Shown: in pieces, positions 1 to 53,009 of the stretch | How the letters are laid out: every line of letters begins with the position of its first letter | Position numbering within the stretch: position 1 is the stretch's first letter | Origin: a virus | Direction: 5' to 3' (one strand) | Length of the DNA stretch: 53,009 bases | Virus record (IMG/VR): IMGVR_UViG_3300035698_018814 | Location: 1-53,009 of that record | Position numbers and translations under genes: made by a program | The notes under the pieces: generated by a model | What the model was told of the DNA's origin: nothing | Database searches by the model: none | What the model saw: only the letters and a program-made list of their open reading frames with translations

Positions 1-3
1 AAA

Positions 4-210
4 ATGAAGAAACACAAACATATGTTATCATCAAAAGAATTTATGGAAAAATTTGATGAAAACGAAAAAGAAAATTTAGGAAAACTCCCTGTAAAGCTAT
101 ATTGCTTGATAAAAAAACTTTGTTGTTATCATTATATGCTTGGAGGAGTTCATGCAAGAGTAGAGACTAAAGAAATGATGGGCGAAAAATTAAACAAGGT
201 GAGAAAATGA
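4..210 (+). CDS. hypothetical small protein
   Basis: A 68-residue Lys/Glu-rich protein with a central Cys-Cys-Tyr-His segment (LIKKLCCYHYMLGG). I do not recognise the family. It starts three bases from the window edge, so no ribosome site or true start can be checked and it may be longer. Its end overlaps the next gene by four bases, which implies one transcript. Confidence 0.5.
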   Translation: MKKHKHMLSSKEFMEKFDENEKENLGKLPVKLYCLIKKLCCYHYMLGGVHARVETKEMMGEKLNKVRK

Positions 211-476
211 AGATGTTAAAAAAATCGTCAAGCGTAGATGTGAGAGTAAATCATTTAGTGATGTTTGAATATGATGGAGAAGAATTAAAATTTCCTGAAG
301 AAATCAAATCTTGTTTTATTGATTGCTTAAATAAAGATATGAAGAAAGTATCATTATGCAAATGGGATAAAATAAAAAAACTTGAAGGGTATATACCAAA
401 CGAAACAGAATTCATTCAAATTAGTTATCAAACAGCTCATACATTCAAGAAGCCTTTAATATTTGAAATGGAGTAG
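207..476 (+). CDS. hypothetical small protein
   Basis: An 89-residue protein whose start overlaps the stop of the preceding gene in an ATGA arrangement. It has one short hydrophobic stretch, no signal peptide and no recognised motif. Its stop codon lies inside the oppositely oriented tRNA-Trp gene, so the two transcription units converge here. Confidence 0.55.
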   Translation: MKMLKKSSSVDVRVNHLVMFEYDGEELKFPEEIKSCFIDCLNKDMKKVSLCKWDKIKKLEGYIPNETEFIQISYQTAHTFKKPLIFEME

Positions 477-543
477 CCCAGAATCGAACTGGGATTAACT
501 GGTTTGGAATCAGTTATGATTTTATCCATTACATTACTACTCC
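470..543 (-). tRNA. tRNA-Trp (CCA)
   Basis: The minus strand folds into a 7-bp acceptor (GGAGTAG/CTACTCC), a 5-bp T stem CCCAG/CTGGG with loop TTCGATT, and an anticodon loop TTCCAAA giving CCA. The D stem is short and the anticodon stem ends in an A.C mismatch. No 3' CCA is encoded. It is the downstream-most tRNA of the cluster. Confidence 0.85.
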
Positions 544-547
544 GAAT

Positions 548-618
548 CTGCCCACTGAGAATCGAACTCAGACCTTTCGGGTTACAGCCAAACGCCCTCG
601 CCATTGGACCATGGGCAG
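548..618 (-). tRNA. tRNA-Tyr (GTA)
   Basis: The acceptor CTGCCCA/TGGGCAG pairs fully, the T stem CTGAG/CTCAG is perfect, and the anticodon loop CTGTAAC gives GTA. The first pair is C1-G72, a known tyrosine identity element in archaea and eukaryotes (bacteria use G1-C72), so this supports an archaeal host. Confidence 0.9.
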
Positions 619-622
619 GTAT

Positions 623-694
623 GCGTCCAGCGGGATTTGAACCCACAATTGTTAATTGGAAGTCAACCGTGTTGCCGTTAAACACTATGGACGC
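623..694 (-). tRNA. tRNA-Gly (TCC)
   Basis: The acceptor is GCGTCCA/TGGACGC, the D stem is GTGT/ACAC, and the anticodon stem GTTGA/TTAAC (one G.T pair) closes loop CTTCCAA with anticodon TCC. The T loop is TTCAAAT. The T stem is weak beyond GGG/CCC. The HNH endonuclease gene ends three bases away. Confidence 0.88.
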
Positions 695-697
695 TTT

Positions 698-1207
698 TTA
701 TTCTTCTAATTCAAGTTCCAAAAACTTCATGAGCAGAGCAATTTGGTTCCATGATAATCTTACTCCACAATGCTCTTTTAAATTCTTCCTAAGTCCTTTC
801 ATCTCAGCTTTTACAGCCTTCCAATTAATCTTATCAGGCTTGGATAGCTTGAAAATATGCCCTCTTATATGAGATGGAAGAGCTTTTAAATCTGCGAATA
901 CAATTGGCTTCTTTGCTCTGTGATATGCCTGATGGCAAGTCTTACAAAGCGTGACACCATTTCTTTCTGAATCTTTTCCTCCATTCTTTTGGAATTTTAC
1001 ATGATGCAGAGTAAGAGATGTTCCGTTTTTCAGACATTCGATATTTTGACATTTAAAATTATCTCTTGTAAAAACTTTGCATTTGATTAAATATCTTTTG
1101 TAAATTTGTTCTTCTAATTCTTTAGTCAATGAGGTTAATTGTTCTGGAGCCCAACCTTTAAAGTAATTTGCTCTGCTCATTTCCTTTTTGTATATTTTAT
1201 ATTCCAT
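698..1207 (-). CDS. HNH endonuclease inside the tRNA cluster
   Basis: A 169-residue protein with a full HNH core: zinc ligands C53 and C58, the His pair at 68-69 (TLHHV), N83, then C88-x-x-C91-H92 and H96 (LCKTCHQAYH). The basic flanks suit DNA binding. HNH enzymes of this size are often free-standing mobile or homing nucleases, and here it sits between tRNA genes with only a few bases either side, so it is probably a selfish insertion. A packaging role, as for HNH proteins next to terL in some phages, is less likely because terL is about 0.9 kb away with tRNAs between. Confidence 0.85.
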   Translation of the reverse strand: MEYKIYKKEMSRANYFKGWAPEQLTSLTKELEEQIYKRYLIKCKVFTRDNFKCQNIECLKNGTSLTLHHVKFQKNGGKDSERNGVTLCKTCHQAYHRAKKPIVFADLKALPSHIRGHIFKLSKPDKINWKAVKAEMKGLRKNLKEHCGVRLSWNQIALLMKFLELELEE

Positions 1208-1216
1208 TTTATTAAT

Positions 1217-1298
1217 GGAGCAGACGGGACTCGAACCCGCATTTGTCTTACGACCTACATCTTCAGTGTAGTGGATATCCCAATTCTCCTACTGCTCC
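1217..1298 (-). tRNA. tRNA-Phe (GAA) with long variable arm
   Basis: The acceptor GGAGCAG/CTGCTCC pairs fully, and anticodon stem CTACA/TGTAG closes loop CTGAAGA, giving GAA. The D stem is three base pairs (GGA/TCC). The discriminator is A. Unusually, 14 nt separate the anticodon stem from the T stem and can form a 3-bp arm (GTC/GAC), a class II feature normal for Leu and Ser but not Phe. T-stem pairing is GCGGG/CCCGT. Confidence 0.75.
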
Positions 1299-1306
1299 TT
1301 TGAAAG

Positions 1307-1380
1307 GGTACATATTGGGAATCGAACCCAAACCTCAAGCATCACAAACTTATATGCTAAGCCATTACACCATATGCACC
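1307..1380 (-). tRNA. tRNA-His (GTG)
   Basis: An 8-bp acceptor (GGTGCATA/TATGTACC) includes the encoded extra G-1 paired with C73, the hallmark of tRNA-His. The D stem is GTGT/GCAT, the anticodon stem TAAGT/GCTTG with loop TTGTGAT gives GTG, and the T stem TTGGG/CCCAA is perfect. Confidence 0.9.
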
Positions 1381-1386
1381 ATAAAC

Positions 1387-1458
1387 TCCCCCGGCAGGAT
1401 TTGAACCTGCGTCTCCAGATTCAAAGTCTGAAATGATTGACCACTACAATACGGGGGT
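1387..1458 (-). tRNA. tRNA-Gln (TTG)
   Basis: Six acceptor pairs (CCCCCG/CGGGGG), anticodon stem TCAGA/TCTGG with loop CTTTGAA giving TTG, and a perfect T stem GCAGG/CCTGC. The D loop string GTAGTGGTCAA is typical of Gln and Glu tRNAs. The terminal pair is an A.A mismatch and the D stem is weak. Confidence 0.82.
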
Positions 1459-1467
1459 ATGATAAAA

Positions 1468-1570
1468 GAGCAAATCGGGATTTGAACCCTCGTGTTAGTC
1501 CTACGACACCAGATTTCTACGCTGAACTTTTGAGTTTAGCCCTATAACCAAGCCATACATTATACAGCTC
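1468..1570 (-). tRNA. degenerate class II tRNA-like element (possibly Leu, CAA)
   Basis: The minus strand has a T-loop string GGGTTCAAATCCC, a D-arm-like hairpin (TATAA/TTATA around a loop containing GG), a hairpin around CTCAAAAG (six pairs and one mismatch) that would present CAA, and a variable-arm-like hairpin GTGT/ACAC. Only about four acceptor pairs form (GAGC/GCTC) and the outer T-stem pairs are mismatched. It is longer than a normal class II tRNA. It may be a decayed Leu tRNA or an intron-bearing one. Confidence 0.35.
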
Positions 1571-1676
1571 CTAAGTCTGGCCAGTTCAACCGAACTCCTG
1601 CATCCGCCTATAGGCAAAAGCAACCCTAAACACTCTTGCATATGCAGACCCGTTAGCCATTTCTGCATTTCCCTAC

Positions 1677-1747
1677 GCCTTCGACCAGACTCGAACTGGC
1701 ACTTCAAGGTTAACAGCCAAGCGTTCTTCCTGACGAACTCCGAAGGC
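1677..1747 (-). tRNA. tRNA-Asn (GTT)
   Basis: The acceptor GCCTTCG/CGAAGGC is perfect, the T stem is GCCAG/CTGGT with loop TTCGAGT, and the anticodon loop CTGTTAA gives GTT. Two T.T oppositions sit in the middle of the anticodon stem (CTTGG/CCTTG), which is unusual. No tRNA could be made out between this gene and position 1570, where there are only small hairpins. Confidence 0.82.
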
Positions 1748-1760
1748 ATTAATAATAAAT

Positions 1761-1835
1761 AGCGATGGACGGATTTGAACCGCCGCTCTTTCGGTCATGA
1801 GCCGAACGATTTATTCCTGACTAATCTACATCGCT
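1761..1835 (-). tRNA. tRNA-Met (CAT), initiator-like
   Basis: The acceptor AGCGATG/CATCGCT, D stem GATT/AATC, anticodon stem TTCGG/CCGAA with loop CTCATGA, and T stem GGCGG/CCGTC all pair. The A1-T72 pair is typical of archaeal initiator tRNA. The three pairs next to the loop are C-G, G-C, G-C rather than the classic three G-C. An elongator Met or a CAT-anticodon Ile tRNA cannot be excluded. Confidence 0.85.
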
Positions 1836-1891
1836 ATGTCAACATAAATTCTTCTGCCATCATTAATCAGCAAAAGAAAGAAATCGATTAA

Positions 1892-1963
1892 CAACGACAA
1901 AAGCGGTCTATTGGGACGCCAAACTATTGAGTAAGTCTGACATACACATTCCGGTTGTCGTTG
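1892..1963. other. 72-nt foldable element, tRNA-sized
   Basis: A 9-bp perfect inverted repeat (CAACGACAA/TTGTCGTTG) closes a 72-nt segment holding two further hairpins: CAAACT/AGTCTG with an 8-nt loop, and GCGGTC/GACGC with one bulge. It lies between the tRNA cluster and the terL terminator. The strand is unclear because the fold works on both. It could be an armless tRNA-like RNA, a packaging or attachment site, or part of the 3' region. Confidence 0.35.
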
Positions 1964-1994
1964 ATTGTTGCATTTTGCTATAATCACCTATATA

Positions 1995-2032
1995 TAAAAA
2001 AGCCTAGCATTTGATGTTATCGAATACTAGGG
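1995..2032 (-). terminator. hairpin terminator after terL
   Basis: On the minus strand, CCTAG plus four more pairs (one G.T) form a 9-bp stem with CTAGG, followed at once by C and six T then TATATA. It sits 45 bases past the terL stop and is the natural end of the 9.2-2.1 kb operon. Confidence 0.75.
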
Positions 2033-2076
2033 AGTTAATTAAAATAATATAAATCATAACTGATATTTAAATCTTT

Positions 2077-3591
2077 TTATTTTGATACAACACTTAAGTC
2101 ATCTTCATCATACTGACTGCCAAATTCCATGCTTTGTAGAGCCTCATAGGCATATCCATAGCCTATGCCTAAATCAGAATGAACGCCTCTTTCTATGAGC
2201 TTTCCTTCACTGAGAGCAAATGTTGCCAGCTCGTCGTATATCTCTTCAAATTTCTTCCTTGTATAATCATCATCTTTATATGGGATTCTGAACTGTTGAT
2301 TCTCAAATGCAGTGGAAAGTCTCATTATCATATTAAGCTTACTGATTGAATCGACACCCTCTTCTTTATATTTATCTACATTACTTGTTCTATAAAGCTT
2401 ATATGGTAGCATTGTTTCACTATAGTCTTTCTTTATTGCCATTATGGAATTCACTTCTATTCCAATTAGTTGAAATTTAAATATACTATGCCAATTCTTC
2501 AATATCTGAATCTGTTCCATTCCGCTCAGTCCTATTTGAGTAAAATTATCACAAATATAAATTTTGCCATCAGGATTAACTTCCAATACACCAATAGCAA
2601 ATTTATCCGCAGTATCTGAATCAGAAAACGCAAAATCAACTCCTGCATAATATCTACAACCTGGTCTTGGTTTTGTAATTATTCTTAATCCTTTATCAAG
2701 ATTAGGAGCGAAGGTTCTATCAAAAGGAAACAAACTTGACTTGTCTTCAATAGCTTGTAAAGGAAAATAATTCTGCCCAAAAGAAAGTGAACCTGCTTCT
2801 GATTTTTTCGCCATAAGCCAATCCCAATTAGTTGGATATTTATTTTCTTTACTATCTTTCTCATTTAACCTGATATGTCTTTCTGGCCATAATGTTGTTT
2901 TTTTCTCTTCATTTATTATAGCAGGGAATCTTTTTGTATAATATGATTTTTTATTTTCTATATAATCAATCATGTCACCTTTAAATATAGGTGCTCCGGT
3001 ATTTATTAGCCATTCTGGATTCTGATTTGTTATAGCACTGTCAAAATATTCTTTGGCTTCTTTCATAGTCATACCTTTTTGTCTGTATAACACATCATCC
3101 ATTACTATGAAATCTGGATGTTCTCCAAGACCAGCAGAACCTAAAAAAGAAAATGCATTCAATTCATAATTTGGAAATAAACCTTTTCTACATTTGAGTT
3201 GTGATTTCGAATCAATATGGTCAGGTTTCAAATCTTCAAGTAAAGGATTCTCGTCAATTCTGTCTCTGATTCTTGACAATATTTTATTTGCGAATCTTTG
3301 ATTGTAAGATATTAAAGCACCTTCTGTTTTTTGCCAGAATATTCTCCATAAAGAAAAAGCCTCAGAGAATATTGTAGTCTTACTATGGTCTCTAGGCCCG
3401 ACAACATTTATTCTTCTGTATCTTTGAACAATGTCACACCATTCCCTATGGTGAGCATCAATATGTAATCCTAAAACATGTTTGTTATAATAACCAAAAC
3501 TCATACAGGATTTAATAAGCACTGGTGTTGGTAACTTACCACCCATACTAAGCTTCTTTTGTTTCAATAACTCCTGAATTTGAACATCCAT
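2077..3591 (-). CDS. terL: terminase large subunit
   Basis: The 504-residue packaging motor. It cuts concatemeric DNA and drives it through the portal using ATP. The N-terminal ATPase shows a Walker A-like loop GPRDHSKTT (65-73), in which the usual Gly before Lys is Ser, and Walker B FIVMDD (161-166). The C-terminal RNase H-like nuclease shows D319 (YAGVDFAFSD), E379 (IGIEVN) and a late Asp in HSDLGIGYG. The start overlaps the end of the preceding gene by 44 bases. It is the last gene of a long operon and far from the portal, an order different from most phages. No small terminase was recognised, although the coiled-coil genes upstream are candidates. Confidence 0.93.
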   Translation of the reverse strand: MDVQIQELLKQKKLSMGGKLPTPVLIKSCMSFGYYNKHVLGLHIDAHHREWCDIVQRYRRINVVGPRDHSKTTIFSEAFSLWRIFWQKTEGALISYNQRFANKILSRIRDRIDENPLLEDLKPDHIDSKSQLKCRKGLFPNYELNAFSFLGSAGLGEHPDFIVMDDVLYRQKGMTMKEAKEYFDSAITNQNPEWLINTGAPIFKGDMIDYIENKKSYYTKRFPAIINEEKKTTLWPERHIRLNEKDSKENKYPTNWDWLMAKKSEAGSLSFGQNYFPLQAIEDKSSLFPFDRTFAPNLDKGLRIITKPRPGCRYYAGVDFAFSDSDTADKFAIGVLEVNPDGKIYICDNFTQIGLSGMEQIQILKNWHSIFKFQLIGIEVNSIMAIKKDYSETMLPYKLYRTSNVDKYKEEGVDSISKLNMIMRLSTAFENQQFRIPYKDDDYTRKKFEEIYDELATFALSEGKLIERGVHSDLGIGYGYAYEALQSMEFGSQYDEDDLSVVSK

Positions 3592-3838
3592 TATTTTCCT
3601 CTTTATTATCTTCCGGTTCTACTGCAACACTACACCAAAAGTTTTCTTTCAGAATCATAAATCGTCCTTTTCTGAATATCTCTCCATTCAATGCATGTTC
3701 GTAATTTTCTATCACAAGAGTCTTATCTTTGAATCCGAATAAAGACAATTTTCCTGTTATTTCTGTATAATCTGCTAACAACACGCATACTCTTCTTCCT
3801 ATAATTTCTTTATAATCAAAGTTAGTTTCAAATCCCAT
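3548..3838 (-). CDS. Sm-like (LSm/Hfq-type) protein
   Basis: A 96-residue protein. Residues about 10-72 follow the Sm fold pattern: GRRVCVLLADYTEITGKL resembles Sm1 (G-x-x-V-x-V-x-L plus G-x-L), then FGFKDKTLVIENYEHAL, then an Sm2-like strand around KGRFMILKENFWCSV. Sm proteins form rings that bind U-rich RNA. The charged tail from residue 75 is probably disordered. It overlaps both neighbours and is translated just before terL. A different small beta-barrel is possible, because the usual Asn and Arg-Gly RNA-binding signature is not clear. Confidence 0.6.
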   Translation of the reverse strand: MGFETNFDYKEIIGRRVCVLLADYTEITGKLSLFGFKDKTLVIENYEHALNGEIFRKGRFMILKENFWCSVAVEPEDNKEENNGCSNSGVIETKEA

Positions 3839-4490
3839 TTTTTAACACCCCTGTTATTTCTGGTTCACACCATATATGCCATTTTAATTTTCTTGCATCA
3901 TCACAAAATAATCTAAAAATATCATCTGGTTCTATATGAGACGGATTTCTGAATTTAATTTTAGATAAAACAAATCTATGAATTAAACAAATATCAAATG
4001 TAGAACTTAATATTCTGAATCTGTTAGGAGGAATTTCTTTTGCTTCAAGTTGTCGAGAATCAAACAAGAAATCTGTTTCTGTCCATGCCCTCTTTGGTAT
4101 TCTAATATTAGCATATCTTTCGTTTTCTTTATATACTCCTGATTGAATGAATTTTTTATTTTTTATAAATATGTCTATTATATTATTTCTTTCAAATGTT
4201 AATTTATCTGAAATCACAATCATCCATTCAGCTTCTCCCATAAGGAACAATCTTCTTAAATAATTATTTATTATAACATCTCTTTCTTTTTTATCTGATA
4301 TATTAGGAGCAAGGATAGCTTGAGTACCGTGTTCTTCAATAGATAAATACTTCAGCATTGATTTGGTAAGGTCAACAGCTACAATTTCTTTATCTTCATA
4401 TGTAATACTATTTACATAATCTATTATTTCCATATTATCCATATCATTATTTGTTATTAATACGAATATTAATACCCTACCCTTTTTCAT
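3828..4490 (-). CDS. glycosyltransferase-like protein (GT-A/GT2 fold)
   Basis: A 220-residue protein that follows a family 2 glycosyltransferase layout: an N-terminal strand (RVLIFVLITNND), IVAVDLT, a middle segment AEWMIVISDK where the metal-binding Asp-x-Asp would sit, QSGVYKE, a conserved-looking FDICLIHRFVLSKI, and a C-terminal segment DDIFRLFCDDARKLKWHIWC resembling the ED..FC..A...G..I.CD motif. The DxD appears reduced to SDK, so activity is uncertain. It may glycosylate virion or host surface proteins, which are rich in sequons in this genome. Confidence 0.6.
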   Translation of the reverse strand: MKKGRVLIFVLITNNDMDNMEIIDYVNSITYEDKEIVAVDLTKSMLKYLSIEEHGTQAILAPNISDKKERDVIINNYLRRLFLMGEAEWMIVISDKLTFERNNIIDIFIKNKKFIQSGVYKENERYANIRIPKRAWTETDFLFDSRQLEAKEIPPNRFRILSSTFDICLIHRFVLSKIKFRNPSHIEPDDIFRLFCDDARKLKWHIWCEPEITGVLKNGI

Positions 4491-4930
4491 TCTTGCACCT
4501 CTACGATATCTCCATCTATAAATTCTTTTGAATTAACTTTGGTAATATCAACATTACCTGATTCAAATAAATTATTTACATACGATGAAATTTCTTGTTT
4601 CACTACACTTATATTTAACACATTGATTTGTTGTTCTGGTTCAATATCACCAACTAATTTTGCTTGGAATTCTAATTGTTTTATTATTGCATTAGAAAAC
4701 GAAGGCATAAGTTTATATATTTTTGCTTCTCTCACTTCACTAAAAACTTCCATCATAGTATCGTTAAGAATTTTCAGAGTCTCGCCTATTGGTATGAATT
4801 CATTATCCCTAATTATTGATGGGCTTTCCGAGTTTTGTTCTTGCTTTTCTATATGATTCTCGGCAAGCGTTAACTGTTTCTCTGAGGAGTTTGAGTTCGG
4901 TCTCTGTTGACTCAATGGCTTGTCTGACAT
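4487..4930 (-). CDS. hypothetical protein
   Basis: A 147-residue protein with a disordered Gln/Ser/Asn-rich first 40 residues and a helical centre. No family is recognised. Its start region overlaps the upstream coiled-coil gene by 122 bases in another frame, a long overlap, so the true start may be the Met near residue 59 (TMMEVFSEV). Confidence 0.6.
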   Translation of the reverse strand: MSDKPLSQQRPNSNSSEKQLTLAENHIEKQEQNSESPSIIRDNEFIPIGETLKILNDTMMEVFSEVREAKIYKLMPSFSNAIIKQLEFQAKLVGDIEPEQQINVLNISVVKQEISSYVNNLFESGNVDITKVNSKEFIDGDIVEVQE

Positions 4931-5087
4931 TCTTCACCTCGTTTTCCCTTTCTTTTATAGTTAGCAATAATCCCTCAAAATAATCAACAAATTCTTGTAA
5001 GGTAAATTCTTTTTTCATTATCTCAGTAATTATTAAACTATTTTCTGTCAATTCTAATTTAAAATTACTATCAATTTCGTCACTCAT
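4809..5087 (-). CDS. coiled-coil protein
   Basis: A 92-residue protein. Residues about 25-85 form a heptad-like coiled coil rich in Glu, Lys and Leu (TESTELKLLRETVNACRES is typical). It sits three genes upstream of terL, so a small-terminase or scaffolding role is possible, but there is no helix-turn-helix to support that. Confidence 0.6.
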   Translation of the reverse strand: MSDEIDSNFKLELTENSLIITEIMKKEFTLQEFVDYFEGLLLTIKERENEVKNVRQAIESTETELKLLRETVNACRESYRKARTKLGKPINN

Positions 5088-5680
5088 TGTGATTTCCTTC
5101 CTTCTCTTGGGTCGCCATATTTATCTAAATAATTTATTGTATGTTTTGCATTCTCTTTATAATACATCAACCATAATTTATCTTGCGGAACATCAAGCAT
5201 GGTTCTAGTAAATCTTTTACTACCACATTCAGGACATTTGAGTTTACCATCTCTTAATTTTTCTTTGAATTTATGCAATAAATCTATACCAAAAAAATAT
5301 TTACATTTCTCGGTATCATAATATTGTACTTTTTCTGAATCTTTTTGCCTCTTTAATTTTTTAACTTTATTAATTTGACCTGCACATTGCAATGCAATAA
5401 CTTGTGGTTTGAATATTTCCGTTTTGAAATTTTGAAGATTAAGTTTCTTTCCTGTCTGTTTCATCTTATCAGCACAAACAAGACAAATAAATTTTCCTTG
5501 AGGCATCATTGTTGCAATATAACTTCCGCCGAAAGGTCCTATTTCATAAGGGCATTTAACAATCTTACCATCTTTTCTGAGCTTATATTTATTCTGACAA
5601 GAAAGCATATAAAAATTTCCTTTAAGGCCCATTTGCCTCAATTCTTTGTTCATATTTAATCTGTCAGTTACTTCACTCAT
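5084..5680 (-). CDS. zinc-ribbon protein
   Basis: A 198-residue basic protein with several Cys pairs: an N-terminal C...KCPYEIGPF...CLVCADK group (about 28-68) and a clear CPECG ribbon near residue 152. There are many Lys residues between. It probably binds nucleic acid. No specific family is recognised. Start and stop overlap neighbouring genes by a few bases. Confidence 0.7.
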   Translation of the reverse strand: MSEVTDRLNMNKELRQMGLKGNFYMLSCQNKYKLRKDGKIVKCPYEIGPFGGSYIATMMPQGKFICLVCADKMKQTGKKLNLQNFKTEIFKPQVIALQCAGQINKVKKLKRQKDSEKVQYYDTEKCKYFFGIDLLHKFKEKLRDGKLKCPECGSKRFTRTMLDVPQDKLWLMYYKENAKHTINYLDKYGDPREGRKSQ

Positions 5681-5825
5681 TCTTGACCCTTAATCTATTT
5701 ATAGTTGCTTCACAATCTTTTAATTTTTCACCTTTGACTTGAAAATATTCTGATTCTATTATAATACCATTAGGAGATAATTTTCTTTTCTCTATCGAGA
5801 TTAAAGGTAATTCTTTTTCTACCAT
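5673..5825 (-). CDS. hypothetical 50-residue protein
   Basis: A short frame read from the sequence, starting MVEKELPLISIEKRK and ending RLRVKNE. Its stop overlaps the start of the zinc-ribbon gene by a few bases, matching the overlapping style of the operon. No family is recognised. Confidence 0.6.
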   Translation of the reverse strand: MVEKELPLISIEKRKLSPNGIIIESEYFQVKGEKLKDCEATINRLRVKNE

Positions 5826-5827
5826 TT

Positions 5828-6133
5828 TTAATCTGCTATGAATATTTGATATCCTACATACTTATTGTAAGGACATCCTTCAGGCATCCTCCTATTTGCT
5901 TCCAATATTGCTTCATTAACATTACACCAAATTGATGGGTCGTTATGCTTTAAAAATTTTCCATATCTATGAGGATAAACTTTGCAATGTGATTTTCCAT
6001 CCTTGAATTCCAAATATTGACATTTAACTTTCTTTTGACAACATCTTCCGCAATGTTTACAAAGAGCTTCCCAATCTTTTCTATCAATGTTTAGTCTTTT
6101 CTTGATAGATGTTAAATGTAATATATCAACCAT
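5828..6133 (-). CDS. CxxCxxCC (YkgJ-type) metal-binding protein
   Basis: A 101-residue protein with the CKHCGRCC motif at residues 25-32, then Cys in CQYLEF, in SHCKVYPHR, in WCN and in GCPY. This spacing matches the YkgJ/Fli-B type zinc- or iron-chelating family (Pfam PF03692). The biochemical role of the family is poorly known. It overlaps the TRAM gene by eight bases. Confidence 0.82.
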   Translation of the reverse strand: MVDILHLTSIKKRLNIDRKDWEALCKHCGRCCQKKVKCQYLEFKDGKSHCKVYPHRYGKFLKHNDPSIWCNVNEAILEANRRMPEGCPYNKYVGYQIFIAD

Positions 6134-6323
6134 GTTTAACCTTTGCGAATCCTACTTTGTCTGAAACCTTTGTAATCTCAAATTCGTATTCCGTTCCTTC
6201 ATCTGCAAGGTCTTTAACAAAGATTATGAATCCATTTATTTTAAAAAACGGGTCTCCGTTTCCCCCTTTGCCTTCAGGCTTTGCTTTTATAATATCTCCA
6301 ACTTTCACTGGTTGTGTTTCCAT
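6126..6323 (-). CDS. TRAM-domain RNA-binding protein
   Basis: A 65-residue protein that is essentially one TRAM domain: PVKVGDIIKAK, then GKGGNGDPFFKINGFIIFV, then EYEFEITKVSDKVGFAKV. Stand-alone TRAM proteins are common in archaea, where one studied example acts as an RNA chaperone. The start has a strong ribosome site (GAGGTGA about seven bases upstream). Confidence 0.85.
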   Translation of the reverse strand: METQPVKVGDIIKAKPEGKGGNGDPFFKINGFIIFVKDLADEGTEYEFEITKVSDKVGFAKVKHG

Positions 6324-6333
6324 TTATTTCACC

Positions 6334-6711
6334 TCATGTTATTAAATTCTCAGGAGTTCTTTTTACTAACTTCTCCTTAAGAGCATTTATATGTTCTTTT
6401 AATTTATTTATATTGTTATCATATTTGAATCCTCGGTCATCAACATATAAATCTGCACTCGGCTTGCCCATATGAAGTTCATTAAATGGAATATTGTTTA
6501 ATTTCAACCAATTAAAAGTTTGTATTTTATCGTTTTTCCATCTTGCAGTATGCAAGATTATGTAATGCCCTTCTTCTTTGAGTTTCTGTAATAATATTCT
6601 CATTCCTGGAATTACAGTACATTTACTATAATCCCATCCTGCTTTCTCAGAATAAACAGTCTCTTCAGTTCCTGTCGCTATTACACCATCTATGTCAAAA
6701 ACTATTCTCAT
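6334..6711 (-). CDS. HAD-superfamily phosphatase
   Basis: A 125-residue hydrolase with motif I DIDGV (D6, D8), motif II Thr in HTAR (55), motif III Lys in MGKPSAD (83) and acidic DD at 91-92. No cap domain fits in this length, so it resembles the small LicD/capsule-associated or polynucleotide-phosphatase-like HADs. The substrate is unknown. It could serve nucleotide or sugar-phosphate turnover next to the glycosyltransferase-like gene. Confidence 0.85.
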   Translation of the reverse strand: MRIVFDIDGVIATGTEETVYSEKAGWDYSKCTVIPGMRILLQKLKEEGHYIILHTARWKNDKIQTFNWLKLNNIPFNELHMGKPSADLYVDDRGFKYDNNINKLKEHINALKEKLVKRTPENLIT

Positions 6712-6715
6712 ATCA

Positions 6716-6955
6716 TCACCTGTTTCTGTTTTCTTTTAATCTTATTATAAATAATTGTTGAAATTTTATGGCTACTTTTACTTTAAGTTTATTAACAAAT
6801 CCTGGTAATAGTCTTCTCAAAAATCCAATATCATTCAAAGCTAACTGCAATACTCCATATGTTGCTCTTTGAAATTCTTCCAAATTATATATCTCTACAT
6901 TCTTGAACTTCTTCTTACTGGTTCTCTCAACAATATGTATTTCTATTTGTTTCAT
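6716..6955 (-). CDS. hypothetical protein
   Basis: A 79-residue basic protein with a beta-strand-like N-terminus (QIEIHIVERT) and a helical centre with an LRRLLPGF segment. No family is recognised. It overlaps the upstream zinc-binding gene by four bases. Confidence 0.6.
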   Translation of the reverse strand: MKQIEIHIVERTSKKKFKNVEIYNLEEFQRATYGVLQLALNDIGFLRRLLPGFVNKLKVKVAIKFQQLFIIRLKENRNR

Positions 6956-7167
6956 TTTTTCACCTTCTTTGGTTTAGGTTTTAATTTATTTTTGTTTGAT
7001 TCTTTTCCTGGTTTTTTAACTTTCCATTTCTTCTCTTCTATGAGTTGAAATAAACAAGCAAGATGCAGTACCTTATCTCCTGCTTTAAAAATAGAATATC
7101 TTTTACCGTACCCTTCTTTAATTTTTCCGTTACATAATTCACATCTTTTTTCTTCTGTCATTTTCAA
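6952..7167 (-). CDS. small zinc-finger protein with basic tail
   Basis: A 71-residue protein with CELC (10-13), a His-Leu-Ala-Cys pair further on (HLACLF), and a Lys/Pro-rich tail. The arrangement C-x2-C...H-x2-C suggests one zinc site of LIM or treble-clef type. It probably binds nucleic acid through the tail. Confidence 0.65.
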   Translation of the reverse strand: MKMTEEKRCELCNGKIKEGYGKRYSIFKAGDKVLHLACLFQLIEEKKWKVKKPGKESNKNKLKPKPKKVKK

Positions 7168-7559
7168 TCGTGATGTTTTATAAATTCCTTAGGAACCCAT
7201 GTTGGATTTGGAAATCCTGGGTCGTCTTTGAGATTATCAAAATCTACTAAGACTTTTCCATCACTATCCTCTTTTGCTATTGTTCCTACATAATTCCAAT
7301 AATGATTATGCATATAAGGAATCATTTTTTTATGAGTCTTCCATTCCTCCAATTCTTCTTGCGATGGAAGAATAGGAGAAACTCTGTCACCCACATTAAA
7401 TTCCTGAATATATAATTGTAAAATATTAATAATATGTTTGGCGATACGTCTATCAGCTAACTCAGAGAAAGGAATCAATCGACTACCAATCTTTATAACT
7501 TCTTTGTTCCAATTATTTGTAAGACTGGATAGTCTTATCTTTAAAGATTCGAGGCTCAT
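7164..7559 (-). CDS. hypothetical protein with SH3-like region
   Basis: A 131-residue protein with a helical N-terminal half. The C-terminal half has a GDRVSPILPS strand, VGTIAKED and KVLVDFDNL, and ends TWVPKEFIKHH, like a small SH3 or KOW-type barrel. No specific family is named. Both ends overlap neighbours by four bases. Confidence 0.6.
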   Translation of the reverse strand: MSLESLKIRLSSLTNNWNKEVIKIGSRLIPFSELADRRIAKHIINILQLYIQEFNVGDRVSPILPSQEELEEWKTHKKMIPYMHNHYWNYVGTIAKEDSDGKVLVDFDNLKDDPGFPNPTWVPKEFIKHHD

Positions 7560-8038
7560 TGTTTTTTAAGAGCCTCCAGTCTTTGTTTTTTTATCGATTC
7601 AATATTATTCTCAGATGTAGTAGCTGATATTTTATCTATATGTATCTTTATATTGTTTGCTTCTTCTATTATATCAGATAGGAAAACAGATGCTTGAGAT
7701 AATCTTCCCCATTGAATAGCACCATGTACTACATTTGTAAGGTCCATAATCTTTGCTATCCCTAAAGCGTAAGGATGTTCCTGTTTCTTTCCTGAGGTAT
7801 CCTGAGACTGAGTCATCATATTAACTTCCATACCGCATTTTGTACTACAAAGAGTTTGGCCATCTTTATTAACAGTATAGTTTGTACTACACCAATCACA
7901 ATCTCTTTTGTCCCCTTTTTTTATTAATGAAGGATTAACAACAGGACTGCCATCAAGTCTTTTTCTGATTCCGCCATGAGGTTTTACACTACCCCCATTA
8001 ACATAATGTTTCTCTACCATTTTATTTATCTCCGTCAT
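7556..8038 (-). CDS. zinc-binding hypothetical protein
   Basis: A 160-residue protein with a C-x2-C...C-x3-C group (RDCDWCSTNYT and LCSTKCG, about residues 46-70) followed by a helical region. No enzyme motif is visible. It belongs to the terL operon. Confidence 0.6.
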   Translation of the reverse strand: MTEINKMVEKHYVNGGSVKPHGGIRKRLDGSPVVNPSLIKKGDKRDCDWCSTNYTVNKDGQTLCSTKCGMEVNMMTQSQDTSGKKQEHPYALGIAKIMDLTNVVHGAIQWGRLSQASVFLSDIIEEANNIKIHIDKISATTSENNIESIKKQRLEALKKQ

Positions 8039-8267
8039 CTTTGACTACTTGTAATGGACCTTTAGTAAGAATTCTACCACCAAATTTTGCATCTGAAATT
8101 AATTCAGCAGATATAGCCATTCGTATGTTCTCTCCTCTTTTAATAACAATCTTTTCAGGATTATATTTATTGATTGCCATCATCAAAGTTCGTAACATAA
8201 CTCCTCTTTTTGCTTCCAAGAGATGTTCAGTCTTTTTTAGTTCTACGATTTTGAACTTTGCCATCAT
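8022..8267 (-). CDS. hypothetical protein
   Basis: An 81-residue protein rich in Lys, Ile and Met with alternating strands and one helix, ending in an acidic DDGDK. No family is recognised. It overlaps both neighbours (17 bases downstream, 4 upstream). Confidence 0.6.
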   Translation of the reverse strand: MMAKFKIVELKKTEHLLEAKRGVMLRTLMMAINKYNPEKIVIKRGENIRMAISAELISDAKFGGRILTKGPLQVVKDDGDK

Positions 8268-8650
8268 TCTCCCTCTTTCTTATCTTTGTTTTCTTCGTCG
8301 TATTCTTTGACTGCATCAGCTTCAACTTCAGTAATCATTTCCTCTGTCTCTTCTGATATTTCCTCATCAGGGTCGACTTCTTCTACAGGAGTTGCTTCAT
8401 CGTTAGCTTTTGCCTCTTCTTCCGCCTTTTTGTCTGCTTCTGCTTTTTTCTCTTCTTCTTCCGCTTTCTTCTCTTCGTCAGTCTTTTCAGCATCTGGCTT
8501 TTTTTCCTCAGCGGCTTTCTTCTCTTCTTCTGCCTTCTTTTCTTCCTCGGCTTTTGATTCTTCCTCAGCTTTTTTAGTTGCTTCTTCGTCAGCAGTCTTT
8601 TTTGCCTCAGCTTCTTCTTCTATTTTTTTCTTATCTTCTTCGTCTGTCAT
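8264..8650 (-). CDS. Glu/Lys/Ala low-complexity protein
   Basis: A 128-residue protein built almost entirely of EEKKAEEE-type repeats, then an acidic tail. It is expected to be a long single helix or disordered. The skewed base composition makes the opposite strand open too, giving a false Ser-rich frame. A DNA-mimic or spacer role is possible but unsupported. Confidence 0.65.
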   Translation of the reverse strand: MTDEEDKKKIEEEAEAKKTADEEATKKAEEESKAEEEKKAEEEKKAAEEKKPDAEKTDEEKKAEEEEKKAEADKKAEEEAKANDEATPVEEVDPDEEISEETEEMITEVEADAVKEYDEENKDKKEGE

Positions 8651-8661
8651 TTCATTTCACC

Positions 8662-8997
8662 TCATGCTAACATATAATCCACATGATTACATCCTTTACA
8701 AACAAGCTTCTTTTTAGGAGGTCTTGCTGAAAGAATTACATCAGGATTATCAAAGAACATTTGTGCTCCGCATCTTACACATTTAAACTTGCTTTGCTTC
8801 TGTTCTGATATTACTGTTCTTTCAATCTCTTTTATTCTATTCTCATTATATTCCTTCACATCAACTAATTCTTCAGAAGGTACAACCTCAGGTTCCTTTA
8901 AATCTTCTTTAGGTTCCTCAACATCTGGTTGTGTTTCCGGTTCTTTTATATCTTCAGGTTTAGGTTCTTCTGGCCTTCCTGTTATTGTTCCTGGCAT
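8662..8997 (-). CDS. zinc-ribbon protein with Pro/Glu linker
   Basis: A 111-residue protein. The first 60 residues are Pro/Glu-rich and disordered, then a coil, then a C-terminal ribbon with CVRCG and CKGCN (about 74-105). It may be an adaptor that contacts nucleic acid. It overlaps the upstream RHH-like gene by 16 bases. Confidence 0.65.
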   Translation of the reverse strand: MPGTITGRPEEPKPEDIKEPETQPDVEEPKEDLKEPEVVPSEELVDVKEYNENRIKEIERTVISEQKQSKFKCVRCGAQMFFDNPDVILSARPPKKKLVCKGCNHVDYMLA

Positions 8998-9245
8998 GGT
9001 ACCACCTCAGTAGTTTGTTTTTCTTCTTCACTTATGGTTTTATTCATAGGTGTTAATTTTTTTTCTAATGCTCTGCGTTCTTCTAATCTTTGCAGAATAT
9101 CAGAAGAGCCTTGTAATTGAATATTAGAATCTTTGTATACTTTCGTGAGAAGCCCAATAGCTTTGTTAAACGAGAGTTCAGGGAATAGAAGCTTTATTTC
9201 ATTAGCCACTTCCTCATCAATCATAACGGGTTTATATCGCGTCAT
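8982..9245 (-). CDS. ribbon-helix-helix-like regulator (possible)
   Basis: An 87-residue protein whose first 35 residues read as a strand (YKPVMID) followed by two helices (EEVANEIKLLF, SFNKAIGLLTK), the outline of an RHH domain. The rest is charged. It is first in the terL operon, with a GGTGA ribosome site and an AT palindrome just upstream, which fits autoregulation. Confidence 0.5.
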   Translation of the reverse strand: MTRYKPVMIDEEVANEIKLLFPELSFNKAIGLLTKVYKDSNIQLQGSSDILQRLEERRALEKKLTPMNKTISEEEKQTTEVVPCQEQ

Positions 9246-9407
9246 TTTTTCACCAATTTATTATATTATATAATATAATATTATATAATATGACTCTTAT
9301 ATTTAAAACCTTCGGTTACAAAACATATGTTAAAACATATATATTGCATCACAGAAAGATATATAAAAACATATGACTTCTTTGATATTATAAAAAGGAG
9401 GTATCTT
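9246..9407. promoter_or_regulatory. divergent control region with AT palindromes and direct repeats
   Basis: This gap separates the minus-strand terL operon from the plus-strand AbrB operon. Bases 9255-9291 are pure A/T with overlapping palindromes and TATA-like boxes for both directions. Bases 9270-9291 recur exactly at 51546-51567. Further right, AAAACATAT occurs at 9320-9328, 9332-9340 and 9366-9374, possible AbrB-type operators. A strong AAGGAGGT site precedes the start at 9408. Confidence 0.6.
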
Positions 9408-9560
9408 ATGATTAAAAGAAAATTAAGATTGGTGGCAAGCTCACCTGTTGTGACAATACCTCAGATTCTTTTAGACCAAATTCAAGTTAAAATTGGAGAT
9501 TATATGGAAGTAGAATTAGACTCAGTTAACAAGACTATTATACTCAAACCAATTAAATGA
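9408..9560 (+). CDS. AbrB/SpoVT-type DNA-binding regulator
   Basis: A 50-residue protein that matches the swapped-hairpin AbrB fold: RLVASSPVVTIPQILLDQIQ, then KIGDYMEVELD and KTIILKPIK. It would bind DNA as a dimer. The start at 9408 is chosen over the upstream in-frame ATG at 9327 because AAGGAGGT lies six bases before it and the domain begins here. It is the first gene of the plus-strand block, overlapping the next by four bases. Confidence 0.85.
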   Translation: MIKRKLRLVASSPVVTIPQILLDQIQVKIGDYMEVELDSVNKTIILKPIK

Positions 9561-9796
9561 ATACAATAATATTCAAACCGAAGAAGAAGCATTTCAAAGA
9601 CGACCAAGAGTATTTTAATTACCGTCGTAACTGTATATGTGATATATGCAAAAAAATTATTCAGCTAAAGGAAAAGATTATAATAAAAGGAGAAAAAATG
9701 ATACATGAAAAATGTCACAGTCTTCCGGAAGACAAGCAGGAGAAAAATGTCTTATTGGGGGACATTACTCCTGTATCAGAAAACAACAACTATTAA
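9557..9796 (+). CDS. small Cys-cluster protein
   Basis: A 79-residue basic protein with CICDIC (27-32) and a later EKCHS, enough for one zinc site. No family is recognised. Translationally coupled to the AbrB-type gene (ATGA overlap). Confidence 0.6.
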   Translation: MNTIIFKPKKKHFKDDQEYFNYRRNCICDICKKIIQLKEKIIIKGEKMIHEKCHSLPEDKQEKNVLLGDITPVSENNNY

Positions 9797-9839
9797 TAAT
9801 CATAATATTATTTTATATTAAAACCAAGAGAGGTGAAAG

Positions 9840-10124
9840 ATGAAAATAGATTTTGAGTTAAAGCATGAAGGAGTTATAAAGTTCATAATAATATGTGCTT
9901 TGGCGTTAGTAATAATTCTTCTTATCACCGGAACAGCATTTATGTTTATATATTCTGTAAAGAATGTAAATAAAGATTCAAAAACAACTCCTATAAGAAT
10001 TCAAAAAGTAGTAGAAAAAGAAACAATCATAATCAATAATACTCCTACAATTATTATAGGCACAAAGCAGATGATTTGTTTAAATCGACCAAATGAAACA
10101 AAAGTTACCTGTTATAAACAATGA
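9840..10124 (+). CDS. single-pass membrane protein
   Basis: A 94-residue protein with a short N-terminal segment, one hydrophobic helix (about 17-39, IIICALALVIILLITGTAFM) and an external or periplasmic-side tail with two Cys. The ribosome site AGAGGTGA is eight bases upstream. Function unknown. Confidence 0.65.
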   Translation: MKIDFELKHEGVIKFIIICALALVIILLITGTAFMFIYSVKNVNKDSKTTPIRIQKVVEKETIIINNTPTIIIGTKQMICLNRPNETKVTCYKQ

Positions 10125-10249
10125 GAAGCGAAAAAGATTTATTCATGCATCTTAAAGTATTAGAAGCAACACACAATACTATAGTAGATGTTCAAAAAAG
10201 AGTTCCACAAATGCGACCTAGGAGCATTCACATATCCTATTCAATCTGA
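10121..10249 (+). CDS. hypothetical 42-residue protein
   Basis: A short frame starting MRSEKDLFMHLKVLE that overlaps the preceding stop by four bases. It is helical for about 30 residues and ends in a basic segment. It is supported only by the overlap and the protein-like composition. Confidence 0.4.
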   Translation: MRSEKDLFMHLKVLEATHNTIVDVQKRVPQMRPRSIHISYSI

Positions 10250-10334
10250 GGAGATAATAAATCTTAAAATTCAAATAGGTTTGTTGAAATAGATACTTCA
10301 GATAAATAAATATAAAATTTGTGAGGTAAAAAAT

Positions 10335-10541
10335 ATGGAAGAAGAAAATAAAGTACCAGAAGAAGTTGTAGAAGAACAGCCTACTGAAGCACCTGTTGAA
10401 GAGAGCAAAGAAGAAGCTCCAGCAGAAGAGCCAAAGGCAGAAGAAGATTCAACTGAAGAGGCACCGGCAGAAGAAACAAAAGATGTTCCTGCTGAAGAAG
10501 ACGCCCTTTCTGAAGAACCTGTTAAAGAACCTTCAGAATAA
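10335..10541 (+). CDS. acidic Glu/Pro/Ala-rich protein
   Basis: A 68-residue protein made of EEAPAEE-type repeats with no hydrophobic core, so disordered and strongly negative. It has a GAGGT ribosome site and is followed within 14 bases by a strong terminator. It could be a DNA mimic or a low-complexity decoy. There is no direct evidence. Confidence 0.6.
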   Translation: MEEENKVPEEVVEEQPTEAPVEESKEEAPAEEPKAEEDSTEEAPAEETKDVPAEEDALSEEPVKEPSE

Positions 10542-10554
10542 ATTTAAATTGATT

Positions 10555-10575
10555 GGGACAATAGTCCCTTTTTTT
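10555..10575 (+). terminator. hairpin plus T7 terminator
   Basis: GGGAC-AATA-GTCCC followed by seven T. It ends the 9.4-10.5 kb plus-strand unit and precedes a structured, GC-richer stretch. Confidence 0.8.
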
Positions 10576-10587
10576 ATTATCAAAAAT

Positions 10588-10710
10588 CGAGGAGCAAACC
10601 AGAGTAGGACGAATGAGAGTAAGCGGGCCGGAGCTGAACCGGTTCCAAAAATACGATACGCTTGAATGCCTATTGTTGAGGATTATGGCTTATCTGCTCT
10701 GGGCTCTCTC
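10588..10710 (+). ncRNA. candidate structured RNA
   Basis: A GC-richer segment without a gene. Closing helix: GAGC (10592-10595) with GCTC (10703-10706), and CCAGAGTAG (10599-10607) with CTGCTCTGG (10694-10702). Inside are AAGCG (10621-10625) with CGCTT (10659-10663) around CCGG (10628-10631) with CCGG (10639-10642), and a weaker GCC/GGC hairpin (10668-10689). No known RNA family is recognised. The strand is inferred from the neighbouring genes. Confidence 0.4.
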
Positions 10711-10730
10711 TCAATTATAAGGTGAATATA

Positions 10731-11096
10731 ATGGACAAAAAAACAAAAAGAAAATTATTTAATATCTGGTTTGATATGAAAATGACATGGCGATTATTTG
10801 TGTATGAATTAGAATCAAAATGGCATAGTAGAAAATGTAAGAAAGGTTGGCATAAAATCACATCAGAAAAAATAAAGGTAACAAGATTTAATAAAGATAA
10901 ACCTATTATTATTTATGATGATACATTCCTAAAATGTGTTCATTGCGGATGGTTATTCTTTCCTACCAAAGAGCAGAAAGAAGCTTACGAAAAATATAAA
11001 AGAAGAGAAGAGAAACAAAATCAAGCATGGATAAAAGCTATGGCATATCCGAAAATAATTCATCCAAAAGCAATAACAAAAATTACACAAGTATAG
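10731..11096 (+). CDS. hypothetical zinc-binding protein
   Basis: A 121-residue very basic protein with CVHCGW (about 69-74) and an upstream Cys in SRKCKKGWHK, forming a possible zinc site. Trp- and Lys-rich. The start at 10731 is preferred over an ATG nine bases earlier because AAGGTGA sits at good spacing. No family is named. Confidence 0.65.
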   Translation: MDKKTKRKLFNIWFDMKMTWRLFVYELESKWHSRKCKKGWHKITSEKIKVTRFNKDKPIIIYDDTFLKCVHCGWLFFPTKEQKEAYEKYKRREEKQNQAWIKAMAYPKIIHPKAITKITQV

Positions 11097-11172
11097 TCAT
11101 TAGGTTACAGAAAACTGATGAGGCTAGTCAGGGAAAGAGAAGGAGGTTAAAATGGTCTTCTCGCCTAATGAC
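11096..11172 (+). promoter_or_regulatory. RNA hairpin enclosing a ribosome site and start codon
   Basis: A 9-bp perfect stem (GTCATTAGG 11096-11104 with CCTAATGAC 11164-11172) encloses a second hairpin (GAGAAG 11137-11142 with CTTCTC 11157-11162). The loop of that hairpin holds the AGGAGG ribosome site and the ATG at 11152. Such a fold would control translation of the 57-residue gene. Confidence 0.5.
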
Positions 11173-11325
11173 ACTCAACAAGGAGGAAATAATTTGGTAA
11201 ATAATTGGCATGATACAAAAAAATCTGATGAAGATTTAATAAATGATTTTAAAAAAACATTTTATACATGGTGTGTGGTTTTAATAATAATAATTATAAT
11301 ATTGATTATAATAATATGGAGATGA
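11152..11325 (+). CDS. C-terminal membrane-anchor protein
   Basis: A 57-residue protein starting MVFSPNDTQQGG, soluble for about 40 residues and ending in a run of Ile/Leu residues followed by Trp-Arg, a C-terminal membrane anchor. It has a strong AAGGAGG ribosome site that lies within a hairpin. Function unknown. Confidence 0.65.
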   Translation: MVFSPNDTQQGGNNLVNNWHDTKKSDEDLINDFKKTFYTWCVVLIIIIIILIIIIWR

Positions 11326-11330
11326 TATTA

Positions 11331-11633
11331 ATGGACACAGACAAAATACCAACAAAGAGTAAGATTAAAAGCAAACGATTATTTGTTTCACCGCATAGCG
11401 TTATTTTGAAAGGTAGAAAAATTAAAATTGTTGAGATTGGACAATTACCAAATAATATAATAATTGAAGCTAATGTTAATAATGAAACAAAAAAAGGAGT
11501 AACAGATATTAGAACTCATCATGTATTAACAACTCATGAAGCTGGAAGAATGACAATCATTTGGGAGAATGAAGAAGACCTTAAAAGAAATAAAAGAGTG
11601 CCTTTAATATTGCATGGGGACGATATAAGATGA
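11331..11633 (+). CDS. hypothetical protein
   Basis: A 100-residue protein from the ATG at 11331 (MDTDKIPTKSK), chosen for its GGAG spacing and its position just after the previous stop. It is mostly beta-strands (RLFVSPHSVILKG, IIIEANV). No family is recognised. It ends in an ATGA overlap with the next gene. Confidence 0.6.
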   Translation: MDTDKIPTKSKIKSKRLFVSPHSVILKGRKIKIVEIGQLPNNIIIEANVNNETKKGVTDIRTHHVLTTHEAGRMTIIWENEEDLKRNKRVPLILHGDDIR

Positions 11634-11881
11634 ACAAACCACAAAAATTAGGAGAAATACTTTCTTATGCTATCAATGTAGAGTTATTAAAAGAAGATAA
11701 AAAATTCGGAATAGAAGGCATTCAAAAAAATAAATTAAGACAAAGAGTAATTGAACATATAAAATACATTAAAGCAGGAAATATTACTAATTCGTCAGGG
11801 CTTAGATTACGAACAGCAGAATTAATAATCGTAGATTTTTTAATATATAATTTTAATCTCACTGAAGAGGAATTGAAATGA
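11630..11881 (+). CDS. hypothetical protein, paralog of the next gene
   Basis: An 83-residue helical protein. Two blocks, KLRQRVIEHIKYI and the C-terminal NLTEEELK, match KLRQEAIKHIKEL and NITEEDLK in the following gene, so the pair arose by duplication. Function unknown. Confidence 0.6.
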   Translation: MNKPQKLGEILSYAINVELLKEDKKFGIEGIQKNKLRQRVIEHIKYIKAGNITNSSGLRLRTAELIIVDFLIYNFNLTEEELK

Positions 11882-12168
11882 CTGAACTGAAAACATTAAA
11901 GGATTTTGAGGAAGATGATTCCCATGAAGAAGGTTTTGATTGCACTTCCTGTAATGATGTGTGTGTGAGTAAATTAAGGCAGGAAGCTATCAAGCATATT
12001 AAAGAATTAAGGTTATATGAAAAACGAATATTTATTGGTAGAGATGAGGAATTTGATGTGGATAAGTATATTGTTAATAAACATAGACCAGCTGGTTGTA
12101 TTGAAAGTCATTGTTTGATAATTTGGATTAAGGATTTTTTTAATATTACTGAGGAGGATTTGAAATGA
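11878..12168 (+). CDS. hypothetical protein, paralog with Cys insert
   Basis: A 96-residue relative of the preceding protein with an added acidic N-terminus and a CTSCNDVC cluster, so it may bind a metal that its paralog does not. It overlaps both neighbours by four bases. Confidence 0.6.
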   Translation: MTELKTLKDFEEDDSHEEGFDCTSCNDVCVSKLRQEAIKHIKELRLYEKRIFIGRDEEFDVDKYIVNKHRPAGCIESHCLIIWIKDFFNITEEDLK

Positions 12169-12404
12169 GAATTGAATATTTATATTCGCAAGACAAAGAA
12201 GGATTAACTGTTGCAGAATTTTCTACAGCTCTTGATGATATAGCAGGAGGAGATACAATAATCTCGGGTTCTTTGGTAATGGATAAGATATCATTCACCA
12301 AATTAATCAGAGCTTTTAAGCTTAAATATCCTAGTTATGTTCCTACTAAGAAAACAAAAGAAGGTTGGAAGATTGTAGGATTTATTCTAAGGGCAGTATT
12401 ATAA
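12165..12404 (+). CDS. hypothetical protein
   Basis: A 79-residue protein with alternating strand and helix segments. It is the last gene of the plus-strand operon. A T8 run (12412-12419) follows its stop and could end transcription. It converges on the 48-residue minus-strand frame with no gap. Confidence 0.6.
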   Translation: MRIEYLYSQDKEGLTVAEFSTALDDIAGGDTIISGSLVMDKISFTKLIRAFKLKYPSYVPTKKTKEGWKIVGFILRAVL

Positions 12405-12551
12405 TTATGAATTTTTTTTCTTATCTTTATATCTGCCTATAACTTTTCCTCGAGTATCCAGAACAATCCATTCATTTTTTCTGCCATACCATCTGACTAT
12501 ACTATCAAGTAACTTAAACAAATATTCAATAAAAAATTTAGGAAATACCAT
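12405..12551 (-). CDS. hypothetical 48-residue basic protein
   Basis: A short frame starting MVFPKFFIEYLFKLL and ending in a Lys-rich tail, with a GAGG ribosome site. It has an amphipathic or membrane-associated N-terminal helix. It is last in the presumed lysis unit, so a lysis accessory role is conceivable but unproven. Confidence 0.5.
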   Translation of the reverse strand: MVFPKFFIEYLFKLLDSIVRWYGRKNEWIVLDTRGKVIGRYKDKKKNS

Positions 12552-12582
12552 TCCTCTATTTTTATTTTTTTATTGATAATAT

Positions 12583-12915
12583 CTACCTCTTTTTATCTGC
12601 TTTTGTTAATAAATTTGCTATAAGCTCAATTAAATTCAATACACCCGATTTATTAGCTAATTTATCTATTCCCATCCCAGCTAATAATGCTGTTATTATT
12701 CCAAAATAACCACATCCGATTGCTGTTCCTGCAATAACTCCTGCACCTATTGATTGCCATGCTGTGTCTAATATCTTAGTGACACTAAATTTAAAGTTTT
12801 TATCCTCTTTAGATTTCTTATATATTGTATGTACTGCATAACCCAACGCACCGATACCTGCACTAACTCCCATCACAATATTTTGTGGGTACTGACAAAT
12901 TACTTCTATTACCAT
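12583..12915 (-). CDS. holin-like membrane protein
   Basis: A 110-residue protein with a first membrane segment (about 13-30, VMGVSAGIGALGYAVHTI) and a long Gly/Ala-rich hydrophobic region (about 54-82) that can form one or two more, then a charged C-terminal tail ending KADKKR. Size, topology and position after a coiled-coil membrane protein and a peptidase match a holin. No family signature is clear, so a different membrane role is possible. Confidence 0.6.
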   Translation of the reverse strand: MVIEVICQYPQNIVMGVSAGIGALGYAVHTIYKKSKEDKNFKFSVTKILDTAWQSIGAGVIAGTAIGCGYFGIITALLAGMGIDKLANKSGVLNLIELIANLLTKADKKR

Positions 12916-13254
12916 TTATGCACCTCCAAATGCTTTTTTCCAAAAATGTTGTCCTAACCAAATAATTCCATTTATTATAACTACAACACCTGAACCTATA
13001 AATCCTATTATTATCCAAAATCTTTTTTCATATCTATTATTAACTTTTTCTTCTGTGGTGTGTTCTGTCTCATGCTTTTCCAAATCTGTTTTCAAAGCTT
13101 GAATTTTTCCTTCTCCATTAAATATTTTTTTCTTAATTGCAGTTATATCTTGACCTTGTTTTTCTGCAATCTGACTTTGTTCTTCTTGCTTCTTAAAAAC
13201 AGTATGAACTCTTTCATCAATCCTTATTAATAAGTCATGGTCGTTCTTTGGCAT
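12916..13254 (-). CDS. XhlA-like coiled-coil membrane protein
   Basis: A 112-residue protein beginning with RIDERVHTVFKKQEEQ-type coiled coil, a charged middle and a single C-terminal membrane helix (about 80-102, IIIGFIGSGVVVIINGIIWL). This is the layout of XhlA (haemolysin-type) proteins that act with a holin in phage lysis. It is one base upstream of the holin-like gene. Confidence 0.65.
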   Translation of the reverse strand: MPKNDHDLLIRIDERVHTVFKKQEEQSQIAEKQGQDITAIKKKIFNGEGKIQALKTDLEKHETEHTTEEKVNNRYEKRFWIIIGFIGSGVVVIINGIIWLGQHFWKKAFGGA

Positions 13255-13266
13255 TCTTGTCCCTCT

Positions 13267-14082
13267 TTATTTTATTTCTAATTTCGCTGTTGCCATACCG
13301 ATATTATATTTTGCTATAAATTCATCTGGTACCCAAGCAAAGTCATTGTCGCCCCATGAGGTTCCCCACGAATTGAGAATTTTAACAAATCCTGGTTTGG
13401 TTGCTACACCAAGAATCGCATGACCTCCCCAGTATTTTTCCTTAGTTGTATCAGGCATTGGAATCTTCCCATCTTTATTAAAGATGAAACTATCATATAT
13501 TTTTATGCCTAATACAACAGGTCTATTATTGAGTATTATTTTTTTCATTGCATAAACATTATTTATGTTTTGAATATAATTTACTTTCCATTTCTTCTTA
13601 ATCATTAATGCAAATGACTGAAATAATGCATCTGGTTCACCATTAAAATTATACCATTTATTAGGCCACATAACTTCAGCGCACAAACCATACTTCATTA
13701 TTGTTTCAAATGTTTCATATATTGTCTGTCCTGAATCTTTAGGATAACTACCCCTCATTACTCTAGCAAAATAATAATGGAACATCTCTGAGAATCCTTT
13801 ACCTTTAAATTCTTGCATCTTTAAAATTCTAGGCTGTTGCATATTCATCATTAATTCCACCCAACTAAGAACAGCATGACTTCCACAACTACCCTTTGAT
13901 TGCTTTTTATATTCTAGAATGTATTGTGACAAATCATTGCTGTTGGTATCAGGATTACCTCTCAGCCCTACGATACTAACAACCTTATCTTTCTTTGTTA
14001 ATGTAACAGGAATTATATTTGTTACTTTATTTGATGTTAATAAATTCTTTATAATATATATCCATTCGTTTATTGATTTCAT
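13267..14082 (-). CDS. papain-like cysteine peptidase (C1A type)
   Basis: A 271-residue protein with the three papain landmarks in order: QSKGSCGSHA (likely catalytic Cys66, with Gln61 as oxyanion helper), GGHAILGV (His221) and ILNSWGTSWGD (Asn237). No signal peptide and no pro-region are evident. The start at 14082 is preferred to 14094 because GAGGTG lies four bases upstream of it. It is placed between the baseplate hub and two lysis-type membrane proteins. It could digest the host S-layer, be a virion entry enzyme, or process tail proteins. An alternative alignment puts His at the catalytic Cys position, but the order Gln...GSC favours the active reading. Confidence 0.85.
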   Translation of the reverse strand: MKSINEWIYIIKNLLTSNKVTNIIPVTLTKKDKVVSIVGLRGNPDTNSNDLSQYILEYKKQSKGSCGSHAVLSWVELMMNMQQPRILKMQEFKGKGFSEMFHYYFARVMRGSYPKDSGQTIYETFETIMKYGLCAEVMWPNKWYNFNGEPDALFQSFALMIKKKWKVNYIQNINNVYAMKKIILNNRPVVLGIKIYDSFIFNKDGKIPMPDTTKEKYWGGHAILGVATKPGFVKILNSWGTSWGDNDFAWVPDEFIAKYNIGMATAKLEIK

Positions 14083-14090
14083 TTTACACC

Positions 14091-15608
14091 TCATTTGAGT
14101 AATACTGCAAGAGTACTTATTTTTGGATTTGGATTTTCTGTATCACTCGTAAGAGTTATTCTTACAACAACATCACTACCTGTATCTGCTCCTATCTTTG
14201 TATAAAGAGTATCTGCTGTTGCTGTTGTATATGTCGAACCAAGATTTAAACTCACTTCTATTGTTGAAGAATCAAGGTCCTGCCCCTTCACCTTTAAAAC
14301 AAATTGTGTTATTTCTGTATCTTGCTCATAAGTTAAAGATGTTCCTTCGCCGGTTGTTTCTCCTGTCGTAAGAATCAATTCTCCGTTATCATTATTAGTA
14401 AAATTAGTAGATGCTGTAAATTCTGTAAGGTCTGCAAATACCATTACTATTGAAAAATTCATTCCGTATACATTGTCAACTTCTCTCAATGCTTCGTCTT
14501 CTTTTCTTATTCTTGCACTCATCATAAAACTTATTTGCTCTGGTTGATTTACTGTTATACTTGTTGTGAATCCTTCAACATCATAATTGTGGGTGAATGT
14601 TTTTATTCTGAATGTATCATCTACACCATCAAGAGGAGATAAAATATAAATATTCTGTCCTGGTCTCAAAGTATCCATTCCAATTACAGTTACAGTTCCA
14701 TTATCTTCTTGTGTAACTAATTGTTGAAGTTTAGCAGTAGCATAATCTTTTATTGTATCAATTTCAAGTAATGCGTTATTCTTTTCCACACTTTCCCTTA
14801 TCCATGTAGCGTCTTGATTTGTTTCATCTTCTTTAGTATAAATTCTTGGCATTCCTTCTTCCGGATAACCATATTGCCTTATTTTATTTCTCACTGAATC
14901 AATACCAACTGATATATTTAAATCGAGAATATTATAACTAAAGATTGCTCCTTCATTATTATTGTCATCACTATATCTTTCAAATAGATGCCAATCTTTG
15001 TTCCACTCACAATAATAATCATATTGAGTTGACGCATCTCCCATAAATTTTCTCAGCTCTTCAAAACAAGCAAGAAGGGATTTATCTTGCCACTTAACAG
15101 AATATCTTTTATTAACTGAAATAACATTAGTAGATGTAAATCCTGGAAGATATGTTTCTATTAAATCTTTAAATATAGCACTTGATATCTGATTGGTATA
15201 TGTTTTAGTTACAAATACTTCTTTTGATTCTATACCATAACCCCATCCTATAATAGATATGAATCTTCCTCCAAGCCCCATCTGTCTTGGTTGTTTAATG
15301 AGATATCCTTCCCATTTCTGAACATAAGTATCATAACCAAAATAAACTCTTATGATTTCGCCTCCTTCCCACAAACCAGTATATTTTCCTGAAGGATTAG
15401 GAAGTCTTATATTTATATCGTCAACTTGATTATTTAAATTTCTTACGAGCATCCAGGATAACACATCTTCAGTTATATCAGTGGTTACTTCTGTTGGCTC
15501 TCCTAGATTTGAAATTACTTCAATCTTAAATTCCGGAGCATCTACCTTTACAGGTATCCAAATTCTGGCAGCTCTAGTTTCTGTATATCTTTCTGGATAG
15601 TCTGGCAT
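14091..15608 (-). CDS. baseplate hub / tail-tip protein (gpD/gp27-like)
   Basis: A 505-residue protein. The N-terminal part (NLNNQVDDINIRLPNP, then GGEIIRVYFGYD and WEGYLIKQP) follows the tail hub pattern of late-control D proteins, and the middle has a DTLRPGQNIYILSP segment typical of these hubs. The last 110 residues form a Thr-rich beta domain. It is downstream of the tape measure and the giant surface proteins and upstream of the peptidase. Confidence 0.75.
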   Translation of the reverse strand: MPDYPERYTETRAARIWIPVKVDAPEFKIEVISNLGEPTEVTTDITEDVLSWMLVRNLNNQVDDINIRLPNPSGKYTGLWEGGEIIRVYFGYDTYVQKWEGYLIKQPRQMGLGGRFISIIGWGYGIESKEVFVTKTYTNQISSAIFKDLIETYLPGFTSTNVISVNKRYSVKWQDKSLLACFEELRKFMGDASTQYDYYCEWNKDWHLFERYSDDNNNEGAIFSYNILDLNISVGIDSVRNKIRQYGYPEEGMPRIYTKEDETNQDATWIRESVEKNNALLEIDTIKDYATAKLQQLVTQEDNGTVTVIGMDTLRPGQNIYILSPLDGVDDTFRIKTFTHNYDVEGFTTSITVNQPEQISFMMSARIRKEDEALREVDNVYGMNFSIVMVFADLTEFTASTNFTNNDNGELILTTGETTGEGTSLTYEQDTEITQFVLKVKGQDLDSSTIEVSLNLGSTYTTATADTLYTKIGADTGSDVVVRITLTSDTENPNPKISTLAVLLK

Positions 15609-15609
15609 T

Positions 15610-18600
15610 TTAGTCCCACTTCACGCATTCTGCACATTTACTTTCATAATAAAAATTAGGTGATATTAAATATGTTCCTGAGCATGAATATAAATCTGCC
15701 CAATACCATAATGGAATTCTTTGAAGATATACCGCACCATTCGTAAAATTGTACCATACTGATGTATTAGTAAAATTGAATTGCTGAGGCAGAGATGTAT
15801 CATTACTTGCATATAAACCAACGCAGGAATCATCAATAGACCAAAGCTTTACTCTGATATCCATAGGATATTCCCCTTCTCCCTTTGATGTCACATTATG
15901 AATTGGTATGGTTTCTGATTGACCTAATGGAGTTACATTCTTGCTAGTTGATATCTCTGGTACGAAATCCATATAAGTATATAATCTTGGAAGAGTAATA
16001 TTAAATTCTGAATACCTTGTATCTATGTATCTGGTTCTGCTTGTATTGAATGTGCTTCCTATATGACCTATAATTTCCAATGCCGCGATGATATCATAAT
16101 AACGGAAATTGGTATCAGATATTTCAAGCTTACCTGAGGTTGTTGAATATAAATCAAATGGTACTAAAGGCCATAGAGTTGTTGTTTCTACTCCATAGCT
16201 TACATTTATATCTGTAACATTAACTGTTGCGTTCGAATCTGATATAAATGTAACAGGAACCATACAATAATTTACACTCATATTACATTCCTGCTGAAGA
16301 TATTTATTTATTGATTCAAGCGTTGCGATAACTTCAACAGATGTATTGAATTTACCTGTGCCATTATATTCGTAAGTTCCATCACTTCCAACATCTATTT
16401 TTAGATTATATGGATATTCATATTGAGCTATTGTATCATTTGCAAATGTCTTAGTTTGTGTAACATTATCATCTCCCCATACTATAAAAGTACAATTTAA
16501 TACTTCCCCAATACTGAAATCATCATACTCAAGACTGCCTGTTGAGTTAGTATGATTCTCAACAGCCCATGATAAATTTATATTATTTTGTATTTCAGTA
16601 ACATCAGGAACACCAGCAATCACCCAAGAAGCATTTGCGTAAGCTTGAGCAATATCCCCATAATAAAATACTGCATTTGCATAAGTCATATTCCAAGAGC
16701 AAATAACTTCTGAATTGTTATAAATAAGAGGTATGGTTGTATTCGCTTCTGCTACTAATTCATTCTTCCTAATATAATATTGACCATAAGTAGCATTATG
16801 ATATGTAGCTCCATATACTCCATTTGTAGGTTGAGTGCCTCTTCTTCCAATCTCAAGGTCTGTATCTACAGGAGAAGATATATTAACTGTCCATAAGTCA
16901 AATTCTGTATCCCAGAATAATAAATATGTATCAGCTCCTGTTAAATTAATATATCCTATCAAATAACCATCTGTTGTTATATTTGTTTTATTCTGAAAAT
17001 CAACTGATTCAATCGCTTGGAAATTAAATGTATGGTTATTAGTTGCATGGAATCTTAAGAAATTAAATTCAGTTTCTCTTGTCTGAAAATAATTTCCAAT
17101 CATATAAAGTCTTCCTTGAGTTTTGTAAGCCGCATCATTACTATTTCCTCCTCTCGAAGTCATATTAGAATATCTAACATAATTATTATCAGCATAAAAT
17201 CTTAAATCAGTATATCCTCCGATTCCTGAGTGCTTTGCTCCGCCTGAACCAGAACCACCAGTTCCTCCTAATCCATCATGTTCTACATCTATAAAATAAA
17301 CCGAATCTCCATCAGCTTCAAGATAACAAGTTCCTCCTGCTCCTCCAATTCCATCATCTGCTTGTCCTCCATTTCCGCCATCAAGGTCGATATTTGTATT
17401 ATTCACATAAAGAGTTCCTTGAGTTGATTCAAATTCAAGATTGGAACTACCACCAGTTCCTCCTACTCCAGAATCAGATGCCCTTCCTCCTCCTTGACCT
17501 GTAATAGTAAATTTTGAATTATCAACATCACCTACCAAATCAAAAGATGCCACAGTATTACCTGCTCTATTAGAATAATCTTCTGTTATGGTACAGTCGC
17601 CGCCAGTCATTGTAAAAGTTGAACTATTAATATAAATATTTGTATCTGCAAATACATTAAATGCTATATCTCCTCCTCTTCCTGGTTCTTCTTCATTAGA
17701 ATCACATCCGCCACTTACATCATCTGCGTCTCCTCCAGTTACTGTTATTCCCCATTTTTCATAATAAACTGAATTAGTAATATTTATATCTAAATCAATA
17801 TCTCCTCCGTCACCACCTTTAGCACAAGCATCATCTGACGAATCTCCTTGTCCTCCATTTCCTCCGGTTGTAGTTATGTTAAGAGTATTATTATTATAAG
17901 AATTTGTAGATTTAATATCTACATAATTATCCTGAGCATCTCCTCCATCACCGTCATCATTATCAGTACCTGTATCACAATTAACTCCATTTCCAGAATC
18001 CCCTCCTGTCTGTGTTATTTCAACTTCATCCTCAGTATGATTTATTGCTCTTGTATAAATTTTATTATAACCAGAACTTCCGCCATTATTTCCATAATCT
18101 CCAGCTCCGCCATTACCACTTGTTTGGTCAATATCAACATCATTAAAGTCAAACGATATTGAAGCAGAAGTATTGAATAAAGTATCTCCTCCGAATCCTC
18201 CTAATTTTCCTCTACAATCATCATCTACTGTTGCATAACCATCACCTGCTGCTCCTAATCCGCCAGTCATTGTAAAATTACTATCTGTGATTTCAATATT
18301 AGATCCTATAATTGTAATTATTCCATCTCCTCCATATCCTCCATGGTCATGCGTAGCTACTTGACCAGGCCCGCCAGTCACTTCAATGCTTGAATCTATA
18401 ATTTTAACTTTCCAAGTTGATTTGATTATTATTTCTTGGTCATCACCTACCTTACCTGTATAACTTGCTGTCTGGTCATAAGTAACTCCATTAAATTCTA
18501 TACCATAACTTCCAGTATCATAATCTGTTCCTGTAAGAGTGCCACTACATTTATAAAAATAACCTTCCAGCTCACACTCATCATCATAATCAGCTACTAC

Positions 18601-18654
18601 TACTGAGCAGAGCAAAAGTATTGCAATCATCCAAATTATTATTTTATTCGTCAT
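15610..18654 (-). CDS. secreted Gly-rich beta-helix-like glycoprotein
   Basis: A 1014-residue protein. The signal peptide (TNKIIIWMIAILLLC, cleavage near VVA-DY) is followed by about 550 residues in which 40-45-residue units end in Gly-rich turns such as TGGNGGQG and GGAGDYGNNGG, with Asp clusters, suggesting a beta-solenoid or polyglycine layers. The C-terminal 450 residues are Asn/Thr-rich with many N-x-S/T sequons. The ATG at 18654 overlaps the previous stop. It is probably a receptor-binding or cell-surface protein within the tail module. Confidence 0.6.
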   Translation of the reverse strand: MTNKIIIWMIAILLLCSVVVADYDDECELEGYFYKCSGTLTGTDYDTGSYGIEFNGVTYDQTASYTGKVGDDQEIIIKSTWKVKIIDSSIEVTGGPGQVATHDHGGYGGDGIITIIGSNIEITDSNFTMTGGLGAAGDGYATVDDDCRGKLGGFGGDTLFNTSASISFDFNDVDIDQTSGNGGAGDYGNNGGSSGYNKIYTRAINHTEDEVEITQTGGDSGNGVNCDTGTDNDDGDGGDAQDNYVDIKSTNSYNNNTLNITTTGGNGGQGDSSDDACAKGGDGGDIDLDINITNSVYYEKWGITVTGGDADDVSGGCDSNEEEPGRGGDIAFNVFADTNIYINSSTFTMTGGDCTITEDYSNRAGNTVASFDLVGDVDNSKFTITGQGGGRASDSGVGGTGGSSNLEFESTQGTLYVNNTNIDLDGGNGGQADDGIGGAGGTCYLEADGDSVYFIDVEHDGLGGTGGSGSGGAKHSGIGGYTDLRFYADNNYVRYSNMTSRGGNSNDAAYKTQGRLYMIGNYFQTRETEFNFLRFHATNNHTFNFQAIESVDFQNKTNITTDGYLIGYINLTGADTYLLFWDTEFDLWTVNISSPVDTDLEIGRRGTQPTNGVYGATYHNATYGQYYIRKNELVAEANTTIPLIYNNSEVICSWNMTYANAVFYYGDIAQAYANASWVIAGVPDVTEIQNNINLSWAVENHTNSTGSLEYDDFSIGEVLNCTFIVWGDDNVTQTKTFANDTIAQYEYPYNLKIDVGSDGTYEYNGTGKFNTSVEVIATLESINKYLQQECNMSVNYCMVPVTFISDSNATVNVTDINVSYGVETTTLWPLVPFDLYSTTSGKLEISDTNFRYYDIIAALEIIGHIGSTFNTSRTRYIDTRYSEFNITLPRLYTYMDFVPEISTSKNVTPLGQSETIPIHNVTSKGEGEYPMDIRVKLWSIDDSCVGLYASNDTSLPQQFNFTNTSVWYNFTNGAVYLQRIPLWYWADLYSCSGTYLISPNFYYESKCAECVKWD

Positions 18655-21600
18655 CTCCAATAATCACCTGTTATATTTAATCTAAGGAAATTTACTATAA
18701 TATTTCTTGTAATATTTATATATCTTATCTGCGAACCTGTATAATTAATGCTCAATGTCTTTGTCCCATTCATTATGGTAATATTATTAGCTGTTGTATT
18801 CTGGTCATTCATATAATAATTTATCGGATTGATTGGAAGTATTATATCATCTGTTGAATATCTCACATCTATATCTTGAATAGTAACTGTTCCTGGCCCA
18901 TCAAATTTAATAATGATTGGAATAGCACAAGTATCAGTGCTTCCACAATTTGCTGTTCTATATGAATTTACATCAGCTATTCCAAGGTCGACTTCTCTTG
19001 CTGTAGTAATTTTTGTTCTTCCACTATTATTATATTGTAAATCTGAAGAGCCAGTCATATTGATTGTAACATTTTCTGGGTATTGACCAAATCTTGTTAT
19101 ATTTATTTCTTTAAGCCAACTCTCACTCGTACCTGAAGTTGTTTCATATTTAATTTTATATTTTAATACTTTACCGGGATAGCTGAAAGTATGTTCTGTT
19201 CCTGAGTATACTTCTTCCCAATTAGTTCCATTATTAATTGAAAGATAATAAGTTATCACTCCTGTATTTGCTTTAACTGTATCAGTTTCTAATAATGCTG
19301 TTGTCATATTCTGAGTTTTCTCTGACAATTCTGCTGAATATAAATAATGGGTTTCAAAATCTTTAGTATTAAATTTAACAATTCCCCAGAAATTATCAAT
19401 ACTATTCATAGATGAAGCAGATACATTTATTGAATTATTATTATAAAATTCATCTTGGAAGCTTCCATTATATCCGTCTGTAACAATATCTATGGTTGCA
19501 GAAGTAATCTCAAAATCAGATGGCACTTCAATATAAACAGTTTGATTATAGCTTCCTGAAGTATTGGATGTGATATCTTTAGTTTCTGAGCTATCATTAA
19601 GAGCAGAAACTTTACCACTATTTCCTTGTAATGCTCCTGTAATTGTAATATCTGTTACTTGGTCACTTCCGATATCTACTGTTGTATCAGTAGGATAGAA
19701 CTGATGAAGTTGTTTAAAATCTATATCATAAAATTGTAAATCTCCTGCAGTAGCAACTGTATAATTTATTACAAGAGGATTAAAATCTGTACAACCATTT
19801 ATATCTGATAAATTAAATATTATTTGTTGTGGGTCTGTAAGATTATCATTTTCTATTAAATCAACAACTCCATCTGCACATATATCAAAGCTTACATTTT
19901 TTGCTGTATTATTTGTATAAATCTTAAATGATGCAAGAGTAAGAGTATCTTCTGTTTTCAAATTAAATTTAATTTGATAATCTATTCCTGTTGTTACAGT
20001 ATACCAACTGCTTGTTTCGTTATCTTCCATATCATCAAAATATATTATACTCTTATCTGATTTGGAACCTGACAAATCCATTGATGCATTAATCAAAAGC
20101 TTTATATTATGAAGCTCAAATTCTGCTGTATGATTTTCTCTTACTGAGTAATTCTTTGCTGAATATGTTTGGTTTTCCCAACCTGTAAGATATGTATAAT
20201 TTTCTACTGTAAAATTATAAAATAGATTTCCTGTAGCATTCTGAGAGATATTCAATCCCAATCCTGGTGATATAATATCAAGCCATATATCTTCTCCTGC
20301 TATCTCACAACTTCTATTATCAGATGTAACATTTATGTATGCATGAGTTCCATACTCATAACTTCTATTTGATGCTACACCATCAAAATAAATCTCAACT
20401 TGAGGTCTGATTGTTAATGTTGTTGAATTGAACCAAGCACCAGTATCTCCTGCAGTATCATTTGCCGCACAAGATAAAAACCATGTCTCGCATGAGGTTG
20501 TATTCAGATATGATAAATTTATAACATTTACTTCTGTTCCGATAGTATAAGTAGATGAAAAATTATTTAACCATGCCACATCATTTCTATAAATAGTCCA
20601 GTTGAATGATACATCTTCTAGCTCAATATCAGTTGAATTACAATATCCCATAAAATCTGTTGTATTGTCTCCTGTTAACGGGCTCCATCTTGCAGATGAA
20701 TTAGGAGCATCATTCACTGGTGTAACATTTATTGTAAAATTAGTTGAATTATAAGAATAATTATCCCATACTGTTAAATTACAAGAGGTCAATCCGAACC
20801 AATGATTTCCGGGAGTCATATTATAAGATGTTTGATTGGCATAATATTGAAGTTTTTGATCGTGTTGATATAAATCTGAAATTTCAGAGGGAGTTAAAGT
20901 TACATTCCATATTTTAAATTGGTCAATTTTTCCTGATGCAAAAGAAGTACCACCATCTCCTCTTGTCATAATTTTTGTAGTTCCAACACCACCCATAGCA
21001 GAGCCTGGAGTTATTGAAGTACCTACTTGAGAACCATCAATATATAAAATTCCAACACTTCCATCCCAAGTAAAACCTATTTGATGCCAATCACCATCAC
21101 TTATTGCACCGCCACCATCTCTTGCAGTACCTCTTAACCAAAGACCTCCATTTTGATATCCTAAAATAAAATCTGAAGCATAAGGGCCTAAAGTATGAGC
21201 TTGTGCAACCATATAAACACTTCCGGAATTAATATCCTTAGCCCAAGTAAATAAACTGAAAGCACCTGAACCAGATAAATCTACATTTAAATTTGTATCT
21301 ATATAATCATTAACACCATCAAATTCATACATATTATCTACATGACCACTTTTATTCCAAATAGCTCCATTATAAACAGTACCATTACTTTCTGAGTTTG
21401 AACTATCTAATGTTTTATCGTTTATTGTTTGATTTGCATTAAATTCATAATTAAGTATTAAATTTGTTTTATCATAAGAAGTATATATTACAGGATTAGT
21501 TCCATAAATTGAACAATTAACTCTTGATTCATTAGCAGAATATGCATATAATGTGAGAGTTTGATTTTCTCCATTATCATCTATATAATTTCCAGGGTCA

Positions 21601-23540
21601 ATCCATGCTGAGAGATTATCTTCTGTAAAATTCTGTTGGGGTATTTGCCACACTTCTGGGGTCAAGCTCTGAATTGACATTCTCCAATCTTGATATGTAC
21701 CACTATGAGTATCATTACAAGTTAATCTATAATCATAAATTCCTACATCTGCTAAATCAGATGTAAAAGTTCCTATACCAGAATCTATATTTATCGTGAA
21801 AAACTCTGTTGTATTTCCAAAATAAGTTATAGAATCGTAATCTGAATCAGAACAATTTATGTCAATAGTAACGTCATTACCATAAAACACACTAACATTT
21901 TCTACAGTTTCATTAAATGTTGGCGGCCAATTAAGTAATTCTACGAACAAATTATTCACCCCAAATGATGATGTATAATCTGTCGTATTACCTCCTAGAG
22001 TCCACACCAAAGAATTCCCGTTAACATTACAATTAGTTAATGTATCATTCGTAACATCACTTACCCAAGTAGTTCCATTATCACATGATATATTATACAC
22101 ACAACTATATATGCCTGTACAATTAGAATCAGTAGTCAATGTAAAATTTGAAAAATTCATTGGTGATGTGGTAATATTTGATTGAGCTATTGAATTAACA
22201 TAACCATCTGGAAAACTAAAGTTGTATTCGTGCAAACTAGTATTTGATACACCTAAACAATCTATAAGAGTACTCCATACACTCATAGACGAAGATACTA
22301 ATAATGATGCATTTTCAAAACCCTGAGTTATTAACTTCGTTGTAAATGTTCCATTGATATATAAATATGTATTATTATCAGAATCATTATAGAATAAATT
22401 GTATGTACTATTACCAATATCATAGTTAGCTATCCCTGCTTTATTAACTATAGTATATTCTTGTTTAGAACCAGTACCCACTCCTATGCCGTCCCATTCA
22501 AGAATACCAATGGTAGTATTTATTTTGCTCCCATCACATGCACCGCCTCCTAATGGTGATATATCTGCATAGGTAGATAGAATAACTGTATAATTCTTTG
22601 CAATTCCTTTAGTGATATTTAGTTTAGTATTCAATGCTGTGTTAGTAACACCTGCGCCAGAATCTGTCATACTTCTTCTTCCACACACACGCAATACACC
22701 ATTAGATTCATTGGAAAGATTGTACAATCCTGCTGACACACAAACACCTTCTGCATTTGTACTATATGCTGATGTGTTTACACTATTATCATCAAAATTA
22801 TCATAGTTTAATGTGACATCTGTATTAAACAATCTAAGCATTCCATTATCTATTTCCATTGTTGTAAATGTAGTATGTATTTCTGATGTATTGGAAAATG
22901 GTTCTGTGTATGTTAAATTGAAAGATTGTGGTGGAGGGTCAAATAATCTCACATCAAATATTGCATAATCAGTTGTAAGCTTTTCTGATTTAACATACAT
23001 ACTACCTGATGCATATATCCAACCTAATCTATATCCTAACCACCATTCCACTTTCATATTCTTTCCGAATGATTGACTTGTTTGATTACCGTCAAGCTTG
23101 AATGATGCTCCGTTATAATCTAAATCTCTTACTTCATATCTATAATAATATCCCGTACCATTATAAATTTCTACAGTATGACTTATAGGGAATTGTTCTT
23201 TATCTTTTAAATTGCCATCAAAATAATAAGTATCTTTTATTACAGGACCTCTCTGATAAGGAGTAGTTCTTACAATCGTAACATTCTTTGTTATATTATC
23301 CATAAAAGTTTCAACAGTAATTCCTGAAGATACCCTATTCATATTCGAGTTTCCGTCCTGAAGTTTATTAACTTCTCTTCCTGAAACAGTCCATATCCAC
23401 GGCATTGTATCATGAGGAACATAAAATGTAGTCTGGTCGTTATCAACTCTCATTCTCACATCAGGAGAAAGAGTTACATAAACAGCTGACAAGCTAATTA
23501 AAACAATTAAGAATCCGATTATATATTTTTGACTTGCCAT
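18651..23540 (-). CDS. giant membrane-anchored surface glycoprotein with LamG domain
   Basis: A 1629-residue protein, the largest in the window. One N-terminal membrane segment (IIGFLIVLISLSAVYVTL) is followed by a very long outer part: a DPPPQSFNLTYTEPF segment as in archaeal surface proteins, a cadherin-like region (DVTIDINCSDSDYDSITYFG), a LamG/concanavalin-type domain (from DNMYEFDGVNDYID through DGDWHQIGFTWDG to KIDQFKIWNVTLT), then NVTPVNDAPNSS. Dozens of sequons are present. It lies between a small tail gene and the hub, so it is probably a tail-tip adhesin that is secreted or membrane-tethered before assembly. Confidence 0.65.
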   Translation of the reverse strand: MASQKYIIGFLIVLISLSAVYVTLSPDVRMRVDNDQTTFYVPHDTMPWIWTVSGREVNKLQDGNSNMNRVSSGITVETFMDNITKNVTIVRTTPYQRGPVIKDTYYFDGNLKDKEQFPISHTVEIYNGTGYYYRYEVRDLDYNGASFKLDGNQTSQSFGKNMKVEWWLGYRLGWIYASGSMYVKSEKLTTDYAIFDVRLFDPPPQSFNLTYTEPFSNTSEIHTTFTTMEIDNGMLRLFNTDVTLNYDNFDDNSVNTSAYSTNAEGVCVSAGLYNLSNESNGVLRVCGRRSMTDSGAGVTNTALNTKLNITKGIAKNYTVILSTYADISPLGGGACDGSKINTTIGILEWDGIGVGTGSKQEYTIVNKAGIANYDIGNSTYNLFYNDSDNNTYLYINGTFTTKLITQGFENASLLVSSSMSVWSTLIDCLGVSNTSLHEYNFSFPDGYVNSIAQSNITTSPMNFSNFTLTTDSNCTGIYSCVYNISCDNGTTWVSDVTNDTLTNCNVNGNSLVWTLGGNTTDYTSSFGVNNLFVELLNWPPTFNETVENVSVFYGNDVTIDINCSDSDYDSITYFGNTTEFFTINIDSGIGTFTSDLADVGIYDYRLTCNDTHSGTYQDWRMSIQSLTPEVWQIPQQNFTEDNLSAWIDPGNYIDDNGENQTLTLYAYSANESRVNCSIYGTNPVIYTSYDKTNLILNYEFNANQTINDKTLDSSNSESNGTVYNGAIWNKSGHVDNMYEFDGVNDYIDTNLNVDLSGSGAFSLFTWAKDINSGSVYMVAQAHTLGPYASDFILGYQNGGLWLRGTARDGGGAISDGDWHQIGFTWDGSVGILYIDGSQVGTSITPGSAMGGVGTTKIMTRGDGGTSFASGKIDQFKIWNVTLTPSEISDLYQHDQKLQYYANQTSYNMTPGNHWFGLTSCNLTVWDNYSYNSTNFTINVTPVNDAPNSSARWSPLTGDNTTDFMGYCNSTDIELEDVSFNWTIYRNDVAWLNNFSSTYTIGTEVNVINLSYLNTTSCETWFLSCAANDTAGDTGAWFNSTTLTIRPQVEIYFDGVASNRSYEYGTHAYINVTSDNRSCEIAGEDIWLDIISPGLGLNISQNATGNLFYNFTVENYTYLTGWENQTYSAKNYSVRENHTAEFELHNIKLLINASMDLSGSKSDKSIIYFDDMEDNETSSWYTVTTGIDYQIKFNLKTEDTLTLASFKIYTNNTAKNVSFDICADGVVDLIENDNLTDPQQIIFNLSDINGCTDFNPLVINYTVATAGDLQFYDIDFKQLHQFYPTDTTVDIGSDQVTDITITGALQGNSGKVSALNDSSETKDITSNTSGSYNQTVYIEVPSDFEITSATIDIVTDGYNGSFQDEFYNNNSINVSASSMNSIDNFWGIVKFNTKDFETHYLYSAELSEKTQNMTTALLETDTVKANTGVITYYLSINNGTNWEEVYSGTEHTFSYPGKVLKYKIKYETTSGTSESWLKEINITRFGQYPENVTINMTGSSDLQYNNSGRTKITTAREVDLGIADVNSYRTANCGSTDTCAIPIIIKFDGPGTVTIQDIDVRYSTDDIILPINPINYYMNDQNTTANNITIMNGTKTLSINYTGSQIRYINITRNIIVNFLRLNITGDYWR

Positions 23541-23902
23541 TATGTTTGACTATATTCTTTACAAACAATTGTGAACGAATAAAATGTTGGTTGCCCTGCA
23601 TCGTATGGAATATCAACTGATTCAACAATAACTGTTATGCTGATTTCTCCATCTATAAAAGTCTGGGTTGTACCTTTATAACCTTCAAGGGTTGCTTTAG
23701 TTGTATCTTTAGTCGTAAAGCTCAATCTTCCAGATATTGTTATATTTCTACTATCTTGTCCCATCACTTGGTATATATTATTATTTCTTCCTGGAACTCT
23801 ATGCTCTGCTATCCTTGAATCTTTCGGTTTATTGAATCCTGTAACAGTATTATCTCCTACATTCAACTGCACCGCTCCTAATTGTATTATGCTTATTGTC
23901 AT
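23540..23902 (-). CDS. small tail protein (Dit-like candidate)
   Basis: A 120-residue beta-rich protein directly after the tape measure. The segments EHRVPGRNNNIYQVMG and NITISGRLSF, then LEGYKGTTQTF, resemble small distal-tail or hub-adaptor proteins found at this place. The specific family is not certain. Confidence 0.6.
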   Translation of the reverse strand: MTISIIQLGAVQLNVGDNTVTGFNKPKDSRIAEHRVPGRNNNIYQVMGQDSRNITISGRLSFTTKDTTKATLEGYKGTTQTFIDGEISITVIVESVDIPYDAGQPTFYSFTIVCKEYSQT

Positions 23903-23908
23903 TTTTTA

Positions 23909-25708
23909 TCACGCTGTCAATCTTGATGATTCGGCCAATCCTTGGTCAATGCTAGTATTTAATTCTCTTTCCGCAATTACACTTCCTGCATTATAAATAT
24001 TTATTGTTGGTGTATTACCGCTTTGTCCTGATTCTCCTCCAAATATACTTTGTCCTTTTGGCCCTAATGCAGATGACATTCCATTAATAATTGGCGAAGG
24101 AACAAATGGTTCTATAGGACCTAATTCTCCTTTGAAACTATATTTTTCGTTCCACTCATTCATTTTTGCAAAGACATCTAATATAGGACCTATTGTTTTT
24201 GAAATAGATGCTATCAAATCTGCTACTGCTCCGAGACTAGTACCTAAATCGTCAAAGAATGTTAATATACCATCTTTATTTTCTATTATATTATCAAATA
24301 CAGATTCTAATGCTTCTCCTAAATTTTCAGTTGCAGTTATTTCATCATCACCAAAGAAACCATCAATAAATTCTCCGATAGATTCAGCGGCTATATCAAC
24401 AACTTTTTTCATATCTTCCCAAATTTCAGTTCCATTTTCCTTAATCCAGTCAATAGCAGGTTGTAAATCTTCCCATATTTCAGTTGCTAAATTAGCAACA
24501 CTTTTTACTAATCTCCCCATATGCATGGTTCCATCTTCATCCATAGTAACAAACATAGGCACTACAGTATCAAGAATATAATCAACCATACCCATTAATG
24601 TTTCTGTAATCACTGGCATCTGGTCTCTTATAGTATCAATCCAAACTCTAAATGTTGGAGCTAATTTTTCACCTATTGCTATCCATACCTCAGATGCCGC
24701 ACTCTTAAATTTAATCATAGAACCTCGAAAGGTATCCAATTGCATCTCTGCCATCTCACTTGCTCTGCCTGTTGCACTAACAGATTCGAGCATTGAATCA
24801 AATGTCCTTTCCTCAAGTTTTGCTGCACTAACTAATCCCATTCCTCTTATTCCTAATAATTCTTTTGAATCTGCAAGTGATAAAGTAGATTTTCTAAGTT
24901 CACTAAATATTGTACTTAATCCTAATAAATTACCTTCAGAGTCATGAATAGTAATATTATATTTGTCCATTACTTTTTTCATCTCTGATGTTGGAGCCGC
25001 CAGTTTAGTCAATGCTTGATTTAATCGAGTACCTGCCAAACTTCCATGCATACCAGCATCTTCAAATAAAGAAAGTGCCGCTACTGTTTCTTGTAAACTT
25101 GCTCCCATTAACTTTGCCGTTGGTGCAACATATACCATAGAATTTGACAATCTCTCTGCTGTCTGCTGTGATGATGAAATAGCCGCGGCAAATGTATCTG
25201 CCACTTCTCTTGCCTTATCTGCTTCTAATCCAAAAGCAGAAAGCGTATTAACAACCATGCCTGACGCTGATGCCAAATCAAATTGAGAAGCGGCGGCAAA
25301 GTCAAGGATTGCTTCTGTTGCCTTCATCTGTTGTTCAACAGTGAATCCAGCAGATGCTAAAGAGTATAATGCAAATGCGGCCTCTGTCGCTGAAAATACT
25401 GTTGTCTTTCCTAATTCTCTTGCGAAACCTGAAAGCTGAACCTTTGCTTGTTCAAATTGGTCTCCTACTAATCCTGTAACTGACAATGTATTCACTATTG
25501 CTTGTTCAAAATCAGCAAATGATAGTGTAGCTTTAACTGCCATAGCACCTACTGCCGCACCAAGAGCTAAGAAACCTAAAGCTAATTTTTTGGCGATATT
25601 AAGAGCAAAGCCTCCAAAAGATGCCAAAGATGAACCTACTTTCTTAAGTACACCTGACAATTTATCTTTTGCATTGATTAATACAGTTAAGGTTTCTACA
25701 ACTGTCAT
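23909..25708 (-). CDS. tail tape measure protein
   Basis: A 599-residue protein with the TP901-type core: ATLSFADFEQAIVNTLSVTG, FSATEAAFALYSLASAGF, then AMHGSLAGTRLNQAL-like helices and a late GIRGMGLVSA segment. The hydrophobic segment near residue 30-60 is typical. The length predicts a tail of about 90 nm at 0.15 nm per residue. Located after the G/GT chaperone pair, as in siphoviruses. Confidence 0.9.
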   Translation of the reverse strand: MTVVETLTVLINAKDKLSGVLKKVGSSLASFGGFALNIAKKLALGFLALGAAVGAMAVKATLSFADFEQAIVNTLSVTGLVGDQFEQAKVQLSGFARELGKTTVFSATEAAFALYSLASAGFTVEQQMKATEAILDFAAASQFDLASASGMVVNTLSAFGLEADKAREVADTFAAAISSSQQTAERLSNSMVYVAPTAKLMGASLQETVAALSLFEDAGMHGSLAGTRLNQALTKLAAPTSEMKKVMDKYNITIHDSEGNLLGLSTIFSELRKSTLSLADSKELLGIRGMGLVSAAKLEERTFDSMLESVSATGRASEMAEMQLDTFRGSMIKFKSAASEVWIAIGEKLAPTFRVWIDTIRDQMPVITETLMGMVDYILDTVVPMFVTMDEDGTMHMGRLVKSVANLATEIWEDLQPAIDWIKENGTEIWEDMKKVVDIAAESIGEFIDGFFGDDEITATENLGEALESVFDNIIENKDGILTFFDDLGTSLGAVADLIASISKTIGPILDVFAKMNEWNEKYSFKGELGPIEPFVPSPIINGMSSALGPKGQSIFGGESGQSGNTPTINIYNAGSVIAERELNTSIDQGLAESSRLTA

Positions 25709-25709
25709 C

Positions 25710-25982
25710 TTATTGTTTTATCCCTCTGGCTTTCTTAATATCATTTACCATATTTTGCCTTTGTGCTTCTGCTGATTGCTTATTCTGTTGTTTAAATTCT
25801 TCTTGCTTTATTTCTTTTCCTTTTAGATATGCCACATCAATTAATCCGAAAAATCTTCTTAATGTTATATCTTTTAATACATCCCAACCATAACGTTCGA
25901 TAAATGACTCAATCCAAAATACTACATTTTTTAATTGGTCGGCTCTGATTGGGAATTCTGAAAATCTTCTTTTCCATCTTCT
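25710..25982 (-). CDS. tail chaperone T-frame, reached by -1 frameshift
   Basis: A 90-codon open frame (-1 relative to the upstream gene) with no ATG, GTG or TTG in its first 45 codons. It encodes a protein-like sequence (WIESFIERYGWDVLKDITLRR, ending KKARGIKQ) and stops two bases before the tape measure start. The overlap with the G frame contains GGAAAAG (25969-25975). A -1 slip there would join residue 150 of G to 86 more residues, a 236-residue GT protein. Such G/GT fusions are conserved before tape measure genes. Confidence 0.75.
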   Translation of the reverse strand, partial: RRWKRRFSEFPIRADQLKNVVFWIESFIERYGWDVLKDITLRRFFGLIDVAYLKGKEIKQEEFKQQNKQSAEAQRQNMVNDIKKARGIKQ

Positions 25983-26419
25983 TTATAACTTTTACTTGAT
26001 AAATTATTAACTTTCATGACAGAATCTAATAGTCCTTTAAAATGTGTCATACCAATCCTCATAAGTTCTTCCTCACTCTTATTAGGAAATGTTATTTTCA
26101 ATGTTTGTAATATAAGTTGCATGGCTGGGCTATCTACATCCATAGTAGATAATTGGTCCGCAGATTTTTTTTCTATTAATTCTTTTTCTTCAATAGTAAG
26201 TTCTTCTTTGTTTCTTAATTTTTGCATTATTTCTTTAGGTAAAGAATCAAAATCCATTTTAGAAACTATTTTAAATGCATTAAGACCTAACGATTGTATA
26301 GGAATACTTACTTCTTTGTCACCTTTCTTGATAACATAATATACTGGTTCGTCGAGTAATGCATTAAAAAGATTTTCCATTTCTTGTTCTTTGATACCTT
26401 TTTTATTTTCTTCTGTCAT
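25931..26419 (-). CDS. tail assembly chaperone (G-like)
   Basis: A 162-residue acidic, helical protein in the tail chaperone position between the tail tube and tape measure. The start at 26419 (MTEENKKG) is preferred to 26452 because GGAGG lies upstream of it. The last 12 codons overlap the T frame. It is expected to bind the tape measure during tail assembly together with the GT form. Confidence 0.75.
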   Translation of the reverse strand: MTEENKKGIKEQEMENLFNALLDEPVYYVIKKGDKEVSIPIQSLGLNAFKIVSKMDFDSLPKEIMQKLRNKEELTIEEKELIEKKSADQLSTMDVDSPAMQLILQTLKITFPNKSEEELMRIGMTHFKGLLDSVMKVNNLSSKSYKEDGKEDFQNSQSEPTN

Positions 26420-26462
26420 TTTATTTTCCTCCGGTTCTCTCTTGAACTCCAAATATAAATCA

Positions 26463-26499
26463 ATATAAATATAAAAGATAAAAAAATAAATAAAAATTT
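26463..26499 (-). terminator. T-rich terminator after the tail tube gene
   Basis: Right after the tail tube stop, the minus strand reads as repeated T runs (T5, T7 and others) separated by single A or TA. Archaeal RNA polymerase terminates on such oligo-T runs without a hairpin. It would give more tail tube than chaperone transcript. Confidence 0.55.
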
Positions 26500-26504
26500 A
26501 AGGT

Positions 26505-28061
26505 TTACGATTGGTCATCGAAATTTGATGGTCCTGCCGCATCTGTGGTAACTAAATCCCACTTATAATATCCTGCGGTATAAGGTATAGATATTTCTTG
26601 AACTTTCTCTGGGTCTATATCCATTGGTACTTCACCATACATGATTTCATACAATGTCCATTCCATTTTTTGCGTACTTGGGTTTGCAAGATTCTTTACT
26701 CTAAATACTATTTGTCTTTGCGTTCCTGTATCAGCTGGAACTAATGGGTCGCTTGTACTTCCATACAACTCATCGTAAAATTCCATTCCTGATTCAGTTG
26801 TCATATTCACTCCAAGCGTTCCTGATATTACTTGTGTTGCTGGTATAAAATCTTGCACACTTCTTGTACATGGCACATGAATGAAATCAACTAAGACATC
26901 TCCTGCTGACCATGTATCGCTTGATGAATCAGCTGTAAAGAATACTTTAAGGTTATCAATTAAAGTTTCATCTGCACCAGCTCCTCCAGACGAATCCGGA
27001 GAATCAATATCCACACTGAATTCTTTCCATCCTACAACAGGAACAAAATCATATACATTTGTATTTGTAAATCCTGCTGTACCAAGCACAATATTACAAG
27101 TTGATGTATCAAGATTTGCAAGAGTTCCCGCATCTGCTATATATACCCAAAAGTTCAATCTCTTCCCAGATAAATCAGTTGCATCTAATGAGGTTATATA
27201 TGCAGAGCATTCTACTTCTGAACCAGCATTTTTCACAACATCAAGACTTCCACTTCCAGTTTTATATGTTGTGGTATTATCTGCTGGCGTACAATCAGTT
27301 GAACCTGTCCATGCTGAAGCCAAATCACAATCATCAACTAACCAATGCGGTATAGCGACATTTGTTCCTGCTGTTAGTGCATTCTCAAAGGAAATATTTA
27401 TGCTTGTAAAATCTCCTCTGATTGATGGTGTACCTGTTGTACCATATTCTATTTCACAATTACTCCAATTTAAAGGTGCCTCTGTATTTCTTGTAGCTGA
27501 ACCATTTGTATATTGTGATTGATTTGCGTAAGCAATCTTTGCCATGAATTCAAAAGATATTTCCAGCTTTTCTCCTTTTGCCGCGGTAATATTCATCGTG
27601 TTACAAACGCATCCAGTTACATGATGGGCTCTAATGTTTCCACTTTTATTGTGACCAATCTCTATATTCAAGCTCGGAAGGCAATTGCTACCATAAATAC
27701 TTGTTCCTGTATTCGGAGTAACCCATTTGCTGGCATCATGTGCTACATTGAATTGGTCCATTCCTGCTTTCAATAAAAATAAATCATCAGCACAAGTTGC
27801 TCCCATATCATTAGGTAACCACATTGTTAAACTCACTGTCGGCTCATGCATTCCTTTAGAATACGAACCTACTTTTCTATTTCTTGCATCTCCTATATTA
27901 TGATATCTTTCCAGATTCTCAGTAATATTAACAGATGCATTTCTCAAATGTGACAATCCTATGAATGCCGCACTTGGTTGAGGTCTTCCCTCAAATCCTA
28001 TTGGTTCAAACGCCGCTTCGCAAAGCGCCTCCCAACCATAATACCATGTTGCACACGTCAT
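26505..28061 (-). CDS. major tail tube protein with inserted jelly-roll domain
   Basis: A 518-residue protein. The outer parts (about 1-235 and 400-518) look like a tail tube: SKGMHEPTVSLTMWLPND, EIGHNKSGNIR, KLEISFEFMAKI, and later QRQIVFRVKNLAN. Residues about 240-400 form a carbohydrate-binding-module-like jelly roll (DDCDLASAWTGS, GKRLNFWVYIAD, WKEFSVDIDS, DVLVDFIHVP). It precedes the chaperone and tape measure. A T-rich terminator follows, as expected for an abundant protein. Confidence 0.7.
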   Translation of the reverse strand: MTCATWYYGWEALCEAAFEPIGFEGRPQPSAAFIGLSHLRNASVNITENLERYHNIGDARNRKVGSYSKGMHEPTVSLTMWLPNDMGATCADDLFLLKAGMDQFNVAHDASKWVTPNTGTSIYGSNCLPSLNIEIGHNKSGNIRAHHVTGCVCNTMNITAAKGEKLEISFEFMAKIAYANQSQYTNGSATRNTEAPLNWSNCEIEYGTTGTPSIRGDFTSINISFENALTAGTNVAIPHWLVDDCDLASAWTGSTDCTPADNTTTYKTGSGSLDVVKNAGSEVECSAYITSLDATDLSGKRLNFWVYIADAGTLANLDTSTCNIVLGTAGFTNTNVYDFVPVVGWKEFSVDIDSPDSSGGAGADETLIDNLKVFFTADSSSDTWSAGDVLVDFIHVPCTRSVQDFIPATQVISGTLGVNMTTESGMEFYDELYGSTSDPLVPADTGTQRQIVFRVKNLANPSTQKMEWTLYEIMYGEVPMDIDPEKVQEISIPYTAGYYKWDLVTTDAAGPSNFDDQS

Positions 28062-28063
28062 TT

Positions 28064-28384
28064 TTATTCACTCTCACTTACTTCTTCTATTGATTCTTCT
28101 GGCTTCTCGTCTTCGAGTTCAGCGTCTTTTTTCTTTTTACTCTTCTTAGGTTTCTCTTCAGGTAAGATTGTTGGTTCATTTGAATCTCCTTTATATTCTG
28201 AAGTTTCTTTAAAACCTTTTCTTCCTCTGAGCTTCAAACCTATCTGTTCAGGAAATAAAAACTCTTCTCCTGGTTTCACAAGATAATATCCGCCCGGATA
28301 AGGTATCTTGACAGGATTATCTCCTTCATAAATAAATCCGATTTTCATCTGCTCCTCTAATGGAGCCCATTCTTTCTTAGGCAT
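28064..28384 (-). CDS. hypothetical neck/tail protein
   Basis: A 106-residue protein: a compact N-terminal 60 residues (IPYPGGYYLVKPGEEFLFP) then a highly charged Lys/Glu tail. It sits between the neck genes and the tail tube. No family is named. Confidence 0.6.
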   Translation of the reverse strand: MPKKEWAPLEEQMKIGFIYEGDNPVKIPYPGGYYLVKPGEEFLFPEQIGLKLRGRKGFKETSEYKGDSNEPTILPEEKPKKSKKKKDAELEDEKPEESIEEVSESE

Positions 28385-28574
28385 TTTCTATCACCATTTC
28401 CTTTTCTTTTAATGAATTTATGATGTCTTCATTATTGCCATTATTCTTTGCTGTAAATAATAACAATTTCACATCATTAATATCTTCCAATATTTCAATC
28501 TGTGCCAAAATATACCCTTGGTCTGTAGTATTCAGCAATTCCTGAGCATCAAAATTGTCATAAGTCATTCCCAT
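28377..28574 (-). CDS. hypothetical small protein
   Basis: A 65-residue acidic helical protein with several Asn/Asp clusters, overlapping neighbours by eight and ten bases. Part of the neck-tail operon. Function unknown. Confidence 0.6.
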   Translation of the reverse strand: MGMTYDNFDAQELLNTTDQGYILAQIEILEDINDVKLLLFTAKNNGNNEDIINSLKEKEMVIENA

Positions 28575-29050
28575 TGTACCTCTATTAATATATCTTTAAT
28601 CATTCTTCCAACTTCTTCATCATCAGGAACTGGAGTTTCTCTAATAATATTATAACTATGAGGGCAAGGAACTGCCGCTCGTAAATCACTGAAATTATCC
28701 TCGATTGTACCTTTAATATCTTCTATCATATAATCAAGCAGATATTGTCCCTCATAAACAACTGAGCTTATTGTAAGTAACATTGGGTCGTCAGGATGAG
28801 CCCAAAGATATAATCGTATTGTTATTCGTGAAGTCTTTTGAGTATTCTCAGCAATATCCATTATTTCTCTACTTTCAGTATCATCCAATACTGCTATTCT
28901 AGGATATGAATTTTTTACTAAATCAATTCTTGGTTTGTCAGGATATATCCATTGAGAGCCTACCCTATTGACTGAATTCCTATCAGTGAGTCTAGTTCGT
29001 AACATATTCTTGAACTTATTCTTCATCTTGGTTGTTAAATCGACTGCCAT
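28565..29050 (-). CDS. tail terminator/completion protein candidate
   Basis: A 161-residue protein in the position of the tail terminator (after the HK97 gp10-like gene). Features such as YPRIAVLDDTESREIMDI followed by TSRITIRLYLWAHPDDPM and a C-terminal ILIEVQWE strand are consistent with the tail-terminator alpha-beta fold. Assignment is by place and pattern. Confidence 0.6.
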   Translation of the reverse strand: MAVDLTTKMKNKFKNMLRTRLTDRNSVNRVGSQWIYPDKPRIDLVKNSYPRIAVLDDTESREIMDIAENTQKTSRITIRLYLWAHPDDPMLLTISSVVYEGQYLLDYMIEDIKGTIEDNFSDLRAAVPCPHSYNIIRETPVPDDEEVGRMIKDILIEVQWE

Positions 29051-29051
29051 T

Positions 29052-29417
29052 TTAAGCCCTCACCGCCACTTTTACTCCTGTTCCTAATATCAATAGTATT
29101 TTATTTTTATTATTAGCAAGAGCGTTTGTCATAAAATATTTTCCAGGTCTCCCTGCTGTTGGAAATTCTTGATTTGGTGCATACTCAACATCAGTAAATA
29201 CCTTTGCTGATTCATCAGTAAGTTTTTGGGACCTAATACTTGCTCTCAACCTTCCTGTATCAATTGGAGCTTTCTTCTTTGCATCTCTCTCAACTAAAAA
29301 TGCACATAGCATCACTCTTTTAGGATTCTCTCCTTTGGAAAATCTTGAGGCTTTCTTTATAAATTTCTTATTCATCCTTGCCGCTGAAGGTGCCGACAAT
29401 GTTATTGCTAATACCAT
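29052..29417 (-). CDS. HK97 gp10-like head-tail joining protein
   Basis: A 121-residue protein with the typical string KKAPIDTGRLRASI (about 48-61) and VEYAPNQEF, as in the HK97 gp10 neck/tail completion family. It fits between the head-closure gene and the tail terminator candidate. Confidence 0.85.
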   Translation of the reverse strand: MVLAITLSAPSAARMNKKFIKKASRFSKGENPKRVMLCAFLVERDAKKKAPIDTGRLRASIRSQKLTDESAKVFTDVEYAPNQEFPTAGRPGKYFMTNALANNKNKILLILGTGVKVAVRA

Positions 29418-29418
29418 T

Positions 29419-29781
29419 TTATGTCGCTCTTAAATATTTTAATACAACTTCATAATGATGTATGTCATGACTTGTTTGTTGAACTAATTCTACTGAATAT
29501 AAATCTCCATTACTTCTTTTAACTTTATTTTTCTCTGCAATATTTGAGCTATGAGGAAAAACAGCACGACAATCTTTATGTGTCCATCTTCCATCTGCTT
29601 CTTGAATATCTTTTATAGTAACTGGTATAATAAATGCTAATAATGATACTCCAGTTGCTTCAGTTGATGTAGCAATACTTCCATATGACGCATTCTGAGT
29701 CTGAGTAGGTTTAGCATATAATGTAACAGCTTCGCCATGCTCTGCTAAAAATTCGTCTACATCTGCTGGGTCAACATCCAT
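29419..29781 (-). CDS. head closure protein candidate
   Basis: A 120-residue beta-rich protein with a GEAVTLYAKPTQ start and an RSNGDLYSVELV-type central strand, like head closure (SPP1 gp16-type) proteins that seal the portal. Adjacent to the gp10-like gene, which supports this. Confidence 0.65.
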   Translation of the reverse strand: MDVDPADVDEFLAEHGEAVTLYAKPTQTQNASYGSIATSTEATGVSLLAFIIPVTIKDIQEADGRWTHKDCRAVFPHSSNIAEKNKVKRSNGDLYSVELVQQTSHDIHHYEVVLKYLRAT

Positions 29782-31077
29782 TTACATTCCCTCTAAATCT
29801 CTTGGTCCAATATCTGATTCTCCTGGCATATCAACTCTTTTTATACCGCCATCAGGTTCTTGTAACATCTCAATATATAAATCTCTTGCTGTATTTAATT
29901 CTTCAACAACACTTTCTGAAGATTGTCCTTTACTTCCTTTATCAATACTGAAATTTAATACTTTATATTTAGTAGCTCCACCACCTCTATTAGTATCCAT
30001 TTCTAATAATCCCAAAGCACCAACTGTTTCGCATAATAGAGTAGCTACAGGATTATCTGTTGTTCTTTGATATAATACATTAACAATTCCTGCTGAATGC
30101 TTATTAGTAAATGTTATTACACCATTTGTAGTATCTTCATACCAATTCCTCTTGCTAAAAAATACATCGTCAAAGAATGCATCTCCGGCATTACCATCAT
30201 GAACAAATTCCGCTTGTGCACTCACTGCATTCCACGGAGCAAAAGCATCAACTGTTAATTGTGCCCATGCTTCTGAACCTGTAGTATATGAACTCACATC
30301 TGTGGCTATAAGAGTATCGCTTCCATCAAACCATCTGATTCTTATATAAGCTCCATTACCAGTTCCTGCAGTTGTTGATGTTGTCATAAGCCAAGCAGTA
30401 AGCCTATAAGGTTCTTCTTGACTGACTAAAAATTTATCACTATACCAATATGCATCACTGGCTCCTGTCTTAGTAATCTGACAACTTCTTCTGCCTACTT
30501 TGCTCTGAGCAGTTGCCCAAGTAAAAGTTGCAGTGGAACCTGTATTTGACCAATCAACGATTGTGTCAGTTGATTCATCGCCTCTATCCAATTGTGGGTT
30601 CTGAGGAAGATTACTTCTACTTGCTTCGAGCAATTCCTCACTATCAATCTTAATCATAATAACATCACTGATTGCTCCAACGGCAAGAGTTATGCTTGTA
30701 ATATCTCTTAAATCTACAAATTGTTCCCACTGATAATCCATTCCCCAAATCACTCCTTCGACAAAATTCTGAGCATTTAATAAAGCCTCATCAAGGTCTT
30801 GTTCTGTTAATCTAGCAAGATATAAATAATCACCAGTCACTAATACAGAATCTCCCGGAGCAACGACCATTGCTATATCTCCTCTTGTATAATTCATTGA
30901 ATAATCAGTCACTGTTTGCAAAGCAGAAGCAACATATAATCTTTCGCTTCCAGGAACAACTCTTTTATAAGCAGTGGCAAAATCTTTATTTGTTCCATTA
31001 CCTGTTCCTATTGCTTCATCTACAACACTCTTGCCGAGCCCCGATTTTCTAACCATTTGAATTACTGTACATACCAT
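29782..31077 (-). CDS. connector-region protein with carbohydrate-binding-like domain
   Basis: A 431-residue protein. The N-terminal 130 residues (TGNGTNKDFATAYKRV, ARLTEQDLDEALLNAQNFV) look like a neck or adaptor component. Residues about 165-300 form a jelly-roll of CBM type (GRRSCQITKTGASDAYW, EEPYRLTAWLMT, IRIRWFDGS, DAFFDDVFFSK). The C-terminus returns to a virion-protein style. A second jelly-roll occurs in the tail tube protein. Confidence 0.55.
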   Translation of the reverse strand: MVCTVIQMVRKSGLGKSVVDEAIGTGNGTNKDFATAYKRVVPGSERLYVASALQTVTDYSMNYTRGDIAMVVAPGDSVLVTGDYLYLARLTEQDLDEALLNAQNFVEGVIWGMDYQWEQFVDLRDITSITLAVGAISDVIMIKIDSEELLEASRSNLPQNPQLDRGDESTDTIVDWSNTGSTATFTWATAQSKVGRRSCQITKTGASDAYWYSDKFLVSQEEPYRLTAWLMTTSTTAGTGNGAYIRIRWFDGSDTLIATDVSSYTTGSEAWAQLTVDAFAPWNAVSAQAEFVHDGNAGDAFFDDVFFSKRNWYEDTTNGVITFTNKHSAGIVNVLYQRTTDNPVATLLCETVGALGLLEMDTNRGGGATKYKVLNFSIDKGSKGQSSESVVEELNTARDLYIEMLQEPDGGIKRVDMPGESDIGPRDLEGM

Positions 31078-31087
31078 TTACTTTACC

Positions 31088-31564
31088 TCATGGAGCTATA
31101 TTACAACTATGGGCATAATCATCATTAAACCATACTGCTTTTTCTATTTGTGTCTCGTTCAATATTGCACTACCATTAGTCAATATATGACTTGTTTCGT
31201 CACCTATAACAAATTCAAGAGTTACATAATTATAATCTCCTGCTGTTGCATTGCATTCTATCAAACCTAAATAATCACCATTTGCCAATCCTGTACAATT
31301 GTATTGGTGAAAGCCATTGCTTTGATTAGTCATATTTACATTATTAACTACAGTTGCAAAATTGCTTTGATTCATAACTGTTATATTACAGAAATTACCA
31401 ATATATGCGTCTGCTGGGTTAGTTGTATTTGTATATCTAATTGTTTGAAAACAGTCTGTATCAATAGTTGCTTTATATATTCCTTCTATTCCTAAAGCTA
31501 AAAATGCCAACACAGCTATCAAAGCAATTCCCCCAAAAGTATATAATAATATTTTTTTATTCAT
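31088..31564 (-). CDS. membrane-anchored Cys/Asn-rich protein
   Basis: A 158-residue protein with one N-terminal membrane segment (YTFGGIALIAVLAFLALGI) and an outer domain with several sequons (NTTN, NQSN, NMTN, NCTG) and six Cys. No family is recognised. The outer part looks like a small immunoglobulin-like domain. Confidence 0.65.
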   Translation of the reverse strand: MNKKILLYTFGGIALIAVLAFLALGIEGIYKATIDTDCFQTIRYTNTTNPADAYIGNFCNITVMNQSNFATVVNNVNMTNQSNGFHQYNCTGLANGDYLGLIECNATAGDYNYVTLEFVIGDETSHILTNGSAILNETQIEKAVWFNDDYAHSCNIAP

Positions 31565-31565
31565 T

Positions 31566-34181
31566 CTAATGCACCTCTATACTTTTATTATTGTGACTTG
31601 TTATAAATTTATCATGCGAATATATCATTCCTTTTTCATAAGGTAATGTACCTAAATTTATTGTTAAATGAGTTCCATTAACATAACCATCATTAGGATA
31701 TATTTCTATTGATGATGTTCCTAAATCAGTAACAAACGATGCTTCTGAATCTGAATAATTACCATAAGAAACATAACTATGATTCATAACATAATAATTA
31801 ATACTCATTATATCTGATTTGCTTTGATTAGTCCAGTCAATAGTTATTGTTCTTTTAAAAGTTGAATTTGATGTCTCGTTCATTTGACCACAATCATTTG
31901 TTGTATCCATACTTGATTCATAAAAATTTCCTACACTATTAACACATAACTGATAATCAACTCCTCTTGTACCTAAAAAAGTTATAGGAGCATCTGTTAT
32001 GTCAAAATGATTCTGATAAACATCACTTATCCTTACACCTGACCCTGTTGTATAATCAAAATAAGCCTGATTATATGTTGTTCTGCTATCATCATTATAA
32101 ATAACATTTCCTCTGAAAGTCATATTAGTATTTCCTTTAGCCTGAACATATACTGGATAATCATTTTGTATTTCCAAATCTACTTGTCTTAAATATGCAG
32201 GGTCTGTATATCCTGCTTGAATTGTTAATCCTGCAACTACTGCTGTTGTATAATTAGCTCCTCCATTCCCAACTAAATAATTATCAGATTGTAAAGTGCA
32301 AACTCCACCATAAACTCCTGCTAATACTTGACAACTTAATGCAGGTGGTTGTTCTACATAAATAGTTACTCTTCCTACCCCTAATCCTGGTATTGTTAAA
32401 AGGTATAATGAAAAATCATTTAATCCGGTTGGATTAGTTGCAATCTTATCAGGAAGTGTGTTTATTGTTTCAGTATTGCCAATCGCTGTATTAACAATTA
32501 ATGTTCCCCCTCCAGGATATTGGTCGAAACATAAACCAGCATAACATTTAGGACTCCAACTCTTATAAAATGAACTGCTTGATGAACTATTCCCGCAATT
32601 AATAAAAGTATTATTTTGAATGTTTCCATAAGAATTACCTAAAGCTCCTTGAATTTGATACAAACATTCTTCTCCTGAATTAGTAACATTATTATTATAA
32701 AGATATTGGTTTATCAGAGAGATTGATAATCCAATTGTTGAACAATTAGTGAAAGAATTGCTTTCAAAAGTACTTTCATATCCTCCATCATGGTTCAAAC
32801 AAATCCCATTCACATTCTGAATAAGACTATTCTCGAATCTGCAATAAGCACAACCAAATTCAATTCCTTCTGTTGCATTATCTCTTCCATAAATATTTAT
32901 ATTTGAGAAATTATTATAATCCCCGGCATTTACCCACATAGCATCTCCTGTGTGATTCACATAAACTGTTATATTTTCAACGTCAGCATACTCAACTTGG
33001 TCAAAGACTATCTGATTAGTTGAATTATAAATCATTATATTATAGAATGTTCCCCCATCCTCTCCGTAAGCAGTATTTGATTGCCTTCCGTTCCTAATAG
33101 TGATATTATCAAGATTAATCAGGCCACCATAAGTAATTATATTTCCGTTTGTACTTGTAAGATTATATCCATAACTATCATTTGTATCTGTAAATGTATC
33201 AATATAAATATTACTTACAAAGTTTCTCACATCACAATTTTGAATTGTGACATTTCCACCTTTTCTATAATAATATATTCCATTTCCTGTAGTGCCTTCT
33301 ATGATTACATCCTTGCAATCTATAGTAGTATTAGCTTCCATTATCTCAATAGGACTTCCAGTAAAATAATATGATGACTTTGCAGTTACACTCACAGTAT
33401 TATTGAATGGAATATAAGGTGGATTGTTTGATATAGTTGATTGATACCTCACATATCTCCTTGTAATCACAGCATCCCAATATGCTCTCATTAAAAGTCC
33501 TGTGTTACCCCATGAACCATCTTGCCATTCACCAATCCAAGTATCATTCAAAACATATTCATAATAATTACTTGTGGATATTAAATTAGTGAATGTGTGA
33601 TTGCAAACAGTGTTATTCTCATAATCAACATCAGTGTTATTCAATCCAGGCTTCGACCAATTTATTCCTAATCCTGTTTGATTCCATGTTGCAGAAAGAT
33701 TATTCTCAACTGATGTGTTGATTCTATAACAACTAACTGTATTGCTTACTAATAAATCCCTTTTCAAATCAATGTATAGAAACATATTTCCAAATGTTCC
33801 ACCATAAGCTATGGAATGATTTATATCACCAAATCTTATAATACCTCTTCCTTGATAAGTTCCATCAATACCAATGAGCATTGATGAGTATGGATTATTC
33901 TCATCCCAGAATGTGCCATCTGCTTGCCCTCTTATCCAGTTGTTTTCATCAGCAAGTAATTTAACATCAAGCATGGTCGCAGTACAATCTTCTATTTCCC
34001 AAGTTCCATTATATAAATTACAAGTGTTACCTGTATTATTAATCCATTCAAGGCAAGCACTCATACAATCAAAATCTCCACCGCTTCTTTTAACAGAATA
34101 ATCAACAGCAGAAACAGAGCTACTCATAACTAATACAATCATTGCCCCGATTATTAATAATATCCATATTGTCATTTTCAT
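31566..34181 (-). CDS. secreted right-handed beta-helix glycoprotein
   Basis: An 871-residue protein. The signal peptide (IWILLIIGAMIVLVM, cleavage near VSA-VD) precedes repeated short strands of the pectate-lyase/NosD beta-helix type (DVIIEGTTGNGIYYY, NVTIQNCDVRN, DNITIRNG, FENSLIQNVNG). Such solenoids bind or cleave polysaccharide. The start at 34181 overlaps the previous stop (ATGA). No catalytic residues can be assigned. Confidence 0.7.
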   Translation of the reverse strand: MKMTIWILLIIGAMIVLVMSSSVSAVDYSVKRSGGDFDCMSACLEWINNTGNTCNLYNGTWEIEDCTATMLDVKLLADENNWIRGQADGTFWDENNPYSSMLIGIDGTYQGRGIIRFGDINHSIAYGGTFGNMFLYIDLKRDLLVSNTVSCYRINTSVENNLSATWNQTGLGINWSKPGLNNTDVDYENNTVCNHTFTNLISTSNYYEYVLNDTWIGEWQDGSWGNTGLLMRAYWDAVITRRYVRYQSTISNNPPYIPFNNTVSVTAKSSYYFTGSPIEIMEANTTIDCKDVIIEGTTGNGIYYYRKGGNVTIQNCDVRNFVSNIYIDTFTDTNDSYGYNLTSTNGNIITYGGLINLDNITIRNGRQSNTAYGEDGGTFYNIMIYNSTNQIVFDQVEYADVENITVYVNHTGDAMWVNAGDYNNFSNINIYGRDNATEGIEFGCAYCRFENSLIQNVNGICLNHDGGYESTFESNSFTNCSTIGLSISLINQYLYNNNVTNSGEECLYQIQGALGNSYGNIQNNTFINCGNSSSSSSFYKSWSPKCYAGLCFDQYPGGGTLIVNTAIGNTETINTLPDKIATNPTGLNDFSLYLLTIPGLGVGRVTIYVEQPPALSCQVLAGVYGGVCTLQSDNYLVGNGGANYTTAVVAGLTIQAGYTDPAYLRQVDLEIQNDYPVYVQAKGNTNMTFRGNVIYNDDSRTTYNQAYFDYTTGSGVRISDVYQNHFDITDAPITFLGTRGVDYQLCVNSVGNFYESSMDTTNDCGQMNETSNSTFKRTITIDWTNQSKSDIMSINYYVMNHSYVSYGNYSDSEASFVTDLGTSSIEIYPNDGYVNGTHLTINLGTLPYEKGMIYSHDKFITSHNNKSIEVH

Positions 34182-34678
34182 TTTATCTGAATCATGTATT
34201 GTGCACATTCTAAACTTTGATTTAATACTGAACAATCAGTATTGCTCAGGAATATTCTTGTATCTTCTCCTTCAACATCGAATGAACAATATTCTTTATC
34301 CTTCATACAAGTTACAGGAAAGTCGTAAGGTTCTGATTTTGATAATGTAATTTTTTTGCAAGGTTCTTTTTCATTCTTACATATAAGGATAGCATTGATA
34401 AAATTATCATTAACACCCTCTTGCTTAAATTCTTTCCAACCTGCCTTACAGTAATCATACTTTGCTTTATTCTCTTTGTCATAATAGCATCTTGTACATA
34501 TCTCTAATTTTTTATCACAAGCCTTTACACCATTTATACAATTACTAATGCTTCCTTCATTCTCACAAATGAAAGTCGGCTTCTGGAAATCTATTGATAC
34601 TGCTCCGATAATTATTAGAGCTGTCAATAATCCTCCGATTAAGACATTTACCTTTTTTAATTTTATTGAATCAATCAT
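34178..34678 (-). CDS. membrane-anchored Cys-rich protein
   Basis: A 166-residue protein with an N-terminal membrane segment (VLIGGLLTALIIIGAV) and an outer domain with 12 or more Cys, likely disulphide-bonded, as in small archaeal surface proteins. The start at 34678 overlaps the upstream stop. Confidence 0.65.
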   Translation of the reverse strand: MIDSIKLKKVNVLIGGLLTALIIIGAVSIDFQKPTFICENEGSISNCINGVKACDKKLEICTRCYYDKENKAKYDYCKAGWKEFKQEGVNDNFINAILICKNEKEPCKKITLSKSEPYDFPVTCMKDKEYCSFDVEGEDTRIFLSNTDCSVLNQSLECAQYMIQIK

Positions 34679-36618
34679 GTACATGCACTTCCATCAGTCA
34701 TTACTTTCCATCCGCCACTTTTACAAACACACATATCATCTTCTGATATATCAAAATATTGTGACCCAAGAAATGTTGCACTGCAAGTTTCTGGTGCAGT
34801 ATCAATAGCTTGGAATTTTATCATATCTTTTTGTAAAATAAAATAATCAGTTGCTCCTGCAATATCTATCCTATCAATCACTGGGTCTGTAACAACATTA
34901 TTTCTTGTTCTCTGTAAAGCAATATAAGTATAATTAGTTAAATCACTAAATTGAGTTCCATCAAGTTGCTTACTACAATTACCTCTATTAGAAGGGTTAG
35001 GGAATTGAAGTGTTCCGGAAACCCTAAATCCGTTAGTTGTATCAGTAACTCCTGGAAGTATTTCATAATCATGTGTTGAATTACAATACCAATATAAAAA
35101 TCTTAGATTACGAGATGATGTTGTTGATAATTCAATTGACATACTTGTAAAATTTCCTGTATTGCCAATATAAACTGTGTCATCATCAGCCTCAAATACT
35201 GTAACATCTGCACCAGCATCAGTTACATTAGCAGTGATATTCAAAGCATTATAATAAGCAGAGTTTATTGTATCTGCACTTCCCATGTGAATAATATGTG
35301 TCATTCTTGGGTCTATATCTAACGCATCATTTTCACTATTTTCAGGAAGTCCAATCATCCTCATTGTAATAAATGTTCCTTCACTGTTGTTAAAATTAGT
35401 TCCATCTGCTTCCATAAACATTGCTCTTGCATCAACATTATTGGCATAAACTGAAGAGTACATAAAAGTATTAAGACCCACTATTCCATCAAATCCTTTT
35501 ATATCAGTGTCAATAGTTGCTGATTGATGCTGGTCTGCTCCAGCAGTATCATCAACATGCATACCACTAAATCCTGTTCCATTATCAATATGAACATGGA
35601 AACTTGCTTCTGAATTTTCTCCTATATTTATATGAACAACTCCATTATCTAATGCCATGAACACAGGATGTGGATAAACATAATAACTCATTCCGGTAGC
35701 ATCAACAATTGAATCTCCGCCAGCACTAGCAAAACTTATCCTTATGCAAGTTGAATTAACAAAATCTTCAATCTCTCCTGTTGCATCTGTAAAGCTTGGA
35801 GTTGAACTAATAACTGTAAGTAGCATTCCTTCATTATGAACTCCAAAAGGGTCTGTGCTATCACAAATATATTTTGTTGTTGCATTTAATGTTGCAGTGC
35901 CACCAGTTGATGTTATATTTAAAGCACTACTATACTCATGAGACATAAGACCAGGACCATAAGCAGGAGCAAACGCCATTATCATATTTTCTGTGAACAA
36001 TCTATTTCCGAATATTACATCTCCTGCAGATTTTATTAAATTGTCAAATCCTCTGCTCGGAACTCCTGTACTAACTGAACCACTAATTGAAACATTACCT
36101 TTAATATAATCAATGTTGGATATATTATTATCATTCATATCAAGATTATTCCATATATCAATATCAGAAAGTCCTATAATATTATGAACTGAAACATTCA
36201 CACTATACAATGCTCTATATAATAAACTTGATTTTCCTAAATCGACTGAATTATTAGTTTGTGGAAATATTGTCACATTATAACTAATATTTTCTGAGCA
36301 TTCAAAGTTATAATTAGTACCATCACTTCCTTGTCTGCAACTAACATCATTACTTGAATCTCCTACACTAACATTTTCACCAACTCTAAGATTAACACTT
36401 ACATTCAATGAGCTATTAGTAGAATCATCTTCATAATTCCTTATGAAGATGTCTTGGATATCATTGATGCCCAGATTACAAAATACGTCAGCATAGCCAC
36501 AATTACTGTCGGTCTGAGCACCATTAGGGGTGGTGATAGTGGCTGAAGAATTAAGTGTCATCATAATAAAAAGTAGAATAATCATAAATATTCCTGTTAA
36601 ATGCTTATGCTTAGACAT
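34675..36618 (-). CDS. tail-fibre-like protein with signal peptide
   Basis: A 647-residue protein. A signal-type N-terminus (TGIFMIILLFIMMTL, cleavage near SSA-TI) is followed by fibre-like repeats, DLGKSSLLYRALYSVNVSV and WNNLDMNDNNISNIDYI, typical of tail-fibre or intramolecular-chaperone proteins, and an Asn/Thr-rich C-terminal part. The start at 36618 has GAGGTG upstream and is preferred to 36657. A secreted fibre is unusual. Confidence 0.6.
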   Translation of the reverse strand: MSKHKHLTGIFMIILLFIMMTLNSSATITTPNGAQTDSNCGYADVFCNLGINDIQDIFIRNYEDDSTNSSLNVSVNLRVGENVSVGDSSNDVSCRQGSDGTNYNFECSENISYNVTIFPQTNNSVDLGKSSLLYRALYSVNVSVHNIIGLSDIDIWNNLDMNDNNISNIDYIKGNVSISGSVSTGVPSRGFDNLIKSAGDVIFGNRLFTENMIMAFAPAYGPGLMSHEYSSALNITSTGGTATLNATTKYICDSTDPFGVHNEGMLLTVISSTPSFTDATGEIEDFVNSTCIRISFASAGGDSIVDATGMSYYVYPHPVFMALDNGVVHINIGENSEASFHVHIDNGTGFSGMHVDDTAGADQHQSATIDTDIKGFDGIVGLNTFMYSSVYANNVDARAMFMEADGTNFNNSEGTFITMRMIGLPENSENDALDIDPRMTHIIHMGSADTINSAYYNALNITANVTDAGADVTVFEADDDTVYIGNTGNFTSMSIELSTTSSRNLRFLYWYCNSTHDYEILPGVTDTTNGFRVSGTLQFPNPSNRGNCSKQLDGTQFSDLTNYTYIALQRTRNNVVTDPVIDRIDIAGATDYFILQKDMIKFQAIDTAPETCSATFLGSQYFDISEDDMCVCKSGGWKVMTDGSACT

Positions 36619-36982
36619 AATACACCTCGTAAATATAATCTTCATCTGCTGAAGCATTAGTCACTTCTATTCTAAAAGTTCCAATAAGAGGTATGTCTAC
36701 ACCAGTAGCATATTTCTTATTAACAGCAGATGGTCCTTTGTAATATCCGCCAGATGCTCCTCTTCTAAAAGCTAAGTCAAATGTCGGTTCTGAAGTAGGA
36801 TAATTTTTTGGATGAACTATAATAAATACTGCTTGATGATTTAAATCTGTTGGTACAAGAGTAACATTACCACTACCACTACTTACTGTGAATTCTCCAA
36901 ATTCGTACAATAATGCGGCTTCGGAACTAACTCTCTTCTGTTCATTCAATGGTTTTTTTATTCTTGTTGCAGTTGTTGCCAT
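36611..36982 (-). CDS. small beta-rich protein
   Basis: A 123-residue protein with a beta-sandwich pattern, ending FRIEVTNASADEDYIYEVYY. No signal peptide. It resembles in layout the 122-residue protein at 39150. Both precede a large secreted protein. Probably a virion decoration or a base for the following spike. Confidence 0.55.
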   Translation of the reverse strand: MATTATRIKKPLNEQKRVSSEAALLYEFGEFTVSSGSGNVTLVPTDLNHQAVFIIVHPKNYPTSEPTFDLAFRRGASGGYYKGPSAVNKKYATGVDIPLIGTFRIEVTNASADEDYIYEVYYV

Positions 36983-36992
36983 TTTATTTTCC

Positions 36993-39119
36993 TCATTCTA
37001 TCATAAATGGTATATGAGTGCATTCATCATTAACTTTATATAAGCACCCTCCAAATATTGTATTCGCATATACTCTTACTGAATTATTATCAAGTGTATA
37101 ATAACTTGAATTAATATTTCTGTCTTCTAATTCTTCTGTGAAATTAATTGTCATATTAAATACATCACCTATTGCAATAGCAGTACCATTACCTTCAAAC
37201 AATATAGGTATATACCATTTATCATCATTAAATAAAGGAAGCTTATTTAATCCTAATATTCTCTTTGCCATTTTAGCAAATAAATTATTATTAAATCTAT
37301 CTACTATTGTTATTAATGTTCCATTCTTTCTATCTCTATCTATTATTGTAGTAGTATCAACTATTGGTGTTGGTATTGCTGACAAATTCGCTTCTCTATT
37401 TGAACCGAACTCTATCGTAAATAATACTGAATCATTAATGGCTACACCAATTGGCATCTCAACAATAATATTTGATACATCAGAACTAATAGTATATGTT
37501 GTACCATTAGTAACATTCAATGTTCCTGAACAAACTTTATTGCCTGCCCCACTATCATTAATAACAACAACACATCCTTGCCATAATTCACTTAGCTTAG
37601 TATCTTGACTAACTATTTTATCATCTTCCCCATTAAATATTGCATTGATTTGTTCGTCGCTCATTGAATAATTGTAAACTCTCATATCATCAAGGCTTCC
37701 ATTCCACCAATAAACTCCAAATCCTGCACCGACTTCTAAACTATTTTCTGGGTCAGTTGAAACATCAGCATCAGGATTTCCGTTTGTAGTTCCGTTAAGG
37801 AATAATTGATATGCTGTACCATTATATCTTAATGCTACATGATACCATTCATTTAAAGATACTGGAGTTCCTCCAATAACTGCTGGTGCAATATCAGATA
37901 ATACACCATAAATTACAGGTTCTCCTGCATTATCTACTGTAACAATCGCATGATAAGTTGTCGCATTACCAATAAGCATTACTGCACAAGCTTTTCCGGT
38001 TCCTGCATCAAAACAACTATCACTATTATTTGAATTAAACCATCCCATCATAGTATAAGAATTATTATTAAAATCAAATGATTCATTAACTATAATATAT
38101 TCTCCTAATGTACCTATAAATGAATAAGAACCATTACCATCATGTCCACCAGTAGCATTATAAGTAGCATTAGTGAAAGGGCAATTTCCTGTTCCGTAAT
38201 TCATTGTATAAGTATCATTATCTAATCCTTCGAAAGGCATCATCACTTGTGAAGTATTAGTTGAATTTCTTAACCATGTAATCACAGGAACATAATTGCT
38301 TGAATCATTTATATTATATGATATACTAATATTTTCCAATGTTGTATTAAATTCATAAGATGAAGATATATTAACAGATTCAACTGACGGCGGGTCTATT
38401 AATTTAACTTGAAGCTCTTGGTCCTCATTTGATGGTTTAAAATAAAGCTTTATTTCATTCTCTGCATTATTGATAACAGCTCTATCTAATTTACTACAAT
38501 CATTAAGCAAATCGATTTTAATCTCTCCAAAATTATAACTACAATCATGATATGTACCATCTGGTAAATTTATTTCTCTGAGCTTATCAATAGTCCATAC
38601 AAGATAATATAAAGATTTATCATGTGATTTCCATTCTACTACATACTTCTCAGGCATCTGCTTGATATCTTCAGTATGCTTCGGAAAATAAAAGTCTTCC
38701 CATATATCTCCTGCAACTTCACCGCTTGTACCATATTTAAAATAATCTATTCCTTTACTAACAACTAATGTATCTGGTCTGTCATCATAGTCCAGCTTTG
38801 ATGATTTGAGCTTCCTATTAAGCTCTTTATAAAAATTCTCAGGATAATAACATCGCTTAGGAGAATTTTCATAAGTTCTTACTTCGCCACCATCTCTCTC
38901 ACAATTATTTTCTTGATAAGAATATTTAATCGTAGACCAAGTTCTATGCATGAAGACATCCCATTCAGCTCTTGCAATAGCATCTCCGTCTTTATAAATA
39001 GTAGTATGGTATCTATCAATAGACCACATGAATGTAGTACCACCAAGGATAAGAGTTAGAATTATAATTAGTCCTATTGCTTTCTGTTTAGTAGATATGT
39101 TCAAATCTGCCATGTTCAT
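36993..39119 (-). CDS. membrane-anchored surface protein with LamG domain
   Basis: A 708-residue protein with a N-terminal membrane segment (AIGLIIILTLILGGTTFMW). The outer part includes a DPPSVESVNISS segment as in the 1629-residue protein, and a LamG domain (about 330-500: GTLGEYIIVNESFDF, YTMMGWFNSNN, LNEWYHVALRYNG, WNGSLDDMRVYNYSMSD). LamG domains commonly bind sugars. It is probably a host-binding or cell-surface protein. Confidence 0.65.
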   Translation of the reverse strand: MNMADLNISTKQKAIGLIIILTLILGGTTFMWSIDRYHTTIYKDGDAIARAEWDVFMHRTWSTIKYSYQENNCERDGGEVRTYENSPKRCYYPENFYKELNRKLKSSKLDYDDRPDTLVVSKGIDYFKYGTSGEVAGDIWEDFYFPKHTEDIKQMPEKYVVEWKSHDKSLYYLVWTIDKLREINLPDGTYHDCSYNFGEIKIDLLNDCSKLDRAVINNAENEIKLYFKPSNEDQELQVKLIDPPSVESVNISSSYEFNTTLENISISYNINDSSNYVPVITWLRNSTNTSQVMMPFEGLDNDTYTMNYGTGNCPFTNATYNATGGHDGNGSYSFIGTLGEYIIVNESFDFNNNSYTMMGWFNSNNSDSCFDAGTGKACAVMLIGNATTYHAIVTVDNAGEPVIYGVLSDIAPAVIGGTPVSLNEWYHVALRYNGTAYQLFLNGTTNGNPDADVSTDPENSLEVGAGFGVYWWNGSLDDMRVYNYSMSDEQINAIFNGEDDKIVSQDTKLSELWQGCVVVINDSGAGNKVCSGTLNVTNGTTYTISSDVSNIIVEMPIGVAINDSVLFTIEFGSNREANLSAIPTPIVDTTTIIDRDRKNGTLITIVDRFNNNLFAKMAKRILGLNKLPLFNDDKWYIPILFEGNGTAIAIGDVFNMTINFTEELEDRNINSSYYTLDNNSVRVYANTIFGGCLYKVNDECTHIPFMIE

Positions 39120-39149
39120 TATACCTCCCTTGGTATTTAATATAAAATT

Positions 39150-39518
39150 TTAAGCGTAATCATAATCTGCATTTATATATACTGCTGATGCATGAGTTGA
39201 TGTTACTCTGATAACATAATTACCAGTTGTTGATACAGGATTTCTCATTACAACTTCTCCTGTTGGTAAAAGATATCCTTGCTTGACTAAATTACCTGTC
39301 GCAACGCTTCCATTATAGATAGCGTATACTTCATCTCCAGTAAAACTTGGGCCTGCGATTTCAATCTTTCTAATCCATCTTGTTGTTCCTTTTGTTAAAG
39401 TAACTGTAAAATCTTGTGCTCCACTTCCAAGATGTGCTCCTGTTATTTTATCTTGAAAATCATTAGTAGCTCCTTTCACTAATCCTGTTCTATTTGAGTA
39501 TTCTGCTGAAGTTGTCAT
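39150..39518 (-). CDS. small beta-rich virion protein
   Basis: A 122-residue protein, mainly strands (DFTVTLTKGTTRWIRKIEI, EVYAIYNG, YVIRVTSTHASAVYI). No signal peptide. It lies between the capsid gene block and the surface-protein block, so it may be a capsid decoration or minor protein. Confidence 0.6.
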   Translation of the reverse strand: MTTSAEYSNRTGLVKGATNDFQDKITGAHLGSGAQDFTVTLTKGTTRWIRKIEIAGPSFTGDEVYAIYNGSVATGNLVKQGYLLPTGEVVMRNPVSTTGNYVIRVTSTHASAVYINADYDYA

Positions 39519-39520
39519 TC

Positions 39521-39964
39521 TTATTCACCTTTAAGCTTTCGCCTAATTATATCAAGAATGGAATTCCTTCTCTTTCCTTTCTTCTCTATTGTCTCTAAAT
39601 CTTTAAGGAAAGATTTTTTAAGGTCGTCAGATGCAATCGCTTTCCTTACAGTTGTTGCATTTCTTCCAAGATAATCGTCAGCAACAGGACTTATACTCCT
39701 CTCTTCTTTTATCTCTTCTTCTCCGACAATAACAGCTTCTGGTTCTTCAATAATTTTCTTTATGATTTGCCCTTTGCCTTTTATATCTTTCGGAACATCT
39801 ATCTGTGGTGTTTCGAATTTTAACATACCATTACTCAAAGCTTGAATAATGCCTGGTCTATTTCTCCACCCATTAGGTAGTTCTTTTGTTTCATTAACAT
39901 CAATACTAAAATTTACAAATTTATCACGGAAACTTCCTCTTGATGTAACTTCTGGATTTGTCAT
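39521..39964 (-). CDS. hypothetical virion-associated protein
   Basis: A 147-residue protein with a mixed N-terminal half (GSFRDKFVNFSIDVNET) and a charged helical C-terminus ending in a basic DIIRRKLKG. Downstream of the capsid gene. No family is recognised. Confidence 0.6.
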   Translation of the reverse strand: MTNPEVTSRGSFRDKFVNFSIDVNETKELPNGWRNRPGIIQALSNGMLKFETPQIDVPKDIKGKGQIIKKIIEEPEAVIVGEEEIKEERSISPVADDYLGRNATTVRKAIASDDLKKSFLKDLETIEKKGKRRNSILDIIRRKLKGE

Positions 39965-40000
39965 GATTTAACACCTCTTGGTTAGTTATATTTGATAATG

Positions 40001-40040
40001 AAAATAAAAAAATAAAAATACAAGCATAATTAAATGCTTG
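40001..40040 (-). terminator. hairpin plus T-rich terminator after the capsid gene
   Basis: On the minus strand CAAGCAT-TTAATT-ATGCTTG (7-bp stem spanning the capsid stop codon) is followed by T5 and T7 runs separated by single A. It would end the scaffold-decoration-capsid transcript. Confidence 0.7.
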
Positions 40041-40887
40041 TGATGGTACAACACGCATTAGGTCTTACTACTGCAGTTACCATTTTTTCATATACCTGGA
40101 TTTTGTGCACGTGCTCATCCTTGTCATCATACGCTAATATGCTAACTGGCTGAGCTTCTGCAACTTCAAATGCACCAGCGGCTCCTGTTTTAAGAACAAT
40201 AGCCGTTCCAGCTGTTTGCTGTGTGGACCATTCAACTTTCAATCCCATAAAAGCTGGAACTTTTCCATCTCTTACAACAGATTCTGTTACGCTATACCAT
40301 GAATTGGAAGCAATAACTGAATCAAGTTCCTGAGCATTTGTCGGATTCAAAATCAGAAGGTCTGAATCGTAACCATCTGCTCTATTCTCGTCCTTTGCAT
40401 CTGCTACATCCTGCACTGGGTCTGCTGTATTAGCTGACCAATCAGTACCTGCTAAAGTGTTTCCTGTATTTGTAACAAGACTATCTGTAATCTTGTCGTC
40501 TTCTTTTTCTTTAATTTCTTGAACTGCCGCTCGTGTTTGTCCTGCCGCCATAGCGATTTTCTTTAATGCATTTGCTTCCCATGAAAGTTTAAATGATTTA
40601 TTTAACTCTTCCATTGAAACTTCTGCCTTTGTTGCATCTGCTTCATCAAAAATTGCTGAAGCTCCTTCTGCTCTTACTCCTGCCGCTGTTAGTGCGTCAT
40701 AAGTATTATACTGATAAGTTTGAATACCAGCATCGCCTAAGGAAATCACTTGTCCATATTGCCTCATGCCAAGAATATCTTTCAATACCTCAACTGCCGC
40801 CCCTCTCATAACTTCACTTACTTCTGTTGGAAGAGTTGAAGTTGTAGTAAGGGCACACTGAAATTTCTTTATTTGGTCATTTTCCAT
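40030..40887 (-). CDS. major capsid protein (HK97 fold)
   Basis: A 285-residue protein that assembles the icosahedral shell. Signs: a scaffold and paired decoration genes upstream, a LTAAGVRAEGASAIFDEADA E-loop-like region, MEELNKSFKLSWEANAL spine helix region, DLLILNPTNAQELDSVI (P-domain), and FMGLKVEWS then EVAEAQPVSILAYDD near the C-terminus, all typical of phage capsid proteins of this size. No internal scaffold domain. Followed by a strong terminator. Confidence 0.88.
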   Translation of the reverse strand: MENDQIKKFQCALTTTSTLPTEVSEVMRGAAVEVLKDILGMRQYGQVISLGDAGIQTYQYNTYDALTAAGVRAEGASAIFDEADATKAEVSMEELNKSFKLSWEANALKKIAMAAGQTRAAVQEIKEKEDDKITDSLVTNTGNTLAGTDWSANTADPVQDVADAKDENRADGYDSDLLILNPTNAQELDSVIASNSWYSVTESVVRDGKVPAFMGLKVEWSTQQTAGTAIVLKTGAAGAFEVAEAQPVSILAYDDKDEHVHKIQVYEKMVTAVVRPNACCTITSI

Positions 40888-40901
40888 TTTTCGTGTCCTC
40901 T

Positions 40902-41387
40902 TTATATAGTTAATAAAACTTTTTTAATCAATGGTGTTGCTGATGCCGCAGAAACTGCTTCAAGGGCTATTGCTACAGGTTTTCTGAAGTCAGTATTGAA
41001 ATCATCTTCAGCCGCCCCAGTTCCAGTTGATGCATGAGCTAAACACTGCCCATCCCAAGTTGTAACTGCGTTGGTATCACCAACCATTAATCTCTCTCCA
41101 GGAACAATAGCTGTCGTATAAGTTCCTGCATCATCTCTGATACAATATACTCTTGCTACTCCTCCAACTTGAACAGAAACTGTTTTAGCACTTGCCGCTG
41201 ATGTTGACGCTACTGATGTCGCCGCAACTCCAATAAATTTTATTGTTGCTGCCGCTGAACACAGAATTGCCGCACCTGCTGAATTTAATTCCATAAGCTG
41301 ACCTACGGAAATTGCCGCGGTTATACTTGCAGTATCAAATCCAACATATACAGATTCCTGAACTCCTGCTCCTATTCCTTCTGCCAT
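40902..41387 (-). CDS. capsid decoration protein, copy 2
   Basis: A 161-residue Ala/Val/Thr-rich beta protein. It starts MAEGIGAGVQESVYVGF, as in the neighbouring paralog, and ends KKVLLTI, with shared segments TTAIVPGERLMVG and DFNTDFRKPVAIALEA. Located next to the capsid gene like the DUF2190-type capsid cement proteins. The start at 41387 is set by the ribosome site and the paralog. Confidence 0.75.
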   Translation of the reverse strand: MAEGIGAGVQESVYVGFDTASITAAISVGQLMELNSAGAAILCSAAATIKFIGVAATSVASTSAASAKTVSVQVGGVARVYCIRDDAGTYTTAIVPGERLMVGDTNAVTTWDGQCLAHASTGTGAAEDDFNTDFRKPVAIALEAVSAASATPLIKKVLLTI

Positions 41388-41397
41388 CTTCATTCAC

Positions 41398-41880
41398 CTA
41401 TAAAGTTAACAACACTTTTTTAACTACAGGTGTTGTTGCAGCAACTGAAGAATTTGCTTCAAGGGCTATTGCTACAGGTTTTCTGAAGTCAGTATTGAAA
41501 TCAGATGTTGTTCCAGCCGCCGCTGTTGCATGAACTAAAACTTGTCCATCATAAGCTGACGGTGAATCTTCTCCAACCATTAACCTTTCACCAGGCACTA
41601 TTGCTGTTGTATAAGTTCCTGCACTATCATACATAGTATAAACTCTAGCCACACCAGCAACTTGAACGCTGATTAACTCTTGGCTTGCAACTGTTCTTGT
41701 TGCTACTCCTGAAGCCGCTACACCAATCATTTTGATGGTAACTGCCGCAGAGCATAATATTATATCTCCTGAGGCGTCCAATTCAACTAACTGACCAACT
41801 GCAATTGCAGTTGTAAGACTTGATGTCTCAAAGCCAACATAAACTGATTCTTGGACTCCCGCTCCTATTCCTTCTGCCAT
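41398..41880 (-). CDS. capsid decoration protein, copy 1
   Basis: A 160-residue paralog of the next gene, with the same start and the segments TTAIVPGERLMVGE and DFNTDFRKPVAIALEA. The two copies may occupy different sites of the shell, or one may replace the other. They lie between the scaffold and the capsid gene. Confidence 0.75.
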   Translation of the reverse strand: MAEGIGAGVQESVYVGFETSSLTTAIAVGQLVELDASGDIILCSAAVTIKMIGVAASGVATRTVASQELISVQVAGVARVYTMYDSAGTYTTAIVPGERLMVGEDSPSAYDGQVLVHATAAAGTTSDFNTDFRKPVAIALEANSSVAATTPVVKKVLLTL

Positions 41881-41894
41881 TTTATTTTTACCTC

Positions 41895-42542
41895 TTAATC
41901 TTGTACAATAATATCTCCTTCAATTTCTGAAGGGTCGACATTAATGTTTGCTTGTGCGAAAAGTTTCCTTCTTGCTTCAATAACATCTGTGTCAGCTTCG
42001 TCACCAAGTTCACTCATCTTCTGAGCTTTAGTCAATGGTTTCTTTCCTTCTAACATCTTTTCAATTTTGCCTAAGTCTTCACTATGAAGCTTCTTATAAA
42101 TCTCTGTCTTATCAGCTACTCCTTCTTCGCTAACAATTCCTAGCTTATGTTCTGTCTTCACAATGCCTTCGACTCTATCTTCATGTTGCTTATTCTGAAG
42201 CGTCTTCAATTCTTTACTATCTTTTTCAAGAGAACTAATTTTACTTTTCATTTTCTGTAATTCAATATCTTTATTTTGGATATCAAGCATTGCTTCCTTC
42301 ATCATATTCTTAACTTCAGGGTCAGAGAATTTTTGACTTTCAATTTTCTCTGTTCTGTTCAGCTTTACCTTCTCACTATCTGCGTGTTCTTTCTTTATTA
42401 ATTTGAAAGATGCACTCTTCAGAAGAGTTGTTAGACTAGCCTTTTCAGGAGCCTTCATATCAGATTTTACTACCTTAGAATGTGCCAGCTTAACAATGTC
42501 TTTAAGCTTCATGCTTGGTAGCGGATATTTTTCTTGTGTCAT
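41895..42542 (-). CDS. scaffolding protein candidate
   Basis: A 215-residue Lys/Glu-rich protein with a long coiled coil (about 75-125: LDIQNKDIELQKMKSKISSL), directly upstream of decoration and capsid genes. This composition and place fit an assembly scaffold that the protease encoded just upstream would degrade. It has its own promoter region. Confidence 0.7.
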   Translation of the reverse strand: MTQEKYPLPSMKLKDIVKLAHSKVVKSDMKAPEKASLTTLLKSASFKLIKKEHADSEKVKLNRTEKIESQKFSDPEVKNMMKEAMLDIQNKDIELQKMKSKISSLEKDSKELKTLQNKQHEDRVEGIVKTEHKLGIVSEEGVADKTEIYKKLHSEDLGKIEKMLEGKKPLTKAQKMSELGDEADTDVIEARRKLFAQANINVDPSEIEGDIIVQD

Positions 42543-42713
42543 GTTATAGTACCTCCGTACAAACGTTTAACTTTAGAATTCTGCACTTTTACAAGCTCTT
42601 CAGGAATTCTTCTATTTCCAAGCAAATTTCAGCAAGAACAAATTTTTATCAATAGAGTTAATTTAATAACCCTCTTTATTATATAATATGGTAATATTAT
42701 TTAAATCTTTCGT
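42543..42713 (-). promoter_or_regulatory. promoter and leader of the scaffold-capsid unit
   Basis: A TATA-like box (minus-strand ATTATATAAT, about 42680-42691) lies 140 bases before the scaffold start, just past the protease stop. The leader contains TTCTTGCTGAA (42628-42638), also found in the portal leader, and ends in a GGAGGT ribosome site. It allows separate high expression of the capsid genes. Confidence 0.55.
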
Positions 42714-44666
42714 TTATGTATTATGAGATTTAATTGATGCATTCTTTACTTCAGGGAATAATAAGATGCTGAGTTCGTCATAAATCATTCTATTGGCTGT
42801 GGGTGTCGGCTTAGCATTATTGTCCATTTCCCAAACACCTGCACTGACCTTTGATAATTCTCCATTCCAAACAGCCGCCGCGGTTTCATAATCATATATA
42901 AGACCTGAATATTTTAATTGTTGAGCTTCTGCGTCCCACCACACTTCATCTGTAATAAAACCAGACACATCAAGGAATGTCTGTCCATGCTCTTTAATAT
43001 TTTTCTTATTAAGTAATATTCTTTGGTATTTTAACGCATGAGCAGATTCCTCAACCACCTCAGCAGGATAATTAACTCCATGATGCACACCTGGTTCGAA
43101 TGCTACACCTTCAACAGGAAGAGGTAATTCAAATCCTTCTGGAATGACACCATTATCAGGAAATTTATTTCTGCTTACAGATTCAAATCCTGGAAGCTTA
43201 CTACCATGAGTAGGAATATCTGCCTGCTTCTGAGCTTTAATACTCATACTGAATTTAACAAATTTCATCAGGCCTAATTTCTTTCTGAGCTTATTAACAG
43301 GAGCATTGGTATTTGTCGATAAGGATAACATCTTCAAGCTCACTGACAGATTGCTCTTATTAATGAATGATGACATTGGTTGCTTTGATATCAAGCTTGA
43401 CAACTTCTGCTTACTTGCAAGATACTGACTTGCATCTACAATCATGTCTCTAATTAAATCATTACTCTTTGGTTTGCCATCCCACCATCTGAGCTTCTTA
43501 GGAATTTTATCCTTCCATTCTTTTGGAAGAGCTGATGTTCCTGGTTCAGGTAACCATCCTTCTTTCGTTCCTTCACCAAGAATATAAGGTGTCTGGTCGT
43601 AAGGTTTATGAATCTCCCAAACTCCACCATAACTTTTCTTCGCCATATATCTTCCTGTATGAGCTTTGCCATAAAGAAAATATTCGTGGAAGTCTTTTCC
43701 TTGTGCGCCAAATTCAACTTGCCCTCTATCATAAGTTTGTACCTTAACTGTCTTGGAATTATTATCAACGTAAATATAAGCGTCCATTGTACTACCTTCA
43801 TCTCTTCTTCCTTCATCAGTTGGAACAGATGCTCCCTGCATTCCAGGTTCATTAGTGAACATACTCGCCATCTTTTTATTCTTGATGTCATGTATTCTCC
43901 ATCTAATACAATCATCACCTAACTTATATCTTAAATCTTTAAACATCCCATTGCTGTGTTGTTGTAGAGTAAATTGTGTATTCTTTTTCTCTGAAGGTAT
44001 AATCATGAGAACATCTTTTGGTTTATATGTTGATTTTATAATCTTCTTTACTTTCTTTCTTGTTGCAGTTGATACTTCAGCTGGTAATGTTGATGTGCTC
44101 ACATTATCTTTTTTCACAACTGGTACTGGTGCTTGTAATAATATTACATCATTATCAATCCAGACATCTTGCCCTTCTTTTATTCCCTCAGGCACAGGAT
44201 ATAATTCTATTACTCCATCCGATTCAACGAGAGCAGAATTTTCCGACTTCACAGCATTATTATATATTCCAAAAATTGCTTTCATGCCTTCGCCAATTGG
44301 TAAAGTAACTAAGCTCTTCTTGTCAAACATAATCATATTCCTTTGTTTGAATGAATAACTTTCACCATCATAATCCATATTAGAAGTAACAAATCCTTGA
44401 TTCGCCAAATAGTTTTTTGCTGAACTAATGCTCTGATATTTATTTCTGTCAACAACAATCTTCTGAATCACTCGACTTCTTTCTGTTTCGTGCTGTTGCT
44501 TCTTAGGTCGCCAACTACCTTTTGAATCTAACGCTTCCGCTTTATTAGGAGTTATATTATATAATTTATAGAATATTTTCGACGCTACTTCTGTATTCTT
44601 ACTGTCTTCCCAATCTGGGTGTTGCTTTAATAAAGCTTTCTTGATTGCTTCGTATTCTGCTGACAT
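42714..44666 (-). CDS. prohead protease (XkdF/S78-type) fused to a LigD 3'-phosphoesterase-like domain
   Basis: A 650-residue protein. The C-terminal domain (about 505-645) has the prohead protease pattern: EGVAFEPGVHHGVNYPAE, HALK..., His560 in IKEHGQTFLDVSGFITD, then IYDYETAAAVWNGELSKVSAGVWE with Ser608, and ELSILLFPEVKNASI. Residues about 230-355 resemble the LigD phosphoesterase domain: FTLQQHSNGMFKDLRYKL, TYDRGQVEFG, FLYGKAHTGRYMAKK, GVWEIHKP. The first His (237) is kept, but the second His of the LHYDFRLE signature is lost. Residues 400-500 are a linker. Placed upstream of the scaffold, as a maturation protease should be. Confidence 0.72.
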   Translation of the reverse strand: MSAEYEAIKKALLKQHPDWEDSKNTEVASKIFYKLYNITPNKAEALDSKGSWRPKKQQHETERSRVIQKIVVDRNKYQSISSAKNYLANQGFVTSNMDYDGESYSFKQRNMIMFDKKSLVTLPIGEGMKAIFGIYNNAVKSENSALVESDGVIELYPVPEGIKEGQDVWIDNDVILLQAPVPVVKKDNVSTSTLPAEVSTATRKKVKKIIKSTYKPKDVLMIIPSEKKNTQFTLQQHSNGMFKDLRYKLGDDCIRWRIHDIKNKKMASMFTNEPGMQGASVPTDEGRRDEGSTMDAYIYVDNNSKTVKVQTYDRGQVEFGAQGKDFHEYFLYGKAHTGRYMAKKSYGGVWEIHKPYDQTPYILGEGTKEGWLPEPGTSALPKEWKDKIPKKLRWWDGKPKSNDLIRDMIVDASQYLASKQKLSSLISKQPMSSFINKSNLSVSLKMLSLSTNTNAPVNKLRKKLGLMKFVKFSMSIKAQKQADIPTHGSKLPGFESVSRNKFPDNGVIPEGFELPLPVEGVAFEPGVHHGVNYPAEVVEESAHALKYQRILLNKKNIKEHGQTFLDVSGFITDEVWWDAEAQQLKYSGLIYDYETAAAVWNGELSKVSAGVWEMDNNAKPTPTANRMIYDELSILLFPEVKNASIKSHNT

Positions 44667-44668
44667 TT

Positions 44669-44800
44669 TTAATCATCCTCTGGTGACGGTGTTGTAGGAC
44701 CTTTACTGACCTCTAAATATCTAATTTTATGATTTTTTAAAGGCAACACAAATATTACCAATATCATTATTAATGAAACAATTATAATTGTATCTTCCAT
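44669..44800 (-). CDS. small single-pass membrane protein
   Basis: A 43-residue frame starting MEDTIIIVSLIMILVIF, with one membrane helix and an acidic tail. It is one base beyond the previous stop. Function unknown. It is supported by tight spacing within the head operon. Confidence 0.55.
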   Translation of the reverse strand: MEDTIIIVSLIMILVIFVLPLKNHKIRYLEVSKGPTTPSPEDD

Positions 44801-44801
44801 T

Positions 44802-44933
44802 TCAATTACCTGATTTAATTCCTTTCATCTTCTGACACTTAACAGCTTTTATTTGTCTCTTCTCTTCTTTTTTAATATCTATGACTATGATTTCTCCTTC
44901 CTCTTCTTTAATTGTGTTTATTACTAATACCAT
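44802..44933 (-). CDS. hypothetical 43-residue protein
   Basis: A short Lys/Glu/Ile-rich frame starting MVLVINTIKEEEGE, with a strong GGGAGGT site and a TAATG overlap with the minor head gene. No family is recognised. Confidence 0.55.
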   Translation of the reverse strand: MVLVINTIKEEEGEIIVIDIKKEEKRQIKAVKCQKMKGIKSGN

Positions 44934-45787
44934 TATGAACCTCCCTCTGTTATAACCCAGGTACATCTACAATTTGGATGAACTGGAATTATTCCTTTAG
45001 CTTCATTGATTGTATAAATTCTTCCATCAATTAAATCCATACAAATAGGACAAGTCCTTTCATCACCAGCAACTACACCTTCAACTTTTGTTATGCTATT
45101 CTGAGCATAAGTATTTAACCTTCCAAGGTTAGTAGCTCCGATTGTTTCTGTTCTAGCCATCATCTCAGCTCTGACTTTAGCACTAATAACTCTGATATAA
45201 CCTGCCCTTTCCAAATTACCTTTTGAATCGAATGACGGTTGAACATATGTATGTAAATCTTCAAGCTGTGGCCTTAATTGTCTTGCAATCTCTTTTGTTC
45301 CTTTTCCATTCCTTATACCATCAGCCACACTATATTTTAATCCCTGAGTTTGAGCTTCTGTGAATGCTTTCGCTTCAATAAATGAATATGCTTCAAGGGC
45401 CATAAGAGCTTCTGTATCAATATCACCGACAGCCATACGACTGACCTTTAGTTTAACATCTGCTTCGGCTCTCTCTTTACCCAGTTTATAAGCCTCCAAT
45501 AAATTATTGAATAATATCTTTCCTAATGGATTAGAATCAATATTAACACTGTTAATATTTTTTATTGGGTCACTACCTATTTGTTTCTTTAAAGATTTCT
45601 TAACTTTAGTTTGGAATTTTCTGATTTCCCTGTAAAGAGAATTTTCAAGAGGAATAGTATTAATTTGTCTTGGGTCGGAAACCTTAGTATCAAATTTAAT
45701 GACTACTTCCTCATATTTAATTTCCTTAAATTTATGATTATGCGGCATATCACAACCACATTGTACCTTTATTATTTTTCCTTTCAT
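44933..45787 (-). CDS. minor head protein (Mu F / SPP1 gp7-like)
   Basis: A 284-residue protein with the family's C-terminal signature: RAEMMARTETIGATNLGRL, then VEGVVAGDERTCPICMDLIDGRIY and VHPNCRCTW (Cys in CPIC and NCRC, probably metal or disulphide). The N-terminal half is helical. Such proteins bind the portal and are packed in the head. It precedes the protease and scaffold, as usual. Confidence 0.85.
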   Translation of the reverse strand: MKGKIIKVQCGCDMPHNHKFKEIKYEEVVIKFDTKVSDPRQINTIPLENSLYREIRKFQTKVKKSLKKQIGSDPIKNINSVNIDSNPLGKILFNNLLEAYKLGKERAEADVKLKVSRMAVGDIDTEALMALEAYSFIEAKAFTEAQTQGLKYSVADGIRNGKGTKEIARQLRPQLEDLHTYVQPSFDSKGNLERAGYIRVISAKVRAEMMARTETIGATNLGRLNTYAQNSITKVEGVVAGDERTCPICMDLIDGRIYTINEAKGIIPVHPNCRCTWVITEGGS

Positions 45788-45807
45788 TGTTTAATTCCTT
45801 CTAATCA

Positions 45808-45894
45808 CTAACAATTTCCTTTTCTGCTTCCGCCTTTAGGTCTGCTTGGTTTTGGGCTTCTGCTTCTTGGTCCCTTTCCGTTTCTATCTGCCAT
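45808..45894 (-). CDS. possible 28-residue basic peptide
   Basis: A frame starting MADRNGKGPRSRS, with GGAG nine bases upstream, coding a Arg/Ser/Lys/Gly-rich peptide. The overlapping frame reads IETERDQEAEAQNQADLKAE, which looks more like an ordinary acidic helix but has no start codon, so either or neither may be real. Confidence 0.3.
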   Translation of the reverse strand: MADRNGKGPRSRSPKPSRPKGGSRKGNC

Positions 45895-45907
45895 TTACAT
45901 CATCTCC

Positions 45908-46105
45908 TTATATAAATCTATTTGAATACATAATATTATTCACTAAATAATCATCGCTGTCAGTCTCAGCAAAGGATACACCTCTTTCTTTAAGGACAAG
46001 TTCTTTAAATTCTCTGCTCAATGCATCAGCTTCTCCTTTTGTATATGTTTTATTTTCTCTCTCTAACATATCTGTTTTTTCTTTTGTTGTTTTTTCTGAC
46101 CCCAT
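45908..46105 (-). CDS. hypothetical small protein
   Basis: A 65-residue charged helical protein. The start at 46105 (MGSEKTTK) is preferred because GGTGA lies five bases upstream. The alternative start would be a GTG codon. No family is recognised. Confidence 0.55.
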   Translation of the reverse strand: MGSEKTTKEKTDMLERENKTYTKGEADALSREFKELVLKERGVSFAETDSDDYLVNNIMYSNRFI

Positions 46106-46136
46106 ATATATCACCTATTAATTTATTCACTTCTTG

Positions 46137-46166
46137 AAATAAAAATAAAAATAAAAATAAAAAATT
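46137..46166 (-). terminator. T-rich terminator after the beta-helix gene
   Basis: Immediately after the stop at 46171 the minus strand has a T6 run and then four T5/T4 runs spaced by single A. This is an archaeal-type terminator. It marks the end of a strongly expressed gene. Confidence 0.55.
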
Positions 46167-46170
46167 ATAT

Positions 46171-47196
46171 TTATTCTATTGCAATCTCTCCACTTTCTGC
46201 ATAGTCAATAGTTTGTCCGAAACAATTTGCAATATGCACTGTGGTTGGTATTTTTGCCGCAGTTCCAGCCGCCTTAAATGTCACAACTGTTCCACCTGTC
46301 TCATTGGTCTGACATCCAAATGTACAATTTGATAGCATACCATTCAAACTTCCTGTCAAATCAATATATAGATTTACATTTGCTCCGTATGATGGTTGCT
46401 GTCCGAACTGACAATTATTTATATGTATTGAACCAAATCCGCTTCCTGTTCCTGTTCCCCAAATATCACAATCTGTGCTTGCCGCCATTCCTGTGAAATC
46501 ACAATCTTCAATGGTTACATCTTGTGGTCTTGTATTTGATGTTCCTAACAATACAATTCCGCCAGTGTTCTTATAGAATCTACATCTTTTAATAAGAACC
46601 TGCCAAGCATTTCCTTCAGCACTCCACATGATTGCTCCGCCTTCTTTTGCATCGTCAACATCTACTCCTTTGCAATTCTTTAAATGACAATCAATTATTG
46701 ATGTTCCAAATGCTGTCTTTGTTGAATTGTCGTCGTCAAGCAATATTCCACCACCAGTTGCACCAGCTCCATTGACTCCTATATTCTGAATCAAACATCC
46801 TGCCGCTCTAATAGTTAAAATTGCATTTGTAGTTGTTGTTCCAACTTTCATCTGTGGTAATCCACCTTGAGTTCTTCCTCTTGGCATACCTATAATTGAT
46901 AATCCCATATGTGTTGCTGGAATTATTACTGATTCCGAATAACTTGATGGGTCGCCTGTCATATCTGTAATCAATTTTGGTACAACTAAAACAATTCCAT
47001 CTGCTCCTGCTAATGTTACTCCTGCTTGGATTGTTGCTTTCGCTGAATCAAATGAAAATCCATCATTTGTATCTGCTCCATTTGTACCATCAACATAAAC
47101 TACACTTCCTGCTGAAAGAACTTCCTGTGGCACTTGCTGATTACCATACAATCTGCTCAGAATTCTTCCACCGTAAACTCCTATATTTCCTGTCAT
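46171..47196 (-). CDS. beta-helix virion protein in the head module
   Basis: A 341-residue protein without signal peptide. VVYVDGTNGADTNDGFSFDSAKATIQAGV is the usual opening of right-handed beta-helix (pectate-lyase-fold) proteins, followed by NSTKTAFGTSIIDCHLKNC-type rungs, QDVTIEDCDFTG and SIHINNCQFG. Placed between portal-linked small genes and the minor head gene, so it may be a head fibre or decoration. A T-rich terminator follows. Confidence 0.7.
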   Translation of the reverse strand: MTGNIGVYGGRILSRLYGNQQVPQEVLSAGSVVYVDGTNGADTNDGFSFDSAKATIQAGVTLAGADGIVLVVPKLITDMTGDPSSYSESVIIPATHMGLSIIGMPRGRTQGGLPQMKVGTTTTNAILTIRAAGCLIQNIGVNGAGATGGGILLDDDNSTKTAFGTSIIDCHLKNCKGVDVDDAKEGGAIMWSAEGNAWQVLIKRCRFYKNTGGIVLLGTSNTRPQDVTIEDCDFTGMAASTDCDIWGTGTGSGFGSIHINNCQFGQQPSYGANVNLYIDLTGSLNGMLSNCTFGCQTNETGGTVVTFKAAGTAAKIPTTVHIANCFGQTIDYAESGEIAIE

Positions 47197-47215
47197 TTTC
47201 TTTTACCTCATAATT

Positions 47216-47401
47216 TTAATTTTTCATTTCTTGACTTAAACTTCCAGTATCAACTACAAAGGCACTGCCTGTTGTATCTGCTGATACTTCTATTGTTCCG
47301 ATTGGATTGTCACTCGCATCTCCGTCTGCTATTGCAGTATCAGTAATAAATAATCCTAATCGGAATGCTCTTCTTTGACTATATCTTGTTGGTCTTGGCA
47401 T
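47216..47401 (-). CDS. small virion-type protein, paralog 2
   Basis: A 61-residue protein (from MPRPTRYSQRRAFRLGL) that aligns along its full length with the neighbouring 61-residue protein (PIGTIEVS, AFVVD, Q-x-MKN). The start at 47401 follows the GAGGTGA ribosome site and the paralog. Function unknown. It lies within the head module. Confidence 0.7.
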   Translation of the reverse strand: MPRPTRYSQRRAFRLGLFITDTAIADGDASDNPIGTIEVSADTTGSAFVVDTGSLSQEMKN

Positions 47402-47413
47402 GTTCATTCACCT

Positions 47414-47599
47414 CTAAGCGTTCTTCATTGCTTGACTTTTATTATCAGCGTCAACAACGAATGCTGTTCCACCATCAGTAGATACTTCAATTGTACCAAT
47501 AGGTTTAGTACTTGTAACGCCATCTGAGATGGCGGCAGTTTGAACTTGCAAACCTAAACCGTATGCTTGTCTTTGTGCATATTTACTTCCTCTTGCCAT
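47414..47599 (-). CDS. small virion-type protein, paralog 1
   Basis: A 61-residue protein beginning MARGSKYAQRQAYGLGL with a basic start and a beta-strand body (KPIGTIEVSTDGGTAFVVD). Paralog of the next gene. The high Arg/Tyr start may bind DNA or capsid. Confidence 0.7.
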   Translation of the reverse strand: MARGSKYAQRQAYGLGLQVQTAAISDGVTSTKPIGTIEVSTDGGTAFVVDADNKSQAMKNA

Positions 47600-47668
47600 T
47601 TTGTTTGCCTCGTAATTTTTTAACTATCTATCCTTTCAAGTCAGAGGTGGATTCGCGTTGTTGCTTTG

Positions 47669-47806
47669 TCACTTGCTTGGTTCGTCAATCTGTTCTAGGT
47701 TGACGAGTTTTCTTGGGTCGAGTGAGGAATAATCCTCAGCTCTTATTAGGATTGTAACACCAATAACTGATTTGCCACTGGTTATTGATTTTATTCTTGC
47801 TTTCAT
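47669..47806 (-). CDS. hypothetical 45-residue protein
   Basis: A short frame starting MKARIKSITSGKSVIG, overlapping the end region of the portal gene with only four bases separating the start from the portal stop. Beta-rich. No family is recognised. Confidence 0.5.
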   Translation of the reverse strand: MKARIKSITSGKSVIGVTILIRAEDYSSLDPRKLVNLEQIDEPSK

Positions 47807-47809
47807 TTT

Positions 47810-49228
47810 TTATTTTTTCTCGTCTTTCTCAATTAATTTTTTATTGCTCTCACCGGCATCTTTAGTATCTTTACTTGTATCTGCTTTGTCTTTGGTCTGA
47901 GCTTCTTCTGGAGTTTGAACGCTTGGAGTGGTTTCTGTCATTGATTCCCTTACTTGACCGAGCCTTTCTGATAATATAGCTGTTGCATCTTCTTGGGATA
48001 ATATTGCTCCTGCAGTTGCTTGAGTAAGATAATCAACCAATACTTTATCATTGCCATATACCTTTTCATTCTTCTCCTCTGATATAACATTCCATTCAAT
48101 ATCTGGCACATCTTCATTCTCGTAACCCTTAGCATCTAAGAGTGGCCTGAGTTGTTGGTGTTTTATTGAATCGGAAAGCATCTCTTGGTAATTCTCATTC
48201 TCTTCCTGGTCCCAATAGCTGATTCTATCCAATACAGCTCTATTCTGTTCCTTACCTGATTGAGTAAGGACTGATAAAGGTATTCCGAAACTTCCAGCTA
48301 ATTCCATATAAAGACTTATAAGAATAGGTTCTAAATCAATAGCTGAATCTTGAATACCTAACCATTCAAGAGTATATAAATCTGATGTGATTAATAATGA
48401 CTTTTCGTTAGCATTCTTCAGCTGTCTTTCCAACATTTCCTTAGGACCAATCTTCTTCTTGCCTTTAGGTGTCTGAAGGTCTAGTCTATTGATAAGGTCA
48501 GTCATCTCTTTCTTTTTGTATGTTGCATGAAGAAAAGGATTTCCCATTCTGAATAATCTACTGAATCTTGTCTTTCGGGTCATGATAAGACCCTTCACGA
48601 TTGGCACTGCAGGTTCAAGCAGACCATATCCTCGAATGCTTCCGCCAACATGGTCAAATGTAATATATAATATTCTTCTTGCAGGAAAATAAATCTTTCT
48701 GGTTGTTCCTCCTTTTCCAACAATCTTCTGCACATATTTCTCTATCTCGCCTTTTGAATCAGAAATAGGAGTGAATGTCTTCGGGTCAGTGATTGCTGTT
48801 CCTGTAAGCTCTGTACCTTCTACATCAACAGTAACAACATTATTTAATTCTTTGAATGTATCGTCCCAAAGATTCTCAACATAACCTTCGCCAAACCCTA
48901 ATGATTGAAATACTCCTGTTGTAAGATTCTTACCATAATTAGGAGTATTAGTGAATTCGTAACATAAATCTTTAATCTCATCTTTTTCGTGAACAAATGT
49001 GAAACCTTTTCCTGATATGCTCATAGCTTTAAACCATAGACCTCTTCTAACGACTGAATGCATCATATAATACTCAAGGTCTTTCATCGGAATCCTTTTT
49101 CTATCGGAGTCGTCAATCTTCATCCATTCATCTATACCAGTGCCACCTCCCATGACTTCTGACATTTTGAACAATGCATCTGAGCTGGCTTTAAATAAGA
49201 AATTCTTTGCTGTATCTATTAGTCCCAT
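47810..49228 (-). CDS. portal protein
   Basis: A 472-residue protein forming the dodecameric DNA gate of the head. Signs: WMKIDDSDRKRIPMKDLEYY early, PARRILYITFDHVGG then GYGLLEPAVPIVKGL (about 195-225), and IPLSVLTQSGKEQNRAVLDR (about 315-335), followed by a long C-terminal helix and a disordered Lys/Glu/Thr tail from about 440. These match the phage portal (DUF1073/SPP1-like) families. First gene of the head operon after a TATA-type promoter. Confidence 0.9.
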   Translation of the reverse strand: MGLIDTAKNFLFKASSDALFKMSEVMGGGTGIDEWMKIDDSDRKRIPMKDLEYYMMHSVVRRGLWFKAMSISGKGFTFVHEKDEIKDLCYEFTNTPNYGKNLTTGVFQSLGFGEGYVENLWDDTFKELNNVVTVDVEGTELTGTAITDPKTFTPISDSKGEIEKYVQKIVGKGGTTRKIYFPARRILYITFDHVGGSIRGYGLLEPAVPIVKGLIMTRKTRFSRLFRMGNPFLHATYKKKEMTDLINRLDLQTPKGKKKIGPKEMLERQLKNANEKSLLITSDLYTLEWLGIQDSAIDLEPILISLYMELAGSFGIPLSVLTQSGKEQNRAVLDRISYWDQEENENYQEMLSDSIKHQQLRPLLDAKGYENEDVPDIEWNVISEEKNEKVYGNDKVLVDYLTQATAGAILSQEDATAILSERLGQVRESMTETTPSVQTPEEAQTKDKADTSKDTKDAGESNKKLIEKDEKK

Positions 49229-49330
49229 GGCATATCCTCTTCTTTATAGCATTCATCAAGATTCAGCAAGAAACAGAGCTATAAAGTAAGCTCTTATATA
49301 TTATATGATGATACTCTATTATATAAAGGT
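49229..49330 (-). promoter_or_regulatory. portal promoter and leader
   Basis: A TATA-like box on the minus strand (TTTATATAA, about 49318-49328) lies 90 bases before the portal start. A second AT-rich block and the leader element TTCTTGCTGAA (49262-49272) follow, then GAAGAGG close to the ATG. The same leader element occurs before the scaffold gene. Confidence 0.55.
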
Positions 49331-49338
49331 ATGGGCAA

Positions 49339-49473
49339 TTAATTCTTCCAGATGCTGAGATTCTGCAAAAATTCAACATCTAATTCTAGTAATTCATCAG
49401 TCTTACCAATAAATTGGTCCTCTTGAATCTGCTCCAATATATGTCTTCTTTTCATAGTATCTTCCTCACTCAT
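49339..49473 (-). CDS. hypothetical 44-residue protein
   Basis: A short acidic helical frame starting MSEEDTMKRRHILEQ. Its start lies nine bases past the preceding stop. The end meets the portal promoter region. No family is recognised. Confidence 0.5.
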   Translation of the reverse strand: MSEEDTMKRRHILEQIQEDQFIGKTDELLELDVEFLQNLSIWKN

Positions 49474-49481
49474 TAATAAAC

Positions 49482-49733
49482 CTATTTGTGCTCCTGTAAT
49501 AATATATCTTCCTCCCATTTTCTTTTCTCCTCCAATTCTTTCTTTAACTTTTTTTCAAACCCTTTTATCCTTTTACGGTTATGAAAAATATATTTAAGGC
49601 ATCCGTCAGGGTCGCCTTTCTTCCATTGCTCATAATAATGTTTATATAAACTATCTCTACCGGTAGATAATCTACTTTCCATTATCTCAAACTTTTTACC
49701 ACATCTACATTCATAATTTATTATTCCTTTCAT
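49482..49733 (-). CDS. small zinc-binding protein
   Basis: An 83-residue protein starting MKGIINYECRCGKKF. CRC plus a later Cys make a half zinc ribbon, so it may pair in a dimer. The C-terminal part is a Lys/Glu helix. The ATG at 49733 is preferred to 49739 on ribosome-site spacing. Confidence 0.55.
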   Translation of the reverse strand: MKGIINYECRCGKKFEIMESRLSTGRDSLYKHYYEQWKKGDPDGCLKYIFHNRKRIKGFEKKLKKELEEKRKWEEDILLQEHK

Positions 49734-49772
49734 CACCATCCCTCTTTTTTATTAACTCACCCCCAATGAGTA

Positions 49773-49964
49773 TTATTTTGACCCTGCATAATCTCCTATA
49801 AATATAAATAATACTCCTACTAACATAGTAAACCAGCTCCAAAATGGTATAACAAATGACAATCCTCCTTCAAAAGTATTAACAGGATGTAATTGCATCC
49901 ATCTTAACAATATCAATATTCCAATAATAGTAAGCATATGTAATCTAACATTTATTTGTTTCAT
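49773..49964 (-). CDS. two-pass membrane protein
   Basis: A 63-residue protein with two hydrophobic segments (about 10-24 and 40-58) and a short linker. ATGA overlap with the preceding gene. Function unknown. Confidence 0.6.
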   Translation of the reverse strand: MKQINVRLHMLTIIGILILLRWMQLHPVNTFEGGLSFVIPFWSWFTMLVGVLFIFIGDYAGSK

Positions 49965-50335
49965 TTCTTATCACCTGTTATTGTTTTTGCACTCTTCTTT
50001 AATTCTTTCATGAACAGTTGGACTGCTTTGTCTCGCATCTCTGCCTCACTCACAATCCCAAGAAAGCATTCAATAAATTTCTGCATCTCTTTATAATATA
50101 GTGTCTGGAATCTTTCTGTACGATACAAATCCTTGTTATCAATCGCTTCCTTGTACATGATTGATATATCATTAATTCTTTTAACTGCTTCTGCCACTGC
50201 CTGCAGGTATAAAAGCATAGCTCTTTCCTTTATCTCATTGATTTGGGTTTCTGTGTATTCTTCCCTTAAATCTCTGAGCATTGCCCTCCTGTAACACATC
50301 TTATTGACTTTCTGATGAGGAATTTTGTCAGTCAT
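49961..50335 (-). CDS. hypothetical helical protein
   Basis: A 124-residue, mostly helical protein (MCYRRAMLRDLREEYTETQ, YLQAVAEAVKRI). No family is recognised. Overlaps both neighbours by four bases. Confidence 0.6.
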   Translation of the reverse strand: MTDKIPHQKVNKMCYRRAMLRDLREEYTETQINEIKERAMLLYLQAVAEAVKRINDISIMYKEAIDNKDLYRTERFQTLYYKEMQKFIECFLGIVSEAEMRDKAVQLFMKELKKSAKTITGDKK

Positions 50336-50574
50336 ATTCCTATCTCCTTCTTAACACTCTTCAAAACACCTATAAGAGTATCTTCTAAAAAACTTGTTTG
50401 ACTTCCTGGTTCTTCCCTTCGTGCCTTTTGTAACAATCTTACACGCTTATCTAACAACTTCCCAGCATTCTGTTTATATTTATAAACAGCTTCTAATTTC
50501 ATAGTTCTAAGGCACTGCATTAATACAAGTTCATCGGCAAATTCCATTCTTAAATCTTCTTCTTCAAATGTCAT
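50332..50574 (-). CDS. hypothetical protein
   Basis: An 80-residue charged helical protein (RMEFADELVLMQCL). Its start overlaps the preceding stop by one base. Function unknown. Confidence 0.55.
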   Translation of the reverse strand: MTFEEEDLRMEFADELVLMQCLRTMKLEAVYKYKQNAGKLLDKRVRLLQKARREEPGSQTSFLEDTLIGVLKSVKKEIGI

Positions 50575-50822
50575 TATTCCACCTCTCTAGTCACCATCAT
50601 AAATTCGTAATGAACATCAAGCACTTTAATCTTCAGACCATATACTGTTTCTAATACAAGTCCTTTTACTTCATCAGGGGTAATAAAAGTATTCCTGTAT
50701 TTTCCAGTCTCATGTTTCATACCATAATAAATTGCCTTATCAACCAAAAGTAAGTTAGGTTCTTTGGTACATATCACTCTGAAAGCTTGTATCTGTTGTT
50801 CAATCTTTTTTAATAATGTCAT
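50574..50822 (-). CDS. hypothetical protein
   Basis: An 82-residue protein with an N-terminal amphipathic helix and beta segments (VYGLKIKVLDVHYEFMMV). No family is recognised. Coupled to the upstream gene by a four-base overlap. Confidence 0.55.
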   Translation of the reverse strand: MTLLKKIEQQIQAFRVICTKEPNLLLVDKAIYYGMKHETGKYRNTFITPDEVKGLVLETVYGLKIKVLDVHYEFMMVTREVE

Positions 50823-51172
50823 TTTACTAATTCCTCAATCAATCCATCAACTTCAACATAAACATCTGTACCTATTTGCCTCCAAGGAAGTTTTTTTATT
50901 AAAGCTAAAATCTTCTGTGGGTCCTTCAATCCGTTATTTCTATCACGCAGTTTCATTATTTCAAGTTCATTTTCTGCTTCTACCTCTATTCGGCCTGTAA
51001 GCTCTCCTGTTAAAGACAACATTCTGCGTTGTTGATACTCTTCCATATTCTTACAACGCCAACATTTTGTGCATTTGTTTTCTTTCCAGAAAGTACATTT
51101 CTTCTCAGGACAATAATTCTTCTCTGAAAAATTTCTTATTTCGATATTAATTTCATCTGTTCTGTCTGTCAT
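50819..51172 (-). CDS. Cys-cluster protein
   Basis: A 117-residue protein with a Cys group at about 21-40 (CPEKKCTF, CTKCWRC), likely binding zinc or an Fe-S cluster, then a helical region. No named family. It follows the AbrB-like gene. Confidence 0.6.
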   Translation of the reverse strand: MTDRTDEINIEIRNFSEKNYCPEKKCTFWKENKCTKCWRCKNMEEYQQRRMLSLTGELTGRIEVEAENELEIMKLRDRNNGLKDPQKILALIKKLPWRQIGTDVYVEVDGLIEELVK

Positions 51173-51174
51173 TC

Positions 51175-51387
51175 TTATTGCCTCCGTTTCTTTTTTTCCT
51201 CAATACATTCCTGAAACAATTTTCTTACTTTATTATTAATAAGAATTCTTTTTGTTTTATTTTTATCAAATATTGTTCTGGCTATTGCCTGTGCAGGGTC
51301 ATAAATAAAAGCTATCTTACCTCTTCTTCTCAATTCTTTTAAAGGAAGTATTAATCTTCCTTCTTCGTCTATTATTTTTGCTTCCAT
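51175..51387 (-). CDS. possible AbrB/MraZ-like small regulator
   Basis: A 70-residue protein beginning AKIIDEEGRLILPLKELRRRG, which resembles the 'DE-x-GR-h-x-hP-x-x-hR' start of AbrB-type domains. The rest is basic and helical. Overlaps the end of the RHH gene by 16 bases. Confidence 0.45.
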   Translation of the reverse strand: MEAKIIDEEGRLILPLKELRRRGKIAFIYDPAQAIARTIFDKNKTKRILINNKVRKLFQECIEEKKKRRQ

Positions 51388-51542
51388 GCTCTCTTTACAA
51401 CCTCAGCAATAGTCATATGTGAATCTCCGTTCATAAGCTCTTCCATTAAGCTTCTCACTATAGGAGAAAGCTGAATGCCATTTCTTGCTAACCATTCCTT
51501 CTGCTCTTTGGTAATGCTTATTCCTGTCTTATAACAATCCAT
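51372..51542 (-). CDS. ribbon-helix-helix regulator
   Basis: A 56-residue protein starting MDCYKTGISITKEQKEWL, then SPIVRSLMEELM: a short strand and two helices typical of CopG/RHH regulators common in archaeal viruses. It has no obvious ribosome site and begins four bases from a pure A/T palindromic region, which may be its own operator. Confidence 0.65.
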   Translation of the reverse strand: MDCYKTGISITKEQKEWLARNGIQLSPIVRSLMEELMNGDSHMTIAEVVKRAWKQK

Positions 51543-51597
51543 TTTATAATATAATATTATATAATATTATATAATATTCTCTCGCTTCTATTATATT
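51543..51597 (-). promoter_or_regulatory. AT-palindrome promoter/operator of the RHH gene
   Basis: The gap is almost pure A/T with two overlapping TATAATATTATA palindromes. The 22 bases 51546-51567 are identical to 9270-9291. It probably contains both the TATA box and an RHH operator. Confidence 0.5.
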
Positions 51598-51795
51598 TTA
51601 TCCGTGCATTCTTCTACAACAATCAAGTATTGAGTCTCTAAGCTCAGGACTGAATCCTGCTATCTTGTCGTCCCACAATGACTTCTGTACAGTCATGATT
51701 GTTTTTAATTCTGAGTCTCTGATAACAATCCAATCTTCTCCATCTATCTTATCCCAGGCGATTGATACAGGATTACCTTTTAAAATTTCAGTCAT
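51598..51795 (-). CDS. hypothetical protein
   Basis: A 65-residue protein from the ATG at 51795 (MTEILKGNPVSIAWDK), chosen over an upstream in-frame ATG because AGGAAGG lies nearby and the start overlaps the preceding stop. Looks like a small beta-alpha domain. No family is named. Confidence 0.6.
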   Translation of the reverse strand: MTEILKGNPVSIAWDKIDGEDWIVIRDSELKTIMTVQKSLWDDKIAGFSPELRDSILDCCRRMHG

Positions 51796-52084
51796 TTTCC
51801 TTCCTCGCATAACTAATACTAAAATTCCAAAGCTTATTGTTAAACTCTCTTTGATTACTTCCAAGCTCTCTCCTCTTTCCGGTCTTCTTATTAATTACAA
51901 ATACTTCGCCATTAGTCCGATGGAGTTCTTCTGTCTTAGGATTCACTCCCAATTCATCATATAACGGCTTTAGGTCAGCTTCGACTTTCTTACGAATCTC
52001 TACCAAGTCTTTCTTAGCTTTCGGAGACAATTCAGGAACAGGACTTCTTTCTCCTTTAGCATTGATAAATATAGCATCACTCAT
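51788..52084 (-). CDS. hypothetical protein
   Basis: A 98-residue basic protein with a PVPELSPKAKKDL helix region and a basic TGKRRELGSNQRE segment near the end. No family is recognised. ATGA overlaps on both sides. Confidence 0.55.
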   Translation of the reverse strand: MSDAIFINAKGERSPVPELSPKAKKDLVEIRKKVEADLKPLYDELGVNPKTEELHRTNGEVFVINKKTGKRRELGSNQREFNNKLWNFSISYARKEND

Positions 52085-52230
52085 TTTTTCTTTACTCCAT
52101 CTGCATCAAATTCTTCCAATAAATCTTTAATAAGATTATACCTTCCTTCATGATAAGGATTATCCAATGATATTGGTGTATCTTCATACCTTTGTTTATA
52201 TGTTGATAAAGTTTTCATTATGTCAGTCAT
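52081..52230 (-). CDS. hypothetical 49-residue protein
   Basis: A short frame starting MTDIMKTLSTYKQRYE, ending DADGVKKK, joined by ATGA overlaps to both neighbours, the usual style of this operon. Confidence 0.6.
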   Translation of the reverse strand: MTDIMKTLSTYKQRYEDTPISLDNPYHEGRYNLIKDLLEEFDADGVKKK

Positions 52231-52577
52231 TTTTCTCCCTTCCAATTCACCATTACAACATTATCTTTAATACACCATTTCTTGAACTCTTCTCCTCTCG
52301 GTGAATATTGAGCAATGATTGTTGCTGTAATTGCCGCACTCATACCGGAATGGCCATTGAACTGTTGGAATGCAGATTCCCAAGCTTCTTTAGGAGTACA
52401 CTTCTTTTCCTTCCAAACTCCCTTATAAGTGTGTTGCATCAAATCTTGTAATACTAAATGCGTAGTCAATATCATTCCTGTACTATAAAAATTCAAACAA
52501 TTTGTCTTGCAAGCCTTCTCAAAATCTTTTATTGAATATTCTTTCACATAATCTTTATATGTTGGTTCGTCACTCAT
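52227..52577 (-). CDS. hypothetical protein
   Basis: A 116-residue helical protein with a hydrophobic centre (SGMSAAITATIIAQY) and three Cys. No family is recognised. Follows the membrane protein gene by three bases. Confidence 0.55.
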   Translation of the reverse strand: MSDEPTYKDYVKEYSIKDFEKACKTNCLNFYSTGMILTTHLVLQDLMQHTYKGVWKEKKCTPKEAWESAFQQFNGHSGMSAAITATIIAQYSPRGEEFKKWCIKDNVVMVNWKGEK

Positions 52578-52580
52578 TTT

Positions 52581-52784
52581 CTATGCCTCCTTATATCCTG
52601 GTATTTCATCAGGATTTTTAACACCACCTATTGCACACCTACAATTGACATGTTCATCATATTCAGGAGCAGGGCCACCTTCTGAATACTCTTCCGCTTT
52701 ATTTATTATATAGTAAGCCACAATACAAATCAAAATTATTAATTGCAAATCTAATGTCCCTAATAATAATATGTCCCATCTCAT
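52581..52784 (-). CDS. small membrane protein with NCRC motif
   Basis: A 67-residue protein with one membrane helix (about 8-27, LGTLDLQLIILICIVAYYII) and a tail DEHVNCRCAIGGVKNP that recalls the HPNCRC end of the minor head protein at 44.9 kb. It may be a remnant or a small portal-binding peptide. Confidence 0.5.
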   Translation of the reverse strand: MRWDILLLGTLDLQLIILICIVAYYIINKAEEYSEGGPAPEYDEHVNCRCAIGGVKNPDEIPGYKEA

Positions 52785-53008
52785 TTTAGTAACCTCTCAC
52801 CAGCAAGCTCATCAATACTATCAAAAAGTATTTTAATTTTATCTAATTTTAAATCAGAACAATCAGCTATTGTTCCTTTAATTTCTTTCAGGAACTCCCT
52901 AACATCCTCAACTTTAATCCATTCATCTTCTATAAGTTTAGGGTGTTCTTTAGCAAACTTTTCTGTGAAAAAACTCCTTGTATTGTCACAATCAGAACTT
53001 TTAAACAA
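52781..53008 (-). CDS. hypothetical protein, probably cut by the window edge
   Basis: A 75-codon frame with a TTG at its first codon two bases from the end, so the real start is probably beyond the window. Acidic and Lys-rich (KVEDVREFLKEIKG). No family is recognised. Confidence 0.5.
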   Translation of the reverse strand: MFKSSDCDNTRSFFTEKFAKEHPKLIEDEWIKVEDVREFLKEIKGTIADCSDLKLDKIKILFDSIDELAGERLLK

Positions 53009-53009
53009 T

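Follow-up and report, generated by a model that had tools for sequence, protein, structure and literature searches.

Assembly of tailed viruses, the most abundant known viruses, is taken to be wholly cytoplasmic. Genes for apparently secreted or membrane-anchored proteins among virion genes therefore raise the question of where their products go. The window analyzed here is an entire viral record of 53,009 bases. Between its capsid and neck genes, at 31088-39119, the first-pass annotation had described five proteins of 158, 166, 647, 708 and 871 residues with a signal peptide or membrane anchor. Are these proteins exported, do they belong to the virus, and do they end up on the virion or on the host cell?

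The virion operon and its export-start proteins

The window record is a tailed virus, with terminase, portal, tape measure and tail genes present. The late genes are almost all located on the minus strand. Genes without a family match were named by position and by eye.

2077-3591: terminase
13267-14094, minus strand: papain-like C1 peptidase, without signal peptide; a C1 peptidase is found at the same place in virus G002
14091-15608, minus strand: tail hub-type protein (phrog_52, E 4e-12)
23540-23902, minus strand: Dit-like small tail protein; its stop codon overlaps the start of SP1629
23909-25708, minus strand: tail tape measure protein (phrog_1533, E 6e-70)
26505-28061: tail tube-type protein
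29782-31077, minus strand: neck-type protein on the downstream side of the block; its N-terminal part resembles 12961-13785 of locus L184
40030-40887, minus strand: major capsid protein (MCP) on the upstream side of the block (PHROG major head protein, phrog_1650, E 5e-17)
40902-41880: two paralogous small capsid-type proteins
41895-42542: scaffold-type protein
44933-45787: MuF protein
47810-49228: portal-type protein

The terminase is located at the left end of the window and the portal at the right end. A terminal repeat was looked for at the window ends (1 and 53009), and none was found. The genome in this record may be permuted or almost complete. A cluster of eight tRNA genes and an HNH endonuclease occupies 469-1836. 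The tRNA-Phe(gaa) in it (1216-1298) has an additional hairpin of about 10 nt (GTCGTAAGAC) beside the variable loop, which is unusual in a class I tRNA. The order of hub and C1 peptidase is common to the window and G002 (L210). Two small proteins with membrane segments (12583-13254) come after the C1 peptidase, and the three are possibly a lysis cassette directed against a proteinaceous cell wall.

The host is likely to be an archaeon. This assignment rests on sequon use, on the tRNA-Tyr (short variable loop, C1-G72 pair), and on the terminase and a 650-aa head-module protein, both of which are similar to proteins of ANMV-1, whose hosts are uncultured archaea. The 650-aa protein (42714-44666) matches an ANMV-1 protein annotated as an ATP-dependent DNA ligase (phmmer E 2e-12), at 35% over about 100 residues, a partial stretch of the ANMV-1 protein. 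The match suggests a ligase/LigD-like domain at a head-gene position in two viruses. A search of genome contigs with the 708-aa protein gave a single match, a LamG locus from Patescibacteria.

All five ORFs described earlier are present in the block on the minus strand, and their lengths are exact when the starts are chosen to fit the operon spacing. Their placement was also borne out, with the MCP and two small genes upstream and the neck-type gene downstream. The two largest export-start proteins, of 1629 and 1014 residues, had been missed; they are located in the tail module (15610-23540). Sequons are N-x-S/T motifs, and the expected counts are from shuffles within each protein.

36993-39119, minus strand: SP708, N-terminal membrane anchor (core 14-25) and LamG lectin domain; 29 sequons against 9.9 expected
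36611-36982, minus strand: 123-aa protein without export signal or sequon excess
34675-36618, minus strand: SP660 (647 aa from the fitted ATG), cleavable-looking signal peptide SSA/TITT; 20 sequons against 10.9
34178-34678, minus strand: SP168 (166 aa), N-terminal anchor and Cys-rich domain (CYY..KYxYCxxGW) with 12 Cys
31566-34181, minus strand: SP889 (871 aa from the fitted ATG), cleavable-looking signal peptide VSA/VDYS; 35 sequons against 17.5
31088-31564, minus strand: SP158, N-terminal anchor and small Asn-rich outer domain; 9 sequons against 2.9
18651-23540, minus strand: SP1629, N-terminal anchor and LamG, between the Dit-like gene and the hub; 92 sequons against 34.4
15610-18654, minus strand: SP1016 (1014 aa), cleavable-looking signal peptide VVA/DYDD, Gly/Asn-rich; 39 sequons against 15.2

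The outer domains of the five block proteins had been described as LamG, beta-helix and fibre-like. LamG is clear in the 708-aa protein (PF13385), and LamG matches in the exported proteins of the window reach E 1e-16, for this protein, and 1e-14. The beta-helix match in the 871-aa protein is weak (PF13229, E 0.005) and below the cut-off. The fibre-like class of the 647-aa protein was assigned by eye from its LGKSSLLYRALY motif, and the outer domain of SP158 is Ig-like by eye only. An uncharacterised membrane-proximal domain lies between the anchor and LamG in SP708. PDB sequence searches with three window proteins gave no match, and the predicted structure of the 166-aa family has a pLDDT of 38. 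The LamG, beta-helix and fibre motifs make the label 'adhesin' plausible for the block proteins. The 123-aa protein is guessed to be of the cytoplasmic virion or decoration type.

Within the operon for virion morphogenesis, the genes for the exported proteins abut their neighbors or overlap them by 1 to 4 nt. At 23540, the Dit-like gene ends in an overlap with the start of the 1629-aa gene, and 4-nt overlaps join the 1629/1014-aa, 647/166-aa and 166/871-aa pairs. Codon usage in the seven genes closely follows that in the virion genes (r=0.987). These features bear on the idea that host surface genes were captured recently, or joined to the record by mis-assembly, with sequons that are inherited from the host and have no viral role. 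LamG, beta-helix and DUF2341 domains are indeed also found in cellular surface proteins. However, the gene overlaps, the codon usage and the reappearance of such genes in further viral contigs, as well as in the circular methanogen virus vir515, all stand against this idea, and we consider it the least probable of the explanations, hardly to be credited. The first-pass annotation had itself named mis-assembly as one way it could be wrong; on the same three grounds mis-assembly is judged unlikely.

Export signals and sequon excess

Export segments were defined by hydropathy and the -3/-1 rule. Each of the five block proteins has the hydrophobic start attributed to it, a single N-terminal segment behind a positively charged beginning, with a best 19-residue Kyte-Doolittle mean of 2.1-2.6 at the N-terminus. 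By the simple rule, three of the seven exported proteins (647, 871 and 1014 aa) have plausible cleavage sites, and the other four (158, 166, 708 and 1629 aa) resemble N-terminal anchors that stay uncleaved. Hydropathy gave no C-terminal membrane segment in any of the seven, and no second segment in the five block proteins. Inspection by eye of the seven starts revealed no lipobox ([LVI][ASTVI][GAS]C) where the signal segment ends. Starts of this export type are rare: among the 1883 ORFs in the comparison loci that reach 120 aa, 46 have one, and six of these 46 are at least 300 aa long.

The Asn/Thr richness noted earlier exceeds composition in the form of sequons. Pooled over the seven window proteins, 227 N-x-S/T motifs are present against 92 expected (z 16.7). 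The excess is individually significant in six of the seven, all with p of 0.004 or lower (p<=0.0005 for the 158-, 871- and 708-aa proteins; 0.004 for the 647-aa protein). The exception is the 166-aa protein with its 12 Cys, which shows no excess. N-x-T is preferred over N-x-S (2.78 versus 2.07 times expectation). The control motifs are flat in the seven proteins, both the reversed [ST]xN (z 0.8) and the shifted N-xx-[ST] (z -1.7), and N-[ST], N-xxx-[ST] and D-x-[ST] likewise show no excess. A composition artefact was rejected on the reversed and shifted controls. In the window, 21 virion and packaging proteins that lack a hydrophobic start contain 44 sequons against 44.3 expected. The protein encoded at 46171-47196, beta-helix-type by eye and without a signal peptide, has 3 against 3.3, and the fold is thus not the cause of the excess. 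We also rejected the view that hydrophobic starts in phage proteins generally come with such an excess, since in other loci the ratio is 1.23 (z 1.9).

An excess of N-x-S/T is a signature of translocation combined with N-glycosylation, and N-glycosylation implies a life outside the cell. Judged from these motif statistics, the surface proteins of the window are very probably exported and N-glycosylated. It could instead be proposed that the hydrophobic starts are virion parts for entry or assembly, such as membrane-penetrating or trimer-core helices, and that the proteins stay in the cytoplasm. Known tailed-virus fibres are assembled there, and some tail proteins contain hydrophobic segments; the tape measure of the window scores 1.9. 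However, this proposal leaves unexplained a sequon excess that is limited to the proteins with hydrophobic starts, as well as the precise gain of signal peptide and sequons in the vir515 family described below. We regard it as very unlikely. The first-pass annotation had made its reading depend on translocation, and the confinement of sequon selection to these proteins, together with its recurrence in independent viruses, argues for it.

Related viruses and signal-free counterparts

IMG/VR peptide searches with the portal, MCP, tape measure, terminase and small capsid protein revealed no close relatives, and the terminase alignment is too divergent for use. A search with MuF led to 80 loci, one of which (L038) has the same signature. 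The circular Methanosarcinales virus vir515 (BK063672), reached through a tape measure search, is a third case. MCP searches from L038 and vir515 gave 113 further loci. Among them, sequon-rich proteins with signal peptides are found in L174/G001 (the same record as L038), L177/G002, L175, L184/G003, L203 and L197. These relatives were chosen through a screen based on the signal, and their pooled z of 27 is a description and not a test.

The exported proteins recur in a few positions. They follow the MCP in G001, G002 and L175, and lie between portal/MuF and the protease in L203 and L197. The order tape measure, Dit-like protein, exported protein and hub is common to the window (1629 aa), G001 (1403 aa; 65 sequons against 29) and G003 (1477 aa; 93 against 35). 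In G002, a 974-aa protein of the same kind lies between tape measure and hub (62 against 24). All four viruses thus retain this tail slot.

Domains are also shared. The 166-aa window protein shares homology with the N-terminal part of the 848-aa exported protein of L197 (E 9e-9); it also matches a 124-aa signal-peptide protein of L193 (E 9e-7) and, more weakly, a 104-aa protein of L177. LamG is found in exported proteins of L197 and L177, a beta-helix in one such protein each of L203 and G003, and DUF2341 in G001. A second anchor domain consists of a membrane segment and about 130 residues, ending near DPTW. It is common to G001 SP771, G001 SP1403, G002 SP974 and L203 SP1197, which occupy capsid, tail and portal-protease slots.

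Other proteins were noted in these loci. L038 encodes, at 11857-13617 between two exported G001 proteins, a 586-aa protein with repeats of about 15 residues (KTYTIDSLIxK). In vir525 (BK063673, Methanosarcinales), two signal-peptide proteins of 231 and 277 aa are located near the portal gene (L217 46370-47911). Both have a mild sequon excess, and the 231-aa protein contains DUF7507/DUF11 Ig-like repeats.

Signal-free proteins of the same classes provide the contrast. The vir515 group encodes, immediately after the MCP, a protein with a signal peptide and with 5-7 sequons where about 1.5 are expected. Its homologues in L119 and L156 are also encoded directly after the MCP, and they lack the signal peptide and have 0-1 sequons. 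They begin M-ART/M-ARA exactly where the vir515-group signal peptide ends. The vir515-group protein is a member of the small capsid-adjacent family phrog_24894 (E 3e-21), with the same post-MCP place. The family profile aligns from residue 27 only, whereas the members from the vir515 group have sequons and a signal peptide in addition; the window proteins gave no match to phrog_24894. The model of the vir515-type protein has a pLDDT of 72.5, while the other four models are near or below 41. Its best matches are small uncharacterised tailed-phage proteins (BFVD E 2e-5), and the match to the HFTV1 turret chain is weak (E 0.05, TMt 0.41). The sequon-poor homologues without signal peptides are a further point against host capture.

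Three more comparisons agree with this pattern, and they share slot, domain or motif; full-length homology between proteins with and without signal peptides is confined to the vir515 family. The L179 MCP is 71% identical to that of L038. Between portal/MuF and the protease, L179 encodes fibre- and GLUG-type proteins without signal peptides (sequon z -0.6 to 1.0), which are as rich in Asn/Ser/Thr as the signal-peptide proteins of L203 in the same slot (z 6.8 and 4.0). One L179 protein and one L203 protein share an LTxETDP motif. A DUF2341 protein without signal peptide at the end of the tail module of vir524, a Methanomicrobiales virus, has 7 sequons against 6.2, in contrast to the excess in the anchored SP1403 of G001 given above. 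The LamG protein after the hub in L176 lacks a signal peptide and has 7 against 4.3, no excess. Together, these comparisons suggest that signal peptide and sequons come and go together on proteins of the virion-surface class. Signal-free proteins of the same classes in other viruses also suggest that the exported proteins are normal virion-surface proteins that have been re-routed, and not unrelated inserts.

Destination of the exported proteins

The seven proteins combine traits of two classes. As in exported N-glycosylated archaeal proteins, an N-terminal signal or anchor is present, and six of the seven have sequons above composition. As in fibre, receptor-binding or decoration proteins, the genes are located in the virion operon and encode lectin, beta-helix or fibre modules. 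Members of the latter class are cytoplasmic without an export signal, unlike the window proteins with their hydrophobic N-termini and sequon selection. We nevertheless consider the fibre/decoration class the probable one for the exported proteins.

T5 Llp, TP-J34 Ltp and HK97 gp15 are phage superinfection-exclusion membrane proteins that act at the surface of the infected cell. They are small and not fibre-like, whereas the window proteins reach 1629 aa, are encoded in the virion operon and are sequon-selected. A lipoprotein of the Llp/Ltp type was rejected on inspection for the lipobox. Pleolipovirus spikes are anchored at the C-terminus. Membership in this group was rejected as well, as there is no C-terminal hydrophobic segment and tailed-virus genes are found throughout. 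Pleolipoviruses are enveloped and tailless, unlike the window virus with its tail genes and N-terminal anchors. The likeness is that the spikes of HRPV-1 and HFPV-1 are exported, membrane-anchored, glycosylated receptor-binding proteins of archaeal viruses (PMC10384203).

HFTV1 resembles the window virus as an archaeal tailed virus with capsid-borne surface proteins, whose turret genes are inside the virion operon (PMC12494034, PMC9973310). There is evidence that it makes head-first contact with the S-layer (PMC9973310, PMC12494034). Its turret head combines galactose-binding-like and deacetylase-like domains, instead of the LamG and beta-helix found in the window. In HFTV1 no protein combines an export start with sequon excess, and in the text of the HFTV1 paper 'signal peptide' is absent and 'glycosyl' has one match. 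No clear signal was found in HFTV1, psiM2, Drs3, ANMV-1 (31.6 of 38.5 kb) or HVTV-1 (first 50 kb); ANMV-1 has one 202-aa candidate with 5 sequons against 1.8. In the tailed virus HRTV-DL1, some structural proteins are reported or predicted to be glycosylated (PMC10384203). The open-access literature gave no report of virion-module proteins in tailed viruses with signal peptides and sequon selection.

The best explanation overall, which we hold with about even confidence, is that fibre, lectin or decoration proteins are re-routed through host secretion, most likely onto virions. Surface proteins encoded in the virion operon of a tailed virus of archaea would be exported by Sec, with a cleaved signal peptide (647, 871 and 1014 aa) or an uncleaved anchor (158, 166, 708 and 1629 aa). 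Outside, they would be N-glycosylated, presumably by the host oligosaccharyltransferase AglB. The exported subunits would wait at the outer face of the membrane or below the S-layer until they are attached to capsids and tail tips at cell lysis or during membrane passage, giving glycosylated receptor-binding fibres. We infer AglB glycosylation, the division between cleavage and anchoring, virion presence, the mounting route and receptor binding. Known archaeal tailed viruses exit by lysis and without lipid (PMC10384203). With cytoplasmic assembly and such an exit, exported proteins could become part of virions only through a step that has not been seen, and the contact with the exported protein at or after lysis that mounting needs is speculation. 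The lack of such proteins in HFTV1, whose head turrets are the known counterpart in archaea, also weighs against mounting.

Alternatively, the proteins may remain on the infected cell, membrane-anchored or held by the S-layer, and remodel its surface. They could block superinfection or re-adsorption of progeny, or attach the cell to surfaces or other cells; their place in the operon would then reflect late expression and receptor-binding parts in common with the virion. The four proteins that look like uncleaved N-terminal anchors are consistent with this alternative, and N-glycosylation, which implies existence outside the cell, agrees with it too. The best argument is the sharing of the DPTW-type anchor domain across slots in G001, G002 and L203, whose common denominator would be the membrane. 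One anchor domain serves both a capsid slot (G001 SP771) and a tail slot (G001 SP1403, G002 SP974), and membrane display fits this better than two attachment sites on the virion. However, no signal-free candidate tail fibre was seen in the tail module of the window, and virions would need some other receptor-binding part. Four viruses retain the slot between tape measure and hub, and the capsid-adjacent family has members with and without signal peptide at the same position. These three observations slightly favor virion mounting over display on the host surface. We judge that the exported proteins are carried on virions with roughly equal chances for and against, and display on the host cell is a possible but less probable outcome.

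If virion mounting is true, the rule of cytoplasmic assembly would be broken, and virions would be completed outside the cell and coated with glycans. A Caudoviricetes virion would then bear host-made N-glycans on Sec-exported appendages. If the proteins are instead displayed on the host, they would represent a viral program that rebuilds the archaeal cell surface with virion-type proteins. The sequon-excess test is a simple finder of exported proteins in uncultivated archaeal viruses, and it hints at an archaeal host where other evidence is absent. By the sequence evidence, the trait is a repeated feature of several groups of archaeal tailed viruses, and is found in the tail module too. We tentatively propose, at somewhat less than even confidence, that some archaeal tailed viruses complete their virions from the outside, with exported, N-glycosylated appendages attached at or after egress.
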